Shown: piece by piece, positions 1 through 64,000 of the stretch
Numbering within the stretch: position 1 is the first letter of the stretch
How the letters are laid out: every line of letters starts with the position of its first letter
Virus record (IMG/VR): IMGVR_UViG_3300018432_000001
Coordinates: 1 to 64,000 of that record
DNA length: 64,000 nt
DNA from: a virus
Strand: one strand, 5' to 3'
Translations under genes and position numbers: made by a program
Notes under the pieces: model-generated
Databases searched by the model: none
Told to the model about the DNA's origin: nothing
Seen by the model: the letters and a program-made list of their open reading frames with translations, nothing else

Positions 1-205
1 CCGCCTGCGTCCGGTACGTGTAGGTGTCCATGGGTTTCGCCAGGCCGATCACACAGCCAGCAGGTTCGATGAACACCCCCATCTCGTCGTGGTCGTCGGT
101 GCCCGCGATCGCGATGCCGTGCAATCCCGACCCCACTTCGGTGAGCAGGATCTGGCCCGCTCGGGCGATGGTCGCATCCCCGTGCTCGGTGTGCGTCGTA
201 GCCAT
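1..205 (-). CDS. Nucleotidyltransferase, polymerase-beta superfamily (RlaP-like), N-terminal part only
   Basis: The first 68 residues are visible; the gene runs off the left edge. Residues 24-43 hold the family signature: VGSGLHG (GS at 25-26) followed by GTDDHDEMG with the acidic pair D38/D40, which in polymerase-beta nucleotidyltransferases binds the metal for nucleotide transfer. In the RlaP branch (RNA-ligase-associated polynucleotidyltransferase) this runs straight on into a GVF(I/V) strand, as here (GVFIEP). The ATG at 205 has GAAGGGA about 6 bases upstream. RlaP-type proteins are often found with RNA ligases, and this window has an RtcB at 14.5-15.7 kb. The C-terminal half cannot be judged. 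Confidence 0.75.
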   Translation of the reverse strand, partial: MATTHTEHGDATIARAGQILLTEVGSGLHGIAIAGTDDHDEMGVFIEPAGCVIGLAKPMDTYTYRTQA

Positions 206-245
206 AGTCGTCCCTTCGTTTTCGGTGTCAGCGCCCCAACGTAAT

Positions 246-274
246 GCAGGGCCCCCGCCCAGCGGAGGCCCTGC
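246..274 (-). terminator. Terminator-like hairpin after the 147-codon gene
   Basis: Inverted repeat GCAGGGCC...GGCCCTGC with an inner CGC/GCG pairing, just downstream (lower coordinates) of the gene ending at 297 and before the start of the nucleotidyltransferase. There is no U-tract, as is common for actinobacterial terminators. Confidence 0.6.
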
Positions 275-296
275 ACACGAGATGTCGATCTCGGGT

Positions 297-740
297 TTAC
301 CGCCGCTTGGTCTCCACGAAGGCCTGCGCCCGCTCCAGCAGCAGTGTGACGGCTTCAGCGTGGGTGGCGTCCGAGTGCTGGTTCCACAGCAGCGCCGCGC
401 TCAGGATGAGCCGCAGGCCCTCGTCCTCGGCCAGGACCAGGGCGAGATGGATCTTCGCTTCCCGCAGGAAGTTGGGGACCAACTCGAACGAGACGTCCTC
501 GTTGGCGGCGCCCTCGGCGAAACGCCACTTCGCCGCCTCAGCGTACGCGGCGATCCCCGCTTCGTTGGGGACGAGCTTCTTGTCCTTGACGGTGTGGATG
601 AACATGGCGCTCATGAGGGTGGCGGTCAGCGCATCCACGACGACGCCCAGCTCGGCGTCGCCGTAAGCGCCCGGATCGCGGCCGAGCGCCTTGGCCACGC
701 CGCGCAACTGCGCCAGATCCTCATCGGAATAGTTCTTCAT
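297..740 (-). CDS. Hypothetical protein, 147 aa, helical
   Basis: Not recognised. The open frame extends upstream, but the ATG at 740 (MKNYSDEDLAQL) is the likely start because the preceding residues are a low-complexity Arg/Ser shadow of the HNH gene. The product is acidic and predicted mostly helical, with no membrane segment and no cysteine cluster. It lies between the HNH gene and a hairpin, so it is probably the last gene of that transcript. Confidence 0.7.
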   Translation of the reverse strand: MKNYSDEDLAQLRGVAKALGRDPGAYGDAELGVVVDALTATLMSAMFIHTVKDKKLVPNEAGIAAYAEAAKWRFAEGAANEDVSFELVPNFLREAKIHLALVLAEDEGLRLILSAALLWNQHSDATHAEAVTLLLERAQAFVETKRR

Positions 741-771
741 AACAGCTGCTTTCTTCGGTTGCTGACGGATG

Positions 772-1344
772 TCAGGGTCGGAACGAATTGCCCAGGGCCT
801 CACGGTCGGCCGCCGGGATACGCAGGCTCGGGTGGCCGAAGACCTGCACCTTCCCCTGCAGCACTGAAAGGTCGAGGTCCCACTGATACTGGCCGCGCCA
901 CCGGAAGCGTTCCTCCGCGTTGCGGATCGCGAGGTCGACCTCGGCATCGGTCCACGAGTTGACCGCCTTCAGCTGCGCGCGCACCTGCCACATCTGGTTC
1001 TTCAGCTGCGCGAGGCCGATGTGCTGCACCTGATGGCATTCCACGCACAACGCGATCAACCGGAGCAGACGCTGCACCTTGCTGTCCCCGACCGACTCGA
1101 AATACCACAGCTCATGGCAGTCCGGCGTCCGCTGGGCCCTCGTCTGCCCGTTGCGGCTCGGTTGCCTGCAGACCTCGCAGCGCATGTCGGCCGCCTGCGC
1201 CACCGGCATGCGAAGCCGGTCCCATTCGGGACGGGACAGGATGCCGCGCAGGTTCGACCCCCACACGTTGCTAGGCAGCAGGTCGGGATAGAGCACGCCG
1301 GGCCCGATGGGGAGAACGCCGACGTTCGGACTCAGGGGTTCCAT
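772..1344 (-). CDS. HNH-endonuclease-like protein, 190 aa
   Basis: The central region (about residues 55-115) has CEVC, then CHELWYF, then LRLIALCVECHQVQH. This is the spaced Cys/His layout of HNH nucleases: two CxxC knuckles around an H-x-W strand and a final CH...QH. Such proteins nick or cut DNA and are often free-standing in phages. The ATG at 1344 is used in preference to GTG at 1350. The stop of the upstream 87-codon gene lies 3 bases before the ATG, so the two are coupled. Catalytic competence is inferred, not shown. Confidence 0.65.
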   Translation of the reverse strand: MEPLSPNVGVLPIGPGVLYPDLLPSNVWGSNLRGILSRPEWDRLRMPVAQAADMRCEVCRQPSRNGQTRAQRTPDCHELWYFESVGDSKVQRLLRLIALCVECHQVQHIGLAQLKNQMWQVRAQLKAVNSWTDAEVDLAIRNAEERFRWRGQYQWDLDLSVLQGKVQVFGHPSLRIPAADREALGNSFRP

Positions 1345-1346
1345 GG

Positions 1347-1610
1347 TCACTCGCTGTCCTCCTCGTGGACGACAAGCCGGAACCCGCCGCCGATGTCTTC
1401 GAGCTTCGCTGGTTTCAGCGGCCCGACCACGATGTAGGAGAACCCCTCTCCGCGCTCGCGATGGTCGCGGCCATGCGCGTCCACCCACTCCTGGCGGTCG
1501 AGGGGCGTGGCCACGCGCGGCACGCACGTGCAGATGTTGCAGCTGAGGAAGCCCGGGTAGTCCATCGCCGGTTCGTCCGGCTGCTCGCCGCTGTCAGAGG
1601 GAACGGTCAT
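1347..1610 (-). CDS. Hypothetical protein, 87 aa, with CNICTC motif
   Basis: Not recognised. A short CxxCxC cluster near residue 24 could bind metal; the C-terminal half is beta-rich (SYIVVGPLKPAKLEDIGGGFRLVV). It starts inside the tail of the small membrane-protein gene (17-bp overlap) and ends 3 bases before the HNH start, so it sits in the middle of a tight three-gene unit. Confidence 0.65.
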   Translation of the reverse strand: MTVPSDSGEQPDEPAMDYPGFLSCNICTCVPRVATPLDRQEWVDAHGRDHRERGEGFSYIVVGPLKPAKLEDIGGGFRLVVHEEDSE

Positions 1611-1737
1611 AGGGGTCTTCCTTCACGTAGGGAGCAGTCCGGCGCCGGAGGGCGACGATGGCCATGCCGATGAGAATGCCGACGGCGAACGCCGCCGCGA
1701 GCAGGAGAAGATTCGAAGTGTCGTACATGAGCTTCAT
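1594..1737 (-). CDS. Small single-pass membrane protein, 47 aa
   Basis: ATG at 1737 follows a GAGAGA ribosome site. Residues 8-28 (LLLLAAAFAVGILIGMAIVAL) form one transmembrane helix, followed by RRR (positive inside) and an acidic tail, so N-out/C-in is likely. The longer reading with a TTG/GTG start runs back into the hairpin and is not credible. Function unknown. Confidence 0.7.
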   Translation of the reverse strand: MKLMYDTSNLLLLAAAFAVGILIGMAIVALRRRTAPYVKEDPYDRSL

Positions 1738-1768
1738 TCTCTCTAGGGGATGTAGGGGGGATAGCAGC

Positions 1769-1800
1769 GGGGAGGTGCACCCACACGGGTGCACCTCCCC
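1769..1800 (-). terminator. Perfect 14-bp hairpin downstream of HU
   Basis: GGGGAGGTGCACCC pairs perfectly with its complement around an ACAC loop, 9 bases after the HU stop. It separates HU from the small membrane-protein gene. No T-run follows. Confidence 0.75.
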
Positions 1801-1809
1801 GTGCCGTCA

Positions 1810-2133
1810 TCAGCCTTCGGTTTTGGTTTCCCGGGCCTTGAAGGCGGCGATCACGCGGTTGCGGAAGTTGATCGCCACGCGGAACACCGGCACCGTCCGC
1901 GCGGGAACGGTCTGAGCCACCCCGGTGCGGGGGTTGCGGGCCGCACGGGCCGCACGCCGCTTCGCCTGGAAGACCCCGAAGTCCGTGAGGGCGACCTCCT
2001 CGCCGCCCATCACGGCCAACTGGATCTCCTCGATGGTGGCATTGAGGATCTTGTAGACCTCCCGTTCCCCCACTCCGGCGCGGGCAGCAACGCGTTCCGC
2101 CAGCTCCGTCTTATTCACACGCAGTTTCTTCAT
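1810..2133 (-). CDS. HU/IHF-family DNA-binding protein, 107 aa
   Basis: Histone-like protein that bends and compacts DNA as a dimer. The N-terminal helices (MKKLRVNKTELAERVAARAGVG) and the 'GGEEVALTDFGVF' beta region at about residues 44-56 match HU. The arm shows the usual RNPRTG at about 67-72 (consensus RNPxTG), then VPVFRVAINFRNRV closing the core. The length is a little above the usual 90-100 because of a short charged tail (FKARETKTEG). It is framed by a perfect hairpin downstream and an 83-base leader upstream, so it is probably its own transcript. Phages use such proteins for genome packing, replication or recombination. Confidence 0.93.
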   Translation of the reverse strand: MKKLRVNKTELAERVAARAGVGEREVYKILNATIEEIQLAVMGGEEVALTDFGVFQAKRRAARAARNPRTGVAQTVPARTVPVFRVAINFRNRVIAAFKARETKTEG

Positions 2134-2216
2134 GATATCCTTTCACCTTTCGTTCGTTCTTTTCGGTTCGGGTACAGCCATTTGGGCAGCGTCAGACTGG
2201 CCCGCACCCTATCGAT

Positions 2217-2603
2217 CTATTCATCGGGGCACGGGAATGGGATGACTTGTTGCGTGAATCGCGCAGGCCTCCCCAGCTCCGGCATCTCGACCAGATCCCC
2301 CGGACAGGAAACGGAGTAGCCATAGACGAGTTCCTCATCGCATCGGGGACACAGGAACGCGATGTGTGTCAGCGCCCAATACCCCGGCGACCAGGTGGTT
2401 TCCGCTTTCGGCCGGATGCCCTCGGTCATCTTCGACCGGACCGTCAACTTTCGGACCCGCTTGCCCGGATGCAGCATCTTCCCGTACCGCAACATCAGCG
2501 GCCCAGGAAACTCACACGCCTGGCAGGAAGGATCGATATGGAACACCGGCAGTGCAGGCTTCCATTCGCCCCAGCGAATCTCCTGTGCCTTCGGGCCCGT
2601 CAT
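2217..2603 (-). CDS. Hypothetical zinc-ribbon-like protein, 128 aa
   Basis: Not recognised. ATG at 2603 overlaps the stop of the upstream gene (ATGA), which fixes the start over the longer frame from 2630. It begins TGPKAQEIRWGEW..PVFHID, then has two CxxC pairs (CQAC, CPRC) about 60 residues apart that could form one zinc site. The first 23 residues are closely matched by the remnant at 3057-3218, so the two are paralogues. Confidence 0.65.
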   Translation of the reverse strand: MTGPKAQEIRWGEWKPALPVFHIDPSCQACEFPGPLMLRYGKMLHPGKRVRKLTVRSKMTEGIRPKAETTWSPGYWALTHIAFLCPRCDEELVYGYSVSCPGDLVEMPELGRPARFTQQVIPFPCPDE

Positions 2604-3013
2604 AGCAGAGATATGTACAGGTCCATCCACCGAGCGCTCGCGTCGCAGATCAAAAGCCGGTCAGCGACGTCCATCTCACGCATCATGGCCAGCAGGTCGT
2701 CGCTACTGGGGTTGTCACCAGCAGCGGCGATGCGATCCAACACGAGAGCGAACGACGGCCCATGCAGGATCGTGTTCTTCAGGGACGGGAGAAGCGCTGG
2801 CGGCATGTGCTTGGCGATCGACATCGCAGCGCCCATGAGCACCGCCGTCGTGTCCGGCGATTGCGAGGCCTCCCGCCCGAGGGCCGCGATGCACTCCTCG
2901 CATTTGTCTCGACAGAAGGCGAACAGCCGCATGGTCACCGTCGCGTCGGCGTTCGGTGCCCATGGAACAGGAGACGAAGCGGGAGCGGTATCGAGACCGT
3001 GAGAGTGATCCAT
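2600..3013 (-). CDS. Hypothetical protein, 137 aa
   Basis: Not recognised. Mostly helical, with CRDKCEEC at about residues 34-41. ATG at 3013 follows AAAGGGA. It is the first gene after the repeated promoter element at 3059-3082 and is coupled to the zinc-ribbon gene by ATGA, so the two form one operon. Confidence 0.65.
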   Translation of the reverse strand: MDHSHGLDTAPASSPVPWAPNADATVTMRLFAFCRDKCEECIAALGREASQSPDTTAVLMGAAMSIAKHMPPALLPSLKNTILHGPSFALVLDRIAAAGDNPSSDDLLAMMREMDVADRLLICDASARWMDLYISLL

Positions 3014-3056
3014 ATGGTCCCTTTCTGTGGCTTGAGCCGTTGTAGCTCAGCTTTGG

Positions 3057-3218
3057 TTAACGCGAATGTAACTCACGAGAAGTGTCGTCATTGCACCGCT
3101 TCTCATCTTCGATGTGCCCCGGCTGCCACGTGCTCTCCTCCAAGTGGTCGATATGGAAGATCGGGGGTGGGGGATTCCACTCATCCCAGCGAATCTCCTG
3201 GGCTCGCGGCTCGGTTAT
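3057..3218 (-). pseudogene. Truncated paralogue of the 2217-2603 gene with an ATA in place of its ATG
   Basis: The frame encodes ITEPRAQEIRWDEW..PIFHID, nearly the same as the start of the 128-aa gene, but it then diverges and stops after 53 codons inside the promoter repeat. Where the paralogue has ATGA (start overlapping the previous stop), this copy has ATAA overlapping the RidA stop. The only ordinary start in frame is TTG at 3293, deep inside ridA. It is either a decayed gene or one started at AUA. Confidence 0.5.
3059..3082 (-). promoter_or_regulatory. Repeated promoter element, copy 1
   Basis: A 24-base stretch matched at 4990-5013 with a single difference. On the minus strand it holds TACATT, a TANNNT-type -10 box, at 3065-3070, and it ends 46 bases before the ATG at 3013. 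Copy 2 ends 48 bases before its gene, and this fixed distance supports a promoter. No good -35 box is visible. Confidence 0.55.
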
Positions 3219-3625
3219 GACGTCGCCCCGGACGATCGCACCGCCAGCGCTTCGATTTCGAACACGAGGTCCGGATGGGTGAGCGCCGCGCAAACGGTTG
3301 CCCGCGCGGCGAGCGTGCTGGGGCTCATGTATCCGGCGGCGTACCCCCCATAGATCGAGTTGAACGTCGGGAAGAGAGCCGAGTCGGTCAGGTACGCCCG
3401 GATTTGGATGACCTCTCCGAGGTGGGAGTCGGCGGCTTCGAGGACGGCAACGAGGTTGTCCATCGCCTGCCGAATCTGCTCTTCGTGGCCTCGAATGATT
3501 TGCCCGGTGACGGGGCTGATGCCGACCTGTCCGGCGACGGCAATGATGCCACCGCGCTCAGCGGCTTGCGCGTACACACCAGCCGGTGCTGGTGCGTGCT
3601 TCGTGGCATGGTTGATGGTGCGCAC
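3215..3625 (-). CDS. ridA: RidA/YjgF-family enamine/imine deaminase, 136 aa
   Basis: RidA proteins hydrolyse reactive 2-aminoacrylate-type enamines; they are small cytosolic trimers. Family marks are visible: AERGGIIAVAGQVGISPVTGQI, then EEQIRQAMDNLVAVLEAAD, the RAYLTD strand with the family's substrate-contact Arg, and the C-terminal LAARATVCAALTHPDLVFEIEALA (consensus R-x-x-V..L..P...vEieavA). The GTG at 3625 gives the normal family length. It is uncommon in phage genomes, and its neighbours are a PadR-type regulator and the decayed paralogue. It could protect PLP enzymes or be a morphing of host metabolism; no partner enzyme is seen. Confidence 0.85.
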   Translation of the reverse strand: MRTINHATKHAPAPAGVYAQAAERGGIIAVAGQVGISPVTGQIIRGHEEQIRQAMDNLVAVLEAADSHLGEVIQIRAYLTDSALFPTFNSIYGGYAAGYMSPSTLAARATVCAALTHPDLVFEIEALAVRSSGATS

Positions 3626-3662
3626 GGGAGGCAACTTTCTGTAATCGTTGGACCGGGATGGC

Positions 3663-4040
3663 TCAAGCTTCGGGGGCGTCGGCTTTGCCGCGCCATTGCC
3701 GCCAGCGCCGCAGCAGCCGCCGGGATCGGCGTCGCTCACGGCGTTCGGCCTGGAGCCGGGTGGCCTCAGCGTACTTCTCGGGGCCCGTGGACGTCGTCGA
3801 GTACACCCGGCGTCGCCCCTCCGGGTAGCCCGCCGCTGGTACCCAGATGCCTTCAACCCACCCCAGCTCGTACTCCATCCGCTCCAGTGCAGGGTAGATG
3901 GAGCCAGCGCCCATCTCGGTGTGCGTGCACAGGACGTAGCCGGTCGGAGGGTCATCCAGTTCGGCCAGCGCCCGCATGATGGCATGCATCGGCTTGGTCA
4001 CCCGGAGGGGCGGGCCCGGTTGGACGTCATCGTCATTCAT
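3663..4040 (-). CDS. PadR-family winged-helix transcriptional regulator, 125 aa
   Basis: Residues about 14-95 fit PadR: helix (HAIMRALAELDD), recognition region with TEMGAGSIYPALERMEYELGWVEG (family consensus G.iYpaL.rLe..G.v), and the wing VYSTTSTGPEKY. A basic tail (RRERRRSRRLLRRWRQWR) follows and may add DNA contacts. ATG at 4040 overlaps the stop of the 301-aa gene (ATGA), so the two are co-translated. The target is unknown. Confidence 0.8.
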   Translation of the reverse strand: MNDDDVQPGPPLRVTKPMHAIMRALAELDDPPTGYVLCTHTEMGAGSIYPALERMEYELGWVEGIWVPAAGYPEGRRRVYSTTSTGPEKYAEATRLQAERRERRRSRRLLRRWRQWRGKADAPEA

Positions 4041-4942
4041 GTGAGTTCCTGCTCGCTGCCGTCGGGTTGCAGGCGCAGGCACCGCTTGCACGTTACCGCG
4101 TTGGCCGTCTGCGAGAACCTGTCGAAGGCGGCGGCGCCGCACTGCGGTACCGTCGACCACCTGCTTTTTCTGACTCCCCTGTGGACTGCTGCGGAGGTTG
4201 TGGAGCGGCGACCATAGCGCTCCATCACCAGGTTCATCACCGGACCCGTGTCCTCAGGCTCCGGTTCCGGCTCGTCGTCGAAGTGAGCGAACCGCAGCTC
4301 GGGGTTGCCGTCGGGCCCGACACCGGTACGGGCAGCGTCGATGATGGCGCGCACCTCCATGTTGGCATCGTCCCAGGCTTCGGCGGCCGACGACACCAGG
4401 TCGGCAACCCGCTGAACCTGATCGGCGATGTTGCCCAGCCGGACGCCGACCGCATCGGCCTGGACAGTGCCGACCGGCCCCTCCCAGGGCCTGCGGGCCG
4501 CCACGGCCGCGCAGAACGCGGCCACCGCATCAGCGGCAGCGTTGGCATCCACGTCCTCGGGGAGCAGCGTCAGCTTCCGGACCTGGTCGAGCGCGGCGAG
4601 ACCGTCCTTGAGCGCATCCCGTGCCATCGCAACGACGGTCTCCGGCTTCGGGAGCTCCCCGTAGTAGCCCTCGCTCTCGTCGACGAGCTCGGGATCGGCT
4701 CCGGGTCGGGCCTCCACCCGCATCCGCTTTTCGTTCAGCATGACGGTGTCGCCGACGGCAACCTTTCCCGCCGACTCGCCGTCGGCGCCCGTGTGGGCTG
4801 GGACAGCCACCCACCGCCCCTCGATGAAGGTGACGCACCGCAACCGGTCGGGGTCCGGAACGTCGGGGCCGGTGACGGTGATCGTTCGAATCGAAGCGTG
4901 ACCGCCGAGGGGGTCCGCGATCGTGGTCAGGTTCAGTTCCAT
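4037..4942 (-). CDS. Hypothetical protein, 301 aa
   Basis: Not recognised. ATG at 4942 follows GAGAG; the longer frame from 4972 is rejected. The N-terminal ~90 residues are beta-rich (LTTIADPLGGHASIRTITVTG; GRWVAVPAHTG), the middle is helical and alanine-rich, and the end has CKRCLRL. It is the first gene behind promoter copy 2 (4990-5013) and is coupled to the PadR gene, which may therefore be autoregulatory. Confidence 0.65.
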   Translation of the reverse strand: MELNLTTIADPLGGHASIRTITVTGPDVPDPDRLRCVTFIEGRWVAVPAHTGADGESAGKVAVGDTVMLNEKRMRVEARPGADPELVDESEGYYGELPKPETVVAMARDALKDGLAALDQVRKLTLLPEDVDANAAADAVAAFCAAVAARRPWEGPVGTVQADAVGVRLGNIADQVQRVADLVSSAAEAWDDANMEVRAIIDAARTGVGPDGNPELRFAHFDDEPEPEPEDTGPVMNLVMERYGRRSTTSAAVHRGVRKSRWSTVPQCGAAAFDRFSQTANAVTCKRCLRLQPDGSEQELT

Positions 4943-4989
4943 GGTGATCACTCTCTGCAATACATGAGCCACGTGGACTCAACTTTCGA

Positions 4990-5013
4990 AACGCGAATAT
5001 AACTCACGAGAAG
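4990..5013 (-). promoter_or_regulatory. Repeated promoter element, copy 2
   Basis: Same 24 bases as 3059-3082 with one change. The minus strand reads TATATT at the -10 position (4996-5001), 48 bases upstream of the ATG at 4942. Confidence 0.6.
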
Positions 5014-5020
5014 ACCTCTT

Positions 5021-5042
5021 CCCACAACCTATGTCGTAGGGG
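5021..5042 (-). terminator. Hairpin overlapping the stop of the 111-aa gene
   Basis: CCCACAAC-CTAT-GTCGTAGGG; an imperfect sibling of the hairpin at 6015-6040. The stop codon (TAG at 5031-5029) lies in its loop. Confidence 0.5.
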
Positions 5043-5364
5043 TCCCTTGGTCTGCCCAGGCCCGGATCTCTCCGTTGGGATCGATCTGTTCGAGCCAGTG
5101 GTCGTGGCGGACGACCTCGCCGCGAAGGAACTTGACGGGGCCGAGCACGTAGGTACTGACCTGAACAGCTACGCGGTACACCCCTGCGTAGAGGTCGGCA
5201 CTGGAGCCGCTGTCGGCGTCCACCGTGAATTCCAGCCGGTTGTCCGGCAGGCGCGACACCGTGTTGAACTCGGGCCGCGCCTCGTGGATGGCGCTGACGG
5301 TGTCATCGGTGATGACAGCGCCGCGCGGCGCCTCGAAAGTGATGCTGATGTGCCAGGTGGTCAT
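5029..5364 (-). CDS. Hypothetical beta-rich protein, 111 aa
   Basis: Not recognised. Starts MTTWHISITFEAPRG and alternates short strands with polar turns, as in a small ferredoxin-like or double-psi fold. It begins 2 bases after the stop of the 211-aa gene. Its last codons (..GTPTT) sit inside a hairpin, just as in the HigA-like gene upstream (..GLPTT). Confidence 0.6.
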   Translation of the reverse strand: MTTWHISITFEAPRGAVITDDTVSAIHEARPEFNTVSRLPDNRLEFTVDADSGSSADLYAGVYRVAVQVSTYVLGPVKFLRGEVVRHDHWLEQIDPNGEIRAWADQGTPTT

Positions 5365-5366
5365 CG

Positions 5367-6002
5367 TTATTTCCTCCTACGGGGTTTGAGCTGGTCGAGG
5401 TCGTAGCCTTGCTCGGCTTCGGCGGCGAGCCGCTCGATGACCTTGTCGGTCAGCTCGACGCCGCCGGAGGTTCCGTGAGATGCTGGCACCTGTTCGGCGA
5501 CCCTGTACTTGAACCAGTCGATGTCGGCCTCGTAACGCAGCATCTGGATCGCCTGCAGCTCCGCTCTTGTGAGTTCGATGTTGCTCTCCGCGACGCAGGT
5601 GGCAATCCAGCTGACGACCATACCGCCTTCGCCACAGCGATGGGTTTCTCGCATGCGTTCGGCTTCACCGTCCGGCAGGCGGTCTTCGAGCCAGTCGATG
5701 ACGTGGTCGAGCAGGAATCCGAAATCCTCCAGGACCGGCCAATCCGGCAGCGTCTGTGCGTTGCGCAGTGGGGCCGGATCGACCTCGTAGGCGACGGCGG
5801 CGCGAAGCAGCACGTGCTCGTGCCAGCGATGCACCACAACGGCGCGGTCGGCCACCATCTGCATAAGTGCCGCCGTGGCCTCCCGATAATTTCCCTCTCG
5901 CACGAGAAGGAACACCGGTTCCATAGCGGTTTCTCCCGACCATTTGGTGAGGCCGACGATTGATTGCCGCAGGGCACGTTCAAGTTCTTTCGGGCGGTCC
6001 AT
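5367..6002 (-). CDS. Hypothetical helical protein, 211 aa
   Basis: Not recognised. Long amphipathic helices (LERALRQSIVGLTKWSG; FGFLLDHVIDWLEDRLP) and a basic C-terminus (LKPRRRK). No membrane segment. The ATG at 6002 lies just after the hairpin at 6015-6040, so it opens a two-gene unit with the 111-aa gene. Confidence 0.6.
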   Translation of the reverse strand: MDRPKELERALRQSIVGLTKWSGETAMEPVFLLVREGNYREATAALMQMVADRAVVVHRWHEHVLLRAAVAYEVDPAPLRNAQTLPDWPVLEDFGFLLDHVIDWLEDRLPDGEAERMRETHRCGEGGMVVSWIATCVAESNIELTRAELQAIQMLRYEADIDWFKYRVAEQVPASHGTSGGVELTDKVIERLAAEAEQGYDLDQLKPRRRK

Positions 6003-6014
6003 GAATTCCTTCGT

Positions 6015-6040
6015 TCTTCCCGCAACCTATGTTGTGGGAA
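6015..6040 (-). terminator. Near-perfect 11-bp hairpin with CTAT loop
   Basis: CTTCCCGCAAC-CTAT-GTTGTGGGAAG, with one G-T pair. It overlaps the stop of the HigA-like gene and ends that transcript, 13 bases before the next start. Confidence 0.65.
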
Positions 6041-6299
6041 GTCCTTCGTCGGTGATGCGGTCAACGTCCGCTCGGTAGGTGTTCTCGTACCGAATCCACG
6101 AATCGGCGGGGATGCCAACGACCCGCTCCAGCCGGATTGCGGTATCGCTCGTAACCGGCGCGCTCCCGTTGAGGATTCCTTTGAGCTGTTCGAGTGTGTA
6201 CCCGAGGCGGTCGGCGACTGCCTGGTCGGACATTCCCTGATCGTCGATCCACTCCCTCAGGTATTCACCCGGAGCGACGGCGTAGTTGGTCAGAGTCAT
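6027..6299 (-). CDS. HigA-like XRE-family antitoxin, 90 aa
   Basis: Helix-turn-helix protein of the HigA/VapI type. Residues 10-75 read PGEYLREWIDDQGMSDQAVADRLG, then the recognition helix LEQLKGILNGSAPVTSDTAIRLERVVGIPADSW, matching the family's 'PGe.L.e.l...gls...lA..lgvs...i..il.G...it...A.rLe...g....W'. HigA normally neutralises an upstream HigB RNase. None is present: both neighbours are an unrelated helical protein and a 100-aa unknown. It may be a stand-alone repressor or a decoy antitoxin against host HigB. Confidence 0.82.
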   Translation of the reverse strand: MTLTNYAVAPGEYLREWIDDQGMSDQAVADRLGYTLEQLKGILNGSAPVTSDTAIRLERVVGIPADSWIRYENTYRADVDRITDEGLPTT

Positions 6300-6321
6300 G
6301 ATGTTCCTTTCGTTCCTCGAA

Positions 6322-6624
6322 CTACGTGAACTGTGCCAGCGCACGTCGGACCGGACGTCCGTGAAGGGCGGCGTCATCGAAGCTATCGAGCCGCAGGTGC
6401 CGCAGCAGCTGCTGCATGTTCTCCTTGAGCTTCGTCTCGTCGACTTCGGGGAGGGCGAGCTTGACGACGATCTCGGCGTCACTCTTGCCCGCTAGAGTCA
6501 TTGCTAGCGCTATCTTGTAGTCGCGGTGCAGCTTTCGAACCTTCGCACCGAGGTCGTTGTGCGAGCGCATGTCGCCACCCTTGGCACCTCGGTTCTGAGA
6601 GATGGCTGAAGCTTTTGCTTTCAT
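6322..6624 (-). CDS. Hypothetical basic protein, 100 aa
   Basis: Not recognised. ATG at 6624 overlaps the stop of the 62-aa gene (ATGA). Basic N-terminus (KAKASAISQNRGAKGG, KVRKLHRDYKI), then helices (ETKLKENMQQLLRHLRL). Possibly nucleic-acid binding by charge only. It lies upstream of the HigA-like gene in the same operon. Confidence 0.6.
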   Translation of the reverse strand: MKAKASAISQNRGAKGGDMRSHNDLGAKVRKLHRDYKIALAMTLAGKSDAEIVVKLALPEVDETKLKENMQQLLRHLRLDSFDDAALHGRPVRRALAQFT

Positions 6625-6809
6625 AATCCTGCTTTCCTTTCCTGTTCTTCCTTGGGCCATGAGAACCCGCGCTCGTTATCGATATGGTCGTCGGGGTGAT
6701 CGGGTTCTTCGTCGCAGAGGACTTCGACTTCGTTCTCTCCATCGAAGCACAGGTTCTCAGCGAGACACATTTCGGGAGATCCACGCCAGTCGTGAACGTC
6801 CTTGTCCAT
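6621..6809 (-). CDS. Hypothetical acidic protein, 62 aa
   Basis: Not recognised. Very acidic (EEPDHPDDHIDNE), with two cysteines. ATG at 6809 is 4 bases after the stop of the 221-aa gene and the stop overlaps the next start, so it is a coupled member of the 6.0-7.5 kb operon. Confidence 0.55.
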   Translation of the reverse strand: MDKDVHDWRGSPEMCLAENLCFDGENEVEVLCDEEPDHPDDHIDNERGFSWPKEEQERKAGL

Positions 6810-6812
6810 GAA

Positions 6813-7478
6813 CTACTCGACTCCGGTGGATGGCTGCGTCCGGTACAGTCGCGCCTCGGTGGGGGTGGGATCGCTGGCCCGCATGTGCGCGGCAGCCCCG
6901 AGCTCCATGACGTGATGGAGCGAGATATGGGGCAGCTGGTAGTCCGGCAGAAGTCCGGCGTTGAGGAAGGTCAGCTGCTCCAAGGGATCGCGGACCCGCG
7001 CAGGCGGCAACGCCAGCTGCTGCCCCAGTTGGTTTCGGTAGAGGTCATTAGCGACAGACATGGCCTGCCGAGTGGCCCCCTCTCTGTTTTCAGCCTCCAC
7101 GTAACCCTGCACGATCAGCGTGTCATCGCCCAACACCAGAAGCGACCGACCGGCGTCATCGCCGATCCACTCCATAGCGAGATCGCCGAGTCCGTCAGCA
7201 AGCAGCCCCTGCACATCGAACACAGGCAGGACGACGTCGTAAAAGAAAAACTCCATCAGCATTACTCCTAATTTGTTTTGCTTTTCCAGCAGTTGCATGA
7301 TTCGGATAACTTGACTGCGGAAATTCATGTTCATGCGAAATCGATGGTGCGTGTTCTGGTTTTCCCAGATCATTTTCAGCCACTCATCGAGTATCCTCAA
7401 TTGGGCTGATATTTTCATTAGAAAGTAGCACGCCCATGCTCCCATGAAAAGAAATACCCACATCATCCATTCAGGCAT
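6813..7478 (-). CDS. Membrane-anchored hypothetical protein, 221 aa
   Basis: ATG at 7478 follows a strong GGAGAAGAGG. Residues 4-22 (WMMWVFLFMGAWACYFLMK) form one transmembrane helix, then a charged coiled stretch (ILDEWLKMIWENQN), then a soluble domain of about 150 residues. The N-terminal 90 codons are clearly AT-richer than the rest of the region, which suggests recent fusion or transfer of that part. A shorter product could start at the internal ATG near 7257. Function unknown. Confidence 0.65.
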   Translation of the reverse strand: MPEWMMWVFLFMGAWACYFLMKISAQLRILDEWLKMIWENQNTHHRFRMNMNFRSQVIRIMQLLEKQNKLGVMLMEFFFYDVVLPVFDVQGLLADGLGDLAMEWIGDDAGRSLLVLGDDTLIVQGYVEAENREGATRQAMSVANDLYRNQLGQQLALPPARVRDPLEQLTFLNAGLLPDYQLPHISLHHVMELGAAAHMRASDPTPTEARLYRTQPSTGVE

Positions 7479-7490
7479 TGCCCTCTTCTC

Positions 7491-7901
7491 CTATTCGTCC
7501 TGGTTGGGACCGGTGTCGTTATCGGGTACTACTGGCTTAGGGTTCCTCTCGTGCGACCACCGGACGTCGCCGAACATGTCTCGCACCATCTGCTTCAGCT
7601 GGTAGAACCGTGCCACCGCTTCGGCGGACAGCTCTTCCTCGGGGAAATGCTCATCCCAGGTCGCGACCGGCACGACCAGTGCCCTCGGATACTTCTTCTT
7701 TCGCTGTGACGGCCGCACCCAGTACTTGAAGGCCTCCATCTGGAGGTTGAACACGGTGTTCTTCGCCTGGTCGGTGCCCCAGAGCTTGATCATGACGTGA
7801 TGGCTCGCGTAGTTGACGCTCATCGCCTCGCCAAGGAACCGCCAGGGTATTCCGTCGATCTCGTGGGGCGGTCCGTAGCTGTGGAAATCAGTGGGTTTCA
7901 C
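7491..7901 (-). CDS. Hypothetical protein, 136 aa
   Basis: Not recognised. Starts at GTG 7901 (MKPTDFHSYGPPHEIDG). The middle has a basic patch (RPSQRKKKYPRALVV) and the end is acidic. It is 12 bases upstream of the membrane-protein gene and shares its direction. Confidence 0.6.
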   Translation of the reverse strand: MKPTDFHSYGPPHEIDGIPWRFLGEAMSVNYASHHVMIKLWGTDQAKNTVFNLQMEAFKYWVRPSQRKKKYPRALVVPVATWDEHFPEEELSAEAVARFYQLKQMVRDMFGDVRWSHERNPKPVVPDNDTGPNQDE

Positions 7902-7918
7902 AGTTTCATCCGGTCCTG

Positions 7919-8047
7919 TCAGGCGGTCTCGGGGTCAAATTCCGCACCACACTCAGGACACTCGACGCGGGGGCCGTACTCCTCGTCGTCGGCGTCTTCG
8001 TCGATGTAGGCCTTGAACTGGTGCCCGCATCCGGGACACGTGATCAT
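7919..8047 (-). CDS. Small zinc-ribbon protein, 42 aa
   Basis: ATG at 8047 preceded by AAAGGAAAT. Sequence begins MITCPGCGHQFKAY, has an acidic spacer (DEDADDEEYG), then VECPECGAEFDPETA. Two CPxCG knuckles 29 residues apart are a textbook rubredoxin-like zinc ribbon. The ATG overlaps the stop of the 118-aa gene (ATG at 8047, stop at 8044-8046), so it is translationally coupled. Likely an adaptor for protein or nucleic-acid contacts. Confidence 0.8.
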   Translation of the reverse strand: MITCPGCGHQFKAYIDEDADDEEYGPRVECPECGAEFDPETA

Positions 8048-8400
8048 GGATTTCCTTTCGTAAGCACATGAATCGTCCGGGATTCAACCGGTGACAATTC
8101 GATATGGTGATCTTCTATTACGGTCAAGAGATCGTTGACGGCCATCGCATACTCGCCTCCGGCCATCATGTATTCGAATCCAGCCTGGTACTCGGTGGGA
8201 ATTTTCGGCATCAAGCGTCGAATGAGATAGTCGGCGGCCCGGTTGAATTCTGCTTCGTGACAAGGAGAGCATACGTCCCATCGGAGACCTTCGGTCTGAG
8301 TGGGCGCGAGATTCTCGTAGCGAGTTGGACTAGTGCAGATCTGGCAAATCTGCCAAACTTGGCCGTCGGCGTCTTTCCATCGCGATAGCCGGGAATCCAC
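8044..8400 (-). CDS. Hypothetical zinc-binding protein, 118 aa
   Basis: Not recognised. Two CxxC pairs (CQIC at about 19-22, CSPCH at about 44-48) could form a treble-clef or ribbon; the rest is helical with a histidine-rich stretch (EDHHIEL). Starts at GTG 8400, whose G is shared with the upstream TAG stop, so it is coupled on both sides. Confidence 0.62.
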   Translation of the reverse strand: MDSRLSRWKDADGQVWQICQICTSPTRYENLAPTQTEGLRWDVCSPCHEAEFNRAADYLIRRLMPKIPTEYQAGFEYMMAGGEYAMAVNDLLTVIEDHHIELSPVESRTIHVLTKGNP

Positions 8401-8900
8401 TACCAGCCCTCCGGCACCTGGAGCTTGGCGATGTGAGTGCTGTGCCAGGGGCAGCCGTCCCAGCTGCAGAGAATCTGCTTAGGGTGGTCAGGGCAGCCCT
8501 GCCGGTTGCGCTCCAGCGCCGCGAGCAGGGTGGGGTGCGCGGGTGTGGCGAGCCCGATGCTGCCGGTCTCGCCTTCACCGTTCCAGGTGGAGTGAATCTC
8601 ATGGCCACAGTCCTGGACTTGGGCCTGGAGCTGGGTGAACTCGCCGGGCTGCAGGGGGTTGGCCAGCTCCTGGTTGTCGAGCGGGCCCGTGTAGTGGGGC
8701 TTCGCCACGGAGACGACGATGACCGGGGCGCCGACGGGGTTGAACCCGGAAGGGATGAACCTGTAGCGGCGCCCTTCCACCACGGGAGCGTTGATCCCAT
8801 GATGGCTTACGATCGACTCCGAGTCGTCCTGCTCGATGGTGTACAGCCAGTTCAGGCCCGCCCAGACGGTGTCCAGTTGGGATTTGGTGAGCACTGTCAT
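8400..8900 (-). CDS. Hypothetical protein, 166 aa
   Basis: Not recognised. ATG at 8900 (MTVLTKSQLDTVWAGLNWLYTIEQ) with AAAGGTCA upstream. A beta-rich centre (YRFIPSGFNPVGAPVIVVSVAKP) and a C-terminal Cys/His set (GCPDHPKQILCSWDGCPWHSTH) that may bind zinc. First gene of a chain running to the 42-aa zinc ribbon. Confidence 0.6.
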   Translation of the reverse strand: MTVLTKSQLDTVWAGLNWLYTIEQDDSESIVSHHGINAPVVEGRRYRFIPSGFNPVGAPVIVVSVAKPHYTGPLDNQELANPLQPGEFTQLQAQVQDCGHEIHSTWNGEGETGSIGLATPAHPTLLAALERNRQGCPDHPKQILCSWDGCPWHSTHIAKLQVPEGW

Positions 8901-8926
8901 CGGGTGACCTTTCTTTCGGGGTGGTA

Positions 8927-9358
8927 CTAGGAGTCGCGGGCGAGGATGGGGGCGTAAGAAATGCCAAGAGCACCAGCAGTTCGAATCGCTTCGGGGAAGG
9001 TCATCCCCCACAGCTCGATGTCGCCGTATCCTGCATCCGAGGCGGCATCCCAGGCCTGTTCTTCGTCGACGCCGCAGTCGGCCATGTCGGCGACGAACCG
9101 TTCGATGGAGACGCCATCCACGCAGGCGGCAACGCGCTCCCGGATTTCCTCTTCGGTTGCGGGTCGATGTCGCTTGCCCGGTTTTTCCTGCACTGTCATG
9201 AGCTGGTTTACGGTGATGAACTGAAGTGCGGCTCCATGGAGTTCCATGATGGCGCTGCTGCGAGCGGACCGCGTGAGGTCGACGTCGGACTTGACGGCTT
9301 GCATGCGGTCGCGGAGATATTCGAGATGTTGGTCGTAAGGTGATTTCAGGGTCGACAT
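8927..9358 (-). CDS. Hypothetical helical protein, 143 aa
   Basis: Not recognised. ATG at 9358. An N-terminal helix (KSPYDQHLEYLRDRMQAVKSDVDL) looks coiled-coil-like. It faces the plus-strand gene at 9481 across a 122-base divergent gap. Confidence 0.6.
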   Translation of the reverse strand: MSTLKSPYDQHLEYLRDRMQAVKSDVDLTRSARSSAIMELHGAALQFITVNQLMTVQEKPGKRHRPATEEEIRERVAACVDGVSIERFVADMADCGVDEEQAWDAASDAGYGDIELWGMTFPEAIRTAGALGISYAPILARDS

Positions 9359-9480
9359 TCGGGATGTCCGTTCGATATGGCTGGCTGGGGTCATCTGGAG
9401 GGCGGCCGATGGCAGCGCTCGCAAGACGGTAGTGAGGTCCACTCTATTATGTGTTCGTATCCGTGGCTGAAGGAGTCGCT

Positions 9481-9756
9481 ATGCCAATTCCATCTTCCCC
9501 CGAGCAGCGGCCGAAGCCCTGGCACCGGCGCCCGTGGGTCATTGCGCTGGCTGCAGTGGTCGCTGCCATCGCCATCGCGTGCGCCATGGGCGACGATGAC
9601 GATGATGACGATGATGATGACGACGACGACGGAATCTCGGAGCAGTTCGACGACGGCGACGATGATGAGGACGATGAGGGCGCGGGCGACGACGACGGCC
9701 TGTTCGCGGTCGTTACCATCGTCGACAGCGGGCCTTGGAAGATCACCACCCCGTAG
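9481..9756 (+). CDS. Small membrane protein with a poly-aspartate segment, 91 aa
   Basis: ATG at 9481 with GAAGGAG 8 bases upstream, and TATTAT at 9445-9450 as a possible -10. Residues 1-20 are basic and proline-rich, about 21-36 (WVIALAAVVAAIAIAC) form one membrane helix, then comes MG plus a run of 13 Asp, more Asp/Glu clusters, and a short beta tail. The Asp run is coded by mixed GAC/GAT triplets. It is the only plus-strand gene in the first 21 kb. An acidic extracellular tail could bind divalent cations or mimic DNA; neither is proven. Confidence 0.75.
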   Translation: MPIPSSPEQRPKPWHRRPWVIALAAVVAAIAIACAMGDDDDDDDDDDDDDGISEQFDDGDDDEDDEGAGDDDGLFAVVTIVDSGPWKITTP

Positions 9757-9772
9757 GGGTGAAGGCTCCTGT

Positions 9773-9802
9773 CTGCCGGGGGTGTGCGCATGCCCCCGGC
9801 AG
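9773..9802. terminator. Perfect 10-bp hairpin between convergent genes
   Basis: CTGCCGGGGG-10 nt-CCCCCGGCAG lies between the ends of the plus-strand gene (9756) and the minus-strand gene (9811), so it can serve both. Confidence 0.75.
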
Positions 9803-9810
9803 CACCTTGT

Positions 9811-10230
9811 TCAGCGGTTGTCGGCGCCGGAATCGGCAAGACGAGCCGCCAGCTCATCACGATCAGCCATTGTCGCCTTCGCGACATCGGCCAGCGCGAA
9901 CGCGGCTACGAGCGCGTTGTCGCGGTGGTTCTCCAGCTCGTCGCATGCCTCGTCGCGCCAGGTCCGGTACAGGTCGCGGGCGGCCACGCATTCCTCGGCG
10001 AACTCCCGTGTCTTGGTGAGTGCTTCCTGGAGCCGGTCGACTTCGGCGATGAGGGCGCTGCGATCGGCGTCGGCCATGAGGTGGTCGTATCCGAGGGCGG
10101 TCCGTGACGGGATCGGCCGGGCGGCGCTGGCGTCGCGGGTGCGGATGGCGTCCATCTGGGCGCGGGTGAGCTTGTCGGTGCCCGGAGCCCAGAGCAGGTC
10201 CCGGTTGATGAGTCGCTCTTCTTCATCCAT
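9811..10230 (-). CDS. Hypothetical coiled-coil protein, 139 aa
   Basis: Not recognised. Almost wholly helical with heptad-like leucines (ADADRSALIAEVDRLQEALT), including a run of DELAARLADS near the end. ATG at 10230. Located 20 bases after the winged-helix gene; probably co-transcribed with it. Confidence 0.6.
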   Translation of the reverse strand: MDEEERLINRDLLWAPGTDKLTRAQMDAIRTRDASAARPIPSRTALGYDHLMADADRSALIAEVDRLQEALTKTREFAEECVAARDLYRTWRDEACDELENHRDNALVAAFALADVAKATMADRDELAARLADSGADNR

Positions 10231-10250
10231 GAACCCGCGCCCTTCTCGCC

Positions 10251-10865
10251 CTATGCGGTGCTGTCGTCCCGGGGGGCGGTGTGGCTGACACCGAAGTTCG
10301 GGGGACTGCCCCTGGTCAGGGTATTCGACCAGGCCTCGACGAACTCATCATAGACAGCGTCGAAAGCGTCCTCCTTGTGCTCGGTGTCGGCCCTCATGAC
10401 GACGGTCAGCCACTCCCCGGGTGCCTGCTTGAAACAGATCAGCCTCGGCATCGCCTGTCGCAGCGCCTGCTCCTCCTCCGCTGAGAGCGGGGTTGTGGGG
10501 ACGTCGATTTCGACGTGCCACTGCTGCAGTGGGTGGCGCTGGCGGAAGCGGTTGACGCGTTCTTGGACGTAGGCGCGTTTGTCGGGGGCGATGGTGAACG
10601 TCCGCTCGATGCCCAGGGGTTGGTCGGGGCTGTGGGAGTAGTTGGCCTCCAGGAACCCTTCGTTCTCCATGCGTTCCAGCGACGCCAACTCGAAGGCGCG
10701 TTTGTGCTGTCCCGCTTTGAGTTTATAGTGCGTGACGTTGCCGCGTTGCAGCAGCAGCGCTCGCGCCACCGACGTGGCCGTGCGCGGCGCGTCGCTGCCC
10801 AGCAGGAGCTCCGCGATCACGACGCGCTCTCGGTTCCAGATGAACGAGGGCTTTCTCAGCGCCAT
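10251..10865 (-). CDS. Possible winged-helix regulator, 204 aa
   Basis: The first 90 residues look like a PadR/MarR-type winged helix: RERVVIAELLLGSDAP, TATSVARALLLQRGN, then HKRAFELASLERMENEGFLE, where a helix is followed by '..LerlE.eGfle' as in winged-helix families. The C-terminal half is unrecognised. The ATG shares a base with the upstream TGA. DNA binding is an inference from the pattern. Confidence 0.5.
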   Translation of the reverse strand: MALRKPSFIWNRERVVIAELLLGSDAPRTATSVARALLLQRGNVTHYKLKAGQHKRAFELASLERMENEGFLEANYSHSPDQPLGIERTFTIAPDKRAYVQERVNRFRQRHPLQQWHVEIDVPTTPLSAEEEQALRQAMPRLICFKQAPGEWLTVVMRADTEHKEDAFDAVYDEFVEAWSNTLTRGSPPNFGVSHTAPRDDSTA

Positions 10866-11332
10866 CAGGATTCCTCAGCGGCCGGTTCGGTCGGGTCGAG
10901 CAGGTCGAGCAGTTCCGTCACGCGGCCTCGGGCCGCCCAGATGCGGTCGTCGCACCGGTCGGGAGGCCCGTTGGTGTCGGCTTCGGCGATGTACTCGCGC
11001 TGGCGCAGCCCGTCGGGGCCGCCCCGGTACATCAGGCCCGTGGTGTCGCGGGCGCAGTTCTTGAGGTCGGCGCGTATGGCCTTCAGTTCCGCTATCACAT
11101 GCTCGGTGAACGGGTACTCGCCGAGGTCGACCGACGGATTTTCTGCTTCGGGTGCGGGGTGCTCGACACTGGTGATTTGTCCGCATCCTCGGCATTGGAA
11201 TCCGATGTAGGTCGGATCGTCGCCCCGGTCGTAGCCGGGGTTCCAGTTGTCCTGGCCGCATGCGAGGCATTCGCCGGGCGCGATGACGCCTTCGCGGTGG
11301 AGGTCGATGAGGTGCTGATTAGCTCTGTCCAT
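10865..11332 (-). CDS. Zinc-ribbon hypothetical protein, 155 aa
   Basis: Residues about 20-55 carry GECLACGQDNWNPGYD..GFQCRGCGQIT, two CxxCG knuckles that form a zinc ribbon. The remainder is helical and acidic. ATG at 11332 lies 14 bases inside the preceding gene. Unknown function. Confidence 0.65.
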   Translation of the reverse strand: MDRANQHLIDLHREGVIAPGECLACGQDNWNPGYDRGDDPTYIGFQCRGCGQITSVEHPAPEAENPSVDLGEYPFTEHVIAELKAIRADLKNCARDTTGLMYRGGPDGLRQREYIAEADTNGPPDRCDDRIWAARGRVTELLDLLDPTEPAAEES

Positions 11333-11648
11333 CCTGCTGTCCTTTCGGGGGGTGGAGGCCGAGGGTTGCCCCGAGGTGCGTTGCCGAGTCCAGGTCGGCG
11401 GGTGTGTCTTCGGGAGCCGGGGCTATCAGGCGCTGGAGGGCGCGGCCGATGATCCGGTAGTCGCCCTCGGCGGTGAGCAGGTCCACGAGCGGCCTGCACA
11501 GATCGTAGGGATGCACGACCGGGACCTCCGAGCCTTCGCTCCGGTACTGCAGGGGCCACAGCAGGTGATGGGTCTGCATCAAGGTCAACGGCGTTAGGAA
11601 CGCCAGATCCTTGCCCAGCTCATCCCAGCCGTATTCGTCGCGGTCCAC
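11319..11648 (-). CDS. Hypothetical protein, 109 aa
   Basis: Not recognised. GTG at 11648 (MDRDEYGWDELGKDLAFLTP) starts 5 bases after the stop of the 256-aa gene; the longer frame upstream is an Arg-rich shadow. Helical, no motifs. Confidence 0.6.
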   Translation of the reverse strand: MDRDEYGWDELGKDLAFLTPLTLMQTHHLLWPLQYRSEGSEVPVVHPYDLCRPLVDLLTAEGDYRIIGRALQRLIAPAPEDTPADLDSATHLGATLGLHPPKGQQDGQS

Positions 11649-11653
11649 GGCGC

Positions 11654-12424
11654 TTACGACTCTCGGGCGGCGGTCGTGTCCAGCGTCCCGAGCAGCTGCT
11701 TGACCGCTGCCTCGATGTCGCGGAGCTGCTGCTGCACCAGCTCGTGGTCGGCGTCGCCGACGACGCCTTCGCGGATGATGCCCTCCAGCGCCCACTGCAC
11801 CGGCGCTGCCAGGTCGCGCAGCCGGTCCAGCTTGTCGACCGTCTCCCCCTCCTCGGCCTCCCAGATCTGCGTGAAGCCTTCCGCGACGCGCCCGTCGAAC
11901 CGCTCGTTCAGCATGTACGCCGAACCCGTGAGGTCCCCGGTGATCGTCGCCAGCGCGAAGCCCTGCTCTTCGGCTGCCCAGGCGTTGATCTGGTCGGTGT
12001 AGAGGACGTGGGTGAGGTTGGTGTCAACGAGGAGGGCGCCGAAGATGCTGAGCCGTGCGGCTTCCTCCTTCAGCCATGCGTCCTCGCGGTATCGCTCTTC
12101 GGTGATGAGGGTGTAGGTGATGCCCGGTCCGCCGTTGGCGTCGAGGTCTTCGAGGAAGCCCTCTTCGGGCGGTTCGCAGCCGACGACGTTGATGACGACG
12201 TGCGCGCCGGGCCGGGGCGCGAGGACTTCGGCGAGGCCGTAGCCGTTCTTGCTCGTGGGTTTGAGGTCTTGCTTGTGGATGTGGAGGATGACCTGCTGGC
12301 CGGTGTCGGGTGAGTGGTAGCGGGTGGTGGTGCCGTAACGGGATTGGGTCGCGGGCTCGGGGTGGAGCTCGGAGAAGTCGGGGCGGATGTCGGGCAGGGA
12401 AGCGGCGGGCGGGGTGATCGGCAT
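11654..12424 (-). CDS. Hypothetical protein, 256 aa
   Basis: Not recognised. An N-terminal beta domain (QVILHIHKQDLKP; AHVVINVVGCEPP) is followed by an alpha/beta middle and a C-terminal helical segment with a coiled-coil tendency (LVQQQLRDIEAAVKQLLGTL). It sits between the GntR-type regulator and a set of coupled small genes. Confidence 0.6.
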   Translation of the reverse strand: MPITPPAASLPDIRPDFSELHPEPATQSRYGTTTRYHSPDTGQQVILHIHKQDLKPTSKNGYGLAEVLAPRPGAHVVINVVGCEPPEEGFLEDLDANGGPGITYTLITEERYREDAWLKEEAARLSIFGALLVDTNLTHVLYTDQINAWAAEEQGFALATITGDLTGSAYMLNERFDGRVAEGFTQIWEAEEGETVDKLDRLRDLAAPVQWALEGIIREGVVGDADHELVQQQLRDIEAAVKQLLGTLDTTAARES

Positions 12425-12490
12425 GGTTGCTCTCTCTCAGCGGTGGTGGGTGTGTCGGGTCGGGGGGATGCTCCAGTTAGGGCATGGTGA

Positions 12491-12760
12491 TCACCGGCTT
12501 CCCCCCTCCAGCACCCGGTGGCGGACGCGCGGCGGGTAGCCGTTGCCGCCGCGAGCGAGCCAGCCTTCCTGCATGAGCACCTGCATGACCCGACCAACTG
12601 TGGCGGTGCTGACCTCGAACTGCGCGGCCAAGGTGCTGGCGGCCGGAAGCGACTCCCCAGGGGCGTACATGCCCTCGCCTTCTTCCAGGCGTTCCACGAT
12701 CGCGTCGTACACCTGCTGGAACTTGGAAGCGGCGCGGACGGGCTTCAACGGTCGGGTCAT
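12491..12760 (-). CDS. GntR-type winged-helix regulator lacking an effector domain, 89 aa
   Basis: KFQQVYDAIVERLEEGE..YAPGESLPAASTLAAQFEVSTATVGRVMQVLMQEGWLARGGNGYPPRV is the GntR DNA-binding domain: y..i...I..g.y.pG..LPs...La..f.vS..Tv..al..L..eG.l....G.g..V. No effector domain follows, which is common in mobile-element regulators of actinomycetes. It probably represses a local promoter. Confidence 0.85.
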   Translation of the reverse strand: MTRPLKPVRAASKFQQVYDAIVERLEEGEGMYAPGESLPAASTLAAQFEVSTATVGRVMQVLMQEGWLARGGNGYPPRVRHRVLEGGSR

Positions 12761-12776
12761 GCTCGGTCTCCTCGGC

Positions 12777-13238
12777 TTATCGGATAGTGGCAGTGCAGCG
12801 GCACGGACCTTCGCATCCGCAGGTAGGTGCAGGCAGCGACAGGTCGTGCCCCAGGAAGTCCATGTGGTGCGCAGGGAGGCTGGCCCAACCGGTGAACGGT
12901 GCCGTTCCTTCAGCGACTCTGGCAGAGGCCAGGATAGTCGTATTGTTCAGGTCGGCCATGGTGGCCAGCAGTGCCCGCGCTTGCTTTCTGGCGGGGACCA
13001 GGCCGTGCACGGTGAACACGAGCCCGACAGTACGGCCGTGCCAGATGAACCAGCGACGGCGCAACCGGACCTTGCAGGGCCGGTGCTGGTCGTGGTCCAG
13101 CGGGTCCTCGCCGTGCCGGATGCGACGGTTGTCGTCGAGCAGTTCCTTCCACGGGCGCCTCCAGTAGGAGACGACCGCGACGTGGCCCGGTACGTCGTCA
13201 TGCCAGTACGTGTCGGTGAACCGCCACGGGACCGTCAC
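12777..13238 (-). CDS. Hypothetical protein with C-terminal Cys cluster, 153 aa
   Basis: Not recognised. GTG at 13238 overlaps the previous stop (GTGA), setting the start at VTVPWRFTDTYWHDD. The basic centre (KVRLRRRWFIWHGR) and tail CGCEGPCRC, which may bind metal, stand out. Confidence 0.6.
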   Translation of the reverse strand: MTVPWRFTDTYWHDDVPGHVAVVSYWRRPWKELLDDNRRIRHGEDPLDHDQHRPCKVRLRRRWFIWHGRTVGLVFTVHGLVPARKQARALLATMADLNNTTILASARVAEGTAPFTGWASLPAHHMDFLGHDLSLPAPTCGCEGPCRCTATIR

Positions 13239-13867
13239 GATGTTCCCCGCATGATTCGGTCGCGGGAGATCGACCACGTCGCCCGCTCGTGGGCGGCGCG
13301 TTCGCGGCGCAGCATCATCGGATCGGCCCCGAACTGCACGGCCCACTCCACCAGGCGGTTGCGGTCCTCGCGGTCCATGTCGTCCAGGAGGCCTTCACGG
13401 TAGAGCCGATCCCACACGCCCTGGCGGGCGCCCTCGGCTTTGTGCCAGTGCCACTCGGCACGGGCGACCTGATTCCACGCGCGCAACGGCGGCGGGATCG
13501 TCGTCTCCCTGTACTGGGCGAGGACGCGCTCATAGAGGCCGCTGACTTGTCCGCTGACGCTCTCGTAGGAGACGACGGGCATCGTGGTGTAGGCCAGGGC
13601 GGTGACGCCCTCAGCGTGCGGTTCGCAGTCGAAGGCGCTGGGGACGAATCGCCAGGGGCCGAAAGCGTTGGTGGCGACGACGACGGCGCCGGAGAGTTGC
13701 CAGTCGTAGCCCCAGCCGCCTTCGGTGACGTCGGCGAGGTGGACGATGACGAACTTCCCGGCCAGCGGCTGGGGTTCGGTCAGGTGGGTGAAGCCGGTGG
13801 CGAGGAGTTGGTCGACGAGGGGCCGTGCAATGGTCCGGCGCAGGGCGCCGTCGATGGCGGTTTGCAT
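13235..13867 (-). CDS. Hypothetical protein, 210 aa
   Basis: Not recognised. N-terminal half is beta-rich (GKFVIVHLADVTEGGWGYDW; GAVVVATNAFG); C-terminal half is charged and helical (LLDDMDREDRNRLVEWAVQF; RRERAAHERATW). Coupled to the next gene by a GTGA overlap. Confidence 0.6.
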   Translation of the reverse strand: MQTAIDGALRRTIARPLVDQLLATGFTHLTEPQPLAGKFVIVHLADVTEGGWGYDWQLSGAVVVATNAFGPWRFVPSAFDCEPHAEGVTALAYTTMPVVSYESVSGQVSGLYERVLAQYRETTIPPPLRAWNQVARAEWHWHKAEGARQGVWDRLYREGLLDDMDREDRNRLVEWAVQFGADPMMLRRERAAHERATWSISRDRIMRGTS

Positions 13868-13902
13868 CAGGTCTCCTGGGGGTAGGTGCCGTGTATGGGG
13901 GT

Positions 13903-13932
13903 GGGCCGTCCGGCGCGGTGGCCGGACGGCCC
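13903..13932 (-). terminator. Perfect 12-bp hairpin
   Basis: GGGCCGTCCGGC-6 nt-GCCGGACGGCCC in the gap between the 180-aa gene (stop at 13959) and the 210-aa gene (start 13867). It ends the RtcB operon. Confidence 0.75.
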
Positions 13933-13958
13933 GGCGGGGGCTACTCCCCCTTGTCGTT

Positions 13959-14501
13959 CTACTTGATGAGTTCGGCTGCCCGCTGTTTCCATCGGTCGCC
14001 GTGTGCGTCTTTGCGGCAGCTGCGGATGGCGTCGCCGACGGCCCGGTACGCCCAGATGGCGGCGCGCGGTTTCGGGTCGACCAGGAGCACCCACGGTTTG
14101 TCAGGGCTCAGGTCGAGGTATGCGTTCTCGAAGTCGTGGAACGACTGGTGCCACAGCCACCAGGTGCGCCCGCCGCAGATGATCTCGTAGGTGCCTTCGT
14201 CGACGTGGTTGACCGTCTCCTCCGGCAGCGGCTGCTGCTGGTGGGCGACGTACTCGCTGACGTAGACCTTGGCGTGGGTCAGCAGCGAGAACGACGCCAG
14301 CCGGTAGCCCTCCGAGCCGTCGGCGTTGGTGTCCGACAGGTGCCAGTTGAAGCCTCGCTTGTACCAGTGCGGCCAGTCGGAGTAGACCGAATAGGCCCAC
14401 TGCTGGCAGATGAACTCCTCGCCTGCGCACACGAGCCGGTACTGGGCCGAGCGCAGGCGTTTCGCCACCGTACGAGGTAGGCCCGGGGCGGAAGTCGTCA
14501 C
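13959..14501 (-). CDS. Hypothetical protein encoded directly after rtcB, 180 aa
   Basis: Not recognised. GTG at 14501 (MTTSAPGLPRTVAKRL) comes 2 bases after the rtcB stop, so it is coupled to rtcB. Tryptophan-rich (ICQQWAYSVYSDWPHWYKRGF; RTWWLWHQSFHDF) and cationic at both ends, so it may bind RNA or protein surfaces. Position makes it a candidate RtcB partner; this is only context. Confidence 0.6.
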   Translation of the reverse strand: MTTSAPGLPRTVAKRLRSAQYRLVCAGEEFICQQWAYSVYSDWPHWYKRGFNWHLSDTNADGSEGYRLASFSLLTHAKVYVSEYVAHQQQPLPEETVNHVDEGTYEIICGGRTWWLWHQSFHDFENAYLDLSPDKPWVLLVDPKPRAAIWAYRAVGDAIRSCRKDAHGDRWKQRAAELIK

Positions 14502-14503
14502 CG

Positions 14504-15673
14504 CTACTCTCCCTTGACGTTGACGATCTGGCGCAGCTTGTGCACGACCTCGACGAGGCTGTCCGCGTCTTTCATGATCTGGTCGATGTCCTTGTACGCG
14601 TCGGGGATCTCGTCGAGGAACGCGACCTTGTCGTTCCATTCGATGCCGACCATGCGCTCACGCAGCTGCTCGTGGGTGAACTCGGCTTTCGCTTTCGTCC
14701 GCGAGTAGTTGCGCCCCGCGCCGTGCGGGCTGGAGTTGAACGAGACCGGGTTCCCCTTGCCTTTCACCACGTAGGAGGCGGTGCCCATGGAGCCGGGGAT
14801 GAGGCCCAGGCGGCCCTCCTCGGCGTTGATGGCGCCCTTGCGGGTGATCCACAGCTTCTTGCCCCAGTGCTCTTCCTGGGCGGTGTAGTTGTGGTGGCAG
14901 TTGATCTCGGTGTCGACGACGATCTCGGAGTCGCTCCACGCCTCGAACGCGGCGATCATGCGGCGCATCATTTCCACGCGGTTTTCCTGGGCGAACTCCT
15001 GGGCCCACATCATCTCGCGGATGTAGTCGTAGAATTCGTCGGTGCCCTGCGCGATGTAGGCGAGATCCTTGTCGGGCAGGTCGATGTACCACTGCTTGCA
15101 CAGCCGCTGGGCGACCTTGATGTGGTGCTGGGCGATGCGGTTGCCGATGCCTCGGCTTCCCGAGTGCAAGAACAACCAGACAAACCCCTCCTCATCCACG
15201 CAGAGCTCGCAAAAATGGTTGCCCGATCCCAGGGAACCGAGGTGCATCTGCCAGTTCCCCAGGTAGGAGGAGGGCTTGAAGCGCGCGGTCCTGGCCTTGG
15301 CTTCGAGGAACTCGATCGACTGCTCGGCGGTCGCGGTCAGGTGCGTGTTGATGCCCCCCTTCCCCAGCGGGATGGCCTTCTCGATAGCCTTGCGCACCAC
15401 CGACAGATCCAGGTGTGCGATCTGGTCGACGTGGTGGCGGGTGCGGACGGCGGCCATGCCACAGCCGATGTCGACACCCACGGCGGCGGGCATGATCATG
15501 CCCAACGTCGGGATCACCGATCCGACCGTCGCGCCCTTGCCGTAGTGGACGTCGGGCATGACCGCCACGTGCGGCCAGACGCCCCGCATCGACGCCGTCC
15601 GCAGTACCTGCTCGCGGGCCTCGTCCTCCATGATCGAGGCCCAGCTCTTCGCCTTCTCGTTGAGGTCTTCCAT
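14504..15673 (-). CDS. rtcB: RtcB-type tRNA/RNA ligase, 389 aa
   Basis: GTP-dependent RNA ligase that joins 2',3'-cyclic phosphate or 3'-phosphate ends to 5'-OH ends. All family blocks are present in order: DVHYGKGATVG (41-51), VGVDIGCGM with metal ligand C71, GSLGSGNHFCEL with H153, HSGSRGIGN with H170, INCHHNY with H260/H261, TRKGAINAEEGRLGLIPGSMGT (277-298), and SSPHGAGR with the guanylylated H317. The length is close to the short bacterial form (about 380-480). The gene is coupled to a 180-aa unknown downstream. With the nucleotidyltransferase at 1-205 and the tRNA-Lys at 23.0 kb it points to RNA repair. Confidence 0.96.
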   Translation of the reverse strand: MEDLNEKAKSWASIMEDEAREQVLRTASMRGVWPHVAVMPDVHYGKGATVGSVIPTLGMIMPAAVGVDIGCGMAAVRTRHHVDQIAHLDLSVVRKAIEKAIPLGKGGINTHLTATAEQSIEFLEAKARTARFKPSSYLGNWQMHLGSLGSGNHFCELCVDEEGFVWLFLHSGSRGIGNRIAQHHIKVAQRLCKQWYIDLPDKDLAYIAQGTDEFYDYIREMMWAQEFAQENRVEMMRRMIAAFEAWSDSEIVVDTEINCHHNYTAQEEHWGKKLWITRKGAINAEEGRLGLIPGSMGTASYVVKGKGNPVSFNSSPHGAGRNYSRTKAKAEFTHEQLRERMVGIEWNDKVAFLDEIPDAYKDIDQIMKDADSLVEVVHKLRQIVNVKGE

Positions 15674-15697
15674 ATGCGTGCCTTTCGATCGGTCCGG

Positions 15698-16006
15698 TTA
15701 GTCGTTGTCGTCGCCGTCGGTGTAGGTGTCGCCGACCTTGAGCTTGTCCCAGTCGGCTTTGGGGATGCAGTCGGAGTACTCGTAGGTGGCGTCTTCGAAG
15801 ACGACGAGGTAGCAGTCGTCCTCGACGTCGGCGGTGCAGCTGGGGCCGTCGGAGTCGACGACGCAGTCGGTCTCGATCCACCCGTCGGGGTGCTCTTCGA
15901 GGCGGGTGATCTCGCCGGTGGCCTCCTTGGGGCCGCTGAACCCGCACGCCCCGAGGGCGAGCAGGGCGGCGCCCCCGGCGGCGGCGGCGATGGCAGTCGT
16001 TTTCAT
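15698..16006 (-). CDS. Lipoprotein, 102 aa
   Basis: Start MKTTAIAAAAGGAALLALGACG: a positively charged start, hydrophobic core and lipobox LGAC with Cys21 for lipidation. The ATG at 16006 has GGAATGGAA upstream; the ATG at 16021 has none. The mature part has four further cysteines and ends WDKLKVGDTYTDG. A homologue with the same layout is at 26925-27368, so this is a family of small surface lipoproteins; superinfection exclusion is a guess. Confidence 0.82.
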   Translation of the reverse strand: MKTTAIAAAAGGAALLALGACGFSGPKEATGEITRLEEHPDGWIETDCVVDSDGPSCTADVEDDCYLVVFEDATYEYSDCIPKADWDKLKVGDTYTDGDDND

Positions 16007-16035
16007 CGGATTCCATTCCATAGTGGTGTGTGCGG

Positions 16036-16647
16036 TTACTGCAGCTCAGCGGAACGCTTGAGCCACAAGGTCTCGAAGGCGTCGAACTGCTCGCTCGTGA
16101 TCTGCCCGGAGTCGCGGGCGACGTCGGCGCGGAACATGGCGTGATCGAGTTCGGCGCGAGTCGTACTGTCGGCGAGCTCCTGCTCGATCTGGTCCAGCGT
16201 GGCCCCGGCCGGGATCTGCGCGACCGCCTCGATCCACGAGGCGCGTTTCTTGACCAGCGAGAACCAGACCCGGAAGTCGCGGTGGTCGATCCACCAGGAC
16301 GCCTCCCGGGACTGGGCCAGTATTCCCAGCACCGCCGCCTGCTCCAGTTCCGGCGTCGACGCGTACGCGTCTCTCACCCGGTCCGTGACAGTGTCGACTG
16401 CGTCGGCCCGGATGGCGTGCGCCCACGCCACCTGCCGCTTCGATCCCTGCAACGGCGGCCAGCCTTCGGCTGCGGACCGCTCGGCCGCGAGCCGGTTGCG
16501 TTCGTCGTTCGCCTGCTGCAGGCAAGTGGGGCACGCGCGCTCGCCGAGCTTTGCGGCCTTGCGTGCGCGCTCGCCGTTCACGTCGGTGCCGTAGATCTGC
16601 TGTCGGCCGTTGTGGCCGCAGGAGTGGGAGATGTCGTACCAGGCCAC
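16036..16647 (-). CDS. Zinc-finger hypothetical protein, 203 aa
   Basis: Starts at GTG 16647 (MAWYDISHSCGHNGRQQIYG). SCGH at 9-12 and ERACPTC at about 36-42 form a CxH..CxxC zinc site of a type seen in many phage and conjugative-element proteins, followed by the typical PPLQGSKRQVAWAHAIR block. The rest is helical. Function is not established in that family. Confidence 0.65.
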   Translation of the reverse strand: MAWYDISHSCGHNGRQQIYGTDVNGERARKAAKLGERACPTCLQQANDERNRLAAERSAAEGWPPLQGSKRQVAWAHAIRADAVDTVTDRVRDAYASTPELEQAAVLGILAQSREASWWIDHRDFRVWFSLVKKRASWIEAVAQIPAGATLDQIEQELADSTTRAELDHAMFRADVARDSGQITSEQFDAFETLWLKRSAELQ

Positions 16648-16648
16648 G

Positions 16649-16927
16649 TTATGCTCCCTCGACTTCGACTTCGACTTCCAGTTCGATTCGGGGGAGCATG
16701 GAGACGGCCACGGCCGCCAGGTAGCACAGCTCTTCACGGGGCCATTCGGACAGGAGCACTTGGACGCCTCCGGCGACGGCGACGTGCTCGGAGACGCCGT
16801 CGCGCCGGATCTCCTCGATGTTGCCGACCATCATGTCGATCGTCTCGCGGATTCGGGGTAGCTCACGTTGGAGCCGCAGCTGGATCTCGTACCGGCTCGG
16901 TGTCGCGTCGGGTTTCTTGCGTCGCAT
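16649..16927 (-). CDS. Hypothetical helical protein, 92 aa
   Basis: Not recognised. Amphipathic helices throughout (YEIQLRLQRELPRIRETIDMM; EELCYLAAVAVSMLP) and an odd EVEVEVEGA tail coded by GAAGTCGAAGTC repeats. One base separates its stop from the next GTG. Confidence 0.6.
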   Translation of the reverse strand: MRRKKPDATPSRYEIQLRLQRELPRIRETIDMMVGNIEEIRRDGVSEHVAVAGGVQVLLSEWPREELCYLAAVAVSMLPRIELEVEVEVEGA

Positions 16928-16942
16928 GGGGTGGTCCTTTCC

Positions 16943-18244
16943 TTAGATGAGGGCGTCGTCGATGAAGTCGAGGTCGGGGAAGCGGTCGCGGGCGAGCACC
17001 GCCGCGCACGACCGGTGCATTGTCGCGTGGAGCCACCGGTCGTTATCGACATAGCTGATCAGCTCGTAGTAGGTGCGATGCTGCACCTGGATGCCGGTGC
17101 CGCACACGATGCAGGAGTGGGGTTCGGGGTAGCCCATCGCCTCGCGGTCGTGGCGCGACAGCGTGGACACGAGGTACCAGGGCCCCATCGGCAGCTCGGC
17201 CGGGACCCCCGGAACCGCCTGGAGAATGCGCTCGTACTCGGTTTGGTCGATCATGGTGAACCGCGTCCCCTCCGGGTCGCGGGCGATCTTGACCTTCTCG
17301 CCCGGCGGCTTGGGCGGCAGTCCCTCCCCCTTCGGGTAGGACTTGATCCAGATCTTCCTGACGACCTCGCCCTCCTCGTTGCGGTAGCGGCGCCAGTGGC
17401 CCCCCACCTCGAAGCTCACCCCGATCGTGCGGTCGCTCGCCCCGCGCTCGGAGGCCTCGATCGGCTCCGTCCCCCGGGCCAGGTCGATGATGCGCACCGA
17501 CCGCCGGTACGGGCGCTTGACGCCCGCGTTGACAGCGGCCTGCTGGATCGGGCGCGGCAGCGTCTGCGTACGCGGTTCACTCGCCCGCGCCAGCGCCAGC
17601 CGCAGCACGTCCCCGAGGGAGACGTCGGACTCGGTGATGGGCGCTTCCATCTCGCCGACGAACGAGGGCAGCCACACCTGGCTGCTGGCCGACAGGTCGC
17701 CGAGGATGCGGCGCTCCTCCGGGTCGTCGTTGGCGACGCGCTTGCGGTCGGACAGGCGGGCGTAGGCGACGAACGCGGTCCCGTAGAGGGACTTGATGGG
17801 CAGGTCGGACGGTTCGAACGGCACCAGGACCGAGATGACGTTGTGCGCGAGGATGCCCTGTTCGATGACGCGGACACGCATCGGACCCTCGAACGCGACG
17901 ATGGTCCGTTCGGGCAACGGCGGCAGCTCCGACAGCTGCTCGTCGGACATGGTCTCGATTTCGGCCACGGTGTGACTGAGCAGGTCGGTCTCGATCAACA
18001 GCAGTTCGCAGGCGCGCATGTGGCGTTTCAGGGCCCGAGCCCAGACCAGGTGCCGCTCCACACCCAGCGTGTTGGAAAGGGCTTCCCCGTAGAGGTTGTC
18101 CATCATGGCGTTGAGCGCGGCGGCGTTGTAGTCCAGAGCGCTCTCGCACATCTGGGCGCGTTCGCGGGCGATGTCGACCGGCCGGAACGGCGTGAACTCG
18201 ACGGGTTCGTCCCCGTCCTCAAGGCGCGCGGGATCGACGTTCAT
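16943..18244 (-). CDS. Conserved mobile-element protein with GHWRRYRN motif, 433 aa
   Basis: ATG at 18244 follows GAAGGAG. The first 160 residues are helical, the middle is mixed. At about residues 260-330 it has VRIIDLARG..FEVGGHWRRYRNEEGEVVRKIWIKSYPKGEGLPP. This recalls the 'GHWR.q....iWI.pY.KGP' block of many actinobacterial plasmid and phage proteins of unknown role. A CIVCGTG knuckle lies near the end. The 358-aa protein at 19365 has a shorter version of the same block. Confidence 0.65.
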   Translation of the reverse strand: MNVDPARLEDGDEPVEFTPFRPVDIARERAQMCESALDYNAAALNAMMDNLYGEALSNTLGVERHLVWARALKRHMRACELLLIETDLLSHTVAEIETMSDEQLSELPPLPERTIVAFEGPMRVRVIEQGILAHNVISVLVPFEPSDLPIKSLYGTAFVAYARLSDRKRVANDDPEERRILGDLSASSQVWLPSFVGEMEAPITESDVSLGDVLRLALARASEPRTQTLPRPIQQAAVNAGVKRPYRRSVRIIDLARGTEPIEASERGASDRTIGVSFEVGGHWRRYRNEEGEVVRKIWIKSYPKGEGLPPKPPGEKVKIARDPEGTRFTMIDQTEYERILQAVPGVPAELPMGPWYLVSTLSRHDREAMGYPEPHSCIVCGTGIQVQHRTYYELISYVDNDRWLHATMHRSCAAVLARDRFPDLDFIDDALI

Positions 18245-18307
18245 GGGGTGCACTCCTTCTTGCGTCGGGGCGACGCGGATCAATTCCTGGGGTGGTAGCG
18301 GTGATCG

Positions 18308-18313
18308 CTTATA
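18308..18313 (-). promoter_or_regulatory. Possible -10 box for the 433-aa gene
   Basis: TATAAG on the minus strand in the 139-base gap upstream of ATG 18244. TTGTTG lies upstream but only 14 bases away, so the -35 is weak. Confidence 0.35.
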
Positions 18314-18383
18314 GGTGGGCGCGGGCGCAACAACCCACGGGTTGCCGCCATGGCCTTGGTCACACAATGTGGTTGGTGTTCGG

Positions 18384-18575
18384 TCAGGATGCCGAAGAGG
18401 TGTGGCAGGAGCAGACGCACGAAGTACCGCAGAACTTGCACTCGGCTGGCCGCTTGGACCCGGCGTGGCCGGTGTCGCCTTGGCAGTACTCGTGGCCGGT
18501 GCGACCATCCGGAAGCACCATGTCGCCGTGAAGGCACGCGGTGGACAGGTAGTCGTGATCGATGTGCCCGGTCAT
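18384..18575 (-). CDS. Cys/His-rich small protein, 63 aa
   Basis: ATG at 18575 overlaps the PadR-like stop (ATGA). Its C-terminus (ECKFCGTSCVCSCHTSS) has five cysteines and a histidine, likely a zinc site; more Cys and His residues occur earlier (STACLHGD; HEYCQGDTGH). Function unknown. Confidence 0.65.
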   Translation of the reverse strand: MTGHIDHDYLSTACLHGDMVLPDGRTGHEYCQGDTGHAGSKRPAECKFCGTSCVCSCHTSSAS

Positions 18576-18880
18576 CGGCCGGTGCCCAGCAGGTGCCGCA
18601 CGTCCTCGCGGTGGGCGTCGGCGATGCGGTAGAACCGGCGGCGGGGCTGCCAGCCGCCGTTCTCGCGGGGCTCGGCCTCTTCCCACTCGCTGGTGAGCCA
18701 CCGGTGGCGTTCCAGTTTCATCAGCTCGACGGCCACTGCCCCCGAAGGGACGCGGAAGAACCACCGGCGCGGGAGGGCCTTGGCGATCTTGAGCCCGTAC
18801 ATCTGGCCGTCGTCATGATCGAGCAGGAGACGGAGGATCTGGCGGGTGGTGCGGTTGACAGCGAACGGCGGCGCGCTCAC
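18572..18880 (-). CDS. PadR-type winged-helix regulator, 102 aa
   Basis: TRQILRLLLDHDDGQMYGLKIAKAL..GAVAVELMKLERHRWLTSEWE..RRRFYRIAD follows the PadR consensus: helix, YGl.I, v...L..Le..gwl..e, wing and Y.lt. It begins at GTG 18880 and is coupled to the 63-aa gene. It differs clearly from the PadR at 3663, so it is not a recent copy. Confidence 0.8.
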   Translation of the reverse strand: MSAPPFAVNRTTRQILRLLLDHDDGQMYGLKIAKALPRRWFFRVPSGAVAVELMKLERHRWLTSEWEEAEPRENGGWQPRRRFYRIADAHREDVRHLLGTGR

Positions 18881-18966
18881 GGCGGCTCCTTCAGGGTGGG
18901 ATACGACAGGATTTCATGTCGGTGCGGTAGAAACACTCTAACGGCCCCCACCGACAGCGCCCGGAC

Positions 18967-19218
18967 TCAGCGGACGGGGTCGGCGTACTCGGGCCGGAAC
19001 GGTTCCAGTGGGCAGTCCGCGTCGCACGGGTCCTCCTCGCACACCGGGCACTCCCCGTAGCCGTCGTCGCGTTCGACCGCGTACGCAACCTTCTCCAGCT
19101 CAGCTGGGGAACGCACATCGGCATGCCACTGGGCGACTTCGCGCATGGCAGCGGCGATGATCGCGCGCGGATCGTACGGGTCGGTGACCGGCGGAGCGTC
19201 CTGACCAGTGCCGGGCAT
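18967..19218 (-). CDS. Hypothetical zinc-binding protein, 83 aa
   Basis: ATG at 19218 (MPGTGQDAPPVTDPYDPRAI). CPVCEEDPCDADC near residue 58-70 is a tight Cys cluster. It begins 2 bases after the stop of the 46-aa membrane protein. Function unknown. Confidence 0.62.
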   Translation of the reverse strand: MPGTGQDAPPVTDPYDPRAIIAAAMREVAQWHADVRSPAELEKVAYAVERDDGYGECPVCEEDPCDADCPLEPFRPEYADPVR

Positions 19219-19220
19219 GG

Positions 19221-19361
19221 TCACAGCACCCACTTGAACAGCGCCGCGACACCCCACGCGAAGGCCAGGATGATCGCCAGGACAGCGGCGAGCGCGCCGA
19301 GGCCACGTGCCAGGCTCGGCTCGGACTTGGTTCCGGACTCGTCGGATGGTTCGTTTCGCAT
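19221..19361 (-). CDS. Small single-pass membrane protein, 46 aa
   Basis: ATG at 19361, soluble head (RNEPSDESGTKSEPSLA), membrane helix (LGALAAVLAIILAFAWGVAAL) and tail FKWVL. It overlaps nothing and stops 2 bases before the next ATG. A holin-like accessory is possible in size, but it lies 7 kb from the endolysin. Confidence 0.65.
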   Translation of the reverse strand: MRNEPSDESGTKSEPSLARGLGALAAVLAIILAFAWGVAALFKWVL

Positions 19362-19364
19362 GCT

Positions 19365-20441
19365 TCAGTTTCCCCTGGATGCTCTCGGCAACGTACCTGA
19401 TCGGACAGTGTCGCAGTCCTCGTCGGACAGCAGCTCGGGGTGGTGGTAGCAGGTGGTGCCCCGACGCGTGATCACGCCGGTCTCGGGGTCGCGGGTAGGG
19501 CGACGCTCCCACAGCGGGACGGTGTAGCGGGCCGGGCGCCGGATGACGCCGTCGTCGCCGGTGTGCTGGCTTTCCTCGTGCAGGAGCTGCTGCGCGCGCG
19601 GGCGCAGGCTCATGACGCGAACCTGCTGTTCGGGTCGAGCGCCCAGGCGCGCGGCCCGTTTCCGCAGACCTTGGGGAACGGCCTCATGTTCGTCGCGGCC
19701 GAGGGAGCGGGCGGTGGCGATCATGAACGCGATACGCAGCATCCGGGGGACGGCGTACCGATTGGAGCGGCCCACGTGCGGCAGCTCGGCGATGTCGGTG
19801 TTGCAGTTGACGATGTGGTCGAGTTCCTCGATGATCTCGGGGTACTCCGAGCGCGCTCCTTCGCGCATGGTGCTGGCGTAGGTGAACAGCCGCAGGTGCG
19901 TCTGGCGGCTGGGCCGTTCACTGATGATGATGGTCTGGTTCTCCCCCGGCTGGTTAAGGTTCTCGGTGAACGGCCCGGAGATGGCGGGGATGAATCCGCA
20001 GTCGTCGATGGGGCCCCACGCGGCGGCGCAGATCGGAGTCCAGTCGCCGCGATCGTTCAGGGGCAGCTCCAGGGGATTCCCGAACACGCAGAAACCGTAG
20101 TCGGAGGGGAAGGCATCGTCGAACCGGCACGGCCCGAACTCTTGCTCGCACGCCCACGCGTGGGCCACGAGCGGACCGGACAGGTGGTAGAGGTCGGCGC
20201 GGGTGATCATGCGCCGATGCCACGCAGCCAGCTGCCGGGCGGCGCTGTCCAGCAGCGGGTCACCGATGTCCATGGGGGTGGCGCCGACGGCTTCGATGGG
20301 GCGCAGCAGCTGCCGTTCGGTAGAGAGCCCGGACAGTTCCTCGATGGGCACGGTCGTGCCAGGCCGCATCGGGTGCTTCCCCAACAGGACGTTGCGCAGG
20401 TAGGCGGTGGCGGTGGGGTTGTAGCGGGGGTAGGGGGACAT
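19365..20441 (-). CDS. Hypothetical protein, 358 aa
   Basis: Not recognised. ATG at 20441 (MSPYPRYNPTATAYLRNVLL) comes 1 base after the methyltransferase stop. An N-terminal mixed domain is followed at about 280-335 by VRVMSLRPR..RRPARYTVPLWERRPTRDPETGV, which resembles the tail block of the 433-aa protein at 16943. Its partner, if any, is probably the adjacent methyltransferase. Confidence 0.6.
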   Translation of the reverse strand: MSPYPRYNPTATAYLRNVLLGKHPMRPGTTVPIEELSGLSTERQLLRPIEAVGATPMDIGDPLLDSAARQLAAWHRRMITRADLYHLSGPLVAHAWACEQEFGPCRFDDAFPSDYGFCVFGNPLELPLNDRGDWTPICAAAWGPIDDCGFIPAISGPFTENLNQPGENQTIIISERPSRQTHLRLFTYASTMREGARSEYPEIIEELDHIVNCNTDIAELPHVGRSNRYAVPRMLRIAFMIATARSLGRDEHEAVPQGLRKRAARLGARPEQQVRVMSLRPRAQQLLHEESQHTGDDGVIRRPARYTVPLWERRPTRDPETGVITRRGTTCYHHPELLSDEDCDTVRSGTLPRASRGN

Positions 20442-20442
20442 C

Positions 20443-21111
20443 TCAATGCCTTTCACTGGTCGCGGGGAGGCGGTCGTAGACGAAGACGATGTCGTGGAGA
20501 CCCCACCACTGCACGGGCGCGTGGTACTCGACCTCGGCCCATTCCGTTTCCAGGATCTTGTGGAGCGCGTCGTCGCCGGTGCAGCCGCCGTCGCCTTCAC
20601 CGATGTAGATGATCCGCTGCCCCGTGTAGGCGCGGACGGCGTCGGCCCCGTCGCTGGTGTTGTAGGGCGGCCACGACAGCAGGAGGGTCACGCCGGACCC
20701 GGCGGCGGCGACCGTGTCGGCCGCTTCGCCGGGGAGCACCGTCGTCCAGTGCTCGACGCCTCGGTGCCAGTGGTTGTCCTCGGGGGTGGCCGCATGCCGG
20801 TCGTAGGTGAGGGTGAACACGCCGCGCTCGGCCAGGAGCCGCGCCCAGTACCCGCTTCCGGCCATCGGATCGATCACCGTGTCCCCGCAGAACCGGAGGA
20901 CAAAATCGACCGTCTCCGGGTCGGAGACCGTCCAGGCGTAGCGCGGGATCAGCTGCTTGCGCAGCTTCGTGGAGGCGACGTTGCGCCAGATGCCGTCGTC
21001 GTCATCGCCGTGGAGCGGATCGCGTGGGAGCACAGCATGCTGGCGCATGAGGTCGTCCCATCCGATGTGGTCCTTGACCGCATCCCAGTAGGGATTCCAC
21101 CGTGCTCCCAC
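20443..21111 (-). CDS. SAM-dependent methyltransferase, probably DNA, 222 aa
   Basis: VIDPMAGSGYWARLLAERG at about residues 79-97 is the SAM-binding loop (D/E-P-x-A-G-S-G) and LLLSWPPYNTS at about 142-152 is the catalytic motif (N/D/S-PPY). The latter reads SWPPY rather than DPPY. The C-terminus (IIYIGEGDGGCTGDD) matches a small methyltransferase group found in phages. It is an orphan: no restriction enzyme is near. Plausibly it modifies the phage's own DNA against restriction. Confidence 0.72.
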   Translation of the reverse strand: MGARWNPYWDAVKDHIGWDDLMRQHAVLPRDPLHGDDDDGIWRNVASTKLRKQLIPRYAWTVSDPETVDFVLRFCGDTVIDPMAGSGYWARLLAERGVFTLTYDRHAATPEDNHWHRGVEHWTTVLPGEAADTVAAAGSGVTLLLSWPPYNTSDGADAVRAYTGQRIIYIGEGDGGCTGDDALHKILETEWAEVEYHAPVQWWGLHDIVFVYDRLPATSERH

Positions 21112-21123
21112 CAGCCTGTCTCC

Positions 21124-21372
21124 TTATCCCGCGAAGTTCACGCGGGCTTCGTGCGCGAGTTGCTGCCCGCTGTTGTCGGCCAGGAAGTACAGGACGCTGC
21201 GCGTGTCCCAAACCTCGGCGCCGTCGTTGCTGACTTCGACCACGTCGACGTCCTGCACGGCGTACTCCATGGGCCTCTTCAGGCCCATGGTCGCCACGCG
21301 CACCGGGGTGTCGTCCCCGGTAGCAGCAGCGAACCCTTCGAGGGTATCGATCAGTTCACGGATAGTGTTCAT
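21124..21372 (-). CDS. Hypothetical protein, 82 aa
   Basis: Not recognised. ATG at 21372. Helix then beta strands (VRVATMGLKRPMEYAVQDVDVVEV). It diverges from the SLOG gene across only 40 bases, so their promoters overlap. Confidence 0.6.
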   Translation of the reverse strand: MNTIRELIDTLEGFAAATGDDTPVRVATMGLKRPMEYAVQDVDVVEVSNDGAEVWDTRSVLYFLADNSGQQLAHEARVNFAG

Positions 21373-21400
21373 CAGAGTGAGAGTGCCTTTCGTGAATCGG

Positions 21401-21413
21401 TATTCTTACACAG
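21401..21413 (+). promoter_or_regulatory. TATTCT -10 box for a leaderless mRNA
   Basis: TATTCT (21401-21406) is 6 bases before GTG 21413, so the transcript would start at the codon itself. No Shine-Dalgarno sequence is present. The same spacing is seen at 26173 and 60719. Confidence 0.6.
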
Positions 21414-21835
21414 TGACAGTGCGAGTTCTGGCAACCGGCGGGCGAGGCTTCCCCGGGCGCGCCGCCGTCGCCCGAGCGCTGGCCCACGTCGAAGGGCTCT
21501 TCCCCCATACATCACCCGGCGACTTCATCCTCGTCCACGGCGACTGCAAGTTCCGGCGCCGGGACGGCACCATCGACTACGACCGCAGCGCCGACCAGCT
21601 CGCGGCCCAAGAGGCCACCAAGCGCGGCTGGCAGATCGAAGCCCACCCCGTCGACTGGGAGAGCATCCCACCCAGCCAGTACAGCGCGGCCGGACGGGCA
21701 CGCAACGCACACATGGTCAGCCTCGGGGCCGATATCTGCATCGCGCTCCCCGGCGGCGGCGGTACGCGCAACTGCAGGAACGCCGCCCACCGGGCAGGCA
21801 TCACCGTCATCACCCTGGCCGATGTCCCAGTGTGA
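21413..21835 (+). CDS. SLOG-family (DUF2493/YspA-like) nucleotide-binding protein, 140 aa
   Basis: MTVRVLATGGRGFPGRAAV is the glycine-rich Rossmann start (TGGR..). It is followed by LVHGDCKFRRRDGTIDYDRSADQLAAQEATKRGW and VDWESI, then RNAHMVSLGADICIALPGGGGTRNCRNAAH. The HG...GAD...G..LA..wa....V.....aW...G..AG..RN..M ... ad.vlaFpGG.GT pattern is the DUF2493 signature. SLOG proteins bind nucleotides and often sense second messengers in defence or mobile-element contexts. The role here is open. Confidence 0.85.
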   Translation: MTVRVLATGGRGFPGRAAVARALAHVEGLFPHTSPGDFILVHGDCKFRRRDGTIDYDRSADQLAAQEATKRGWQIEAHPVDWESIPPSQYSAAGRARNAHMVSLGADICIALPGGGGTRNCRNAAHRAGITVITLADVPV

Positions 21836-21970
21836 GGAGACCACGCTTACAGTGACAGGGTCTACACTGACTGCTCTGCTGCGGGTGCTGGTACACACCG
21901 GGACGCATGGAGCCTGGTCAACCACGGCTCCCTGAGCCGCCATCAGAACAGACCTTCGTTGGAGGACAAC
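21836..21970 (+). promoter_or_regulatory. Leader of the 350-aa gene with -10-like box and hairpin
   Basis: TACACT (about 21863-21868), preceded by TGACAG, could form a promoter. The hairpin GGAGCC-TGG..CCA-GGCTCC at about 21909-21931 lies between it and a strong TTGGAGGA ribosome site just before ATG 21971. Confidence 0.4.
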
Positions 21971-23023
21971 ATGAAGCGCGATCTCATCTACGGTGACCTG
22001 GGCACCTATGTCAACAACCGGCGCACTGCCAACAAGCAGGATACGAAAATTGCGGGTGCCTACAACGCCTGGAACGCCTTCTCCCATCGAGTACCGGGGC
22101 TAGCGGGAACCACCATCAGCGACGAAGCCACCGAGAAAATCCTGCGGCAGTTCGCCGAGAACGCCCAGTCCGATCTCAAAGAGTCAACGATCAACACCTA
22201 TTCGAGTGATTTCCGGCGCGGCCTTGCGTTCATGCTGCACCACGTCGAACTCACCGGCGGCCTCGATGTCGAAGCCGAGGACACTCCCGTCGAACCGGCC
22301 CCCGCCGCTCCGGAGATCGTTGTGGCGCCCAAGCGCACACCGATCTACGGGGACTTCGGCGAATACCTTGTCGCCTACCAGGAGGACAACCCCCGCGACG
22401 AGACGGCGAGCCGCTGGGCCGGTGCCTACGCCGCAGTGATGCTGCGCGTGCCCGACGCGGCCGAAGAGCACATCGACCCCGAGACGACCGAACAGCTTCT
22501 CGCCCGCTTCGGTGAGATCGCGATCGACGCCAAGGCCACTAAGGCAGCGGTGAAGGCCATCGACTTCGACGACGACGCCGCCGAAGCCCTCAAGCGAGCG
22601 CCGGTCATCAAGATCAGCACCATGCGGCACTACCAGGGCTGCTTCCGCAAGGCGCTGGAGCACTACTGCAAGGTCCGTCATTTCCCGTACACACAGATCA
22701 GCACTGAAGAGCGGCGCCAACGATCCCTCGCCGCCACCCGGGAACGCAAGGCACGCCTGGCCGAAGAGGCCGCCGAGGCCGAGCGCCGGACTGCGGAGAA
22801 GATCGAGGCCGCCCGGATCGCGGCAGCCGCCGAAGCCGCACGAGCCGAAGCGATCGCCGCCGCCACAGCCGAGGCCGAGGAGGAGGTGCCCGAGGAGGAG
22901 CTGGGCGAGTACACCTTCCTGCTGCGACCCGGGCTCGTTGTCGGCCTCAATCTCCCCGACGACCTCACCCGCGACGAGGCCGACCGACTCAGTCAGTGGG
23001 TCGGCGCGTTCGTCATCGACTAG
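21971..23023 (+). CDS. Protein with a duplicated helical domain and coiled coil, 350 aa
   Basis: Two related domains: residues about 5-95 (IYGDLGTYVNN...STINTYSSDFRRGLAF) and about 121-235 (IYGDFGEYLVA...STMRHYQGCFRKALEH). Each ends in a helix pair like the SAM-like core-binding domain of tyrosine recombinases, but no catalytic domain follows. Instead there is an Ala/Glu-rich coiled coil (about 245-310) and FLLRPGLVVGLNLPDDLTRDEADRL, a motif common in actinobacterial proteins. A DNA-binding structural or partition-like role is possible. ATG 21971 has a strong GGAGG. Confidence 0.7.
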   Translation: MKRDLIYGDLGTYVNNRRTANKQDTKIAGAYNAWNAFSHRVPGLAGTTISDEATEKILRQFAENAQSDLKESTINTYSSDFRRGLAFMLHHVELTGGLDVEAEDTPVEPAPAAPEIVVAPKRTPIYGDFGEYLVAYQEDNPRDETASRWAGAYAAVMLRVPDAAEEHIDPETTEQLLARFGEIAIDAKATKAAVKAIDFDDDAAEALKRAPVIKISTMRHYQGCFRKALEHYCKVRHFPYTQISTEERRQRSLAATRERKARLAEEAAEAERRTAEKIEAARIAAAAEAARAEAIAAATAEAEEEVPEEELGEYTFLLRPGLVVGLNLPDDLTRDEADRLSQWVGAFVID

Positions 23024-23042
23024 GGCAGCGGCCGTGTTGTCG

Positions 23043-23118
23043 TGGTGCGCCGCCTTGGAATCGAACCAAGGACCCGCCGATTAAAAGTCGGCTGCTCTGC
23101 CATCTGAGCTAGCGGCGC
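23043..23118 (-). tRNA. tRNA-Lys, anticodon UUU
   Basis: Minus strand. The acceptor stem GCGCCGC pairs with GCGGCGC, the discriminator is A, and CCA is encoded. The anticodon stem/loop CCGAC-TTTTAAT-CGG presents UUU, and the T arm is CCTTGG-TTCGATT-CCAAGG. Length 76. It is the only tRNA seen in the window, and its target codon AAA is rare in such GC-rich genes. tRNA-Lys(UUU) is the classical target of PrrC-type anticodon nucleases. Confidence 0.96.
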
Positions 23119-23119
23119 T

Positions 23120-23153
23120 CGACCGGCTCGACGCTCTCGCGTCGAGCCGGTCG
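23120..23153. terminator. Perfect 15-bp hairpin beside the tRNA
   Basis: CGACCGGCTCGACGC-TCTC-complement, directly against the tRNA 5' end. On the plus strand it is followed by TTCAATT, so it may stop plus-strand transcription from 21971. On the minus strand it ends the operon that stops at 23195 and insulates the tRNA. Confidence 0.75.
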
Positions 23154-23194
23154 TTCAATTCTGAACCATGCAGTGCGGTGTGGCCACAGCACGG

Positions 23195-23677
23195 TCACTC
23201 CTCGGTGCGGGCGTTCTCGATGAGCATCTGCCGCAGGTCGCTGACGAGGCCGGTGCGACCGGCACACGCGTCCAGGTACTCCTCCAGCTTCACCGCCAGG
23301 TCGTGCGCGTGGTTCATGTCCACTCCGGTCATCTGCAACCCGTGAATGGCCGCGTGCAGTACTTCGGCCAGCACCGCAAGTGCGGCCATGGTCTGCTGGT
23401 CGGGGGTGGTGCGCAGAATGTCGAACCATTCCATCATCACGCCTTGGGTGAACTCGTACTGCTCGCGTTCACCGGCCGGTCCCGCGAGTTTCACGCCGTT
23501 CACCGCGAGACGGTAGAGGGTCTCGCCGAAGTAGTGGCCCAGCATGCGGGTGTTTTCAGCGGCGGGGGCCCCGGGGGTTCGCTCGGTCGTGTAGTGGCCG
23601 ATGGCACCGCTCCACATGGAGATCAGGCGCCAGGTGGGATCGTCGTTCTTGCTGGTGTCAGTGTCAGGGACGGGCAT
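23195..23677 (-). CDS. Hypothetical helical protein, 160 aa
   Basis: Not recognised. Long helices (NTRMLGHYFGETLYRLAVNGV; QQTMAALAVLAEVLHAAIHGL), cytosolic. ATG at 23677 is 6 bases after the stop of the 281-aa gene. Confidence 0.6.
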   Translation of the reverse strand: MPVPDTDTSKNDDPTWRLISMWSGAIGHYTTERTPGAPAAENTRMLGHYFGETLYRLAVNGVKLAGPAGEREQYEFTQGVMMEWFDILRTTPDQQTMAALAVLAEVLHAAIHGLQMTGVDMNHAHDLAVKLEEYLDACAGRTGLVSDLRQMLIENARTEE

Positions 23678-23683
23678 GGCAGG

Positions 23684-24529
23684 TCATCCTTCTTCGAGTA
23701 TGCGGATGGCGGTGTCGATGGTGCCGGGCCGTTCGAACAGGTACTTGACCAGGGGATAGCCCACTCCCGCGTGGTTGTCCATCTTGAACAGGTGGGCGCC
23801 GAACAGTTTCTGGTGTTCGAGGCCCAGCTCGTCGATACGGTAACCGGCTGCGACCATCAGTTCCAGCAGATAGTTCAGGCGTTTCGGGCGTTTGCCCAAC
23901 GGGATGGGGTTCGTTTCGTGGAGGCGCACGTGCTCTTGGATGCCGTTGACGAGGTGCTCGACCAGCTCGGGTGTCACGTTGGACAGCTCGATGGAGATGC
24001 GCCCGTCGCCTCCCCAGTTGATCTCGCCGAAGATTCTGCGCCCGCGTGCGGGCCGTTCGGCCCGGACGCTGGCGAGGCTGTTCTCCACCTGCCATCCCTC
24101 GCCGAGGCGATCGGCAACGGACTCAGCGTGTCCCCGGCGGGCACCGCGTTGGACTCTCGCGCGTTCCTTGTGGTCAAGCAAAAGGTCGAGGAAGCGCCGG
24201 TAGCCGGGTAGCACGTGCTCTTTCAGGTGCGCGGCCATCTGCGAGGGCAGCTGGAAGAGGTTCATCGTGGTGTCGGTGGTGGGCTTGCCGTTGAGGTCGA
24301 GGGTGCACAGCTGCACGAGGTGCTGTTCCTCCTGGTAGAGGTATCGCATCCGCAGGCGTCGGTTATCGCCTGAGTCCAGCACCATGGCCAGCGGCTGGCG
24401 CTCGGGTCGCACCTCCCATGAGGAACCGAGGTGGGAAGCGAGGCGCTGAGCGAGCTGGTACAGGCCGTAGCCCGGAGCGGTCACATCCTCGATGTTCAGG
24501 GGGTGGTCGTCCAGATGCGGTCGGTTCAT
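23684..24529 (-). CDS. Hypothetical protein, 281 aa
   Basis: Not recognised. ATG at 24529 (MNRPHLDDHPLNIEDV). Two similar-looking halves are suggested: RLASHLGSSWEVRPE..LAMV and RLGEGWQVENSLASVRAE, each followed by beta strands and a helix (HLKEHVLPGYRRFL; HLVNGIQEHVRL). This may be an internal duplication. Confidence 0.6.
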   Translation of the reverse strand: MNRPHLDDHPLNIEDVTAPGYGLYQLAQRLASHLGSSWEVRPERQPLAMVLDSGDNRRLRMRYLYQEEQHLVQLCTLDLNGKPTTDTTMNLFQLPSQMAAHLKEHVLPGYRRFLDLLLDHKERARVQRGARRGHAESVADRLGEGWQVENSLASVRAERPARGRRIFGEINWGGDGRISIELSNVTPELVEHLVNGIQEHVRLHETNPIPLGKRPKRLNYLLELMVAAGYRIDELGLEHQKLFGAHLFKMDNHAGVGYPLVKYLFERPGTIDTAIRILEEG

Positions 24530-24637
24530 TTGGCGCCTTCCAGTGCGAGGTCGCGGCCGGTGCTCGGCTGCGGGTCGGGAGATTCGGGTCGGTGCAGGCA
24601 CAGCAGTGCCAGTGGGCAGACGAGGAAGATTCTCAGT

Positions 24638-25330
24638 TTACGTGGGGCGTGGAGACGACGCTGCCCGGCGCTTCCCCTCGACCCGGTCGATCGCCTGCTG
24701 CAGGCGCTCAGGGCTGACCCCGCGCTCGCTGGTGGGGTTGAACAGCTGCTCGGCGAAGCGCGCCATGCGGGCCTTGTCTGCCTTCTGCTGCTGCTCCGGC
24801 CGCGTCAGTCGGGCACCGGGCACCTCTGCGGTAGCGACGCCGTCCTTGACGCGCCACTGCCCGCACAGCCGCCCCGTACCGTCCTCGCTGACCAGCTGCG
24901 CGGTCAGGTCCAGGTAGGGGAACGCGGCGGCGATCTGGGACCACTCGTCGCCGACCTCCTCCACGGAGGGCCACTTGCCGATGTTGTACGCACTCCCGAT
25001 CCGGCCGTCCCAGTCGCACCACCCGCGCGGGCCGCCGATCCAGGAGGAGGCGATCCGGTAGGTCTCCAGGTACTCCAGGTTGAGGACGCCCAGTTCCATG
25101 ACGCGGTCGCGCACCTGCTGGAACGGGAAGTCGGTCTCGGCGGCGCGCTCGTTCTTGAACACGATGCGCGCGACGATGTGGTCCCAGTCGTGGTCGTTGC
25201 AGTGGAGGTAGTAGAGGACGCAAGTGCGGATCAGGATCTCGTCGGCCTGCTCTTCGGTGACCGGCTCGCCCGCCACGATCAGGTGCGGCCACTTGCCGGG
25301 GTCGATGTACGGGTTCTCGGACGTGGACAT
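24638..25330 (-). CDS. Conserved phage-type protein, 230 aa (paralogue of 41092-41967)
   Basis: Contains VTEEQADEILIRT, CNDHDWD, WCDWDGRIGSAYNIGKWPSVEEVGDEWSQIAAAFPYLDLTAQL. The protein at 41092 has the same blocks in order (LTREQTNEIMMRT, CNDEEWE, WLRWDGTI, VDEIEAEWKQIAAAFPFLEMQVQAL). This family of unknown function recurs in phages. The tail here is basic and helical (LFNPTSERGVSPERLQQAIDRVEGKRR). Confidence 0.68.
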   Translation of the reverse strand: MSTSENPYIDPGKWPHLIVAGEPVTEEQADEILIRTCVLYYLHCNDHDWDHIVARIVFKNERAAETDFPFQQVRDRVMELGVLNLEYLETYRIASSWIGGPRGWCDWDGRIGSAYNIGKWPSVEEVGDEWSQIAAAFPYLDLTAQLVSEDGTGRLCGQWRVKDGVATAEVPGARLTRPEQQQKADKARMARFAEQLFNPTSERGVSPERLQQAIDRVEGKRRAASSPRPT

Positions 25331-25352
25331 ACGGTTTCCTCTCGAACGAAAA

Positions 25353-25376
25353 CCCCGGGCGCGTTCGCGCCCGGGG
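25353..25376 (-). terminator. Rho-independent terminator with T-run
   Basis: CCCCGGGCGC-GTTC-GCGCCCGGGG followed on the minus strand by TTTTCGTT. It ends the operon 26104-25395. Confidence 0.85.
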
Positions 25377-25394
25377 CCTTAGCGATCAGGGATG

Positions 25395-25619
25395 TCAGGG
25401 CGTGGGGTCGTCGGGCATTCTGGGGCCGTGCTGCTCCAGGTGCGCCAGTGCGGCGGCGAGGTGGGCCTCAGTGGTCGCGGTGGGCCAGTTCGGTCCACCC
25501 TCCCCCACCTCCCACGAGCCGTTCTTCGAGGTGAAGGCGGCGCTGTTGCGGTCGTCGAAGTGGACGAACCCCCAGGCCGGTTCGAGGTAGGCGCGGTTGT
25601 CCACGGAGACGACCTTCAC
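25395..25619 (-). CDS. Hypothetical protein, 74 aa
   Basis: Not recognised. GTG at 25619 overlaps the previous stop (GTGA). It reads KVVSVDNRAYLEPAWGFVHF, a short beta domain, then a helix TEAHLAAALAHLEQHG. Confidence 0.6.
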   Translation of the reverse strand: MKVVSVDNRAYLEPAWGFVHFDDRNSAAFTSKNGSWEVGEGGPNWPTATTEAHLAAALAHLEQHGPRMPDDPTP

Positions 25620-26104
25620 GCGGCCACCGCCTGGTCCACCGGCGCGGTCTTCCCCTCGGCCGGGAGCGTGTCCCAGTCGGTCTCGGCCAGGGCCTGGGTG
25701 AGTTCGTTGATGAGCCACTTGATGTAGTCGGGGGCGTTGTCCCGCTGGTGGCGGGGCACCACCGTGACGGCGTCGACCGCGCCGGGACGCGTGATGTCGA
25801 AGTCGGCTTCGGTGCCGTCGGAGATCCGGATGACGCCCCACGGCTGCTCGCGGGTGCCCTGGTTGCTGATGTCGATGGTGCGCTCCAGCTCGACCGGGCC
25901 GTGGGTGCGCAGGTAGTGGTCGACCACCTGCAGGCGCAGGGGGGTGGGCTCGGGCCAGTACTTGCCGCCGCCGATGGCCTGCCAGCGGTTGTCCACGCGC
26001 CGGTAGCCGACGCGGACGCCGTCGCTGAAGTAGAAGTAGCCGAAGTCGGCCTCACCTCGGTTGTCGATGCCGGTGATCACGATGGTGGTCTGGTGCTTGG
26101 GCAT
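25616..26104 (-). CDS. Hypothetical beta-rich protein, 162 aa
   Basis: Not recognised. ATG at 26104 with AAAGGAG (MPKHQTTIVITGIDNRGEADFGYFYF). Repeated beta strands are followed by a helical end (DYIKWLINELTQALAETDW). It diverges from the endolysin across 80 bases. Confidence 0.6.
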   Translation of the reverse strand: MPKHQTTIVITGIDNRGEADFGYFYFSDGVRVGYRRVDNRWQAIGGGKYWPEPTPLRLQVVDHYLRTHGPVELERTIDISNQGTREQPWGVIRISDGTEADFDITRPGAVDAVTVVPRHQRDNAPDYIKWLINELTQALAETDWDTLPAEGKTAPVDQAVAA

Positions 26105-26172
26105 AGTGCTCCTTTCGATTCGGGATATTCTCTCACGTTCAACCGACACTACGATATGTCCGTTTTGTGCGG

Positions 26173-26185
26173 TAAACTTCCGTTA
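26173..26185 (+). promoter_or_regulatory. TAAACT -10 box for a leaderless endolysin mRNA
   Basis: TAAACT (26173-26178), then 6 bases, then ATG 26185. No ribosome site precedes the start. Confidence 0.55.
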
Positions 26186-26928
26186 TGTCTGGTTGGCGGG
26201 TGGCGCGGAGTCTCGAAGTCCTCAGAGCCGAGATCAACCAGGTCGCACCCGGCCGCAGCACCGCCTCAGACGGGGCGATCGGCGACGCAGCGCATGCCGC
26301 ATCCGACTCCGACCACAACCCCAACGACGAAAACGTGGTCTGCGCTCGCGATTTCACGCACGACCCCCGTCGCGGGGCGGACATGCACCGCATCTCCCGA
26401 CGCATCGTCGCGGTCTTGCCCCCGGCCTTGAAGTACGTCATCTGGAACCGCCGGATCTGGTCGCGCTCACGAGCCTCCGAGGGCTGGCGCCGCTACTCCG
26501 GCTCCAACCCCCACACCAAGCACATGCACGTCTCGGTAGGACGCGGCAGTGACGGCCACTCGACCGGCCCGTACGACGACACCAGCCCGTGGGGCATCGC
26601 CAGCGGCGCACCGATCCCGCCGAAACCGTCGGTGCCCAGCCGCCCCCGCTTGATCGAGGAGATCATCATGGCGCTCCCGACCATCGACAACAACAACGCG
26701 CCGACGGCCGACAAGAAACGAGCGCAGTCGCTGTTGGCTGCGAACGGGTTCCCACCAGCGAATTCCTTCAACTCGCGGGGTGAACCCGACGGGCAGTGGG
26801 GCCCCGGATCAGAGGACGCGCTCAAACGGTTCCAGGTCGCCCGCAAAGTCCGTGGCAGCGTGCTCTCCAACGGGCGCGGCGACGGCATCCTCGGCGACAA
26901 CTCCTGGGCCGCGCTCCTGGGCGCCTAG
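26185..26928 (+). CDS. Endolysin: M15-type peptidase domain plus peptidoglycan-binding domain, 247 aa
   Basis: Cleaves peptidoglycan for lysis. Residues 1-150 form the catalytic domain: HAASDSDHNPN (37-47) with a DH metal-ligand pair, CARDFTHD (53-60), and HTKHMHVSV (110-118) with the HxH-type ligand set found in phage Ala-Glu/D-Ala peptidases. Residues about 165-245 (KKRAQSLLAANGF..GPGSEDALKRFQVARKV..GILGDNSWAALL) are a PG_binding_1-like wall-binding domain. An internal ATG (26668, residue 162) has GAGGAG 7 bases upstream. The stop overlaps the convergent lipoprotein stop by 4 bases. No holin is next to it. Confidence 0.85.
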   Translation: MSGWRVARSLEVLRAEINQVAPGRSTASDGAIGDAAHAASDSDHNPNDENVVCARDFTHDPRRGADMHRISRRIVAVLPPALKYVIWNRRIWSRSRASEGWRRYSGSNPHTKHMHVSVGRGSDGHSTGPYDDTSPWGIASGAPIPPKPSVPSRPRLIEEIIMALPTIDNNNAPTADKKRAQSLLAANGFPPANSFNSRGEPDGQWGPGSEDALKRFQVARKVRGSVLSNGRGDGILGDNSWAALLGA

Positions 26929-27368
26929 CCCGCGCTGGCGGTCGCCGACGGCGCGACCGTCGCCGAGGCGGACGGGGAGACCGAGGGCGACGGTGTCAGC
27001 CACGGTGTGTGCGTGGCCAGTTCGGGCTGGCCCTCGGTGTACACCATGCCGATCTTCAGCTGGTTCCACATGGCCTCGGTGGTGCAGTCCTCGTAGACGT
27101 CCCCCGCAGGGGTCTCGAACTCCACGAGCCAGCACTTGTACTCCGGCTCGTAGTAGGTGTCGCAGCCGTACACGTTCTTGTACTTCCCGCTGATCGGGTC
27201 GTACTCGTAGTCGTATCCGCAGTCGGTCTCTGTCTCGGCCGCCTCGTACTCGTACTCCAGGTATGTGATGGTGCCGCTGGCGGGCGTGTGCTCCCAGTCG
27301 GAGTCGCTGCATGCAGCGCCGACGGCGAGGACGGCGGTACTGGCCGCCGCGATCAGGGCAGGTTTCAT
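26925..27368 (-). CDS. Lipoprotein, 147 aa (paralogue of 15698-16006)
   Basis: MKPALIAAASTAVLAVGAACSD carries a lipobox (GAAC, Cys20). The mature part shares blocks with the lipoprotein at 15.7 kb: GTITYLE, ETDC, CWLVEFE, Y.DC, W..LKIGMVYTEG. It ends with a Ser/Pro/Ala-rich linker (TPSPSVSPSASATVAPSATA), perhaps wall-spanning. It lies next to the endolysin gene, convergent to it. Confidence 0.82.
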   Translation of the reverse strand: MKPALIAAASTAVLAVGAACSDSDWEHTPASGTITYLEYEYEAAETETDCGYDYEYDPISGKYKNVYGCDTYYEPEYKCWLVEFETPAGDVYEDCTTEAMWNQLKIGMVYTEGQPELATHTPWLTPSPSVSPSASATVAPSATASAG

Positions 27369-27397
27369 TCAGTGGGTTCCTTACTGGGAAAATGGGT

Positions 27398-27649
27398 TCA
27401 GGAGTCGACGCGTTCGCCGCGCAGGAGGTAGGTAGCGCGGCCATCGGGGTCGTAGAGGGCGACGCCGCCGGTGGCGCCGATGGCGAGGCGTTCGATCTTG
27501 ACGCGGTGCCGCTCGGGCACGCTCGGGGTGTCCCCGCAGCCCATGGTCAGGCGTATCCACGGCGCGCCGCTGCCGTCGATCGCATCGATCGACAGCAGCG
27601 GCGAGCTTTCGCGGCACTCCAGGCAGGTGATGGCGAACTGGTAGGTCAT
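27398..27649 (-). CDS. Hypothetical protein, 83 aa
   Basis: Not recognised. CLECRES near the N-terminus is a single CxxC; the rest is beta-rich (VALYDPDGRATYLLRGE). ATG at 27649, 9 bases after the upstream stop. Confidence 0.6.
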   Translation of the reverse strand: MTYQFAITCLECRESSPLLSIDAIDGSGAPWIRLTMGCGDTPSVPERHRVKIERLAIGATGGVALYDPDGRATYLLRGERVDS

Positions 27650-27658
27650 GGGTCCTGT

Positions 27659-28168
27659 CTACCCGGCACGCTCGGCAGCCCAGTGGAGCAGGTCGGTGGT
27701 GTTGATCGTGGCGTACAGGCGCCCGTCGACCATGAGGTGCACGGTGTTGTCCGCCTGCGCGTACCCGTTGAACTCCTGACCTTCCCGTTCCAGGTCCATC
27801 ATCAGCAGCTTGTACTGCGCCCGCTCGGCCAGGTGCTGCCCGTTCCAGCGCTCCTCGCCGTAGGCGGGGACGATCTCGTAGGCGCAGACGCACAGCAGGC
27901 GCTTGCGGTGGTGTTCGATGTCGAACTGGCCGCCTTCGGGCAGCACGTCGTAGTAGACGAACTCGCAGTCCTCGGTGTGCGAGGAGTCGCTGCGCATCGT
28001 GCCCTCCCACTGGCTGGTGGAGGGGTTCTCGCGGCGCTTGTCCTTGCGGTCGGCCGCTCGCACGACGACGATGGTGGCCGCCGTCCACTCGCGGTAATCG
28101 CCGTGCTCGGCACGGGACCGGAACAGCACCTCCTGGTCGAGCGCGAACTGGTTGGGGTGGTCGATCAT
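27659..28168 (-). CDS. Hypothetical protein, 169 aa
   Basis: Not recognised. ATG at 28168 follows GAGGAGA. N-terminal SH3-like strands (QFALDQEVLFRSRA; REWTAATIVVV), then a helical middle and a DGRLYATINTTDLLHW end. Leads the three-gene unit that ends at 26925. Confidence 0.6.
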   Translation of the reverse strand: MIDHPNQFALDQEVLFRSRAEHGDYREWTAATIVVVRAADRKDKRRENPSTSQWEGTMRSDSSHTEDCEFVYYDVLPEGGQFDIEHHRKRLLCVCAYEIVPAYGEERWNGQHLAERAQYKLLMMDLEREGQEFNGYAQADNTVHLMVDGRLYATINTTDLLHWAAERAG

Positions 28169-28190
28169 GGTGTCTCCTCGCATATATCGC

Positions 28191-28210
28191 AAAAGCCCCC
28201 AACAAGGGGC
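28191..28210 (-). terminator. Short terminator with T-run
   Basis: Minus strand GCCCC-TTGTT-GGGGGC followed by TTTT; it ends the unit 28894-28293 and lies just upstream of the 169-aa gene's ribosome site. Confidence 0.65.
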
Positions 28211-28292
28211 GATAGACTTACAATGGAGGGAAGTCGATCAGGGCTGGCATCTCACCGCCAGCCCGGACCTTCAGGCGCCGGGCAGCCGGTGC

Positions 28293-28652
28293 CTACCTCC
28301 CCGGGTCGCCGCCCCATCGGGAGTGGCGGCGACCCGACTTCCACCCGGGATGGTGGGTGGTCTTCGCCGACTTGCACGAGCGGGTCAGTATCCGTTTCAC
28401 TTCGGCCGCTCCCGCCTTCGGGTAGTAACCGGGGTAGCGGCCGGTCGCGACTGCATGGTCGATGAGCCGGTGGGCCTCGGCGCGGATCTCTTCGCACCCG
28501 CCCTCCTTGATCTGCAGATCGTCGGCTACCCAGCCTTCGGCCTCGATGATGTCCGCTTGGTTCACCCCGTGGTAGAAGCCGACGCGAAACGAGCCGCCGA
28601 CGACGGTGACGTGAGTGTAGAACGGGGTCTCGGGAGGAGTCTTGTCGGTCAT
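28293..28652 (-). CDS. Hypothetical protein, 119 aa
   Basis: Not recognised. ATG at 28652 overlaps the previous stop (ATGA). Beta-rich start (FYTHVTVVGGSFRVGFYHG), then EEIRAEAHRLIDHAVATGRYPGYYPKAG and a very basic tail (KSAKTTHHPGWKSGRRHSR). Confidence 0.58.
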   Translation of the reverse strand: MTDKTPPETPFYTHVTVVGGSFRVGFYHGVNQADIIEAEGWVADDLQIKEGGCEEIRAEAHRLIDHAVATGRYPGYYPKAGAAEVKRILTRSCKSAKTTHHPGWKSGRRHSRWGGDPGR

Positions 28653-28894
28653 AGGCGGTCTTTCACGCGCTCGAACGCCTCCTTCCAGCTCGCGCCGTTC
28701 TCGATCAGGTCGGTCACTTCGTCGACCAGGTCGGCGGTGTCGATGTCCCACACGTCCTCGGGGATGTCGCCGGAGAACCACCCCTCATCCTTGTCGTAGA
28801 TCACGGTGGCCCAGCACGCGAGCTGGATGATCTCCGGCCGGTCGACGAGGTAATCGTTGTCCTCGCGCAGCCACGACGGCAAGGTGCTGTACAT
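28649..28894 (-). CDS. Hypothetical acidic protein, 81 aa
   Basis: Not recognised. ATG at 28894 with GGAAGGGG upstream; the longer frame is not needed. Trp/Asp-rich (WFSGDIPEDVWDIDTADLVDEV). Confidence 0.6.
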   Translation of the reverse strand: MYSTLPSWLREDNDYLVDRPEIIQLACWATVIYDKDEGWFSGDIPEDVWDIDTADLVDEVTDLIENGASWKEAFERVKDRL

Positions 28895-28919
28895 GATGTT
28901 CCCCTTCCGGTATGCGAAA

Positions 28920-28949
28920 GCCGCCGGTGCACCTCCGTGCATCGGCGGC
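28920..28949 (-). terminator. 12-bp hairpin with CACCTCCGTG apex
   Basis: GCCGCCGGTGCA...TGCATCGGCGGC with one G-T pair, followed on the minus strand by TTTCG. Its apex resembles the CACCCCCGTG apex of the 43-53 kb hairpins. Confidence 0.65.
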
Positions 28950-29077
28950 AATAACCGACAATAAGGCAGCAAAGCCTCATCATCGGAAAATTGTGGCTTC
29001 TTTCAGATTCGGGTTGCGACTTGCCGTGTTGACATTCGGGAGCATTCCCGCAGCACCGGGCGTCCTTCCCCCTTCCA

Positions 29078-29497
29078 TCACCCAGCGGCCACCGGTTCCA
29101 ACGCCAGACCCATCGGTGTCCGCGTGATCACGTACGATTCGCGGACCCGTGGCCACAGCCACCACACCCTGGCGTTGCCCGACCCCCGGTACTGCGACTC
29201 CAGCACCGTCAACCGCACACCCTCGACCAGCGGCGGCATCGGCCGGTCGAAGCCCAGCTTGACCAGCCACGCCTCCTCGGCCCCCCACGGCAGGCGCATG
29301 CCGACGTTCGACGGTGTGGCCATCTCCGCGATCACGACCTCCTTCGACGTCATCGGCAACCCCGCCAGCAACTGCTGACGCAGGCTGTCCATGCTCGGCC
29401 AGGTCAGCACCTGCCGCAGCTCGACCTCCCCGTCCCCGGCCGCATCGGCCAGGACCGCGAACACCCGCTCTGATCCACGTGCTTTCGGCTTAACCAC
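29078..29497 (-). CDS. Hypothetical protein, 139 aa
   Basis: Not recognised. GTG at 29497 with AGGAAGGG upstream (MVKPKARGSERVFAVLADAAG). Alternating helix and strands; the tail WWLWPRVRESYVITRTPMG is aromatic. The 130 bases beyond its stop hold only the hairpin. Confidence 0.6.
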   Translation of the reverse strand: MVKPKARGSERVFAVLADAAGDGEVELRQVLTWPSMDSLRQQLLAGLPMTSKEVVIAEMATPSNVGMRLPWGAEEAWLVKLGFDRPMPPLVEGVRLTVLESQYRGSGNARVWWLWPRVRESYVITRTPMGLALEPVAAG

Positions 29498-29566
29498 GAA
29501 CGCCCTTCCTGTAATACGATGTGCATGAGTTCACTACTGCGGTCCGGTTCGACGTCACCGGCCGCG

Positions 29567-29845
29567 CTAGCGCGAGCGGTCCTCAAGCCGCTCGCGCTTC
29601 TCCTTGTAGAGGGCGATGAGCGCCCTGGCCACCGCGTCCTCCTTGTCCTCCTCCAGCGGGAACAGGTAGGACGGGCGCTCCTTGCGCCAGTACTCCTTCG
29701 CGAAGGTGGCGAACCACTCGATCGGATCGTCGACGCCGGTCCACAGCTGCCGCACGACCCACGGCTCGGGGCCCGTGGCCATCCGGTCCGCGAGAATCCG
29801 CAGCCTCGGATCGGTCTTGAGCTCCTTGATTTCCTCGGTGTACAC
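29567..29845 (-). CDS. Hypothetical helical protein, 92 aa
   Basis: Not recognised. GTG at 29845 after GGAAGGAG. Charged helices (YTEEIKELKTDPRLRILAD; EDAVARALIALYKEKRERLE). Confidence 0.6.
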   Translation of the reverse strand: MYTEEIKELKTDPRLRILADRMATGPEPWVVRQLWTGVDDPIEWFATFAKEYWRKERPSYLFPLEEDKEDAVARALIALYKEKRERLEDRSR

Positions 29846-29873
29846 GATGTGCTCCTTCCGTAGCGTTCACAGC

Positions 29874-29897
29874 CGCCCCGAGCGCGTGCTCGGGGCG
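29874..29897 (-). terminator. Perfect 10-bp hairpin
   Basis: CGCCCCGAGC-GCGT-GCTCGGGGCG just after the stop at 29902. Confidence 0.7.
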
Positions 29898-29901
29898 ACG
29901 G

Positions 29902-30183
29902 TCAGCGCTCGGCCAGGGCGTCGAGCTTCGCGATCTCGACGTCAGCCAGGCGCTCACCCTCCTTGCGGATGAGTGCCGCCTCCAACGCGCGGCCCCGGGC
30001 CTGGCGTCGCTCTTCAGCCTTGTCGGCGCGGCGCTCGCGCTCGCGGGTCAGCCCCGCGAACACCATGTAGAGCGCCGCCAGGAACCAGGTCGCCGCCACG
30101 CCCATCAGGACGTAGAGCACGGCCGGGAACAGGACGGCGGCCACAACGATGAGGGCGCCAACCCAGAGCCACATTCGCAGCAT
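29902..30183 (-). CDS. Two-pass membrane protein with coiled tail, 93 aa
   Basis: Residues 3-45 hold two hydrophobic segments (WLWVGALIVVAAVLFPAVLYV; AATWFLAALYMVFAGL), then a charged helical tail (RERERRADKAEERRQARG). Size and layout fit small phage membrane proteins such as holin-like or spanin-like types. It is 3 kb from the endolysin, so a holin role is only a possibility. Confidence 0.68.
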   Translation of the reverse strand: MLRMWLWVGALIVVAAVLFPAVLYVLMGVAATWFLAALYMVFAGLTRERERRADKAEERRQARGRALEAALIRKEGERLADVEIAKLDALAER

Positions 30184-30211
30184 GATTTCTTCACCTCCTC
30201 TTCAACGAACT

Positions 30212-30241
30212 GCGCCCCCGAGCCGGACGGCTCGGGGGCGC
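30212..30241 (-). terminator. Perfect 13-bp hairpin
   Basis: GCGCCCCCGAGCC-GGAC-complement in the 74-base gap after the stop at 30258. Confidence 0.72.
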
Positions 30242-30257
30242 AGCAACACTCGGTGCG

Positions 30258-30488
30258 CTAGGCGTCGCCTTGCGCTTGCGTCATTTTGTACAGGGCGACG
30301 CCCTCCTGCAGCGTCTCCAGCAGCTCGTCGACGTTGCCTTCGAACACCGCGAATTCCACCGGCACAGGATTGCCCTTGCGGTCCAACCCGTGCATCGTCA
30401 GCAGGAGGTCCATCTTCCCGAACGGTCCGGGTATGCCGCCGACCTCAAAGGCCTGCAGCGCCAGTTGCTGCTTGCGTTTGGCCGCCAT
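30258..30488 (-). CDS. Hypothetical protein, 76 aa
   Basis: Not recognised. ATG at 30488 shares its A with the previous TAA. Basic start (MAAKRKQQ), then a beta hairpin (GKMDLLLTMHGLDRKGNPVPVEFAVFEG) and a helix. Confidence 0.6.
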   Translation of the reverse strand: MAAKRKQQLALQAFEVGGIPGPFGKMDLLLTMHGLDRKGNPVPVEFAVFEGNVDELLETLQEGVALYKMTQAQGDA

Positions 30489-31099
30489 TACTGCCCCTGC
30501 CGTTTCGTCTCGACCGCGATCAGAACACTCGCCACGTCTTCGGGGTCGACGACGCCCTCGCCTTCCAAGTAGACGGTGACCGCCTCGAAGAAGTGGTTAG
30601 CGCGGCGCCCGAGGACCGACTCCTCGTGCGACTGGGGCAGCGACTGTGATGCGAGGGCTTCGGCCTCCACCACCAGCCGCAGCAGCGCGCGCAACCCCGG
30701 CGATGCGGAGGGATAGTCGACGGCGGCCTCGGCCATGGCGGTCAGCGCGATCTGCGCGACCGCGCACACGTGGCGGCGGGCGAGCTTGTCGAGCGTCCCC
30801 GAGGCGTTGACGACCGGCAGGTCGTCCATGTCCCAGGTCTTCAGCTCCTCGCAGACGGACAGCACCCGGCCGATCGGCATGAACGGTGCCAGCGCCTCCT
30901 TGGCGGCGTGGTCACCCACCCACGCTTCGAGCTGCTCTGCGTCGAAGCTGTGCAGGAGGGCGGCGTTGTTCATGACCAGCGCGGCCAGGTCCCACAGCCA
31001 CGCCATGGTCTGCGGGCAGCGGCCGATGGCGTGCGCTTCGCGGTCGGAAACGCACGCGGCCCAGCCGCGCTGCATCAGCTTGCTGCGGTCGGTCACCAT
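30488..31099 (-). CDS. Hypothetical helical protein, 203 aa
   Basis: Not recognised. Helical throughout; ATG at 31099 lies 7 bases inside the upstream gene. Resembles four-helix-bundle proteins in pattern only. Confidence 0.6.
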   Translation of the reverse strand: MVTDRSKLMQRGWAACVSDREAHAIGRCPQTMAWLWDLAALVMNNAALLHSFDAEQLEAWVGDHAAKEALAPFMPIGRVLSVCEELKTWDMDDLPVVNASGTLDKLARRHVCAVAQIALTAMAEAAVDYPSASPGLRALLRLVVEAEALASQSLPQSHEESVLGRRANHFFEAVTVYLEGEGVVDPEDVASVLIAVETKRQGQ

Positions 31100-31518
31100 C
31101 GGTCTTCCGCGTTCTTGAGTCCGGCCGAGGTGAACAGCTGGGCCGCGACCTGGTCAGCCGCGCATGTCAGTCGCAGGCGCGCCAGCTCCAGCAGGTCGCC
31201 GCCAGCTACCGGTTCTTCGCCGAGGCCGTTGTACCCGAAGGGCAGTTTGTAGTTCCAGATCTCGGCGAGGCCGACGACCACGAACACCTTCGGGGGGTGC
31301 AGCCGCTCGACCTCGGAGCGGATCTGCTCCCATTCCCACGCGGCGTAGGAGACGTCTGGGTCCTCTTGCCACGTCTTTTCCTCCTGCTCGTGGCCGTAGC
31401 TGACGGTGTCCATGGCCTCGCTGAAGAACTGCAGCACGTCCTCGTACTCGCCCCACGTGCCGCGCCACTTCACGTTCGCGGTGCGCATCGCCCGCTTGAG
31501 GGCTTCGGTCTTGATCAT
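31093..31518 (-). CDS. Hypothetical protein, 141 aa
   Basis: Not recognised. ATG at 31518 overlaps the upstream stop (ATGA). It begins MIKTEALKRAMRTANVKW and is rich in aromatic residues; helical and acidic. Confidence 0.6.
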   Translation of the reverse strand: MIKTEALKRAMRTANVKWRGTWGEYEDVLQFFSEAMDTVSYGHEQEEKTWQEDPDVSYAAWEWEQIRSEVERLHPPKVFVVVGLAEIWNYKLPFGYNGLGEEPVAGGDLLELARLRLTCAADQVAAQLFTSAGLKNAEDRW

Positions 31519-31793
31519 GTGTCGTGCCTTTCTTCCAGATCGGGGTTGACGCAGTCGCATGCGTTGTTCACGCAGCAGCTGCAGCCGCGCGTTTCGGCGG
31601 CGGCCAGTTCGTCGAGGACGGCGCGCATGTCCACGACCGGCAGCGGGTAGGCCGCGCCGTCCGTGGTTTCCATGCCGTCGCCGAACTCACCGGACAGAAT
31701 AGGGCGCTTGTTGACCTCGCACAGCTCGACTAGTTCGGTCAGCCGTTCGCGGGCCGTTGACCCAGCCCGTTCCCAGGGTGGTCGTATCGTCAC
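31515..31793 (-). CDS. Hypothetical protein with CSCC cluster, 92 aa
   Basis: Not recognised. GTG at 31793. Residues 70-81 read CSCCVNNACDC, a dense Cys cluster likely to hold a metal. First gene of a four-gene coupled chain down to 30258. Confidence 0.6.
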   Translation of the reverse strand: MTIRPPWERAGSTARERLTELVELCEVNKRPILSGEFGDGMETTDGAAYPLPVVDMRAVLDELAAAETRGCSCCVNNACDCVNPDLEERHDT

Positions 31794-31860
31794 AGGGTGT
31801 CCTTCCGTGAGTGTTCACCGCAGGTGCCCGACCCGAAGGCCGGGCAGCCACGGAGATCAC

Positions 31861-32481
31861 TCACTCCTCGTTGCGCGGAAGAAGCGTGAACGATCGGTGC
31901 TCGTCGATGTCGGCGACGTACATGGTCTGCGTCGACCGGTTGCGAACCGCGATCTGGTACTTGCCCGCAGGCCAGTCGGTCTGTGACGCGATGTTCCCGA
32001 CCGCGTACATGGCCGCCTCGTACCGCTGCGCGGCGATCTGCTCGGCCTCGCTGTCCCGGCGCGGGATGTCGGCCTCGTCCAGGACGACCTCGAACTGGAC
32101 CCCCCGCACCGGGAGGACCCCGATCGTGAACCCCATGGTGCCGGTGACCGGGGCGGCGTGCGAGCGGATGTCGACGGAGTACCAGTTCTCCTCGGGGCGC
32201 GCCTTCGGCGCTCTGGAGACCCGGTCGGATGTCACGCTCGTGCGGCGGCGCGGCCTGGTGCCCTCCTCGTCCTTGATCTTGACGCCGGTTGCGGTGCGCA
32301 CGACGATCCAGCCCTCGTGCTCGCGCTTCTCGCCCACGGGGGCGGCGGCCATGTCGATGTCGGTGCCGTTGAGGGTGACCCTCGTGCTGGTGGTGGTCGA
32401 CCATTCAGGGCCGACCGTCAGGGGCCCGTTGGCGACCAGGCCTCGGGAGTTGCCGCCGATCGTGTCGTAGATGCGGGTCAT
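31861..32481 (-). CDS. Hypothetical beta-rich protein, 206 aa
   Basis: Not recognised. ATG at 32481 (MTRIYDTIGGNSRGLVANG). Strand-rich N-terminal domain (TSTRVTLNGTDIDMAAAPVG; GWIVVRTATGVKIK), basic linker, then an alpha/beta end. 2 bases after the previous stop. Confidence 0.6.
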   Translation of the reverse strand: MTRIYDTIGGNSRGLVANGPLTVGPEWSTTTSTRVTLNGTDIDMAAAPVGEKREHEGWIVVRTATGVKIKDEEGTRPRRRTSVTSDRVSRAPKARPEENWYSVDIRSHAAPVTGTMGFTIGVLPVRGVQFEVVLDEADIPRRDSEAEQIAAQRYEAAMYAVGNIASQTDWPAGKYQIAVRNRSTQTMYVADIDEHRSFTLLPRNEE

Positions 32482-32483
32482 TG

Positions 32484-33050
32484 CTAGTCCTCCATTTTGC
32501 TGTCGATCTGAGGGGCGAACACTTCGCGGAGCACGAGGTACCCGGCGTAGCCGAGGAGCACTTCCGCGAGGTCCAGGAGAACGCGGCGCGGTCCTCCTGC
32601 GAGCGTGGGGTCCGTGTCTCCGAGGTACGTTTTCGCGTCCTCGGTCCCCTCGTTCACGCCGATGTCGGCGACGCACACCAGCACGCGGCCGGTGTTGTCC
32701 ATCATCGCGATGAACCGGTCGGTCTCGTCTTGCAGATGCTCGCGGGCCTCGTCGTAGGACATCGCCTCGAACCAGTCGGTGCCGATGTCGTTCGCGGCGA
32801 TTCGGTCGCACAGGTCTCGCAGGAACTGCCAGCCGGGTGAGAGGTGACCGGCGGCGAACCCGAGCGGTCCGGCGTCAGGGTAGGTGCTCCCGGAGATGAC
32901 TGAACTCGCCAGTTCGAAGCAGGCGTCGTTCTCCCAGTCGGCCTCGTTGTCGGGGTCGAGGTCGGTTTCGTACCCGACGACGGGCACGCGCCCGACAGGG
33001 TCCAGCTTGTACTTCTTGCAGGCGGTGCGGATCTGTTCGTCGGTGACCAT
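32484..33050 (-). CDS. Hypothetical acidic protein, 188 aa
   Basis: Not recognised. ATG at 33050 (MVTDEQIRTACKKYKL). Contains GPLGFAAGHLSPGWQFLRDLCDRIAAN, a helical block, and a C-terminal membrane-like stretch (LLGYAGYLVLREVF) too short to be sure of. Confidence 0.6.
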   Translation of the reverse strand: MVTDEQIRTACKKYKLDPVGRVPVVGYETDLDPDNEADWENDACFELASSVISGSTYPDAGPLGFAAGHLSPGWQFLRDLCDRIAANDIGTDWFEAMSYDEAREHLQDETDRFIAMMDNTGRVLVCVADIGVNEGTEDAKTYLGDTDPTLAGGPRRVLLDLAEVLLGYAGYLVLREVFAPQIDSKMED

Positions 33051-33073
33051 GATGGCTTCCACTATTGGACCTC

Positions 33074-33223
33074 CTATCCCTTGAGCGCGTTGATGATCTC
33101 GATGGCGCTGATGGTCAGCACGACGACGAGAATGCCGACGGCGAACATGATCCGCCACACCAGCCCGTACTGCCGATCGGCCTTCGCCTCGGCGCGTTCT
33201 TCCCAGCTCTCGCTGTCCTTCAT
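33074..33223 (-). CDS. Small single-pass membrane protein, 49 aa
   Basis: ATG at 33223 with GGAGAC upstream. Soluble charged head (MKDSESWEERAEAKADRQYG), then a helix RIMFAVGILVVVLTISAIEII and a short tail. It is the third such short protein in the window (with 1594 and 19221), each lying within an operon. Confidence 0.65.
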   Translation of the reverse strand: MKDSESWEERAEAKADRQYGLVWRIMFAVGILVVVLTISAIEIINALKG

Positions 33224-33232
33224 GTCGTCTCC

Positions 33233-33565
33233 TTATCCGTATACGGGCGCCCGGTCCTTGTCGACCGTCACCTTGATGGCGACGCCGTCCCATTTGCAGA
33301 TGAACGAGTGCCAGCCTTTGTTGCCCTCGACGTGGGCGCGCATCGGTGACGTGGCCACGCGGCGCAGCGCCCGGAACGCGGTCTCGGCCGCGAAGCGGCG
33401 CTGCTCAGTGATGAATTCGGTGATGTCGGCGTGCGGGTTGACGCGCGCTTGGAGCGCGTCCGCATCGATGTCGACCACGACCGACACCGATCGCAGCGCC
33501 ACCCCGTCCACGGTCATGACGTCGCCGTCGCGTTTGACGGTGCGGAAGGTGACTTCGTATGCCAT
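33233..33565 (-). CDS. Hypothetical protein, 110 aa
   Basis: Not recognised. ATG at 33565 (MAYEVTFRTVKRDGDVMTV); beta strands, then helix, then beta (HSFICKWDGVAIKVTVDKD). Confidence 0.6.
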   Translation of the reverse strand: MAYEVTFRTVKRDGDVMTVDGVALRSVSVVVDIDADALQARVNPHADITEFITEQRRFAAETAFRALRRVATSPMRAHVEGNKGWHSFICKWDGVAIKVTVDKDRAPVYG

Positions 33566-33581
33566 CCGGTTCTCTCTCTCG

Positions 33582-33953
33582 CTAGTAGACGACCTGGCCC
33601 AGCAGGGCCACCTGCATGACGGTGTCGGCCTCGGAAGGAGTGACGTTGATCTGCTCGATCGGGCGCTCGCAAATGATCTCTTGGCACTTCTGCGCCACTT
33701 CCAAGCGCACCCGAAGCTGGTTCGAACCGCAGGCGAGGATGGCCACCCACAAACGGGCGGCGTCCAGGCGCCTGCGCGCGAACCCGGATTCCTTGTCGCC
33801 GATGTCAACGACCACGTACCAGTCGTCGGGGACCGGGTCGTCGTCCTCGTCGTCGACCAGCTCCCACTGCGGGTAGAAGCCGAGCACGTCGCGGCGGATG
33901 AACAGGCGGTACAAGTCCTGCGCGGTCGCGCTGCCGTATCTCTGCTGGGGCAT
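33582..33953 (-). CDS. AARLW-family hypothetical protein, 123 aa
   Basis: ATG at 33953 with GGAGACATC upstream. The C-terminal half has DAARLWVAILACGSNQ, a Cys-containing helix and ADTVMQVALLGQ. The neighbouring 139-aa gene and the 323-aa gene at 42.2 kb share this block, so this is a three-member family of unknown role. Possibly a tail- or scaffold-type assembly; not recognised. Confidence 0.62.
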   Translation of the reverse strand: MPQQRYGSATAQDLYRLFIRRDVLGFYPQWELVDDEDDDPVPDDWYVVVDIGDKESGFARRRLDAARLWVAILACGSNQLRVRLEVAQKCQEIICERPIEQINVTPSEADTVMQVALLGQVVY

Positions 33954-33967
33954 GATGTCTCCTTTGG

Positions 33968-34387
33968 TTACAGTCCGAATCGGACTCTGCTGTACACGAT
34001 GACCTGCAAGATCTGGTCGGCCGTCGCCGAGTCGATGCTCCCGGCGGACTTCCACACGTCCGGGTTGTTCAGCTGGGTCAACTGTCGGGCCGCCTTGCAC
34101 GTCTGGGCGTGGACCCCGGGGACGAGGCCACTAGCGCACCCCAGCAGCGCGGCCCACACCCGGTAGGCGTTGATGACCTGCGTGCCCATCTCAGCTCCCG
34201 TTTCCGGGTGGAACAGCCACAGCCGCATCTGCCACGTCGGGTCGACCGCCGACTGGGTGACGCCGCGCTCGCCACCCCACGTGAGCCACGTGCACCAGTC
34301 GGCGTCGAAGACACCCGATCCGGCGATCGGGTCGTACAAGGCCTGCGGGGGAATCGCCCCCGCAGGCCAGTCGTGGATTGCAATCAT
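33968..34387 (-). CDS. AARLW-family hypothetical protein, 139 aa
   Basis: ATG at 34387 (MIAIHDWPAGAIPP). C-terminal block: INAYRVWAALLGCASGL..TCKAARQL..ADQILQVIVYSR, paralogous to the 123-aa gene beside it and the 323-aa protein at 42229. The N-terminal half is beta-rich and different from the sibling. Confidence 0.62.
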   Translation of the reverse strand: MIAIHDWPAGAIPPQALYDPIAGSGVFDADWCTWLTWGGERGVTQSAVDPTWQMRLWLFHPETGAEMGTQVINAYRVWAALLGCASGLVPGVHAQTCKAARQLTQLNNPDVWKSAGSIDSATADQILQVIVYSRVRFGL

Positions 34388-34761
34388 GCGGGTCCTTTCG
34401 GGAGGTTCCAGGTGATGCAGGGAGGTTCGACTTCGATCACGGCACTGCGCTGGTCGGCGAACCGCAGCGGCCATGAGCGGTACCGGCCCTGGCCTTGGTG
34501 CCAGAAGCCGTGGCAGATCGCCGGAGGTGCGTCGTAGGTGCTGGCTGGGATGGTCTGGTGGCAGGGGATGAAGGTGTTGGCGGCGATGGCGTCGGTCTCC
34601 ATCTGCTCACGCCGTCCCTCGTCGAGGAACATGCGGTTCTCCTTGAAGTAGATGCAGGTTCCGCACTTGCGCTTGTTGACCCGCATCCGGCCGTGCTCGT
34701 CGAGCAGGTCCAGCAGGTACACCTCGTTGGCTTCGCCGCCCTCGGGATCGTCGGTCACCAC
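34384..34761 (-). CDS. Conserved phage/actinobacterial Cys-His protein, 125 aa
   Basis: KCGTCIYFKENRMFLDEGRREQMETDAIAANTFIPCHQTI..AICHGFWHQ follows a conserved actinobacterial protein whose Cys/His spacing (CxxC..CH..C.GF) likely binds zinc. Starts GTG 34761 after GAGGAG and overlaps the AARLW gene by an ATGA. Confidence 0.7.
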   Translation of the reverse strand: MVTDDPEGGEANEVYLLDLLDEHGRMRVNKRKCGTCIYFKENRMFLDEGRREQMETDAIAANTFIPCHQTIPASTYDAPPAICHGFWHQGQGRYRSWPLRFADQRSAVIEVEPPCITWNLPKGPA

Positions 34762-34770
34762 GGGTTCTCC

Positions 34771-35301
34771 TCAGTTCAGGTGGAGGGCCAGGTACTCGTC
34801 GCTGTAGCCCATGGAGATGAGCAGGTCGGTAAGCCGTTCGCCGGGCCGGTCGTCGGGGTTCTCGTGGGTGCCCCACTCGTCCGGGGGAATCGCGAAGTAC
34901 TCGCCTTGGAAGGTCTCCAGGTGTTCGGGTGGCATGCGGTAGGCCATCTCACCGAGCCAGTGGAGCATGTGTTTATCGAACAATTTCAGGTCTTCGGACC
35001 TGAGCCCTTGCATCCACTCGATTGCGGCGATGGTGGCTGCCTCAGCGCCGTCGTATCCGATGCGATCGGCCACCTGTGTGGGCACGACCAGGTCCAGGTC
35101 GACGTTGAACAGGTAGTGCACAGTGAACGGCGCGTGGGGCTCGCCCGGCACCCGGTGGTCTTCACGGATGAACAGCGCCCGGCCAGCGGGCAGCCGCCAC
35201 ACCTCGGTAATGCCGCTGCGGGCGATGCCGTGGCGGGGACTGCCGAAGAACGACGGTCGCCGGGCTTTGATGCGAGAGGCCAGCTCGGTCTCGTTGATCA
35301 C
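34771..35301 (-). CDS. Hypothetical protein, 176 aa
   Basis: Not recognised. GTG at 35301 (MINETELASRIKARRPSFF) after AAGGAGACA. N-terminal beta region (RAGRALFIREDHRV type), then a helical end (MGYSDEYLALHLN). Confidence 0.6.
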   Translation of the reverse strand: MINETELASRIKARRPSFFGSPRHGIARSGITEVWRLPAGRALFIREDHRVPGEPHAPFTVHYLFNVDLDLVVPTQVADRIGYDGAEAATIAAIEWMQGLRSEDLKLFDKHMLHWLGEMAYRMPPEHLETFQGEYFAIPPDEWGTHENPDDRPGERLTDLLISMGYSDEYLALHLN

Positions 35302-35335
35302 GGGAATGTCTCCTTGTCGTAGCGGATTCGGCGAG

Positions 35336-35361
35336 CGCACCCCGAGCCGGGGCGGGGTGCG
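35336..35361 (-). terminator. 9-bp hairpin
   Basis: CGCACCCCG-8 nt-CGGGGTGCG, 13 bases after the stop at 35374. Confidence 0.6.
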
Positions 35362-35373
35362 TCACCGGGACCG

Positions 35374-35904
35374 CTACGCCTGCGGTCCGGGAATGTCGCG
35401 GGCTTCAAACCACGCGGTCAGGGTCTCGGTGCCCCAGTTGATGGCGACCATCCTGGCGGCGCCACTCAGGTAGGCCTCGGCCACGTAGTCGAGCCTGAGC
35501 ATCTGCGCGCATCGCTGCTTGTACTCCTTCAGGGCCTGCGCATCCGTCTTTCCCCACGGCACCGGGTTCTCGAACGCGCTGGTGAGGCGCATGTAGATCT
35601 CGTCGTCGAACGGGTCGGTCATGACCTCAGGCAGGTGCGAGGCCTCGCACAGCGACAGCACCTTCTTCATCGACCGCGCCTGCAACAGGCACTGGCGGAT
35701 CGAGTTGTCGACCAGGGTGTTCATGCGGTCCTGCCAGAACTCCTCGGTGTCCCACTCGTGGTAGTTGTTGATCGACTCCGTGAGGTGTGTGAGCAGCCAG
35801 AGCCACCAGGACCGTTCGCCCGCGTGGTTCTCGCCCTCAGGCCAGAACCCGTGCGAGGTGATGTGCGCTTCGGCCGCGACGTAATCGAATGCGGGTGAGG
35901 TCAT
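35374..35904 (-). CDS. Hypothetical helical protein, 176 aa
   Basis: Not recognised. ATG at 35904. Tryptophan-rich start (GERSWWLWLLTHLTESINNYH) and helices onward; cytosolic. Confidence 0.6.
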   Translation of the reverse strand: MTSPAFDYVAAEAHITSHGFWPEGENHAGERSWWLWLLTHLTESINNYHEWDTEEFWQDRMNTLVDNSIRQCLLQARSMKKVLSLCEASHLPEVMTDPFDDEIYMRLTSAFENPVPWGKTDAQALKEYKQRCAQMLRLDYVAEAYLSGAARMVAINWGTETLTAWFEARDIPGPQA

Positions 35905-35907
35905 GCG

Positions 35908-36312
35908 TTACTCCGTTTCCTGGTCGTCGGTGCGGGGGTGGGTACCGACCCACTCGACGCCGGAGATGAGTCCGGTGCTGGGCGCGAGCATGAACGAGGG
36001 TGCGTAGCCCTCGGCGATGAAGTTCAGGTACGTCTCCTTCGACAGGCCCGAACCGTGCCACGTGTAGGCCGGGGAGGCCATCCACTCGGCGAGTTCGTCG
36101 GGGGTGGCGAACACCGGGCTGATCGGTGAGCCTTCCGAGACGGTCTCCCAAAGCTGGTAGCCGTCGCCGGGGGTGGGCTCGACCTTGCCGTGCTCGTACC
36201 ACCAGTCGTGGTCCTCGTCGGTGACCAACCCTGGGGGTGGCAGGTAGCCGGGCCACGCCGTGTCGAGGGGGTGGGAGAATTCGAGGTCGACGCGCTTGAT
36301 CTCACGTCCCAT
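35908..36312 (-). CDS. Conserved phage protein (GREIKRV..PLDTAWPGYL type), 134 aa
   Basis: MGREIKRVDLEFSHPLDTAWPGYLPP and, later, GYQLWETVSEGSPISPVFATPDELAEWM match a family seen in many phages and prophages (xRrVPldf..PL...W.GY..P ... G.gyq.W...p.SP.F.t..eLa.w). No function is known. ATG at 36312 lies 11 bases inside the next gene upstream. Confidence 0.72.
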   Translation of the reverse strand: MGREIKRVDLEFSHPLDTAWPGYLPPPGLVTDEDHDWWYEHGKVEPTPGDGYQLWETVSEGSPISPVFATPDELAEWMASPAYTWHGSGLSKETYLNFIAEGYAPSFMLAPSTGLISGVEWVGTHPRTDDQETE

Positions 36313-36568
36313 TGGTTGTCTCCTTGCTGCGGTCGGGGGGCAGGCTGTAAGTGAACTCGGCATCGTCGACCATGACCCGGCCGCCGATCGAGTTGCCGTT
36401 CTCGTCCTTTTGGAGGAAGCTGACGTGCCGGTGCATTGCGTAGCCGTCGGTGCGCATCTCCTGGATCGTCAGCTCGCCACGCAGGGGGAGCTTGTCGGCC
36501 AGGTACGGGTTCGAGGTCGCGGTCAAGGTGACCATGAGCGGCCGGTTCCATCCCGTGTAGTGGCTCAC
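36302..36568 (-). CDS. Hypothetical beta-rich protein, 88 aa
   Basis: Not recognised. GTG at 36568 (MSHYTGWNRPLMVTLTATS) overlaps the previous stop (GTGA). Strands dominate (GELTIQEMRTDGY; HRHVSFLQKDENGNSIGGRV). Confidence 0.6.
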   Translation of the reverse strand: MSHYTGWNRPLMVTLTATSNPYLADKLPLRGELTIQEMRTDGYAMHRHVSFLQKDENGNSIGGRVMVDDAEFTYSLPPDRSKETTNGT

Positions 36569-37194
36569 TCGTGCATCGCCTTCTCGGCCGCGTCCTTCAG
36601 GTAGTAGCGGCCGAGGTCGTCGGTGTCGACGTGGTCGAAGAAGTGACGCACCAGGCGCGCGACGGGAGCCATCGCCGTGTCCATGCTCCCGATCCACGGG
36701 ACCGGCTTGATGAACAGCTCGGCGATCTCCTTGCCCAGCTCGACCGCGCGCTCGCGCTCGACCAGCCACGTCGCCTTGTACGCGCGGCGCGCCAGCTCCA
36801 TGACCTGTTCGCGCAGATGCCCCGAATTGTCGATCAGGTCGCACAGATCCTGGAGGTAGACGCCGCCGATCGTGGCCGGGGTGCGGTACCAGACGGTGAT
36901 CCAGTCGGGATCGATCTTGTTGGCCGAAATGCGGTAGTGCCGCTCGCCGGTGTCGAACTCGTCGTCGATCTCGACGACGTGGACCGGCGCGATCACGCGG
37001 ACGCAGCCCTCTCCATACCCGGCGGCGTATGCGCCCTGGTCGCGGTTGGAGAAGTAGACCGGGCCGGTGCGCTTGTCGCCCTCCTTCGACTGGAAGCGGC
37101 GGACACGGCCGATCAGTTCGGCCGTGGCGGCGTCGGTGCGGTGGAACAGTTCGATCCACCCCTCGGGGATATTCTGCTCATCTTCGTGGCTCAT
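36565..37194 (-). CDS. Possible ADP-ribosyltransferase-fold protein, 209 aa
   Basis: N-terminal domain WIELFHRTDAATAELIGRVRRF..TGPVYFSNRDQG..YGEGCVRVIAPVHVVEIDDEFDTGERHYRIS. The order H-x-T, Y-F-S, then EIDDE..GE.HY resembles small ADP-ribosyltransferase-like folds (H..Y..E) found in phages and toxins. The catalytic Glu is uncertain. The C-terminal tail (LVRHFFDHVDTDDLGRYYLKDA) is shared with the 104-aa protein at 37499. ATG at 37194. Confidence 0.4.
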   Translation of the reverse strand: MSHEDEQNIPEGWIELFHRTDAATAELIGRVRRFQSKEGDKRTGPVYFSNRDQGAYAAGYGEGCVRVIAPVHVVEIDDEFDTGERHYRISANKIDPDWITVWYRTPATIGGVYLQDLCDLIDNSGHLREQVMELARRAYKATWLVERERAVELGKEIAELFIKPVPWIGSMDTAMAPVARLVRHFFDHVDTDDLGRYYLKDAAEKAMHE

Positions 37195-37207
37195 GGAGCC
37201 CTCCTTG

Positions 37208-37489
37208 TCACGGTCGGTAGTTCTCGGTCAGGGCGCGGGCCTCGTCGGGGTGCGTCCGGCACCACGCCAGGACGACCGCGACGTTCGCGGTCGCCTTGAG
37301 CAGCGACAGGCACACGGTCTTTGCGCCGGGGACGCCGTCGATCCAGGACTGGAACTCCCACCGCCCGGACGTCTTGGTGGGGTGCTCGGAGTAGAGGAAC
37401 ACGTCCTCCACCCCCACTCCGGCGAGCTGCGCGATCTCGGCCAGCGACGTGGCGTTGGCCTCCTGGAACGACGGTGCGGTACTTGGCAT
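37208..37489 (-). CDS. Hypothetical protein, 93 aa
   Basis: Not recognised. LAEIAQLAGVGVEDVFLYSEH at residues 16-36 looks like a short helix-turn-helix but is not conclusive. ATG at 37489. Confidence 0.6.
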   Translation of the reverse strand: MPSTAPSFQEANATSLAEIAQLAGVGVEDVFLYSEHPTKTSGRWEFQSWIDGVPGAKTVCLSLLKATANVAVVLAWCRTHPDEARALTENYRP

Positions 37490-37498
37490 GAGCGGTCC

Positions 37499-37813
37499 TT
37501 ACTCTTCGAGTTTTCGCAGGTAGTAGTAGCCGAGGTCGCCTCGGTTGACGTGGTGCAGCAGCTGGTCCAGCAGGCGCCCGAGCGCGTCGTCGGACTGGCC
37601 GGGCGAGAGCATCCCCGTGAAGGTGTGCACCACCTTTTCGCCGACGTCCCGGGCCCGGTCGATCTCGCTGGAGTAGGTCGCCCAGCGCGCTTTCCGGGCG
37701 GCGTCCAACGCGAACCCCAGCAGGCGCTTGTCGTTGTTGACCACAATGGTCACGTCCTGCATGCACGCGGCGTCGATCGCGTCGCTCACCTGCGCCTCGG
37801 TGTAGAACCCCAC
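37499..37813 (-). CDS. Hypothetical protein with DLGYYYL tail, 104 aa
   Basis: GTG at 37813 (MGFYTEAQVSDAIDAA) has GGAGGAG 9 bases upstream; the GTG at 37843 overlaps the previous stop but lacks such a site. C-terminal RLLDQLLHHVNRGDLGYYYLR matches the tail of the 209-aa protein at 36565 (HHV..GDLG.YYL). The shared tail suggests a docking motif or shared ancestry. Confidence 0.6.
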   Translation of the reverse strand: MGFYTEAQVSDAIDAACMQDVTIVVNNDKRLLGFALDAARKARWATYSSEIDRARDVGEKVVHTFTGMLSPGQSDDALGRLLDQLLHHVNRGDLGYYYLRKLEE

Positions 37814-37839
37814 TGGTGGTGCTCCTCCGTCATGGATCG

Positions 37840-38283
37840 TCACTTGCCGTACTCCTTCTTCCAGGCGTCGGCCAGCATGACGCCGATCGCGTGGGCCAGG
37901 TGCGCCCCGGCTTCGTCCAGGTGCGCGTACATCACCCGGTGCAGGTCGGTGGGGTCCTCGACGTCGACCTCGTAGTGGGGTTCCCACAGGGAGATCTCGG
38001 TGGCGATGCGGAACCCGTCGCCGGTGAACGGCAACCAGTTCTCGGCCACACCGAGGACGCTTCGCGCCCACTCCCATCCGTCGTTCTCGGCCCAGCCGTC
38101 GGGCTCCCAGGATTCGACGGCTTTCGCGCACACCCGGTCGGCCCACTCCCAGCCCTTGGACACCTCGGCGGCACCGGAGAACCCGGTGTGCTTCCTGACC
38201 TTGAGCCGGGCCTGCTCCGACGCGGCGCGCAGCATCGACGCGCTGACGGGGAAACTGATCCGCAGCGCTTCCAGATCGTCCAT
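37840..38283 (-). CDS. Hypothetical helical protein, 147 aa
   Basis: Not recognised. Helices with repeated WEWA motifs (KGWEWADRV; DGWEWARSV) about 22 residues apart, perhaps a short tandem repeat. ATG at 38283. Confidence 0.6.
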   Translation of the reverse strand: MDDLEALRISFPVSASMLRAASEQARLKVRKHTGFSGAAEVSKGWEWADRVCAKAVESWEPDGWAENDGWEWARSVLGVAENWLPFTGDGFRIATEISLWEPHYEVDVEDPTDLHRVMYAHLDEAGAHLAHAIGVMLADAWKKEYGK

Positions 38284-38751
38284 CTACTGCTCCTCCTGGT
38301 ACGGGTTGGACTTCTCGATCAACTGGCCGGGAGCGTACTCGGTGATCCGCTCGCTCTCCTCGCCCTCGTTCAGGTGCACGAGCACCCACTCGCGGCCCTT
38401 CCCGGTGCGGCCGGAGTCGAGCACGACACCGTACTCAGCCCCGTGCCACCACGTGTCGCTCTCACCGTGCGGGATGGCGACCGCGTCGTCCTCGCCCCAC
38501 CAGTCGAACTCAGAGTTGGTGAAGGCGCGCCGCATCTTCGGGCCCACCCAGAACCGGGCCTTACCGATCGCAACCGCATTCTCGCGTGAGGCTTCGACGT
38601 TGTCGCACATGTCGCAGATGGGCACCGGTTCACCGGCCCAACCCGGGGCCGGTTCGACCGCGCCCATCTCCTCGTCGGCCTGGTCGACCGGGGCGGCGCC
38701 GCAGACGGCGCACTGCTGGTTCTGGTGCAGGTGCTTCAGCTTGAGATCCAT
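38284..38751 (-). CDS. Zinc-finger hypothetical protein, 155 aa
   Basis: CAVCGAAP..CDMCDN gives a CxxC..CxxC zinc site in the first 50 residues; the remainder is mixed. ATG at 38751 (MDLKLKHLHQNQQC). Stop abuts the next ATG directly (TAG-ATG). Confidence 0.65.
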   Translation of the reverse strand: MDLKLKHLHQNQQCAVCGAAPVDQADEEMGAVEPAPGWAGEPVPICDMCDNVEASRENAVAIGKARFWVGPKMRRAFTNSEFDWWGEDDAVAIPHGESDTWWHGAEYGVVLDSGRTGKGREWVLVHLNEGEESERITEYAPGQLIEKSNPYQEEQ

Positions 38752-38756
38752 TCGTC

Positions 38757-38972
38757 CTACCTTTCGGGGGTCTGGGTGGTCGAGTACTTGCGCCAAGCGG
38801 CGTCGAAGCACTCCGGGTTGACGAACACCTCGCGGCTGTTGCACACATGCGCCTGCATGTATCCGGTCTCGGACTGCTTCTGGTACTTGGGTTTCAGCGA
38901 GCCGACAGTGATCATCGCGCCGCCGACGGCGGCAAGATCCTTGCCGCAGCCAGCGCACTCGGGATACGCCAT
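38757..38972 (-). CDS. Hypothetical zinc-binding protein, 71 aa
   Basis: ATG at 38972 (MAYPECAGCGKDLAAVGG), CxxC followed by HVCNSREVFVNPECFD, a four-Cys layout like a treble-clef. AAAGG lies 13 bases upstream, a long spacing, so the start is less sure. Confidence 0.6.
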   Translation of the reverse strand: MAYPECAGCGKDLAAVGGAMITVGSLKPKYQKQSETGYMQAHVCNSREVFVNPECFDAAWRKYSTTQTPER

Positions 38973-39041
38973 GATAATGATTCGCCTTTCTGTCGAAACG
39001 ATATCGGACAGGGCCGACATGGATGCCAGGCCAATGGCACG

Positions 39042-39068
39042 CGTGCCCCGGCCAGCGGCCGGGGCACG
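39042..39068 (-). terminator. Perfect 12-bp hairpin
   Basis: CGTGCCCCGGCC-AGC-GGCCGGGGCACG, in the 117-base gap after the stop at 39090. Confidence 0.75.
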
Positions 39069-39089
39069 ATGCGAGAGGACCGGCGAGTG

Positions 39090-39713
39090 CTACTGGCCCG
39101 GGTCGGCGACGGCGACCCACGACAGCTCGCTCATGTACGAGTCGGGCCAGCGCCTCAACCCTTCTTCCCAGGCGATGCAGGTCCGGGGCCCCCAGTGCCG
39201 GTCGCTGTAGTCACGCTGGGTGGACTTGACCGTGCGCGGGGCGTCGACGAAGCTGCGCCTCTCGAACGCCACGACGACGTCCCCCTCGCAGACGTCATCG
39301 GCCCGCTTCCACCGGCCGATGTCGCCCAGGCGCGGCACCGCGTGCCTCCCGAACAGCACTCTCGCCAGCATCTTCTCGTGCCGGGGTGCGTAGTTGTACT
39401 CCTCGGGCCGGAACGTCATGGCCTCCAGGTCTTCGATGACCAGACGCTCGATCGTGCTTGTCGTCCCGGTCTGGGGCCACTGGGCGGTGCCGGTCTCCAC
39501 CCACAGGCGCGAGAAGACGACCGTCTCGACGCCGTCGTGGTCCTCGGGCTTGTCGTGCGTGAACACGAACGCCTCATCGGGGTGCGCCTCCCAGGTGTAC
39601 TCCTCGGAGATCCATCGCTCCTCGATCGGGACGGCGAGCGCGGGCTCCAGCTGGTGCTGCTGCTCCCAGTACATCAGCGACAGCTCTTTCCGCTTGCCCT
39701 GTTCCTTCGTCAT
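39090..39713 (-). CDS. Hypothetical protein, 207 aa
   Basis: Not recognised. ATG at 39713 overlaps the upstream stop (ATGA). It is basic at the start (MTKEQGKRKEL), then acidic and beta-rich with many aromatic residues. Confidence 0.6.
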   Translation of the reverse strand: MTKEQGKRKELSLMYWEQQHQLEPALAVPIEERWISEEYTWEAHPDEAFVFTHDKPEDHDGVETVVFSRLWVETGTAQWPQTGTTSTIERLVIEDLEAMTFRPEEYNYAPRHEKMLARVLFGRHAVPRLGDIGRWKRADDVCEGDVVVAFERRSFVDAPRTVKSTQRDYSDRHWGPRTCIAWEEGLRRWPDSYMSELSWVAVADPGQ

Positions 39714-39943
39714 GCCGCTCCTTTCAGGGGCGTGTCCTTGTAGGCGACGATGCCGACGATCGGCTCGATGCCGGTCATGCGTCCTTTGTGGGTTGCGATG
39801 CCGGTGTGCCCCCCGCACACGGGCACGGAGACGGCGCCCGCGCGCTCACCGGGCGAGGGATTGTTGATCTCGTAGTGCTCGATCTGCACGGGCACGCGCC
39901 CGCACGAGGCCACGACACAGCGCTGTGGCTTGGGCTTCGTCAT
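39710..39943 (-). CDS. Hypothetical protein, 77 aa
   Basis: Not recognised. ATG at 39943. CVVASCGRVP and VPVCGGH could hold a zinc; a basic, compact domain. Coupled to the 207-aa gene by ATGA. Confidence 0.6.
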   Translation of the reverse strand: MTKPKPQRCVVASCGRVPVQIEHYEINNPSPGERAGAVSVPVCGGHTGIATHKGRMTGIEPIVGIVAYKDTPLKGAA

Positions 39944-39962
39944 CTGGTTCTCGTTCCTTGGG

Positions 39963-40214
39963 TTAGACACCCACGACCAGAGCGGTCGGGGTGGTCTTGC
40001 TCGCGCGGGCGGCGAAGCTCGACGCCTTGGCGACGATGAGGCTGCCCTTCTTGGTGCCTCCGGTGATGAGGGCGACGATCAGCAGACCGTTGCGGCTGCG
40101 CCGCGCGCCCATCACTTTCACCTTGGTGCCGCTGCTCTTGTGCAGGGCCAGCTGGCCCGTGCCGAACGCGAACACCTTGCTCCGCTTGCGGTTGAGGTTG
40201 GGGTTGTGGTTCAT
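39963..40214 (-). CDS. Small very basic protein, 83 aa
   Basis: Not recognised. ATG at 40214 after GGAGGAT. Lys/Arg-rich (NLNRKRSKVFAFG; HKSSGTKVKVMGARRSRNG) and beta-leaning, so it is likely to bind nucleic acid. Its promoter must be in the 156-base gap above. Confidence 0.62.
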   Translation of the reverse strand: MNHNPNLNRKRSKVFAFGTGQLALHKSSGTKVKVMGARRSRNGLLIVALITGGTKKGSLIVAKASSFAARASKTTPTALVVGV

Positions 40215-40294
40215 GAGTATCCTCCATCTTGCTGACGTCGGTGATGCCCGCAGGGTGCGGACGTGAGAGCGGCCCCGTTTCAGGCGCACGAAGA

Positions 40295-40353
40295 AGCCCA
40301 CCCGGCATGTCCCGGATGGGCTTGTTCCTGCGCCCGGCGCTTACGCGCCGGGC
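40295..40353 (-). terminator. Two tandem hairpins
   Basis: AGCCCACCCGG..CCGGATGGGCT with one mismatch (40295-40322), followed on the minus strand by TTCTTCG, and the perfect GCCCGGCGC-TTAC-GCGCCGGGC (40332-40353). Together they end the 40371 gene. Confidence 0.75.
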
Positions 40354-40370
40354 TCGGATCGTCTAGTGGT

Positions 40371-41072
40371 TCAGCCTTGGAAGTACTCCACGTCGCCGCC
40401 GATCGACACGCGCGTCGGGATCGTCCCCGCCTCCGTCTGCACTTCGGGGTACGCCGTGTCGTAGTGGGTGCTGATGCGCAGCTCGCCGTCGGCGAAGTAC
40501 ACGTAGACCTGGACGCCGCCGATCTCCACGCATGGCAGCGTGTCATCCCATCCGCCCGGACTGAACCAGGCCGAGCAGTTCAGGTCGGTCGCATCCTTGT
40601 CGCTGAGTTTGCCCTTGACCAGCGGCACCAGGTCGGCCTGCCCGCGCCCGTAGTTGTCGGTCAGGGTCAGCGTGCGCCGCTCTTCGCGACCGTCGGGGTA
40701 CACCAGGACAAGCACGTCACCGGTGTCCAGGAGTGGGTGGTCTTTCGCGTACACCTGGCCGGACGCGGCTGTGCCGGTCGAGTTGCCGTGCGCGCTGATC
40801 ACCGTGGCCTCGGGCGAGAGCAGGACCGAGAACTCCTCGTCGGTGCCCTTGTTCTGCGGGTCGAGGTACTTGCCGTCGCCGCCGATCGGCCCCATCGCGC
40901 CCCGCCTGGTCTCGCCGGGGTGCGGGTTCGGGCGGTTCCGGTTGCTCCACACCTGGATACGGGTCGGTCCCCCGTCGCCCTTGGTGCGGTAGACGTACGC
41001 CGAGGTGTACTCGATGCCGTAATGCTTGCGCCGGTACTCGTCACCCTCGGCCAACTCGATACGATGTTCCAT
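40371..41072 (-). CDS. Hypothetical beta-rich protein, 233 aa
   Basis: Not recognised. ATG at 41072. Long strand-rich sequence with few helices, ending VQVYVYFADGELRIS. Size and composition could fit a structural or carbohydrate-binding beta fold; no motif confirms it. Confidence 0.58.
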   Translation of the reverse strand: MEHRIELAEGDEYRRKHYGIEYTSAYVYRTKGDGGPTRIQVWSNRNRPNPHPGETRRGAMGPIGGDGKYLDPQNKGTDEEFSVLLSPEATVISAHGNSTGTAASGQVYAKDHPLLDTGDVLVLVYPDGREERRTLTLTDNYGRGQADLVPLVKGKLSDKDATDLNCSAWFSPGGWDDTLPCVEIGGVQVYVYFADGELRISTHYDTAYPEVQTEAGTIPTRVSIGGDVEYFQG

Positions 41073-41091
41073 AGGTTGCTCCGTCTCGTTG

Positions 41092-41967
41092 CTAATCGCT
41101 GTATTCGGGGTCCAGCTCAGCCGCTGGGGTGAGGTCGCCCGTCCTCATCTGGTCGGCCGCTTCGATCAACCGCGCTGCCGACACATGCCGTTCGTCGAAC
41201 GTGGACATGCCGTACTGGAACGTCCGGGGAAAGAACACCGAGTTCCATCCGTGCCGCACGCATGCGCGGGCCCGTCGGCAGGCGTAGTACACCTGCTGTA
41301 CGGGATGGAACGCCTTCGACCACCACAGCCAGTGCCGCAGCCGGGGAATCCACCGGTCCTCTTTCCGCTTGGGGAACATCGGCTTGGGGGGGAACCCCAG
41401 GTGGATGTACATGCGGGTCACGGTGCCGTGGGTGATGATCCACTCGGCGATGACTGTGTTCTCAGGTGCGGCGCCGGTGCAGCCGAAGCCGCCCGAGAGT
41501 GCCTGCACCTGCATCTCCAGGAAGGGAAACGCCGCAGCGATCTGCTTCCATTCGGCTTCGATCTCATCGACCTCGGGGTACTTGACCCCCACGTACCAGT
41601 CGGGTCGGATCGTGCCGTCCCAGCGCAGCCAGCCGCCGGGCTCATCCGAGTGGGACATGATCGCGTCGTTGTCGAGGTGCCCCAGATCCAGCGCGCCGAT
41701 CGTGCTGCCGTACTCCTCGCTGATCTGTGAGGACCGCTGGCACCATCCGTGCCAGTCGTCTTCGCACTCACCGGCTTCCACCAGTTCATCGAACCGGTCG
41801 TACCACCCGAGGATGGAAGCGGCCATGCCCTCCCATTCCTCGTCGTTGCAGCTCACATGGAACCATCGGTTCGTGCGCATCATGATCTCGTTGGTCTGCT
41901 CCCGCGTCAGCGGATCGCCGACCGCGAGCATGCGCGCCCGTCTGCCGAGGCCGTCCTCATAACCCAT
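41092..41967 (-). CDS. Conserved phage-type protein, 291 aa (paralogue of 24638-25330)
   Basis: Shares LTREQTNEIMMRT, CNDEEWE, WLRWDGTI and IEAEWKQIAAAFPFLEMQVQAL with the 230-aa protein at 24.6 kb. The C-terminal 90 residues are different: basic, aromatic and with a histidine cluster (RHWLWWSKAFHPVQQV), ending in an acidic tail. ATG at 41967. Confidence 0.68.
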   Translation of the reverse strand: MGYEDGLGRRARMLAVGDPLTREQTNEIMMRTNRWFHVSCNDEEWEGMAASILGWYDRFDELVEAGECEDDWHGWCQRSSQISEEYGSTIGALDLGHLDNDAIMSHSDEPGGWLRWDGTIRPDWYVGVKYPEVDEIEAEWKQIAAAFPFLEMQVQALSGGFGCTGAAPENTVIAEWIITHGTVTRMYIHLGFPPKPMFPKRKEDRWIPRLRHWLWWSKAFHPVQQVYYACRRARACVRHGWNSVFFPRTFQYGMSTFDERHVSAARLIEAADQMRTGDLTPAAELDPEYSD

Positions 41968-41982
41968 CCTTCCCCTCCTTCC

Positions 41983-42213
41983 TCATCTGAACCCTTCGAT
42001 GAAGGCGCGCATCAGCTGCGCACTTTCGGTTTGCAGGACACGCTCGCCTTCCTCCCGGGCGAACTGGAGCCGGAAGGGGTTGTCGGTCTCGGGGTGTTTG
42101 CTCATGTCCGAGATGAGACTGTCGAGACCCGCTTCGGGAGTGCCGTTCTCCATCGCTTCCAGGGCACGCTGCTTGGCCCACGCCATGTGCTGAGCTCGGT
42201 TCATGTCGGGCAT
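41983..42213 (-). CDS. Conserved small phage protein, 76 aa
   Basis: MNRAQHMAWAKQRALEAMENG..AGLDSLISDMSKHPETDNPFRLQ follows a short helical family often seen in phages (dM.r..hl.wak.RAle.ld.gd...A..s..sDl..hp). Function unknown. ATG at 42213 follows a short intergenic gap. Confidence 0.65.
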   Translation of the reverse strand: MPDMNRAQHMAWAKQRALEAMENGTPEAGLDSLISDMSKHPETDNPFRLQFAREEGERVLQTESAQLMRAFIEGFR

Positions 42214-42228
42214 CGTTACTCCTTCGGT

Positions 42229-43200
42229 TTAGGTGGGGTTGGGGACCAGTCCGTCGCCGCACACCGCGAGGTGGAAGACCGCGTCAGCGGCCTGCGGCGA
42301 GAGCGGCGCACGGTAGCGAGACCAGTCGCAGGTGACCAGGTTGCGGCACTCCAGCGCCACCGCCGGGTCGATCTGCATCGACCCGGTTGCGCACGCCACC
42401 AGCGCCATCCAGATCCGGGCCGCATCGACCTGGACCGCGTCGTTCGTGCCGCACTCCAGCCAGTACGACCACGCCACCTCGCGCTCGCTCTCATGGCCGA
42501 CGACCGTGAACGCTTCCAGCGTCGCCGGTTCGGCCACCGCTTTCCACAGGTCCAGCTGCCGCAGCCGGAAGCTCCAGGGCCGCTGCTGCGGGAACGTGAC
42601 CGGCTGCTCCAGCTCGGTCTCGGCCAGCGCCCGCTCGGCCTCCTCGACCGCGTACTCGTAGCCGACCATGCGCGACGACGTGTAGTCGCCGTTCTCCAGC
42701 GGCTGCCACTCGGTGCGCCTGAGGCCCGTCGCCCTGTGCGACCACTCGGCCTCGTACTCGACTGCGTAGCCGTACACCTCGCCGTCGTTGAAATCCTTGA
42801 CGAACGTCACGGCATGCTCCAGCGCGGTCTCGACGCCCTCCTCGGAGCCGAGTGCCGAAGCGATCCACTGCGGCGTGGACACCGCCCACCACGTGTCCCC
42901 GTTCGGGTCGGTCTGGATGAGCTTGACGCGCACCCCGTAGGCCAGCCACAGGTAGCGCGCGGTCAGCTCTTCCCGGACGTTCCCGATCGCGTAGTGTGAG
43001 GCGGCCCACGCCAGACGCGTGGTGTCGAAACCGTCCTCCCACTGGGCGCCTGCCTGGATGACAGGCGAGCCGTCACGGTTCGGCTTCGGGACCGACACGA
43101 CCAATGGCAGGAAATCGCCCTGGTCGTCCAGCTCCCCGGGGTCCTCGTCGCGGAACACGCGGACCCTCAGGCCCTCGACCCGGCTCGACTCGATATCCAT
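42229..43200 (-). CDS. AARIW-family hypothetical protein, 323 aa
   Basis: ATG at 43200 (MDIESSRVEGLRV). Beta-rich first 200 residues, then VDAARIWMALVACATGS..ALECRNLV..AADAVFHLAVCGD, which is the same block as the 123-aa and 139-aa genes at 33.6-34.4 kb. Likely a fusion of that domain to a longer N-terminal part. Confidence 0.62.
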   Translation of the reverse strand: MDIESSRVEGLRVRVFRDEDPGELDDQGDFLPLVVSVPKPNRDGSPVIQAGAQWEDGFDTTRLAWAASHYAIGNVREELTARYLWLAYGVRVKLIQTDPNGDTWWAVSTPQWIASALGSEEGVETALEHAVTFVKDFNDGEVYGYAVEYEAEWSHRATGLRRTEWQPLENGDYTSSRMVGYEYAVEEAERALAETELEQPVTFPQQRPWSFRLRQLDLWKAVAEPATLEAFTVVGHESEREVAWSYWLECGTNDAVQVDAARIWMALVACATGSMQIDPAVALECRNLVTCDWSRYRAPLSPQAADAVFHLAVCGDGLVPNPT

Positions 43201-43242
43201 CTGCGGTTCTTCCCTTCGCTTAGTTCCACAGCGTGGGACCAG

Positions 43243-43252
43243 CACCCCCGTG
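43243..43252 (-). repeat. CACCCCCGTG hairpin, copy 1
   Basis: Apex of a hairpin with arms GACCAG/CTGGTC in the 71-base gap upstream of the 323-aa gene. On the transcribed strand the loop is GGGG. Confidence 0.65.
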
Positions 43253-43271
43253 CCTGGTCACCGCTGAAGGA

Positions 43272-43883
43272 CTACGCCTTGGGGTGGTGCGACTCCCCGT
43301 CCTGGCGGATCGGTTCGTGCGGTTCATCCCGAATGCACGCGGCCGACCGCTCGTCGTACACGCTGAATCCGTCGATGCGGGGCTCGTACTGGACGCGGCG
43401 TCCGCAGTGGCGGCACTCCCACGTAGCCGGGTGGCCGCCGGACGCGATCAAGTCGAGCCTGGGTTCGTGGTCCGGGAAGTACTGCTTCACGGTGAGGTAC
43501 CCGCCGTGGTGCTCGGGCTCGCCGGTGTTCGCCGACCGCTCCCGGTTGATGACTCCCGCCGGGTAGTAGCACCGCTGATAGTGGTGGTAGACGTGTCCCA
43601 TCCACGCCTCGGAGCACACCAGTTTCTGCGCCGCGATCAGCTCGGCCGCCTTGGCGCGCACCTCCTCGGGCACGTTCTCGCCCTCGGCCGCGTACTTGAT
43701 CTGCATGTACGCGTCCTCGTCCCAGCGGTTACGCCGCTTGACGTCGACCTCGTACGAGTACCGCAGGTTCACGTGCCCCGGCGGACTCGCGTAGCCGCCC
43801 ATGCCCTGCCCGTCATCGATGATCCGGTGACGCTCTCGCCGGTCGCTCGTGACCGCCTCGATCACAACCGTTCTCTTACCCAT
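43272..43883 (-). CDS. Hypothetical zinc-containing protein, 203 aa
   Basis: Not recognised. ATG at 43883 (MGKRTVVIEAVTSDRRE). Has ATWECRHCGRRVQYEPRID late (CxxC) and many aromatic residues. An upstream leader carries the 20-bp element. Confidence 0.6.
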   Translation of the reverse strand: MGKRTVVIEAVTSDRRERHRIIDDGQGMGGYASPPGHVNLRYSYEVDVKRRNRWDEDAYMQIKYAAEGENVPEEVRAKAAELIAAQKLVCSEAWMGHVYHHYQRCYYPAGVINRERSANTGEPEHHGGYLTVKQYFPDHEPRLDLIASGGHPATWECRHCGRRVQYEPRIDGFSVYDERSAACIRDEPHEPIRQDGESHHPKA

Positions 43884-43899
43884 ACACCCGTCACTCCTC

Positions 43900-43919
43900 T
43901 TGCGAATAGGTCTACAGCG
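43900..43919 (-). repeat. 20-bp leader element, variant copy
   Basis: CGAATAGGTCTACAGCGGAC, a near match of the exact repeat at 49700 and 51376. It is followed by a perfect hairpin (43923-43941). Confidence 0.55.
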
Positions 43920-43922
43920 GAC

Positions 43923-43941
43923 GGCCGGGCGATGCCCGGCC
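43923..43941 (-). terminator. Perfect 8-bp hairpin
   Basis: GGCCGGGC-GAT-GCCCGGCC just after the stop at 43954. Confidence 0.6.
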
Positions 43942-43953
43942 CCCACTGAGGGC

Positions 43954-44520
43954 CTACTCGACGTAGTCACCTGCGCCGCCCTTGGTGACGTCGAAGACGT
44001 ACACCCACTGCGGATAGCCGGTCGCGCGCCCGGCCACCGACCGAAACGCCGCGCCCTTGCGGTTCATGGACCGCTCGGCCCACTCGGTCCAGTCGAACAG
44101 GTCCCCGATCGCGTTGTTGGAGAGGTTGCCCCAACTGGTGAACCCGCGACGCGTCCCGTCCCAGGTGGCGAGGTGGTCCAGCAAGGAACCCTTCCCCAGA
44201 TCCTCGGGACTGGCGAACTGGTCGCGGCAGAACGTCTCGTTCGATTCCCACCGGCCTTTGAAGCCGCCCGCGTTCATCCATCGGATGACCGCCGAGAACG
44301 GATGCGTGTCATCCGCGCGGCGCCACGCGTGCGCGGCGTCGATGCCGTCCCTGCCGTGGGTCTCCTCCAGCTTGACCGCGAGCGGATGCGGGACGTTGTC
44401 CCACATGCTCGACGTCAGCGTCGGGTTCTCCTCCTGCGCCAGGGCGAACGACAGCTGCCGACCCGACAGCTCGGTCACGTACTGCCGCTTCCACAGCTCG
44501 GTCCTGTATGGATCTTCCAT
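43954..44520 (-). CDS. Possible ArdA-like antirestriction protein, 188 aa
   Basis: ATG at 44520 after GAGGAAGGAG. The second half runs GGFKGRWESNETFCRDQF..LLDHLATWDG..DLFDWTEWAERSM..WVYVFDV, echoing the C-terminal half of ArdA proteins (..GsWeS.e.F.....l..yiDw.a.a.el.....vYvF). ArdA mimics DNA to block type I restriction. The 167-aa gene at 45334 has the same layout. Both are tentative; acidity is moderate. Confidence 0.35.
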   Translation of the reverse strand: MEDPYRTELWKRQYVTELSGRQLSFALAQEENPTLTSSMWDNVPHPLAVKLEETHGRDGIDAAHAWRRADDTHPFSAVIRWMNAGGFKGRWESNETFCRDQFASPEDLGKGSLLDHLATWDGTRRGFTSWGNLSNNAIGDLFDWTEWAERSMNRKGAAFRSVAGRATGYPQWVYVFDVTKGGAGDYVE

Positions 44521-44522
44521 GC

Positions 44523-44909
44523 CTACGCTCCTTCCTCGGTGATCTCGTCGCACTCCGGCTCGAAGCACGGCACCGCCCACACCTCGACGCCGCGCGTCAC
44601 GTGCGAGAGCTTGCCGCCCCCCATCGGGGAACCTTTCGGGCCGTACTTGCTGGCCCCGCTCTCCATGGCGTCGACGATCTTCTCGATCCCGGGCGTGGAG
44701 ATGCGCGAGTCGTAGAGCTGGCCCGCGTTGCGGAACGCGCGCTCTTCCTCGCCGGTCTGGGCGATCCACGCGAAGTGGTAGAAGTGCCCGGCCACGATGT
44801 TCACCGCGTCGTACACGGTCACGCCGTGGGCGACGTTGTCGGGGTTGGGCATCTCGCCCACCTCGCTGTACCCGACGACCCAGTGATAGGCGGTATAGAT
44901 ACGGGTCAT
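44523..44909 (-). CDS. Hypothetical protein, 128 aa
   Basis: Not recognised. ATG at 44909 (MTRIYTAYHWVVGYSEVG). Short strands and helices; EVWAVPCFEPECDEITEE at the end has two cysteines. 2 bases before the ArdA-like start. Confidence 0.6.
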   Translation of the reverse strand: MTRIYTAYHWVVGYSEVGEMPNPDNVAHGVTVYDAVNIVAGHFYHFAWIAQTGEEERAFRNAGQLYDSRISTPGIEKIVDAMESGASKYGPKGSPMGGGKLSHVTRGVEVWAVPCFEPECDEITEEGA

Positions 44910-44916
44910 CCGGTCC

Positions 44917-45210
44917 TCAGCCTCCGTACCCGGGCATGTCGAGCCCGTCCGTCATCTCCCACGGCTCGGGCGCGAAGGACCCGGCTTCGACGTCCTCGTC
45001 CGCCTCGCCGCGTGCCTCGGCCAGCTCGTGCCGCAGGGTCGCGACCTCGCGCTCCAGCTCCCGGATGCGGTCGGCCTCGTGTGTCTGGCTCGCCAGCCGC
45101 ACCACTGCCACCTCGTCCTCGTTATACGGGTCGAAGTCCTCGCCGGGGATGAACACCGGCGACCCGATCGGGTCCTCGCCGACCGCCTGCCGATACGTCA
45201 GTCGATCCAC
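44917..45210 (-). CDS. Hypothetical protein with coiled-coil centre, 97 aa
   Basis: Not recognised. GTG at 45210 is 8 bases after AAAGG; the GTG at 45219 overlaps that site. RIRELEREVATLRHELAEARGE is a coiled coil. First gene behind the palindromic region at 45251-45285. Confidence 0.62.
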   Translation of the reverse strand: MDRLTYRQAVGEDPIGSPVFIPGEDFDPYNEDEVAVVRLASQTHEADRIRELEREVATLRHELAEARGEADEDVEAGSFAPEPWEMTDGLDMPGYGG

Positions 45211-45250
45211 TGTGCACACCTTTCATCGATCAACTTGAATGCGAAGTATC

Positions 45251-45285
45251 GTTGCTGTTCAACAGCAACAATCAATCGAACGATT
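45251..45285 (-). promoter_or_regulatory. AT-rich operator/promoter region with two palindromes
   Basis: GTTGCTGTTCAACAGCAAC (45251-45269) is a perfect 19-bp palindrome. AATCGAACGATT (45274-45285) is a second one. They sit in an AT-rich stretch 40-75 bases before GTG 45210; on the minus strand TTGATT, 19 bases, GATACT could be a promoter overlapping the first palindrome. Confidence 0.5.
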
Positions 45286-45307
45286 TCTATATCACTGGGG
45301 GTCGGAA

Positions 45308-45317
45308 CACCACCGTG
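45308..45317 (-). repeat. Hairpin with CACCACCGTG apex
   Basis: Stem GGGGGTCGG/CCCGACCCCC flanks an apex that differs by one base from CACCCCCGTG. Located 17 bases after the stop at 45334. Confidence 0.5.
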
Positions 45318-45333
45318 CCCGACCCCCATCTCC

Positions 45334-45837
45334 TTACAATCCGGTGAGCCTCGCGAAGTTGTCGAAGGCGTACACCACCGGCGACCCCGAGGGATTGACG
45401 CTCGCGAGGAACGCGAAGTGCGCCGGGAATCGGTCCTCGTGTTCGACCGCGTACCCCACCGACTCCCAGATCGGGCTCACGTCGCTGATTTCCATGTTCG
45501 GGAACCCGAGCTGTTCGCGCTGGCCCCACTTGTCGAACCAGCGCTGAAACTCCCCGGCGAACTGGCGCTCGGCGAACTCGGCCATGTCGGTGAAATCCCC
45601 GAGATAACCGCCCGCCAGCATCCACCGCACGGTGTGCACCGCAGTCGCACCCGAACCCCTGTTGCCGCGCTCGATGTACACCAGCGCAGCGCTGGCCGCG
45701 AGCGGCCCGTGCTGTTCGAGCAGTTCCATCACCGCCGGATGCGCGCCCTCCCACTGAGGGCCCGCTTCCCAGTGCTCGCCGAGCACTTCCTGGAACATCT
45801 TCTTGGACAGTGTGATCACGTCTTTGGCTACTTCCAT
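45334..45837 (-). CDS. Possible ArdA-like antirestriction protein, 167 aa
   Basis: ATG at 45837. Region YLGDFTDMAEFAERQFAGEF..ISDVSPIWESVGYAVEHED..VVYAFDNF resembles the tail of ArdA and of the 188-aa neighbour in spacing of 'F.D..E' and the terminal VYxFD. Low confidence; the N-terminal half is helical. Confidence 0.35.
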   Translation of the reverse strand: MEVAKDVITLSKKMFQEVLGEHWEAGPQWEGAHPAVMELLEQHGPLAASAALVYIERGNRGSGATAVHTVRWMLAGGYLGDFTDMAEFAERQFAGEFQRWFDKWGQREQLGFPNMEISDVSPIWESVGYAVEHEDRFPAHFAFLASVNPSGSPVVYAFDNFARLTGL

Positions 45838-45850
45838 GACATCCCTTCCT

Positions 45851-46162
45851 CTACCCTTCGGTGAGTTCCTGCAAGACCAGCGCGGACACCGCCAGCGCGG
45901 CCCGCGTCATCGCCTCGGACATGTCGCGGATGCCGACGCCGTACGTCGGAGCCGTCGTCGGCAGGCTCACGACCTTCCACGCGTCGTGGTAGCGCATGCC
46001 CGCCGTGGGCCCGGTCTCGCGCTTCTGGAGCTCGAACGACCAGAGGTCACCCTTCTCGTCCGTGTCCAGGAAGATGCACGCCCGCACCTCCGCGAACGAC
46101 GCATCGATGATCTCGACCGGGTCGTTCATGGTGTCGTCGTCCACTCGGTACAGCTGTGCCAT
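45851..46162 (-). CDS. Hypothetical protein, 103 aa
   Basis: Not recognised. ATG at 46162 after GAAGGAG (MAQLYRVDDDTMNDPVE). A strand-rich first half, then a helix GIRDMSEAMTRAALAVSALVL. Confidence 0.6.
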   Translation of the reverse strand: MAQLYRVDDDTMNDPVEIIDASFAEVRACIFLDTDEKGDLWSFELQKRETGPTAGMRYHDAWKVVSLPTTAPTYGVGIRDMSEAMTRAALAVSALVLQELTEG

Positions 46163-46205
46163 TCGTGCTCCTTCGCTCATCGGCTAACACCACGGCCGAG
46201 ACCAG

Positions 46206-46215
46206 CACCCCCGTG
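46206..46215 (-). repeat. CACCCCCGTG hairpin, copy 2
   Basis: Its arms and apex are identical to copy 1 over 17 bases or more (GACCAG..CTGGTC). Located in the 72-base gap between 46162 and 46235. Confidence 0.65.
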
Positions 46216-46234
46216 CCTGGTCACGACCGAACTC

Positions 46235-46648
46235 CTAGCCGTCGGCCTTGATCGCCTTCCCGTCCGCGACCCCGTCGCGATACGCGCTTGCCACATGGGA
46301 GGCGACCTGCTCGGCCGCCTTCCACTCGTGCTGGTACATCGGCGCACTGGGGTTGACGCCCGCGTTCCTCACCTGCTCCCGCATCGGCCCCGGAATGAGG
46401 TCACCCGTGAGGCCTGCGCCCTCGACCACACCGCACAGGAACGCCACCACGCACAGCGCCCCGGTGGTCCGATCGTCGTAGGTCAGGGCCCGCTGATCGG
46501 AGATGTACCGGACCCCGTGACCGAGGTTCGTGCCGATCGAGAACCACGGTGTGCCCGTGACCTTCTCGACTGCGCGGATCACCGCCTCCACCTCATCGCG
46601 GTGCCACTCGAAGCGCTCCCTATCCGGGTCCTTCTTGACGCCGCTCAC
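46235..46648 (-). CDS. Hypothetical protein, 137 aa
   Basis: Not recognised. GTG at 46648 (MSGVKKDPDRERFEWHRDE) overlaps the next stop upstream (GTGA). A central hydrophobic helix TTGALCVVAFLCGVVEGAGL could be membrane-associated. Confidence 0.6.
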   Translation of the reverse strand: MSGVKKDPDRERFEWHRDEVEAVIRAVEKVTGTPWFSIGTNLGHGVRYISDQRALTYDDRTTGALCVVAFLCGVVEGAGLTGDLIPGPMREQVRNAGVNPSAPMYQHEWKAAEQVASHVASAYRDGVADGKAIKADG

Positions 46649-46926
46649 GCGCTCCCCTTCCCCTGCTGCTGTTCGATGACGCGTTCGGCCGCCTTCTCGC
46701 ACCGCTTGCACAGCCGCTGGTCGAACAGCAGGGCCTTGTACCGGACCTGCTTCAGGGCTTCCTCGACCGTGGCGAAGACCTCGGCGCCATAGCCCAGGTT
46801 CGTACCCCCGGGCCGGTAGGAGAGGGCCGCGCACTTCATGACCGGCTCGGTCTCGCGGTCTTCGGGTACCTCCTGAATGTGGGTCACTCGCGGGCTGTGC
46901 CTGAGCCGGTAGCTTCTCTTGCCCAT
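46645..46926 (-). CDS. Hypothetical protein with CxxC, 93 aa
   Basis: Not recognised. Basic start (MGKRSYRLRHSPRVTHIQEV) and RLCKRCEKAAERVIEQQQ tail. ATG at 46926 after GGAAGGAG. The leader upstream carries a variant of the 20-bp element and hairpin copy 3. Confidence 0.6.
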   Translation of the reverse strand: MGKRSYRLRHSPRVTHIQEVPEDRETEPVMKCAALSYRPGGTNLGYGAEVFATVEEALKQVRYKALLFDQRLCKRCEKAAERVIEQQQGKGSA

Positions 46927-46939
46927 GCCTTACTCCTTC

Positions 46940-46959
46940 CGAATAGACACTCAGCGCGG
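46940..46959 (-). repeat. 20-bp leader element, variant copy
   Basis: CGAATAGACACTCAGCGCGG, directly before hairpin copy 3 and 14-33 bases upstream of ATG 46926. Confidence 0.55.
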
Positions 46960-46966
46960 GACCAGG

Positions 46967-46976
46967 CACCCCCGTG
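46967..46976 (-). repeat. CACCCCCGTG hairpin, copy 3
   Basis: Arms GGACCAGG/CCTGGTC flank the apex; sits between the stop at 46997 and the start at 46926. Confidence 0.65.
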
Positions 46977-46996
46977 CCCTGGTCACCACTGATCGC

Positions 46997-47407
46997 CTAC
47001 TGTCCGGGCCTGCTCAGCGCGGCGAGCCTGCGCATCTCCGCGATGCCCGCGTCACGTCCGGCTTTCAACCCGGGCATGTAGTCGGAGATGTTGGCTACGT
47101 CGTGCCACTCCTCGAACCGCTCCCGGTACCGGCCAAGCGTCGGGTTGTCGTACGTCTTGGTGATCGTGCCGCCTTCCAGCCGCTGCACCGAGTACGCGAA
47201 GGACGCCGGACCCGACAGGTAGGCGTCCTCGTTCTCGTCCTCGGTGTCCTCCGGCCCGACGTAGACCATCTCGGTGAAGTCGTACACCTCAACCCGCCAC
47301 TGGCAGGTTTCGACGCCGGTCCCGTTGCCGTCGGCCGCAAGCCACGCCTGCGTCCCGTCGACAACCTCGCCGTCCGGGTTGAGGTACCAGGTTTCCGTTG
47401 CACTCAT
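46997..47407 (-). CDS. Hypothetical protein, 136 aa
   Basis: Not recognised. ATG at 47407 (MSATETWYLNPDGEVVDG). Beta-rich start, helical and basic end (RYRERFEEWHDV; AGIAEMRRLAAL). Confidence 0.6.
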   Translation of the reverse strand: MSATETWYLNPDGEVVDGTQAWLAADGNGTGVETCQWRVEVYDFTEMVYVGPEDTEDENEDAYLSGPASFAYSVQRLEGGTITKTYDNPTLGRYRERFEEWHDVANISDYMPGLKAGRDAGIAEMRRLAALSRPGQ

Positions 47408-47450
47408 GGGATTCTCTTGCACTCCTATCGATTCGCTAGGAATTTGGGGG

Positions 47451-47822
47451 TTAGAGGCACGCCTCCACCCGTTCGAGCGCGACACCCATCGCCGCCTCGG
47501 CCGCGCCGCTGGTGTAGTGCTTGCTGCGGTACGCCGCCATCTCCTCGGCCGGAATGACACCACCCGCGAGGTTGTGCACGGGCTTCCCCCGCCCGTAGTA
47601 GCGGCTCGCTTCGAAGGTGAACGTCGGCCACACCGACTCGTCGCCCGCCTCGTGCGCCGCGATCGTCTCCTCGCTCGCCCACCCAGTGATCTGGATGTGC
47701 ACGAGGTCGCCGTCGACCTTGTAGATCCGGTTCTCACGCCCGACCTTCCAGCCCGGGAACTCCCGCAGCTCGTCCGAGGAACGCTCGGCAGTCTCCATCG
47801 TCAGCTTGAGCGTGCTACCCAC
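47451..47822 (-). CDS. Hypothetical protein, 123 aa
   Basis: Not recognised. GTG at 47822 after GAAGGGG. Mixed domain with IQITGWASEET and a helical end; starts 8 bases inside the previous gene. Confidence 0.6.
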   Translation of the reverse strand: MGSTLKLTMETAERSSDELREFPGWKVGRENRIYKVDGDLVHIQITGWASEETIAAHEAGDESVWPTFTFEASRYYGRGKPVHNLAGGVIPAEEMAAYRSKHYTSGAAEAAMGVALERVEACL

Positions 47823-48258
47823 GCGGCGCCCCCTTCAGGTTCGCGTACTCGACCCAGGTGTAACCCGACTCGACCCGGTAGGGCCGAATCAGGTTCAGCA
47901 CCTGCTGGAACTTCTTGATCGGCATGTCCCCGTAGTCCACGAGGATGCGCATTTGGGCGTACCCGCCGGAGTCGACGAACCCAGCCTCGACCCCGTCCTC
48001 GGTGAACCGCTGCAACGCCTCGACCAGGGCGATCTCGCGGCGACCGGCCGCACCCTCCCACCCGTTGAACGTGACGTCGTAGAACGGCCAGGTCGCCGTC
48101 CACTCCAGCGTCAGGCACCCGCGCCGCTCCGGAATCGACAGCGTCCGCTGCGGGAACGCCTTGATCAGCGCCGCGAACGACGCCAGCTCGTTCTCGTCCG
48201 TGGACGGGAGCGAATCGAGCAGTTCGTTGAACGCTTCCCGCGTGTCCTTCTTACCCAA
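47815..48258 (-). CDS. Hypothetical protein, 147 aa, TTG start
   Basis: TTG at 48258 has AGGAGG 7 bases upstream, so it is a convincing start. C-terminal half GYAQMRILVDYGDMPIKKFQQVLNLIRPYR matches the 187-aa protein at 51434 (GYAQVVIQFGYADMTPDELETVLEAICHYR), so the two are paralogues. Function unknown. Confidence 0.68.
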   Translation of the reverse strand: MGKKDTREAFNELLDSLPSTDENELASFAALIKAFPQRTLSIPERRGCLTLEWTATWPFYDVTFNGWEGAAGRREIALVEALQRFTEDGVEAGFVDSGGYAQMRILVDYGDMPIKKFQQVLNLIRPYRVESGYTWVEYANLKGAPRG

Positions 48259-48323
48259 ACCGAGCCTCCTAATGTGAGGAATCTACAGCCTGTGTGGTTC
48301 GACAGACCCCACGAACCGGCCCG

Positions 48324-48333
48324 CACCCCCGTG
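48324..48333 (-). repeat. CACCCCCGTG hairpin, copy 4
   Basis: Arms built from CGCAC/GTGCG; in the 111-base gap between 48258 and 48370. Confidence 0.6.
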
Positions 48334-48369
48334 CGCGGACCGACCATGGGCAACCAGCGAACAACCCGG

Positions 48370-48723
48370 TTACGCCTTCGACGCCCGCTCCTGCCGCTCC
48401 TTCACCGCCTCGGCATCCCGGCGTCCCTCGGTCTCGGCCTCACTGTCGAACCGGCCCGAGGCGTGAAGGTATTCGAGCACCGCTCGCGTGTCCGGATCGG
48501 ACAGGTCGACGCCGAACACGGCCGCGACCCCGCCCAGATAGGACAGGGCCGACGCCGCACCCGGACCCCCGAGCCAGAGCCGCCCGCGAAACCCGCCGTG
48601 GTTCGGGATGTAGTGCTTGCCCTTCCCGTCGCCGGGATTGTTGATCTGCAACCAGTCCCGGTTGCCGGTCGCCTCGCATACCGGCAACAGCACCTGGTGC
48701 ACTCTCGCTGATGTCAACCGCAT
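48370..48723 (-). CDS. Hypothetical protein, 117 aa
   Basis: Not recognised. ATG at 48723. Glycine-rich centre (NNPGDGKGKHYIPNHGGFRGRLWLGGPGAAS) and charged helical tail. Confidence 0.6.
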   Translation of the reverse strand: MRLTSARVHQVLLPVCEATGNRDWLQINNPGDGKGKHYIPNHGGFRGRLWLGGPGAASALSYLGGVAAVFGVDLSDPDTRAVLEYLHASGRFDSEAETEGRRDAEAVKERQERASKA

Positions 48724-48740
48724 CGCTCACCTCATGTTCT

Positions 48741-48959
48741 CTACTTGCTGGTGACGCCGTACTCGGCGATCTCCTCGGGACGCAGCCCCGCGAGCCACGC
48801 ATCGCACTCGGCCTCGAACGCGTCCTGTTCGAACGGAATCGTGGCGTGCCCGACGCCGTCAGTGGTGGTCCAGACGTTGTTGGTGGCGACGGCGTACTCG
48901 CCGCCCTCCCACGTGAAGGTCACTCCCCGACACGAGTACGACAGTTCCTCGTCTCCCAT
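48741..48959 (-). CDS. Hypothetical acidic protein, 72 aa
   Basis: Not recognised. ATG at 48959 (MGDEELSYSCRGVTFTWEGG), strands then a helix. Confidence 0.6.
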   Translation of the reverse strand: MGDEELSYSCRGVTFTWEGGEYAVATNNVWTTTDGVGHATIPFEQDAFEAECDAWLAGLRPEEIAEYGVTSK

Positions 48960-48970
48960 ATGCGTGCCTC

Positions 48971-49486
48971 CTACTCGTCGTCCTCTTCGCTGTCATCGCC
49001 GCTGTCGTCCTCGTAGTAGGACTTCACGGCCGCGAGGATCGCCGCCGCTTCCGCTCGGCCCTTCCACGACCCGGTCCCGTCCCAGATGAAGTAGTGACTC
49101 AGCTCCTCGGGCACCGCGCGGAGCAGCGCGGTCTTTCCCAGCGGCTCGGCGAGCACCCCCAGGGTGTGCACCTCGTTGATGATCGACAGGCCCCACCCGT
49201 TCGCGAACTTGTGGATCTCGTGAGCGCCCTTGTCGTCAACCCACGTGTCGGACGGCTTGAACTCCGCACCCATGCTGGGTCTCCCTTCGGTATAACCGGT
49301 GACCTTCTCGCTCGGCAGGATCTCGCGGATCTTGTCGATGACTAGTTGCTCTCCCTCTTCATGCCCGGATGCCCACCCCTGGTCGAACCCGGCGGCCCAC
49401 TTCTGGTTTCTGACAGTGGCGCCGACCTCGTACCCGTCCACGAACTCGCGCAGGGCATCGAGCATTTCCTGATTCCGGATCTTCAC
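48971..49486 (-). CDS. Hypothetical protein, 171 aa
   Basis: Not recognised. GTG at 49486 (MKIRNQEMLDALREFVDGY). Helical start, mixed middle, and a C-terminal acidic tail (EDDSGDDSEEDDE). Confidence 0.6.
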   Translation of the reverse strand: MKIRNQEMLDALREFVDGYEVGATVRNQKWAAGFDQGWASGHEEGEQLVIDKIREILPSEKVTGYTEGRPSMGAEFKPSDTWVDDKGAHEIHKFANGWGLSIINEVHTLGVLAEPLGKTALLRAVPEELSHYFIWDGTGSWKGRAEAAAILAAVKSYYEDDSGDDSEEDDE

Positions 49487-49508
49487 CGGCGCCCTTTCCT
49501 TCCTCCTG

Positions 49509-49685
49509 CTAGTCGACCGCCGTGTGCACGACCGGCTTCCCGTCGAGCTCGGCCAGCGTCACGCTGATACGCGGGTACTTCTTGCGGCCCTTGTACAGCT
49601 CCCGCGCTTTCACGCTCGCCTCATACGAGGACTCGGCCTCGATCTCGTGTCGCTTGCCCTCCACGAACGCGATGTATCCGTTCAC
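49509..49685 (-). CDS. Conserved small phage protein, 58 aa
   Basis: NGYIAFVEGKRHEIEAESSYEASVKARELYKGRKKYPRISVTLAELDGKPVVHTAVD resembles a family very common in phages of many hosts, of unknown function (nGYiaF..GKr.Ei.A.tsy.A...A...fk...k...i.v.LaE..G..v.h...d). GTG at 49685 after GAGAGGA. Confidence 0.72.
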   Translation of the reverse strand: MNGYIAFVEGKRHEIEAESSYEASVKARELYKGRKKYPRISVTLAELDGKPVVHTAVD

Positions 49686-49699
49686 GCGAACCGTCCTCT

Positions 49700-49719
49700 C
49701 GAATAGACCTTCAGCGGAC
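49700..49719 (-). repeat. 20-bp leader element, exact copy
   Basis: CGAATAGACCTTCAGCGGAC, identical to 51376-51395; about 15 bases upstream of GTG 49685 and followed by an imperfect hairpin at 49721-49743. Confidence 0.7.
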
Positions 49720-49756
49720 GCGCCTGCGCCATCGGCGCTGGCGGACCACTGGACAC

Positions 49757-49906
49757 CTACTCGCGTGCCCGTACCCGGGCTGCGAACTCCCACCACCGCT
49801 GATTGCGGCGCAACCTTTGCGCCGCAACGAGCCGGGCGATATCCGCATCCGAGAGCGGGAGCGCCACCGTGATGCCTTCCATCTCGATCACTTCACCCAC
49901 TGGCAT
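49757..49906 (-). CDS. Small hypothetical protein, 49 aa
   Basis: ATG at 49906 (MPVGEVIEMEGITVALPLS) lies 14 bases inside the 182-aa gene. Helical, basic end (RRNQRWWEFAARVRARE). Function unknown; the start is moderately sure. Confidence 0.5.
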   Translation of the reverse strand: MPVGEVIEMEGITVALPLSDADIARLVAAQRLRRNQRWWEFAARVRARE

Positions 49907-50441
49907 GCACCGCACCCTCGCGAACCCTCCTTTCGAGCGCGCACAGCACACCACCGACCGCGTCCCGGATGGGCTGGTGCTTGTAGTTGTGCTCCCGCGC
50001 CTGGGCCAGGGACTTACGCCACTCGTTGAGCGCGTCCTGGTAGACCCCGTACGCGAACAACCCGTGCGTGTCCTCTCGGTAGTCCTCACGCTTGGGCGCT
50101 TCCACGGGACCCCGATACGCGAGGTCACGCGCCGACTTCGGGTTGAACCGCCCGGCCGGAGCAACCCGGGTGTACAGGTGCTGGTTCACACCGAGCGTGG
50201 GAACGTCACTGAGGACGTGCCCCCACAGGTACTCGACCGTGACCGGTTTCCCCGGCCAGTACGACGCCATGACGACCGCCCGCTTGCCGTACCCGTGATG
50301 CTTCACGGTGAACGTCGCCTCCCACGTCTTCCGCTCGCGCGGGTTCACGTTGCAGACGTCGCGGTACGACTCATCGAACACCGATTCCTCCACTACCCAA
50401 TCGCCTTGCGACCAGGTATTGAAGTAGTACAAAACGCCCAT
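49893..50441 (-). CDS. Hypothetical protein, 182 aa
   Basis: Not recognised. ATG at 50441 (MGVLYYFNTWSQGDWVVEES). Beta-rich first half, helical end (YQDALNEWRKSLAQAREHNYK). Confidence 0.6.
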   Translation of the reverse strand: MGVLYYFNTWSQGDWVVEESVFDESYRDVCNVNPRERKTWEATFTVKHHGYGKRAVVMASYWPGKPVTVEYLWGHVLSDVPTLGVNQHLYTRVAPAGRFNPKSARDLAYRGPVEAPKREDYREDTHGLFAYGVYQDALNEWRKSLAQAREHNYKHQPIRDAVGGVLCALERRVREGAVHASG

Positions 50442-50461
50442 GCCGTTGCCTCTCCTCTCGC

Positions 50462-50941
50462 TTAGCTGTGCGCGTACACCACGCCGTCCTCACCCGCGTA
50501 CAGGTGGAACCCGCCGTACGGCTGGCAGTGGGCGGTGAGCCGGTCACCGACCTCACCCATGCCCCGGTCCCAGAACCCGGCGCCCGCCCTGTTGCGGGTG
50601 AGCACGAAATCGTGACCGATCTGCCCGGCCCCGACCGCGACGACATCAACCCACATCGCGTGGCAGAAATCGGCGACCTCCCGCGTGAACTCCACAGCGA
50701 CCGCTGCGTCGATGTCCTCGCGTTGGCACATCGCACTGAGGGACGCGCCCTCTACGTCCGCTGACGAGGACCACAGGGCCGTATCCAGACCCGTCCACGC
50801 CACGTCCGCGACGTAGTCGAAATCCAGATCCCACTGCGAGCACGCCACGCATGCGGCATTGTCGACCTCGCTGGTGTGCTCAGCCCACCACGCGTCGACC
50901 GCCGCATGCACCAGGTCGTAACCCGTTACCGCACCCGTCAC
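50462..50941 (-). CDS. Conserved phage protein (RNxxGAGFWDRG family), 159 aa
   Basis: FVLTRNRAGAGFWDRGMGEVGDRLT at about 110-135 and GGFHLYAGEDGVVYAHS at the end are the signature of a family common in phages and prophages (dF..TRNghGaGFwDrg.g..G..Lt..a...g...ly.GdDG.iy). The role is unknown. GTG at 50941. Confidence 0.75.
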   Translation of the reverse strand: MTGAVTGYDLVHAAVDAWWAEHTSEVDNAACVACSQWDLDFDYVADVAWTGLDTALWSSSADVEGASLSAMCQREDIDAAVAVEFTREVADFCHAMWVDVVAVGAGQIGHDFVLTRNRAGAGFWDRGMGEVGDRLTAHCQPYGGFHLYAGEDGVVYAHS

Positions 50942-51360
50942 CGGCCCTCCTCAGTCTTCCGTTCGGGCATCGGGCCGCGCTCATCACTGAACGTCATGAC
51001 CGTGCTGATGCACCGCACGCCCGCGACCTGCCGACTCGTCACCTCGTGACCGAACCCGGGGTAGCGGATGCGCACCCGGAACGGGCTGTCTTGCCCGGGG
51101 TGGTGGTGGATGTACTCGACCACGGCAACGGCGGTGTTCCGCTCCCACTGCCCCAGGTCACGCAGGTACTGGTCCCACGTGATCTCAAGAGGATGACCGG
51201 ACGAGGCGAAATCCACCAGCACCCGAGCATCCTCAATCGGCAAGCCCGTGATCTGGGCGTACTCATGCGCCAGATCCGCCAGCGCAGGCCAACCCAGACG
51301 CTTCGCACCGTCGACCACTCGCGTCCCTTCCCACGTCGCATCCGTGAGCTTTTCCCGCAT
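50938..51360 (-). CDS. Hypothetical protein, 140 aa
   Basis: Not recognised. ATG at 51360 (MREKLTDATWEGTRVVDGA). Helical first half with GLPIEDARVLVDFASSG, beta end. GTGA overlap with the 159-aa gene. Confidence 0.6.
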   Translation of the reverse strand: MREKLTDATWEGTRVVDGAKRLGWPALADLAHEYAQITGLPIEDARVLVDFASSGHPLEITWDQYLRDLGQWERNTAVAVVEYIHHHPGQDSPFRVRIRYPGFGHEVTSRQVAGVRCISTVMTFSDERGPMPERKTEEGR

Positions 51361-51375
51361 GCACCCTCCTCTCCT

Positions 51376-51395
51376 CGAATAGACCTTCAGCGGAC
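51376..51395 (-). repeat. 20-bp leader element, exact copy
   Basis: CGAATAGACCTTCAGCGGAC, followed by hairpin copy 5; 16-35 bases upstream of ATG 51360. Confidence 0.7.
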
Positions 51396-51401
51396 CCGCC
51401 G

Positions 51402-51411
51402 CACCCCCGTG
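51402..51411 (-). repeat. CACCCCCGTG hairpin, copy 5
   Basis: Arms CGCAC/GTGCG; in the 73-base gap after the stop at 51434. Confidence 0.65.
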
Positions 51412-51433
51412 CGCTGGCGAACCACTGTGACGC

Positions 51434-51997
51434 CTACTCCTCTTCGACCTTGACCGCGTCCTCGTACAGGACCGAGCCCATGCCTTCCTTGCGGTAGTGG
51501 CAGATGGCCTCCAGCACCGTCTCCAGTTCATCGGGCGTCATGTCCGCGTACCCGAACTGGATCACGACCTGCGCATACCCGCGCTCATCGCGGTAGTACG
51601 CCTCCACTGTCGGGTTCGTGACGTCGCCCTCGTAGTAGGCGAACTTGGCCGCCTCGATCAGTTCGTCCTCGTTCTCACCGGCCCACCCCACGAACCCGTT
51701 GAACCGCAGCTCCTCGGCGTTGTCGACCCACTCCATGACCAGACCGGGCGGGCACGGGAACGCCTCGATCATCTCGGTTTTCGCTTTCGTGTCCGGGTGC
51801 TGCTCGTGAGCGATGGCCTTGACCACCGAATCGGGCACGCCCAGCTCGGACAGGACCCGCTCGGCCGTGTCCTCCTCGTCTAGCTCAGCCTCCCCGCGCA
51901 GGTACTCGTCCGCGAGCAGCCGGTACACCAGCTCCGCAGCACTCCGCGCGTTCTGCCGCTGCGGGTCGTTCCCCAACCCGCTCCACACGTCTGCCAT
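51434..51997 (-). CDS. Hypothetical protein, 187 aa (paralogue of 47815-48258)
   Basis: The C-terminal half pairs with the 147-aa protein at 47.8 kb. The N-terminal 70 residues are an extra helical, acidic part (AELDEEDTAERVLSELGVPDSV). ATG at 51997. Confidence 0.66.
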   Translation of the reverse strand: MADVWSGLGNDPQRQNARSAAELVYRLLADEYLRGEAELDEEDTAERVLSELGVPDSVVKAIAHEQHPDTKAKTEMIEAFPCPPGLVMEWVDNAEELRFNGFVGWAGENEDELIEAAKFAYYEGDVTNPTVEAYYRDERGYAQVVIQFGYADMTPDELETVLEAICHYRKEGMGSVLYEDAVKVEEE

Positions 51998-52010
51998 CTG
52001 CGCCTCCTCG

Positions 52011-52370
52011 TTAACTTGTCAACAGCTTGTCGGCCTCGTCCAGCGCGACCTCCCACGCCAGCATCTTGATCAGCTCACCGGGCATCGCAGGACGCAACCG
52101 GTGATTCTCGATCACCCCCGAGCACCGCGCCATCGCCTCGGCGTCGTCGTCCGGGGCGAACACCTCGACCTCGAACCGGTACATCCCGCCAGGGGTCACC
52201 CCGCGACGGGTCCCGAACCCGATGTTGTCGGCCGCGAACACCGTCACCGCGCACCACCCGCCGTTAGCGAGCGCGTACTTGCGCGTCTGCGCCCACGCCT
52301 CCCACATCCCGTTGAACTTCTCGTCCCGGGTGGTGCGCCCGATCTCGGCCCCGTCGTGCAACTGGCTCAC
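52011..52370 (-). CDS. Hypothetical protein, 119 aa
   Basis: Not recognised. GTG at 52370 (MSQLHDGAEIGRTTRDE) overlaps the previous stop (GTGA). Strand-rich middle (GGMYRFEVEVFAPDDDAE), helical end. Confidence 0.6.
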   Translation of the reverse strand: MSQLHDGAEIGRTTRDEKFNGMWEAWAQTRKYALANGGWCAVTVFAADNIGFGTRRGVTPGGMYRFEVEVFAPDDDAEAMARCSGVIENHRLRPAMPGELIKMLAWEVALDEADKLLTS

Positions 52371-52855
52371 TCGCTCACCTCCTCGACGCCGACCGCCGCG
52401 AACAGCTCGGACCGCAACCCGGCAGAGACGCCGTCGGGGTGCAAGCTGTACTCGAACCGCTGATTTTGCTCGTACTGGTACTGCTCGTAGGCGTACACCC
52501 ACACGGTTCCCAGCGGCTGCGACTCCCAGCCGGGAGACGTGGACGCCTCCCAGAGAGAATCCGGGTACACGTTCCAACCCTTGAGCGCGTCCCCGAGAGC
52601 GACCGCAAGCGTGTCGCACACGCAGCACCCGTCCTTTTCGGAGCCGCACTCGCAGTCCTTCTCGACCAGTTCCCAGACGACCGCGAGCGTGCCCAGCTTC
52701 TCGGGCTCGTCCGCGTCCTCTTCCCAGCGGGCGAACTCGGTCCGGTACATGCGCACCACGGGCAGCCCGGTCTCACCCGCGCGGATCTCGCGGTGCTCCT
52801 CGGGCGTGATCTTGTCGAACTCCTCATCAACCCGGAGCTCTTTCAACTCCCACAT
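52367..52855 (-). CDS. Cys-rich hypothetical protein, 162 aa
   Basis: ATG at 52855 (MWELKELRVDEEFDKITPEE). VEKDCECGSEKDGCCVCDTLAVAL holds five cysteines within 14 residues, a likely metal cluster. The tail is tyrosine/glutamine-rich (AYEQYQYEQNQRFEYS). Confidence 0.64.
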   Translation of the reverse strand: MWELKELRVDEEFDKITPEEHREIRAGETGLPVVRMYRTEFARWEEDADEPEKLGTLAVVWELVEKDCECGSEKDGCCVCDTLAVALGDALKGWNVYPDSLWEASTSPGWESQPLGTVWVYAYEQYQYEQNQRFEYSLHPDGVSAGLRSELFAAVGVEEVSE

Positions 52856-52909
52856 GTGAGACCTCCTCTCAAATCAGTAGTGTCCTAGAAGGTTGTGACA
52901 ACCCGCCCC

Positions 52910-52919
52910 CACCCCCGTG
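52910..52919 (-). repeat. CACCCCCGTG hairpin, copy 6
   Basis: Arms CCCAC/GTGGG with outer CCCG/CGGG pairing; between 52855 and 52942. Confidence 0.6.
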
Positions 52920-52941
52920 GGAGACGGGCTCTCGGAACCCG

Positions 52942-53070
52942 CTACAACCAGCAGTGACCCGCCTTCCGGAACCACCGCGTATGACGCCACAGACCCCAAC
53001 CCGTCCGCGCCCGGAACCGCACCAGCCACCCGCCGCACTGCTTGCAGCGGCGCCGCTCCCACCGCTTCAC
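52942..53070 (-). CDS. Very small basic CxxC protein, 42 aa
   Basis: GTG at 53070 overlaps the stop of the 87-aa gene (GTGA), a strong sign of coupling. It reads KRWERRRCKQCGGWLVRFRA, then Arg/Trp-rich, ending HCWL. One CxxC and a late HxC-like pair could hold zinc; high charge suits nucleic-acid binding. Confidence 0.6.
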   Translation of the reverse strand: MKRWERRRCKQCGGWLVRFRARTGWGLWRHTRWFRKAGHCWL

Positions 53071-53330
53071 GACCCGGCCCCCGCTCTCGGCAGCTCCACC
53101 AGGTACTCGGTCAACTGCCCATACCCGCTGTTGTACGTCGTGTCACGGGAAGTCCCGAACACCCGGACCATGACCAGCTTCCCGGCCCCGACCACCGCGC
53201 CAGCCTCCACCAGCACCTCACGCCACGGCCGCTCCTGGCCCTCCTCCTCGTCGCCGGACTCGCCCCGGTAGATCACCCGACCCACCAGCGAACCCCGGTC
53301 ACGGTGCAACCGCACCAACTCCCGACCCAT
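53067..53330 (-). CDS. Hypothetical protein, 87 aa
   Basis: Not recognised. ATG at 53330 after GAGAGGAGG (MGRELVRLHRDRGSLVGRVI). Beta-rich. Confidence 0.6.
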   Translation of the reverse strand: MGRELVRLHRDRGSLVGRVIYRGESGDEEEGQERPWREVLVEAGAVVGAGKLVMVRVFGTSRDTTYNSGYGQLTEYLVELPRAGAGS

Positions 53331-53375
53331 CACGGACCTCCTCTCACGTTGGGAACCTTGCGGCAACCCGGCACG

Positions 53376-53385
53376 CACCCCCGTG
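53376..53385 (-). repeat. CACCCCCGTG hairpin, copy 7
   Basis: Arms CCGGCACGCAC/GTGCG..TGCCGG; best-paired member, in the 127-base gap after the stop at 53458. Confidence 0.65.
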
Positions 53386-53457
53386 CGCCTGCCGGGCACC
53401 GTAAAGCGCCCTACTTGCGGACCCGCGCACCTTCGTACGCAGGGTTAACGACCCGCT

Positions 53458-54018
53458 CTAGAGCCCCTGCCGCTGCGCCTGATCGGTGAAATTCCACTCG
53501 TATTCCTCGTGTGTGAGGTCCGACGTGGGGTAGCCCTCGCTACTCAGGGCGTCGCACAGCGCAGCGGCGTCCTCGTACGCCAGGCCGTCCGCCTGCCCCC
53601 AGTCGACGCAGTCCATGGTCGCGGTCTCGTCCACGGGGGGCAGGTCGTCCTCTTCGGGAGACACGTACTCCGGTTCCTCCCTCGGTTCCTCGGGAGACAC
53701 GTACTCCGGAGCGCTTGCGTCCCCTTCGGGGGTCGCGTCGCCTGCGGGCACGGGGCCGTCCACCGTGGCGGGCGCGTCGTCCACCGCGACGGTGGTATCC
53801 ACCTTGACGGGTTCAGGCACTGTCACCGCCTCGGGCGTGGGCACGGGCATCCTCTCCGGCACGGCACCCAGGGCATCCCGGTCGCCGCGCTCCGGTGCGG
53901 GGGCCACCGCCGTGTCCGCCACGGCCACCGCGTCAGGCGCGACCTCCGTTCCAGCACACCCGGCCAGAACCGCGAACGCGGCAAAGGTGAGGCACACCCC
54001 CATAAGTCGATTACGCAT
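53458..54018 (-). CDS. Lipoprotein with acidic repeats, 186 aa
   Basis: MRNRLMGVCLTFAAFAVLAGCAG has a signal peptide with lipobox LAGC. The mature part is a Pro/Ala/Glu/Val-rich linker with a tandem PEYVSPEEP..EPEYVSPEED pair, then a small C-terminal domain (CVDWGQADGLAYEDAAALCDAL). It is unlike the two lipoproteins at 15.7 and 26.9 kb. Confidence 0.8.
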   Translation of the reverse strand: MRNRLMGVCLTFAAFAVLAGCAGTEVAPDAVAVADTAVAPAPERGDRDALGAVPERMPVPTPEAVTVPEPVKVDTTVAVDDAPATVDGPVPAGDATPEGDASAPEYVSPEEPREEPEYVSPEEDDLPPVDETATMDCVDWGQADGLAYEDAAALCDALSSEGYPTSDLTHEEYEWNFTDQAQRQGL

Positions 54019-54151
54019 CGTATGTCCTTTCTTGGTTGGAAACCTGACGGAAACCCGCCCCCACGCCAAGGACGGGCTCCCGTCAAACGTCCAACGATCA
54101 GGCGCGTCGCGGGCCGCCCCCGAAGGGACGAGACGGACTCACACCTGGCTC

Positions 54152-54508
54152 TCAACCCAGGAGCACCGCACCCGCAGTCGCCCGCGTCGTCGGCACATGC
54201 CGACCCCACCGCAACCGCACCGTGTGGTCCTCGCGCCCGTACTCGGCGAGCACCACCGGCTCCAACTCCTTCGGGCACCCGCGCTTGAACATCGGCGCGA
54301 CCGCGCGCACCGGGTCATCGGCGAACTCGCCCCACGGCAGCGTCAACCCACCCTGCAACGGATTCACCGCCCCGAACGCGAACGCCTCGCACTCCCCGTC
54401 CGGAGCCGCAACCCGGTCCTCCTCGCGCAACTGCTCGAACAGCCACCGCACGAACTTCGCGTTCGTCTGCGCCTCCACCTGAACCTCAACCCGACCCACA
54501 CCAACCAC
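54152..54508 (-). CDS. Hypothetical protein, 118 aa
   Basis: Not recognised. GTG at 54508 (MVGVGRVEVQVEAQTNAKFVRWL). Beta-rich with one helix. Confidence 0.6.
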   Translation of the reverse strand: MVGVGRVEVQVEAQTNAKFVRWLFEQLREEDRVAAPDGECEAFAFGAVNPLQGGLTLPWGEFADDPVRAVAPMFKRGCPKELEPVVLAEYGREDHTVRLRWGRHVPTTRATAGAVLLG

Positions 54509-54523
54509 GAGCCAACCTCCCTC

Positions 54524-54946
54524 TTACAGCTTCTCGATACGAACCGGAACCGACCCGAAGTCGCGCACGAAATGCTCGCTCCACGCCAGCTCCATCACGC
54601 CCTTGAACGAGTCCTCCTCGGGCCGGTGCGAGGACACACCCCACTTCGGGTGCGTCACCTCCAACGACCAGCCCTGATAGGACAACTCGCCCCGTGAGGA
54701 CATCACCGCGTTCACGACGATCTCCACACCCAGATCCGGCGCAGCCGTCTGCACGAACGCGGCCCGCTTCCGACCCGTGAACGCGCCCTCAGGCTTCGCG
54801 TTCCCCTGCTTGTCCTTCGGAGTCGTCTCCTCCAGAACATCCGCGACCACCCGCGCGAGCTCCTTACGGGACCCGTGCGGCATGACCACCGACGCCAGCG
54901 CACCCGCGATCGTCTTCACATGCGACGTCGTCAACCGATGCACCAT
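54524..54946 (-). CDS. Hypothetical protein, 140 aa
   Basis: Not recognised. ATG at 54946 (MVHRLTTSHVKTIAGALAS). Helical start, then strands (LSYQGWSLEVTHPKWGVSS). Confidence 0.6.
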   Translation of the reverse strand: MVHRLTTSHVKTIAGALASVVMPHGSRKELARVVADVLEETTPKDKQGNAKPEGAFTGRKRAAFVQTAAPDLGVEIVVNAVMSSRGELSYQGWSLEVTHPKWGVSSHRPEEDSFKGVMELAWSEHFVRDFGSVPVRIEKL

Positions 54947-54949
54947 TCG

Positions 54950-55162
54950 CTACACCTCCTCACAATGAACAGACGAGTACACCTCGCCAGAGCGCGCGAT
55001 CTCGGCCGCTTCCACGAACAGCGTCGCGTTGAAACGCGGGTTGTCCGCAATGAACACCTCGATCATTGCCGCCAGCAGGTCATAGAACACCTTGTCGGGC
55101 ATCTCCACACCCGCCACCAACGCAGCGAACTGCTCATAGGTCGTCTTGCTCATACGCGGCAT
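54950..55162 (-). CDS. Hypothetical helical protein, 70 aa
   Basis: Not recognised. Starts ATG 55162 or, more likely, ATG 55153 (MSKTTYEQFAALVAGVEMPD). Helical, 3 bases before the next ATG. Confidence 0.6.
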   Translation of the reverse strand: MPRMSKTTYEQFAALVAGVEMPDKVFYDLLAAMIEVFIADNPRFNATLFVEAAEIARSGEVYSSVHCEEV

Positions 55163-55251
55163 GACAACTCCTCTCCTCGTGAAAACACTCAGGCCCCACC
55201 CGGAAACCCGGATGAGGCCTAAGCAGGTTCACGACCTGCGCCGAACCAACC

Positions 55252-55437
55252 TCACACCTCCTCGCACACCACCTCAGACCAGCCCGGCCGCAACCCCACC
55301 GACGGCACGAACGGCTCCTCCATGCGCTGCCCCCACTGGACCAGCACCCGGAACCGCTCACCCTCCGCGTGGATCGCATAGACCCGCAACCGACCCACCC
55401 GAACCGCGCTAATCGACTTGCCCCGGAAAAACTCCAT
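55252..55437 (-). CDS. Hypothetical protein, 61 aa
   Basis: Not recognised. ATG at 55437 (MEFFRGKSISAVRVGRLRV), all beta. First gene of the long minus-strand series, so its 549-base upstream gap must hold a main promoter. Confidence 0.6.
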   Translation of the reverse strand: MEFFRGKSISAVRVGRLRVYAIHAEGERFRVLVQWGQRMEEPFVPSVGLRPGWSEVVCEEV

Positions 55438-55986
55438 GACCTGCCCTTTCACCGAACTAGTTGAAACTTCAATGACTGAAAACCCGGGGAAACACCCCGA
55501 ACCCAGGCACGCCAAGCGCCCCGGCCACCCGAAGACGGCCGGGGCACCTCACCCGGTTGAACAAACTTCACGACTCGGGAGAATGCCGCTCCCGACCAGC
55601 ATCAACTTTGAAATTAGTATGAAATTAGCTCGAACCTACAGAAACGGCCCGTTCAGTGACGTGATTGCCGCTCGCCCACCAGACACCCGCTTATCCGGGG
55701 TGGGGCCGCGCCCGCTCTATTCCACCTACTAGCGACCTGCCCTCTGAGGACAACTCACGCCCACCGATACCTCAACCCGCAAGGGGAGGCACCCGATGCG
55801 CATGAAAAATACTCAGAGACCCGGACCCATGACCCGCAACCCGCTAGACAATGTCCAGATTGTCCCGAATTTTATATTTCACGTGCGGCCCGTTCATGTT
55901 GCGAGCGTGAGCAGGGCGTGCGTTTTGTCCGTTTTGGGGACACGAAAAAAGGCCGCCCGTGGGCAGCCTGATTTCGTTGGTTTCGT
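55438..55986 (-). promoter_or_regulatory. 549-base gap: hairpin, direct repeats and 5' region of the 43-55 kb series
   Basis: No credible gene. Visible: hairpin GCCCCGGCC..GGCCGGGGC (55518-55545); TCGGGAG..CTCCCGA (55575-55595); a direct repeat of GAAATTAG (55610-55617 and 55621-55628), which on the minus strand gives TAATTTC-type AT-rich boxes; and TTTTGTCCGTTTTG at 55923-55936, which recurs at 57192. Confidence 0.5.
55945..55968 (-). terminator. Rho-independent terminator with T6 tract
   Basis: GGCTGCCC-loop-GGGCGGCC followed by TTTTTT on the minus strand, 19 bases after the stop at 55987. One of the few terminators here with a U-tract. Confidence 0.88.
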
Positions 55987-56928
55987 TCACTTTTCGACTT
56001 TCGCGAAGGTTGCGAGGTCCTTCAGGAATTGTCCGAATTCTCCGGACTTGTAACGCTTGGGCAACCCTTGCGTCAAGCTGGTCACTTCACTAGGCGAGTA
56101 CAGGTCAATATCGACCATTTCGCCCGGTTCGATGCGTTGGGCAAGTTCCCGTAGCATGTCGCTACGGTTGTCGCCTGCCAGCTTGCCGCGCTTGGCTTGG
56201 ACGTCGTGAACCCGTGCGAGCATGACGAGCATGTCGCGCGGGATTGCGAGCGTGTACCGGTTCGCGACCGGTTCGCCAGCGCTGGCGGGTTCGGTTGCGT
56301 CTCGCATGACGTTCGCGAGCGCTTCCCTTGCCGTCGGGTCGCTTTTGTACATAAGGTGCTTATTGCGTGCCGTGAGCGGTTTGTCCGTTCCGGCACCGTG
56401 CGGCATGACGTACTCAATGCCGCTGGTAGACACGTGCTTACGCTTGGATGATGCCTTGCGATCGATAGGCGACGGCTTATCCATGTACGCGTCCGAAGAG
56501 AACGCATACGTAGCCGCTGAATAGTAGCCAGCTTTAGCCGCCCGGTCCCGCGCTTCCGTCGAAATGTCCTTATCGTCCCTATGCGGGAGATTGGGACCTT
56601 CCGACAGTTCGGCTACATCCATAACCACGGGCGAAACCTTACGGAATCGCAGCGGAATGAACTTGCCAACTACGCGGTTGTCACCCGTACCGAACACTTT
56701 CGGTTTCTGCTCTTCATAGGCAGCGTGAGCCGCCATGTGTTCCGCACGGTCATCACTGCGACGCTGCGACACTCGCGCTTGCGATTCCGCACGGTCCTCG
56801 TAAAACTTTTTGACCGCGCGTTGTTTCGCTTGCGCTGGCGTCTCCCCCTTGCGAGGGTTAGCCGCTTTCGATGCACCGGGAATCCTATAGACCTCATAGT
56901 CACGATCCGTCACAAACGGTTCAGACAT
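55987..56928 (-). CDS. 313-aa protein of lower GC beside the candidate origin
   Basis: Not recognised. ATG at 56928 after GGAGATATC (MSEPFVTDRDYEVYRIPGAS). The first 90 residues are basic and helical (KQRAVKKFYEDRAESQARV), the middle has KPSPIDRKASSKRKHVSTS, and the end is helical with an acidic patch (RIEPGEMVDIDLYSPSEV). Base use is less GC-rich than its neighbours and it sits alone, with its own terminator, next to the TCCACA array. An origin-binding or initiator role is attractive but unproven. Confidence 0.6.
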   Translation of the reverse strand: MSEPFVTDRDYEVYRIPGASKAANPRKGETPAQAKQRAVKKFYEDRAESQARVSQRRSDDRAEHMAAHAAYEEQKPKVFGTGDNRVVGKFIPLRFRKVSPVVMDVAELSEGPNLPHRDDKDISTEARDRAAKAGYYSAATYAFSSDAYMDKPSPIDRKASSKRKHVSTSGIEYVMPHGAGTDKPLTARNKHLMYKSDPTAREALANVMRDATEPASAGEPVANRYTLAIPRDMLVMLARVHDVQAKRGKLAGDNRSDMLRELAQRIEPGEMVDIDLYSPSEVTSLTQGLPKRYKSGEFGQFLKDLATFAKVEK

Positions 56929-57130
56929 GATGATATCTCCTCAATAGTCCCATTTCGCGCAACTAGTCCCCTTCGCATATAGCTAGCCATGGCACAGTTC
57001 GCCCCCAAGGGAGCGCCCAATGCGGGCGGGATTCGTCGCGCGTCTGCGCTTCAAAACACACTGTTCGGTTAGGAAAAAACAGTCGCCGCCCGGGTTCCGC
57101 GTTCCGTGTGGTTCGCGTCGCTCGGAAGCG

Positions 57131-57148
57131 ATGACATAACTATGTCAT
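57131..57148. promoter_or_regulatory. 18-bp palindrome
   Basis: ATGACATA-AC-TATGTCAT, perfect, in an otherwise GC-rich stretch; a likely dimeric-protein binding site. Confidence 0.55.
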
Positions 57149-57498
57149 AGGCCAGCGCGCCCAATTTTGGGGGTCCTGACCTGGGGATTCATTTTGTCCG
57201 TTTTGCGTTTCGCCTGGTCACGGGCTTGTGGGAGGAAATGGGGTCAGCAGTCAAGAGGGTATGACAGCGCTTGCCACAAAGGTCACGGTTTGGTAAAGCC
57301 TGCGTATGCCCTGGTCAGCGGCTCAACATTTCCGAAATTCGCACGGTATCGACATTGTGGACAGTCAAGTGGAAAGCGCTTGCTTTACACAGTGGATGGT
57401 CACAGTAGTCACGCTAGGCAACACGCGTCACAAGCGGCCAGCGCGGGCAGTGATCGCGCGTTGTGACGGGATGGGCTTAGGGGGACGAGACGATGCGG

Positions 57499-57702
57499 AT
57501 GAGGCATTGAGGGTGTGAGCTGGGAGGATGCAGCGTTTCGCCTGGTAGATTCGTCGCACTGTCGCAAGTGGAGCCGAGAGCGTCCGAAGTGGACACGATG
57601 GGGTGGGAGTGGCGTATGCCTGCCAGCGCGTCAGATGATGCCAATGAGGCATTGTGGCGCTGGCCTGCGACGATACGCGTTTCCCCTGGTAGATTGCTCG
57701 CG
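57499..57702. repeat. Imperfect repeat pair, 145 bp apart
   Basis: ATGAGGCATTG at 57499 and 57644, each followed 24 bases later by CGTTTC(G/C)CCTGGTAGATT (57534 and 57679). Both distances are 145, so a unit of that length was duplicated; TAGATT could be a -10 box in each. Confidence 0.6.
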
Positions 57703-58084
57703 ACCGGTTCGGGTAGGCCGCTAGGGGAGGCGTAGCGCGCTGGCAGTGGCGCGGCCTAGCCCACGGGTAGGGATGCACGCTGCGAGCGGCGTAGGGAGGC
57801 GTACAGCGGCCTAGGGAGGCAGGTACGCCAGCGCGGCCTAGCCGCTCCCTTCACACGGTGCGCATGTGTGCGCGAATAGCACAGTGCCGCGCTGGCGTCA
57901 AGGGTGAGGCCATGATCGTTATCGTATTGTGATGTCATGCTGGCAAGCAATGGAGCGCTCCCAAGAATGGAGCCGCATGTCAAAGGCACATTCCATGCAT
58001 ACCGAGTATCAACACATTGTTTACCGAATGCCACACAGTGAGACGCCAGCTACCAAACGCAAGCGCATCGCTACACAGAGCTAG

Positions 58085-58310
58085 TCCACATGAGAGGCAG
58101 CTATACGCGCGGCTAGTGCCAGCGCGCCACTACACATAATCCACAAGCGACGCTCACCAATTCCACACAGGACACATCCACATGAGACACGCTCGCCTCC
58201 ACAAAGGACGTCCACACAGGACAGAGCGAAGATCATGCATCCACAAGCGACAGTCCACACAGGATCAATCCAAAATCGACAGTCCACATCGGAGGGCCGA
58301 TCCGTCCACA
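58085..58310 (+). other. Iteron-like TCCACA array (possible origin)
   Basis: TCCACA starts at 58085, 58140, 58162, 58177, 58198, 58211, 58240, 58254, 58283 and 58305, all on the plus strand; 58269 has TCCAAA. Eight of the ten are followed by a GA(C/T) or GA-G triplet at the +9 position (TCCACAnnnGAC consensus), and the last lies in the palindrome GTCCACAGTGGAC. TCCACA is the core of actinobacterial DnaA boxes (TTGTCCACA), but the shared tail suggests a dedicated Rep-type or repressor protein. Confidence 0.65.
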
Positions 58311-58473
58311 GTGGACGCCACCCCCTTAAAAGATAGGGGGGTCGTGAAATTTTCCAGGATTCGAGCGTATCACATGAGGATCGCTCGTGAATGCAGGGTT
58401 TTGCCATTGTCGTGATGGTGTTGTGCCTGGTGTGGCCCGAGTTTGTTTTGTAGGTAGTGGAACCTTCTCGGTG

Positions 58474-58500
58474 GCCTCTCGTGCAGCATGCGAGAGGCCT
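58474..58500 (-). terminator. Perfect 9-bp hairpin
   Basis: GGCCTCTCG-9 nt-CGAGAGGCC, 11 bases after the stop at 58512. Confidence 0.65.
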
Positions 58501-58511
58501 TCATGCGTTGG

Positions 58512-58802
58512 TTATTTGCTGGGGCCCGGGGGTCGTCCTCTTAGGGTGAGGCCTTCGCGTTGACGTTGGTGGGTGAGGGCGATGCGTTGTTCGTTCCAGG
58601 TTTCCCATTCGGGGAGGCGTTCTTGGAGCCAGAGGGGTGTGGGGGTTCCTCGTTTTCCGACGAGGTGTGCGTCGGGGGGTGGGGTGGGAAGGTCGCGGTC
58701 GTTTTGCCACTTGTTGATGAGGTGGCGGATGTTGCTGGGTGAGATGTATCCGAGGGTGGTTGCGATCTGTGTGATTGTGATGTAGATGGGCTGGGTGCTC
58801 AT
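58512..58802 (-). CDS. Small helix-turn-helix protein, 96 aa
   Basis: ITITQIATTLGYISPSNIRHLINKWQNDRDLPTPPPDA..GTPTPLWLQERLPEWE: a three-helix segment with LGY.SPSNI.HL and an adjoining wing-like P.P, as in small AlpA/MerR-type DNA-binding proteins of mobile elements (excisionase-like). Starts at ATG 58802. It borders the origin region, so a control protein is plausible. Confidence 0.65.
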   Translation of the reverse strand: MSTQPIYITITQIATTLGYISPSNIRHLINKWQNDRDLPTPPPDAHLVGKRGTPTPLWLQERLPEWETWNEQRIALTHQRQREGLTLRGRPPGPSK

Positions 58803-58952
58803 CGGTGGTCCTTGTGGGTTGGGTGGGGGTGCCGCGCTGCTCGGGGTATGACTGCCGTGCAGCGCGGCGGCTCTGTGGGGTGGGGTTGACGGTAGCAGGG
58901 TGGCGATGTCGAGTGAAGGGCTGTCGCATTTGATCGTCTAGACTTCCTGGTC

Positions 58953-59501
58953 ATGCACACGAGACGAGTCTTGCCCTTTGGGCATGCGCCCGAGGAACAC
59001 CGGCATGCAGTGTTCGAGAGCCTGGGTCCGGAGTACGGGTCTGAGGAGGAGCAGCGGAAGGTCGGTCTGTGGTTGTCGGTGGCGGCCGATGAGTGCGCGG
59101 GGTGTTCGCAGCGGCTGGTGTGGCTGCTGGCTAAGGATGTGGGGGCGGTGGTGTCGTTGGGGAAGGTCGTGAAGTTGTTGTTCACGTCTGCGCCGCCGCC
59201 GGAGGGCGCGCATGAGGAGTTGACGGAGTTCCTGCAGTGGAGCACGGTGAGTGATCGTGCGGAGTTGGTGGTGGAGATCGCGAACGATTTCATTGCGCGG
59301 CGGCGTGAAGCGATTGCGGCGGCGGCGGCGTCGTTGGGGGATGCGGCGTCATTCCTGGGTGGGGTCGAGGAGCGGGGTGAGGGTTTTGGTGTTGCAAGGG
59401 AAGACCCAGGTGAAGGTGCTGGCGTTCGTCCAGTTCTCTCTGGTGGAGAGCAGGGTCTCCAGGGGGCTGAGTGTGGTCAGGAAGGCGATGGCGTGCCATA
59501 G
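58953..59501 (+). CDS. Hypothetical protein, 182 aa, 3' end overlaps a convergent gene
   Basis: Not recognised. ATG at 58953 (MHTRRVLPFGHAPEEHRHAVF). About the first 130 residues are helical and normal in composition. The last ~50 (VEERGEGFGVAREDPGEGAG) are Gly/Glu-rich and are the antisense of the 155-aa gene over 153 bases, so the original stop may have been lost. Confidence 0.6.
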   Translation: MHTRRVLPFGHAPEEHRHAVFESLGPEYGSEEEQRKVGLWLSVAADECAGCSQRLVWLLAKDVGAVVSLGKVVKLLFTSAPPPEGAHEELTEFLQWSTVSDRAELVVEIANDFIARRREAIAAAAASLGDAASFLGGVEERGEGFGVAREDPGEGAGVRPVLSGGEQGLQGAECGQEGDGVP

Positions 59502-59816
59502 GCCGGTGGTGTCGTGGGGTGGGGGGTTGTCCCAGCCGGGGATGACGGTGAGGGTGTCGGTGAGGTGGGGGTAGCGCAGGAGGGCGTTGCGCACCCATTC
59601 GGGTACGGCGAGGAAGTGGGGGCTTTCGCGCCACCGGTAGCGGAGTTCGATCTGGACCATCTCGATGAAGGCGGCGAGGTGTCGGGTGGCTTGGTCGCGG
59701 TCTTTGGGCATTTCGTCGGGTTCCCAGATGACGGGTGCCTGGTCGGCTTCATTGATGATGCGTCGCATGGTCATGTTCACGTGGGCGTGGACGGGCCCGG
59801 GGATGTCGAATCGCAT
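59349..59816 (-). CDS. Hypothetical protein, 155 aa
   Basis: Not recognised. ATG at 59816 (MRFDIPGPVHAHVNMTMRRI). Contains a helical middle (AAFIEMVQIELRYRWRE) and PEWVRNALLRYPHL, with an aromatic/proline tail. Its 3' third overlaps the convergent 182-aa gene. Confidence 0.6.
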   Translation of the reverse strand: MRFDIPGPVHAHVNMTMRRIINEADQAPVIWEPDEMPKDRDQATRHLAAFIEMVQIELRYRWRESPHFLAVPEWVRNALLRYPHLTDTLTVIPGWDNPPPHDTTGLWHAIAFLTTLSPLETLLSTRENWTNASTFTWVFPCNTKTLTPLLDPTQE

Positions 59817-59842
59817 GGAGCGACGCTAGCAGCCGCTTGTGT

Positions 59843-60526
59843 TCAGATGCGTTTCTTCGGCCGGTACTTTCCTCGCGTTTCGAGGTAGTCGTCGGGGATC
59901 TGCTCGACGGGGCCCGGGGCAGGTAGGTTCTTGATGTGCTTCTCGAAGTAGTCGGCGAGCGGTGAGCCGTGTTCCCAGTAGTACTTGGTGTAGTCACGCC
60001 AGGCGGTGACGACGGTCGGGTCGGTGAAGCGGATGTTGCGGTCTTGGACGCCGTGTTCGTCGTAGGTGTGGAGGTAGAGGACGGTGTCGTCCATGGTGCA
60101 GATCTCGGGGAGTTCGCTGCCGTAGGCGCGTTCGTCTTCGGTGATGGCGGTGGTGGGGAAGACGCGGATGGTGCCGCCGGAGACTTCGTTGCGGAGCTGG
60201 AGCAGGTGAAGTTCCCATTGGAGGTAGGGGCCGATGGGTTCGTCGACGATGCGAACGCGGCGGGCGGTGACACTGTGGTCGGCCATCTCGTTGTAGTGGG
60301 CTACCAGGTCGACCCGGCGCGCTTCGGTGAGCTGGAGGGCCAGGTCCCAGTTGCCGTGCTGGAAGGCCTGCCATGAGGCGTCGTGCGGCTCGGCGAAGTG
60401 CGTGGCGCGTTCGAGTTTCCAGAAGTCGGTGGCCTGCCAGAAGCGGGTGTTGAAGTCGTTGAAGAACTCCTCGTCCGGAAGGTATTCGCCGTCGGCGGCG
60501 TTCAGCGGCGGTGGAATGGTGGTCAT
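59843..60526 (-). CDS. DUF6879-family protein, 227 aa
   Basis: FFNDFNTRFWQATDFWKLERATHFAEPHDASWQAFQHGNWDLALQLTEARR..YNEMADHSVTARRVRIVDEPIGPYLQWELHLLQLRNEVSGGTIRVF matches the DUF6879 consensus (f..fF.....f..KLE.r..Y.e....sf..wl.GDw.....l...r.........G....RvRiV..P.t.Ylrwe......n...GE.iR.l). This family is widespread in Streptomyces, usually next to XRE regulators, and its function is unknown. ATG at 60526. Confidence 0.85.
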   Translation of the reverse strand: MTTIPPPLNAADGEYLPDEEFFNDFNTRFWQATDFWKLERATHFAEPHDASWQAFQHGNWDLALQLTEARRVDLVAHYNEMADHSVTARRVRIVDEPIGPYLQWELHLLQLRNEVSGGTIRVFPTTAITEDERAYGSELPEICTMDDTVLYLHTYDEHGVQDRNIRFTDPTVVTAWRDYTKYYWEHGSPLADYFEKHIKNLPAPGPVEQIPDDYLETRGKYRPKKRI

Positions 60527-60730
60527 CGCGGTGTTCCTTCCGGTGGGCATGGGACAGCCCGGGGGACGGAGGTCTCCCCGGGCTGTTCGGGTTGGGTTGC
60601 CGAGACGGTGGCTTCCAACCCTGTGTGTCTCATACTTCGCGTGCGCCAGCGTAGCATCCGCGAGACGTTCATGTTAGCCCGGTTGTTAGCAATACTTTGT
60701 GAGCATTGTCCGGTTCTGTACGATTTGTGT
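60527..60730. promoter_or_regulatory. 204-base divergent gap with 11-bp hairpin
   Basis: ACAGCCCGGGG-11 nt-CCCCGGGCTGT (60554-60586) lies in front of the DUF6879 gene, not behind a gene, so it may be an attenuator or insulator. TTGTGA (60697), 16 bases, TACGAT (60719) is a promoter for 60731. Confidence 0.55.
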
Positions 60731-61369
60731 ATGTCGAACTGGGATGAACCGATCGAACTCGATGAGGACATCGAGCTGTGGGAGCAGCAGCCGGGCGAGA
60801 CCGACGAGCAGTACACCCTGTTCAAGATGTACATGAAGCTCTCCCCGCAGGCGGACACGGACACCCGTGAGGTGCTGCCGCGCCGGATCTCGGAGCTGTT
60901 CGGCAAGACTGAATTCTCCGACCGGCATGTCAAGCGCCTGGCGCGACGTTACTCGTGGGAGCCACGCGCCCGCGCCAACGACCTCGCGAAGGTGCAGTCG
61001 GTGCAGGGGCAGCTGGAGCATCACTGGCTCGTTCTCGTCGAGAACCGGCTGAAGCAGCTCGCGAAAGCCGAAGACATGATCTTCAAGGCCATGGAGGTGA
61101 TGGTCCAAGACGCCGAGTCCTGGAAACTGCGCGACCTCGTCATGTTCTGGGAGACGTCGGTGAAAGTCGGCAACGGCATCCTCGGGATGACGCGCCTCGG
61201 CGGTCCCGAGCAGGCCGCCGCCGCGCAGGTCATGGCCGGAGCCCGCGCCGAAGTCACCGTCGGCTCGGGCGATTCCCTCGACGCCCGCACCATGGAACTC
61301 GCCGAAGAACTCCGGCGCCGCGCCGAACTCGCCGCATCAGCACCGACGCCAGCGATCGAGCAGGCCTAA
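60731..61369 (+). CDS. HTH protein resembling terminase small subunits, 212 aa
   Basis: Leaderless: TACGAT ends 6 bases before ATG 60731, with TTGTGA as -35. ISELFGKTEFSDRHVKRLARRYSWEPRARANDLAKVQ (about residues 49-85) is a helix-turn-helix with the '..v.Wa.r..W..Ra.a' follow-on common in small terminase subunits. The remainder is a long helical region (LRDLVMFWETSVKVGNGILG). Small terminases recognise phage DNA for packaging. No large terminase is visible in this window, so other DNA-binding roles remain possible. It overlaps the XRE gene's end by 4 bases. Confidence 0.6.
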   Translation: MSNWDEPIELDEDIELWEQQPGETDEQYTLFKMYMKLSPQADTDTREVLPRRISELFGKTEFSDRHVKRLARRYSWEPRARANDLAKVQSVQGQLEHHWLVLVENRLKQLAKAEDMIFKAMEVMVQDAESWKLRDLVMFWETSVKVGNGILGMTRLGGPEQAAAAQVMAGARAEVTVGSGDSLDARTMELAEELRRRAELAASAPTPAIEQA

Positions 61370-61737
61370 CCCGGTGCGTTCTGTTGCTTGTTGATGAGTT
61401 CTACCAGCGCGTGCAGCTCATTGGCGACCGCGCTGGCTTGCCTGGTCAACGTCTGGATGGACAAGGCATTCGGGTCATCCTGGTCATTCGTGTCGTCGCC
61501 GGGCAGCAGCGATGCTGCGGGCACCTCTAGCGCGTCGGCCACGAGGACGAGGTTGATGACGTTGATCCCTCGGCTGCCGCACTCCCAGTGGGCAATAGTG
61601 ACCTGGTGAACGCCGATCTTGGAGCCGAGCTGCCCCTGTGTCAAGCGCCGCTGGTTACGGGCTTGCGCTATGCGGCGTCCGACGAGTACCGCGATCTGTG
61701 TGGCGTACCCGGGTTGGTCGTAGTTCCGTGCGGGCAT
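61366..61737 (-). CDS. XRE-family helix-turn-helix regulator, 123 aa
   Basis: LVGRRIAQARNQRRLTQGQLGSKIGVHQVTIAHWECGSRGINVINLVLVADALEVPAASLL is the classic Cro/C1-type HTH (R..r...sQ..lA...gv....is..E.G.r......l..iA.aL.v....l). The C-terminal part is an uncharacterised helical region. ATG at 61737; it diverges from 61833 across 95 bases, so it likely controls the plus-strand unit or the terminase-like gene. Confidence 0.87.
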   Translation of the reverse strand: MPARNYDQPGYATQIAVLVGRRIAQARNQRRLTQGQLGSKIGVHQVTIAHWECGSRGINVINLVLVADALEVPAASLLPGDDTNDQDDPNALSIQTLTRQASAVANELHALVELINKQQNAPG

Positions 61738-61832
61738 CAGTCGCTCCTTCAGGATGGCAGCGTGGCGCACCGATCATCGCCGATGGCGCTCCGTTACCAT
61801 CAGCGGGTGCTTCATGTTCTGTGGGAGATCTG

Positions 61833-62273
61833 ATGAACCCTTCACGACACGGTGTCGACACCCATCTGAAAGAGCGGTTGTCCGGTGAGCAGCGTCGTGC
61901 GCTGGGTCAGCAGCCGGTGGCGCGGCGGCTGGTGTGGACCGCGCATGAGGTCGGGCTGAGCATGTGCGTGCCGTGCTCGAAGGTGATGGCGAACCGGGTG
62001 GCGGCGTCGACCGAGGCGATGATGGAGCTGGCGCGACTCGCGCACGCGACCGATCTCGCTCTGGATAAGGCCCCCCTTCACCAGAGCGGCTTGCCGTACC
62101 AGCTCGATGAAGACGCGGTACGCCGCGACCTCGAACAGGCAACGGCCGTGCAGCGGCGCGCCATGGCTGTGCAGGCGCTACACATGCTGGCCCATGATCT
62201 CCCCGGTGCTCGACGAAAGGCAGCGCAATGGAAAACGGACCTGGACACCACTACCGATCTCACTACCGACTGA
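61833..62273 (+). CDS. Hypothetical helical protein, 146 aa
   Basis: Not recognised. ATG at 61833 after GGGAGA (MNPSRHGVDTHLKERLSGEQ). Helical; CVPCSKVM is a CxxC. Overlaps the next gene by 46 bases in another frame. Confidence 0.6.
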   Translation: MNPSRHGVDTHLKERLSGEQRRALGQQPVARRLVWTAHEVGLSMCVPCSKVMANRVAASTEAMMELARLAHATDLALDKAPLHQSGLPYQLDEDAVRRDLEQATAVQRRAMAVQALHMLAHDLPGARRKAAQWKTDLDTTTDLTTD

Positions 62274-62719
62274 TCGTCGACGGCCCCGGCGTCCGCGATG
62301 TTCTGGGCGACGCGCGGCATGTCGCGCTCGCCGAGAACGCGATCTGCGCGGAGATGGACGGGTGCGCGTCCTGTTTCGAAGCGATCGTCGATGATCTCGC
62401 GGTCGAACCGACGGCGCTCCTGACCGCGCGTCGGTTCGGGTCGCTGATCCTCGGGTTCGCCGAGGGCATCACCCCGATCGGCTCCGATGAGGAAGCGCAG
62501 GAGCTGCAGGCGATCATCGCGCACCTCGCAGAGTCACGGGGGCTCGCGGCCGAGCTGCTGCGGTTCTGCGCCATGAACATGATCGCTGCCCACCACGCGC
62601 ACGACGCCCACCCGCACAGCCATAGCCATGGCCATGGGGAGAAGACGAAGAAGCGGAAGGTAGTGCGTCATCCGGGGCGGCGCGTGCGCACGAAGGAAGA
62701 GCGCCAGGGAGACAGCTAG
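62228..62719 (+). CDS. Hypothetical protein with histidine-rich tail, 163 aa
   Basis: ATG at 62228 after AAAGGCAG. CASCFE at about residue 47 and a helical domain are followed by AAHHAHDAHPHSHSHGHGEKTKKRK (about 119-143), a His-rich segment as in metal carriers, and a basic tail (RHPGRRVRTKEERQ). Metal binding is likely; the role is unknown. It ends 4 bases into the convergent membrane-protein gene. Confidence 0.66.
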   Translation: MENGPGHHYRSHYRLIVDGPGVRDVLGDARHVALAENAICAEMDGCASCFEAIVDDLAVEPTALLTARRFGSLILGFAEGITPIGSDEEAQELQAIIAHLAESRGLAAELLRFCAMNMIAAHHAHDAHPHSHSHGHGEKTKKRKVVRHPGRRVRTKEERQGDS

Positions 62720-63141
62720 GAGCGCGGGGCGGTGACCGCACCGAGGAAACGGATGGCATGAACACGGCAGCCGCACGGCTGGTTCGTCTCCTCCAGGGAG
62801 ACCAGGCCCTGATCGTTGACGCGGTAGATCCCGGTGTAGCCGATGAGGCCCGCGTCGCAGTCGCGGCAGCGCGGCGGCAGCTCCGCATCGATGTCGCCGG
62901 TGTGGGCGCTGCCGTGTCGTTGGGCGACGATGCGTTGCATGTCGTGTGCTTTCCGGAAGCTGAGGGCGAGTATCCAGTGCTGGAGCATGACGATGACCGA
63001 CGTGATCAGCACGAGTGTGCTGGTGCTGGCAACTACGGTGTTGATCTGCTGCGGCGAGAAGACGGCGAGGGCCAGGACGGTCGCGGAACCGCCGAACACG
63101 CCGAAGGCAGCGAGCAGGCTAAGCAGGCGTATCGAGATCAT
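62716..63141 (-). CDS. Two-pass membrane protein with zinc-ribbon-like tail, 141 aa
   Basis: Residues 2-27 (LLSLLAAFGVFGGSATVLALAVF) and 36-60 (VVASTSTLVLITSVIVMLQHW) are membrane helices; the soluble tail has RCRDCDAGLIGYTGIYRVN..CGCRVHAIRF, a four-Cys layout. Small actinobacterial membrane protein of unknown role. ATG at 63141. Confidence 0.7.
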   Translation of the reverse strand: MISIRLLSLLAAFGVFGGSATVLALAVFSPQQINTVVASTSTLVLITSVIVMLQHWILALSFRKAHDMQRIVAQRHGSAHTGDIDAELPPRCRDCDAGLIGYTGIYRVNDQGLVSLEETNQPCGCRVHAIRFLGAVTAPRS

Positions 63142-63197
63142 GGAGTGCCGTCCTTGCTGGTCGTAGATTCGCCGGAGTCTGAGTCGCAGATTCGTCG

Positions 63198-64000
63198 CTA
63201 GTCGAGCTCGCCGAAGATCTTCTCGGTCTTCCTGCAGGCGCTCATGAATTCATTGATGCCCATGGTCGTCACTCCCAGCAGCCGCACCATCGTGGAGGGC
63301 AGCAGTGTCGCCACCGACAAGTGGGTGGTCTCGTCCATCCAGTTGTCTTCCTTCGGGTCGAAGCAGGCATCGATGATCTGCTCCAACACCTCGACGGGAA
63401 ACTCGCCGTGGAGGCGCTCCATGTCCTTCGCGAGGCGGTCGCGTTCGTCGCGGCTGGGATTGCGTCCCCCGAAGAGCGTGTGGAGAGCGCCGCTGGCGGC
63501 GTTGTAGACCATGATCGAACGCTGATGAGGAGTTTTCGTGTCGTCCGCGAACAGCAGGCGCGCGGCGCGGCTGGGATCGATGCAGACCGTCCGGTAGAAC
63601 TCGGCGTAGTCCTCCCCCCATGCTTCGATCACTGACTGGCGTCCCTCCTGGAAATGGTTCACCGCCTTGTCCACCCACCGGTTGATGTCGGCCTCGGAGG
63701 CGGTGGCGCCGGAGTAGATGCCGTGCGGCAGGAGGAACGCGATCCGCCGCATGATGCGCGGATCGATCGAATCCAAGCGTCGCTGCATGGCCACCGAATC
63801 GGGGACGAAGCAGCTCTCGATGACCGTCGCCAGCGCGAACGTGTCGATCGGTTCGTCGAAGATCCGGCGCATCCGGGAGGCGAGGGCCCGGATCTGCGCG
63901 GGCCCCGGCAGTTTCTGGAAGCCGGACATGATGGCCTGCTGTGCGGCGACCGAGCGGAGCATCGCGCGTTCGTTCTTCGACCACTGGTCGAGTTCGGGTT
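63198..64000 (-). CDS. Hypothetical protein cut by the right edge, at least 267 aa
   Basis: Not recognised. The frame continues open past MLRSVAAQQAIM (ATG 63962) to the end of the window (PELDQWSKNERAM), so the true start is beyond. Helical and cytosolic; DPRIMRRIAFLLPHGIYSGA and WMDETTHLSVATLLPSTMVRLLG stand out. The length is a minimum. Confidence 0.65.
   Translation of the reverse strand, partial: PELDQWSKNERAMLRSVAAQQAIMSGFQKLPGPAQIRALASRMRRIFDEPIDTFALATVIESCFVPDSVAMQRRLDSIDPRIMRRIAFLLPHGIYSGATASEADINRWVDKAVNHFQEGRQSVIEAWGEDYAEFYRTVCIDPSRAARLLFADDTKTPHQRSIMVYNAASGALHTLFGGRNPSRDERDRLAKDMERLHGEFPVEVLEQIIDACFDPKEDNWMDETTHLSVATLLPSTMVRLLGVTTMGINEFMSACRKTEKIFGELD

Follow-up and report, generated by a model that had tools for sequence, protein, structure and literature searches.

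Covarying intergenic RNA hairpins with a recurrent GGGG tip at gene borders of a 142-kb phage and two close relatives

A series of gaps between minus-strand genes in a 142-kb phage (contig of 142,477 bases) is occupied by hairpins which, as judged by comparative sequence analysis, are folded RNA elements under selection. We analysed a window of 64,000 nucleotides from this contig and, in four stretches, the remainder of it, together with two close relatives (G001 and G002). Relatives of the capsid protein occur mainly in Streptomyces genomes, so that the host is probably a Streptomyces-like bacterium, and the small genes around the hairpins apparently lie on one long polycistronic message. We tentatively read the elements as mRNA hairpins at cistron boundaries, which may be processed and/or may guard 3′ ends.

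The 10-mer CACGGGGGTG occurs in seven exact copies in the window, all on the gene-sense strand (mean of 0.41 expected; none of 100 shuffles reached seven), and the whole contig holds these same seven copies only. Each forms the apex of a hairpin in a gap between minus-strand genes (7/7 gaps), as the original prediction had it, and the positions, strand and arms given there were also correct. The 10-mer had further been called invariant, which holds within this genome and fails at orthologous sites: at the counterpart of 46206 the two relatives carry CGCGGGGGTG and TGCGGGGGTG, with CGC/TGC arms whose pairing is kept through G·U, and at that of 53376 the tip in G002 is UUCG. GGGGGTG is retained at three of four orthologous sites, with a variable 5′ arm. 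One-mismatch variants of the 10-mer were weakly above chance (21 versus 12.2 expected; 2 of 100 shuffles). Two hairpins put forward as variants do not belong to the family: that at 28930, whose loop is GGAU in G001 as well as G002 and which is trailed by a U-rich stretch, resembles an ordinary terminator, and that at 45308 is part of a separate repeat, GGGGGTCGGGCACGGTGGTGTCCCGACCCCC, with a GGTG loop. A tip-like site with a GGAG loop also lies at 60565 on the plus strand, between the divergently called genes 115 (−) and 116 (+); being fully conserved in G001, it gives no covariation, and it was left out.

At least four stems without mutual similarity bear the GGGG tip (frame 1, 48324, 52910/53376 and, in G002, 18650), and the bulge beneath it is 1 to 3 nt long. 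Frame 1, the largest family, comprises 14 copies with several tips (GGGG, UUCG, AUC and GAUG), and its hairpin occupies the whole of a ~70-nt gap (67–73 nt). At its base, in stem I, the UAG of the upstream gene is paired with CUA just 5′ of the next Shine-Dalgarno sequence, which itself lies outside the stem; the pairing probability of the upstream stop codon in these gaps is 0.94–1.0, versus 0.15–0.33 in shuffled sequences. The 3′ half of stem I, which has no coding role, reads C/U-U-A in 14/14 copies, and this base stem also covaries. The hairpins, of ~24 interrupted base pairs, follow a stop codon at ~0–20 nt, mostly remain linked to the upstream gene, and leave ~20–30 nt to the next start codon (Table 1).

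Table 1. Hairpin elements of the window and hairpins considered alongside them (R2, frame-1 covariance model)
Element	Position	Strand	Remarks
Frame-1 hairpin, GGGG tip	43218..43277	-	Base holds UAG stop of the 43272-43883 gene; R2 72.8 bits
Frame-1 hairpin, AUC tip without GGGG (hairpin 43884)	43904..43959	-	Kept in G001 and G002
Frame-1 hairpin, GGGG tip	46182..46240	-	Orthologs with CGC/TGC 5′ arm
Frame-1 hairpin, GGGG tip	46941..47002	-	
GCAC-GGGG-GUGC tip on unrelated stem	48308..48350	-	Same site in both relatives; weak z −1.65
Frame-1 hairpin, GAUG-type tip	49701..49762	-	R2 52.6 bits
Frame-1 hairpin, GGGG tip	51377..51439	-	Stem III sequence differs; three compensatory double changes
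Frame-2 hairpin (AGCCCG...CGGGUU), GGGG tip	52882..52948	-	Tip kept in both relatives
Frame-2 hairpin, GGGG tip here	53348..53414	-	UUCG tip at G002 ortholog
Whole-gap hairpin of different sequence; upstream UAG pairs with CUA before Shine-Dalgarno	35317..35379	-	Conserved in both relatives; found by frame-1 model
Whole-gap hairpin, upstream UGA paired in base	31794..31866	-	Sequence unrelated to others; no homologous match in those stretches of the relatives that were searched
Repeat family of its own, GGTG loop	45298..45330	-	Not of the GGGG family
Hairpin once proposed as variant, CACGGAGGTG	28920..28950	-	Rejected as member

Folding was clearly better than that of dinucleotide shuffles in eight of the nine elements tested (z about −2.7 to −6.4), the weakest fold being that of the 48324 element. 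When eight elements from this phage and the two relatives were aligned, 94% of pair cells could pair, and two-sided changes were seen at nine pairs (0 of 500 shuffles); this signal collapsed once the pairing partners were slid. Among the arm mismatches of 30 hairpins, G·U outnumbered A·C (100 vs 26), indicating that selection maintains the RNA of the sense strand. The original prediction of a conserved RNA structure, with arms that change yet stay paired, is thus borne out when homologous sites of the relatives are aligned. The same strand asymmetry makes it improbable that conservation is due chiefly to a symmetric palindrome bound as DNA, and a DNA palindrome or operator was rejected for this reason. 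A leader peptide translated through the hairpin was discarded by eye, as the reading frame shifts among 43243, 46206 and 46967.

Breakpoints of mosaic homology are enriched in the hairpin gaps, with 15 of 46 falling in nine such gaps versus 2.8 expected, and the gene next to hairpin 43884 on its downstream side differs among all three phages. Both observations would suit repeats that act mainly as DNA, as homologous linkers for the recombination of gene cassettes, with the RNA fold secondary. We regard this as very unlikely, since the strand-specific G·U excess and the compensatory changes require selection on RNA; the comparative signal already weakens the DNA-linker reading. Moreover, 16 breakpoints also lie at ordinary gene borders, and the frame-1 copies are too divergent to provide good homology.

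With a GC-rich stem-loop after the stop codon, the elements share one trait of canonical intrinsic terminators, but none of the seven was called terminator-like and a U-tract is lacking (0–4 T among the 8 nt that follow the stem, with no run), and this class was rejected. In form, then, they are more than generic terminators, as had been proposed: they combine the lack of a U-tract with a stop-codon clamp and stems that are long and interrupted. Other parts of this genome also hold many hairpins that lack a U-tract, so that those of the repeat family need not be special. A simple scan of 40–56 kb returned no sigma-70-like promoter (0 sites); given this and the lack of a U-tract, full termination would deprive the downstream genes of any obvious promoter.

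GC-rich intergenic inverted repeats without poly-U in the early region of phiC31, likewise an actinophage, were described as terminators by Ingham, Hunter & Smith (1995), as cited in PMC8355165 and PMC5335608, and the present phage, with its inferred host, also carries intergenic hairpins of this U-less type. Ranking next to the processing and protection reading, it is possible, if less probable, that the hairpins are partial terminators or pause/attenuation sites giving graded expression of the operon. Their place close behind stop codons, mostly staying with the upstream gene, fits such a role, as do the mainly Streptomyces capsid relatives and the I-shaped hairpin of Mycobacterium tuberculosis alr-groEL1, which lowers read-through in vivo in mycobacteria (PMC5335608). 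The latter is also U-less, lies within an operon and was proposed to act in pausing or attenuation; it is, however, a single element, whereas here there is a repeat family. Several features speak against partial termination: covariation in the long interrupted stems extends to the distal base, no promoter was seen after the hairpins in the same scan, the distance from hairpin to start codon is only ~20–30 nt, and, according to work cited in PMC5335608, termination by the polymerase of mycobacteria depends in vitro on a U-tract. Stem I would form after the polymerase has moved on, so a terminator would presumably not need it. Compared with the phiC31 terminators as cited, the present hairpins, as putative terminators, stand apart by a covarying stop-codon clamp and a repeated GGGG tip, and no promoter-like site was seen in the region.

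The reading that we tentatively prefer places the action of the hairpin after transcription. The message would be cut by a double-strand-specific nuclease of the host RNase III type, and/or the hairpin would shield the upstream cistron at its 3′ end, leaving the next Shine-Dalgarno sequence free; in this way the small neighbouring genes, often swapped, could each be expressed independently. On this view the GGGG tip serves as a stable cap that is favoured, or is a copied module, and is not an essential recognition loop. As in RNase III sites, interrupted double-stranded RNA of about 20 bp or more lies between genes. In phage T7, RNase III sites are located between the early genes, as long interrupted hairpins before the next start. 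The elements described here, as candidate cleavage sites, resemble them in this arrangement; to our knowledge, a conserved tip and stop-codon pairing are not features of the T7 sites. The families that Pfam scans of the phage listed include no RNase III-like protein, so a host enzyme would be needed.

The stop-codon clamp could also be taken as a device for translational coupling, in which stem I sets the stop codon beside the next Shine-Dalgarno sequence and terminating ribosomes re-initiate. Every frame-1 copy, like two hairpins of unrelated sequence, pairs the stop codon with bases immediately 5′ of the Shine-Dalgarno sequence, at a fixed gap length. Yet stem I would be melted by a terminating ribosome, which spans the stop codon and a further ~12 nt; the Shine-Dalgarno sequence, outside the stem, is usable without coupling; and coupling operates mostly via overlaps or very short gaps, to go by the title of PMC10666635. 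We consider this improbable.

The original prediction also held that a protein or anti-termination factor may read the loop. That some factor of phage or host origin (an RNA-binding protein, an anti-terminator or the ribosomal anti-Shine-Dalgarno) reads the GGGG tip and governs these genes as one regulon is possible, albeit unlikely. In its favour, the anti-Shine-Dalgarno can pair with the loop string GGGGGUG, and the tip recurs on otherwise unrelated stems and is largely retained at orthologous sites above a changing 5′ arm. The exchange of the tip for UUCG, AUC or GAUG on the same frame, its replacement at the 53376 ortholog and the variable bulge beneath it argue the other way, and no Pfam RNA-binding family was matched among the proteins near the hairpins; this part of the prediction is not supported. 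It is possible, albeit unlikely, that the GGGG tip, bulged stem and stop-codon clamp form a genus-specific post-transcriptional code by which one factor of phage or host, or the anti-Shine-Dalgarno, binds the tip and decides on cutting, stopping or read-through at each border. If this were true, new small genes would join a shared regulon by landing beside a hairpin.

The original prediction had suggested building a covariance model and searching phage and actinobacterial genomes. Models of the 23-nt tip (R1) and of frame 1 (R2) were built and, like a gapped DNA pattern, found family members in this phage, G001 and G002 only; the best outside match of R1 (L026, 25.6 bits) was without a GGGG loop on inspection. 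No Rfam covariance model matched at gathering score, the sub-threshold matches being unrelated (E 0.9 or worse). The best blastn match to named phages was at chance level (E 0.9), blastn against plasmids returned no family member, and when three genes from this part of the genome served as queries, only the two relatives were reached. Many viral contigs contain the 14-mer GGCACGGGGGTGCC, with one match per stretch among the matches listed, and outside the three phages pairing around the GGGG apex is about as frequent as around control apexes. The elements are so far known from this phage and its two close relatives only.

Genus-restricted intergenic inverted repeats have also been described in cluster K mycobacteriophages, as extended start-associated sequences (ESAS; PMC3203893, PMC11373665), and similar repeats in Microbacterium phages of clusters EF, EG and EC (PMC7302621). 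Like ESAS, the present repeats lie just before start codons, in one orientation, next to non-structural genes of different families. The authors of the ESAS work state that pairing as RNA is not supported by the arms there, and SigA-like promoters were later placed inside ESAS by another study; here, pairing is strongly supported by double changes, and the scan of 40–56 kb gave no SigA-like −35/−10 site. The 13-bp SAS motif GGGATAGGAGCCC at the ribosome-binding site gave two matches with two mismatches (1.9 expected), none at the hairpins. SAS/ESAS membership was rejected on these grounds.

Actinophage genomes contain many small genes split by repeats, such as SAS/ESAS and the repeats of clusters EC and EG. 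The repeat described here is an RNA structure with compensatory changes, a stop codon in its stem and swappable tips, situated at mosaic joints. It provides a concrete, testable model of how freshly exchanged genes may fit into a phage operon, and would offer a clean system for separating termination, processing and loop recognition.

The window spans bases 1–64000 of a viral contig of 142,477 bases (66% GC) whose products match capsid, portal, tail and tape-measure proteins in PHROGs; the phage is therefore a long-tailed actinophage, and its host is probably Streptomyces-like, since, among sequenced bacteria, its major capsid protein has relatives mainly in Streptomyces. Two IMG/VR contigs, G001 (138 kb, capsid 98% identical) and G002 (141 kb, capsid 97%), are close relatives, sharing about 75–92% DNA identity with the window in the hairpin region. 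An RtcB tRNA-splicing ligase (PF01139, E = 6e-119) occurs among the products of window 1–30183, not pinned to one gene; with an RlaP RNA-repair nucleotidyltransferase and a HIT/DcpS-like protein encoded elsewhere in the contig, it perhaps forms an RNA-repair set against host anticodon nucleases. A 2 kb stretch without a confident gene call (see Table), with lower GC and a GC-skew turn, is possibly an origin or main promoter region.

As originally observed, the 10-mer (CACGGGGGTG in the transcript) occurs seven times against 0.41 expected, always in gene sense and between minus-strand genes, with no further copy in the contig. Pfam gave no family for the ten region products scanned first, and PHROGs matched one of ten, to a family of unknown function. 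The fold extends beyond these tips. In 14 copies (six in the window, eight in the relatives) the main family, frame 1, spans the whole gap: stem I pairs the upstream gene's last codon and UAG stop with CUAUUC-like bases and is followed directly by a Shine-Dalgarno sequence, while above it a small internal loop leads to stem II (CAGUGG/CCGCUG-like), then to a stem III that varies between copies, a 1–3 nt bulge (GGGG copies) and a tip of GGGG, UUCG, AUC/ACC or GAUG.

Table. Coordinates of hairpins, repeats and other features (A, G001 84001–124000; B, reverse complement of G002 49001–89000)
Feature	Window	G001	G002
10-mer	43243, 46206, 46967, 48324, 51402, 52910, 53376		
Frame 1	43218, 43904, 46182, 46941, 49701, 51377	A12124, A13208, A14801, A16200, A18944	B16186, B19649, B22187
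Other stems with GCAC-GGGG-GUGC-type tip	48308–48350; 52882, 53348 (frame 2, AGCCCG...CGGGUU stem)		B18650
Stop-pairing hairpins, unrelated sequence	35302–35373, 31794–31860		
45308-type repeat	45211–45333	A17531, A16900	B20452
45308-type repeat, 3' half only		A21676	B24869, B15526
Hairpin with apex GACGGAGGTC	60565 (+)		
Stretch without gene call	56434–58511		

The predicted conserved RNA structure was borne out. Across the eight aligned GGGG copies, 94.0% of cells pair and 9 of 24 pairs change on both sides (covariation score 0.305 vs 0.144 shuffled; 0/500 shuffles), and sliding the partners by 1–3 columns lowers pairing to 30–40%. All 14 copies give 93.6% pairing, with 9 of 18 pairs changed on both sides and 29 doubly changed cells. 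In both sets the copies are linked by common descent and by duplication, so the counts are not independent events. Independently of the alignment, arms scored without favouring wobble held 100 G·T against 26 A·C mismatches over 30 hairpins (binomial 2e-11 if independent; a few frame-2 arms split off-centre add noise), and about 31 vs 7 in window copies alone (P = 1e-4). A DNA palindrome would be expected to show the two about equally. The sense-strand RNA fold is thus under selection.

GCAC-GGGG-GUGC, or a close form, tops four or more stems that are unrelated to one another, among them frame 1 (Table). GGGGGTG persists at three of the four orthologous sites, where the 5' arm varies (CAC, CGC, TGC) and G·U maintains pairing, but the supposedly fixed tip is UUCG in the G002 ortholog of 53376; the tip is therefore favoured but replaceable. 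A factor binding the loop is improbable; GGGGGUG could also pair, with one wobble, with the anti-Shine-Dalgarno CACCUCC.

In frame-1 gaps the probability that the stop codon is paired to the 3' portion of the gap is 0.94–1.0 (0.15–0.33 shuffled), and likewise at two hairpins of unrelated sequence, the first (35302–35373) kept in both relatives; all seven such gaps measure 67–73 nt. Over all 45 gaps of similar size the mean is 0.30 vs 0.21, so this pairing characterises a subset, not the whole genome. Its acting as a clamp on translation is quite improbable.

The hairpins sit at cistron borders, have the stop codon in their base and lack a U-tract. We tentatively favour a post-transcriptional border element, which would be cut by a double-strand nuclease and/or shield the upstream 3' end. 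It ranks first because selection extends to the distal base stem, presumably dispensable for termination, and because no promoter-like site was found after the hairpins to restart transcription. Partial U-less termination, a close second though somewhat unlikely, has precedent in actinophage intergenic hairpins, reported as U-less terminators in phiC31 (cited in PMC8355165 and PMC5335608). Actinophage intergenic repeats are also known as start-associated, in cluster K (PMC3203893) and Microbacterium phages (PMC7302621); the cluster K repeats were judged non-folding as RNA (PMC3203893), whereas the present hairpins covary demonstrably. The literature searched yielded no repeat family in which demonstrable covariation goes together with exchangeable tips and a stop codon inside the fold. 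Contig-wide, 34 same-strand gaps of 45–260 nt hold a hairpin at or below -14 kcal/mol, and most of these lack a U-tract; U-less intergenic hairpins are thus general in this phage.

Two proposed variants fell away. That at 28930 resembles an ordinary terminator, given its GGAU loop in both relatives and CUUUCG trailer; 45308 belongs to another dispersed repeat, in which a near-perfect hairpin (GGGGGTCGGGCACGGTGGTGTCCCGACCCCC) adjoins a conserved AT-rich stretch (TATAGAAATCGTTCGAT), with half copies as if the element had moved or been cut back. A further strong hairpin, at 60565 between opposite-strand gene calls (115 on -, 116 on +), is identical in G001 and differs by one base in G002. Covariance models, proposed originally for a wider search, were built for the 23-nt tip and for frame 1, and matched the three phages only. 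A gapped pattern found nothing beyond them in 2.9 million viral contigs, blastn found no member in 50,697 named phages, three protein queries returned only the three phages, and no Rfam family matched the hairpins. As far as coverage allows, the family is accordingly genus-level; more distant relatives with a capsid match mostly do not extend over the homologous region.

Fifteen of 46 homology breakpoints fall within nine hairpin gaps (2.8 expected) and 16 more at other gene borders; gene borders in general are therefore the joints. A role for the hairpins mainly as DNA linkers is very improbable. Hairpin 43884 is the same in three phages, homology stops at its 3' edge, and the next gene differs in each. 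Because its stem holds the stop codon of the upstream gene, the hairpin tends to remain attached to that gene.
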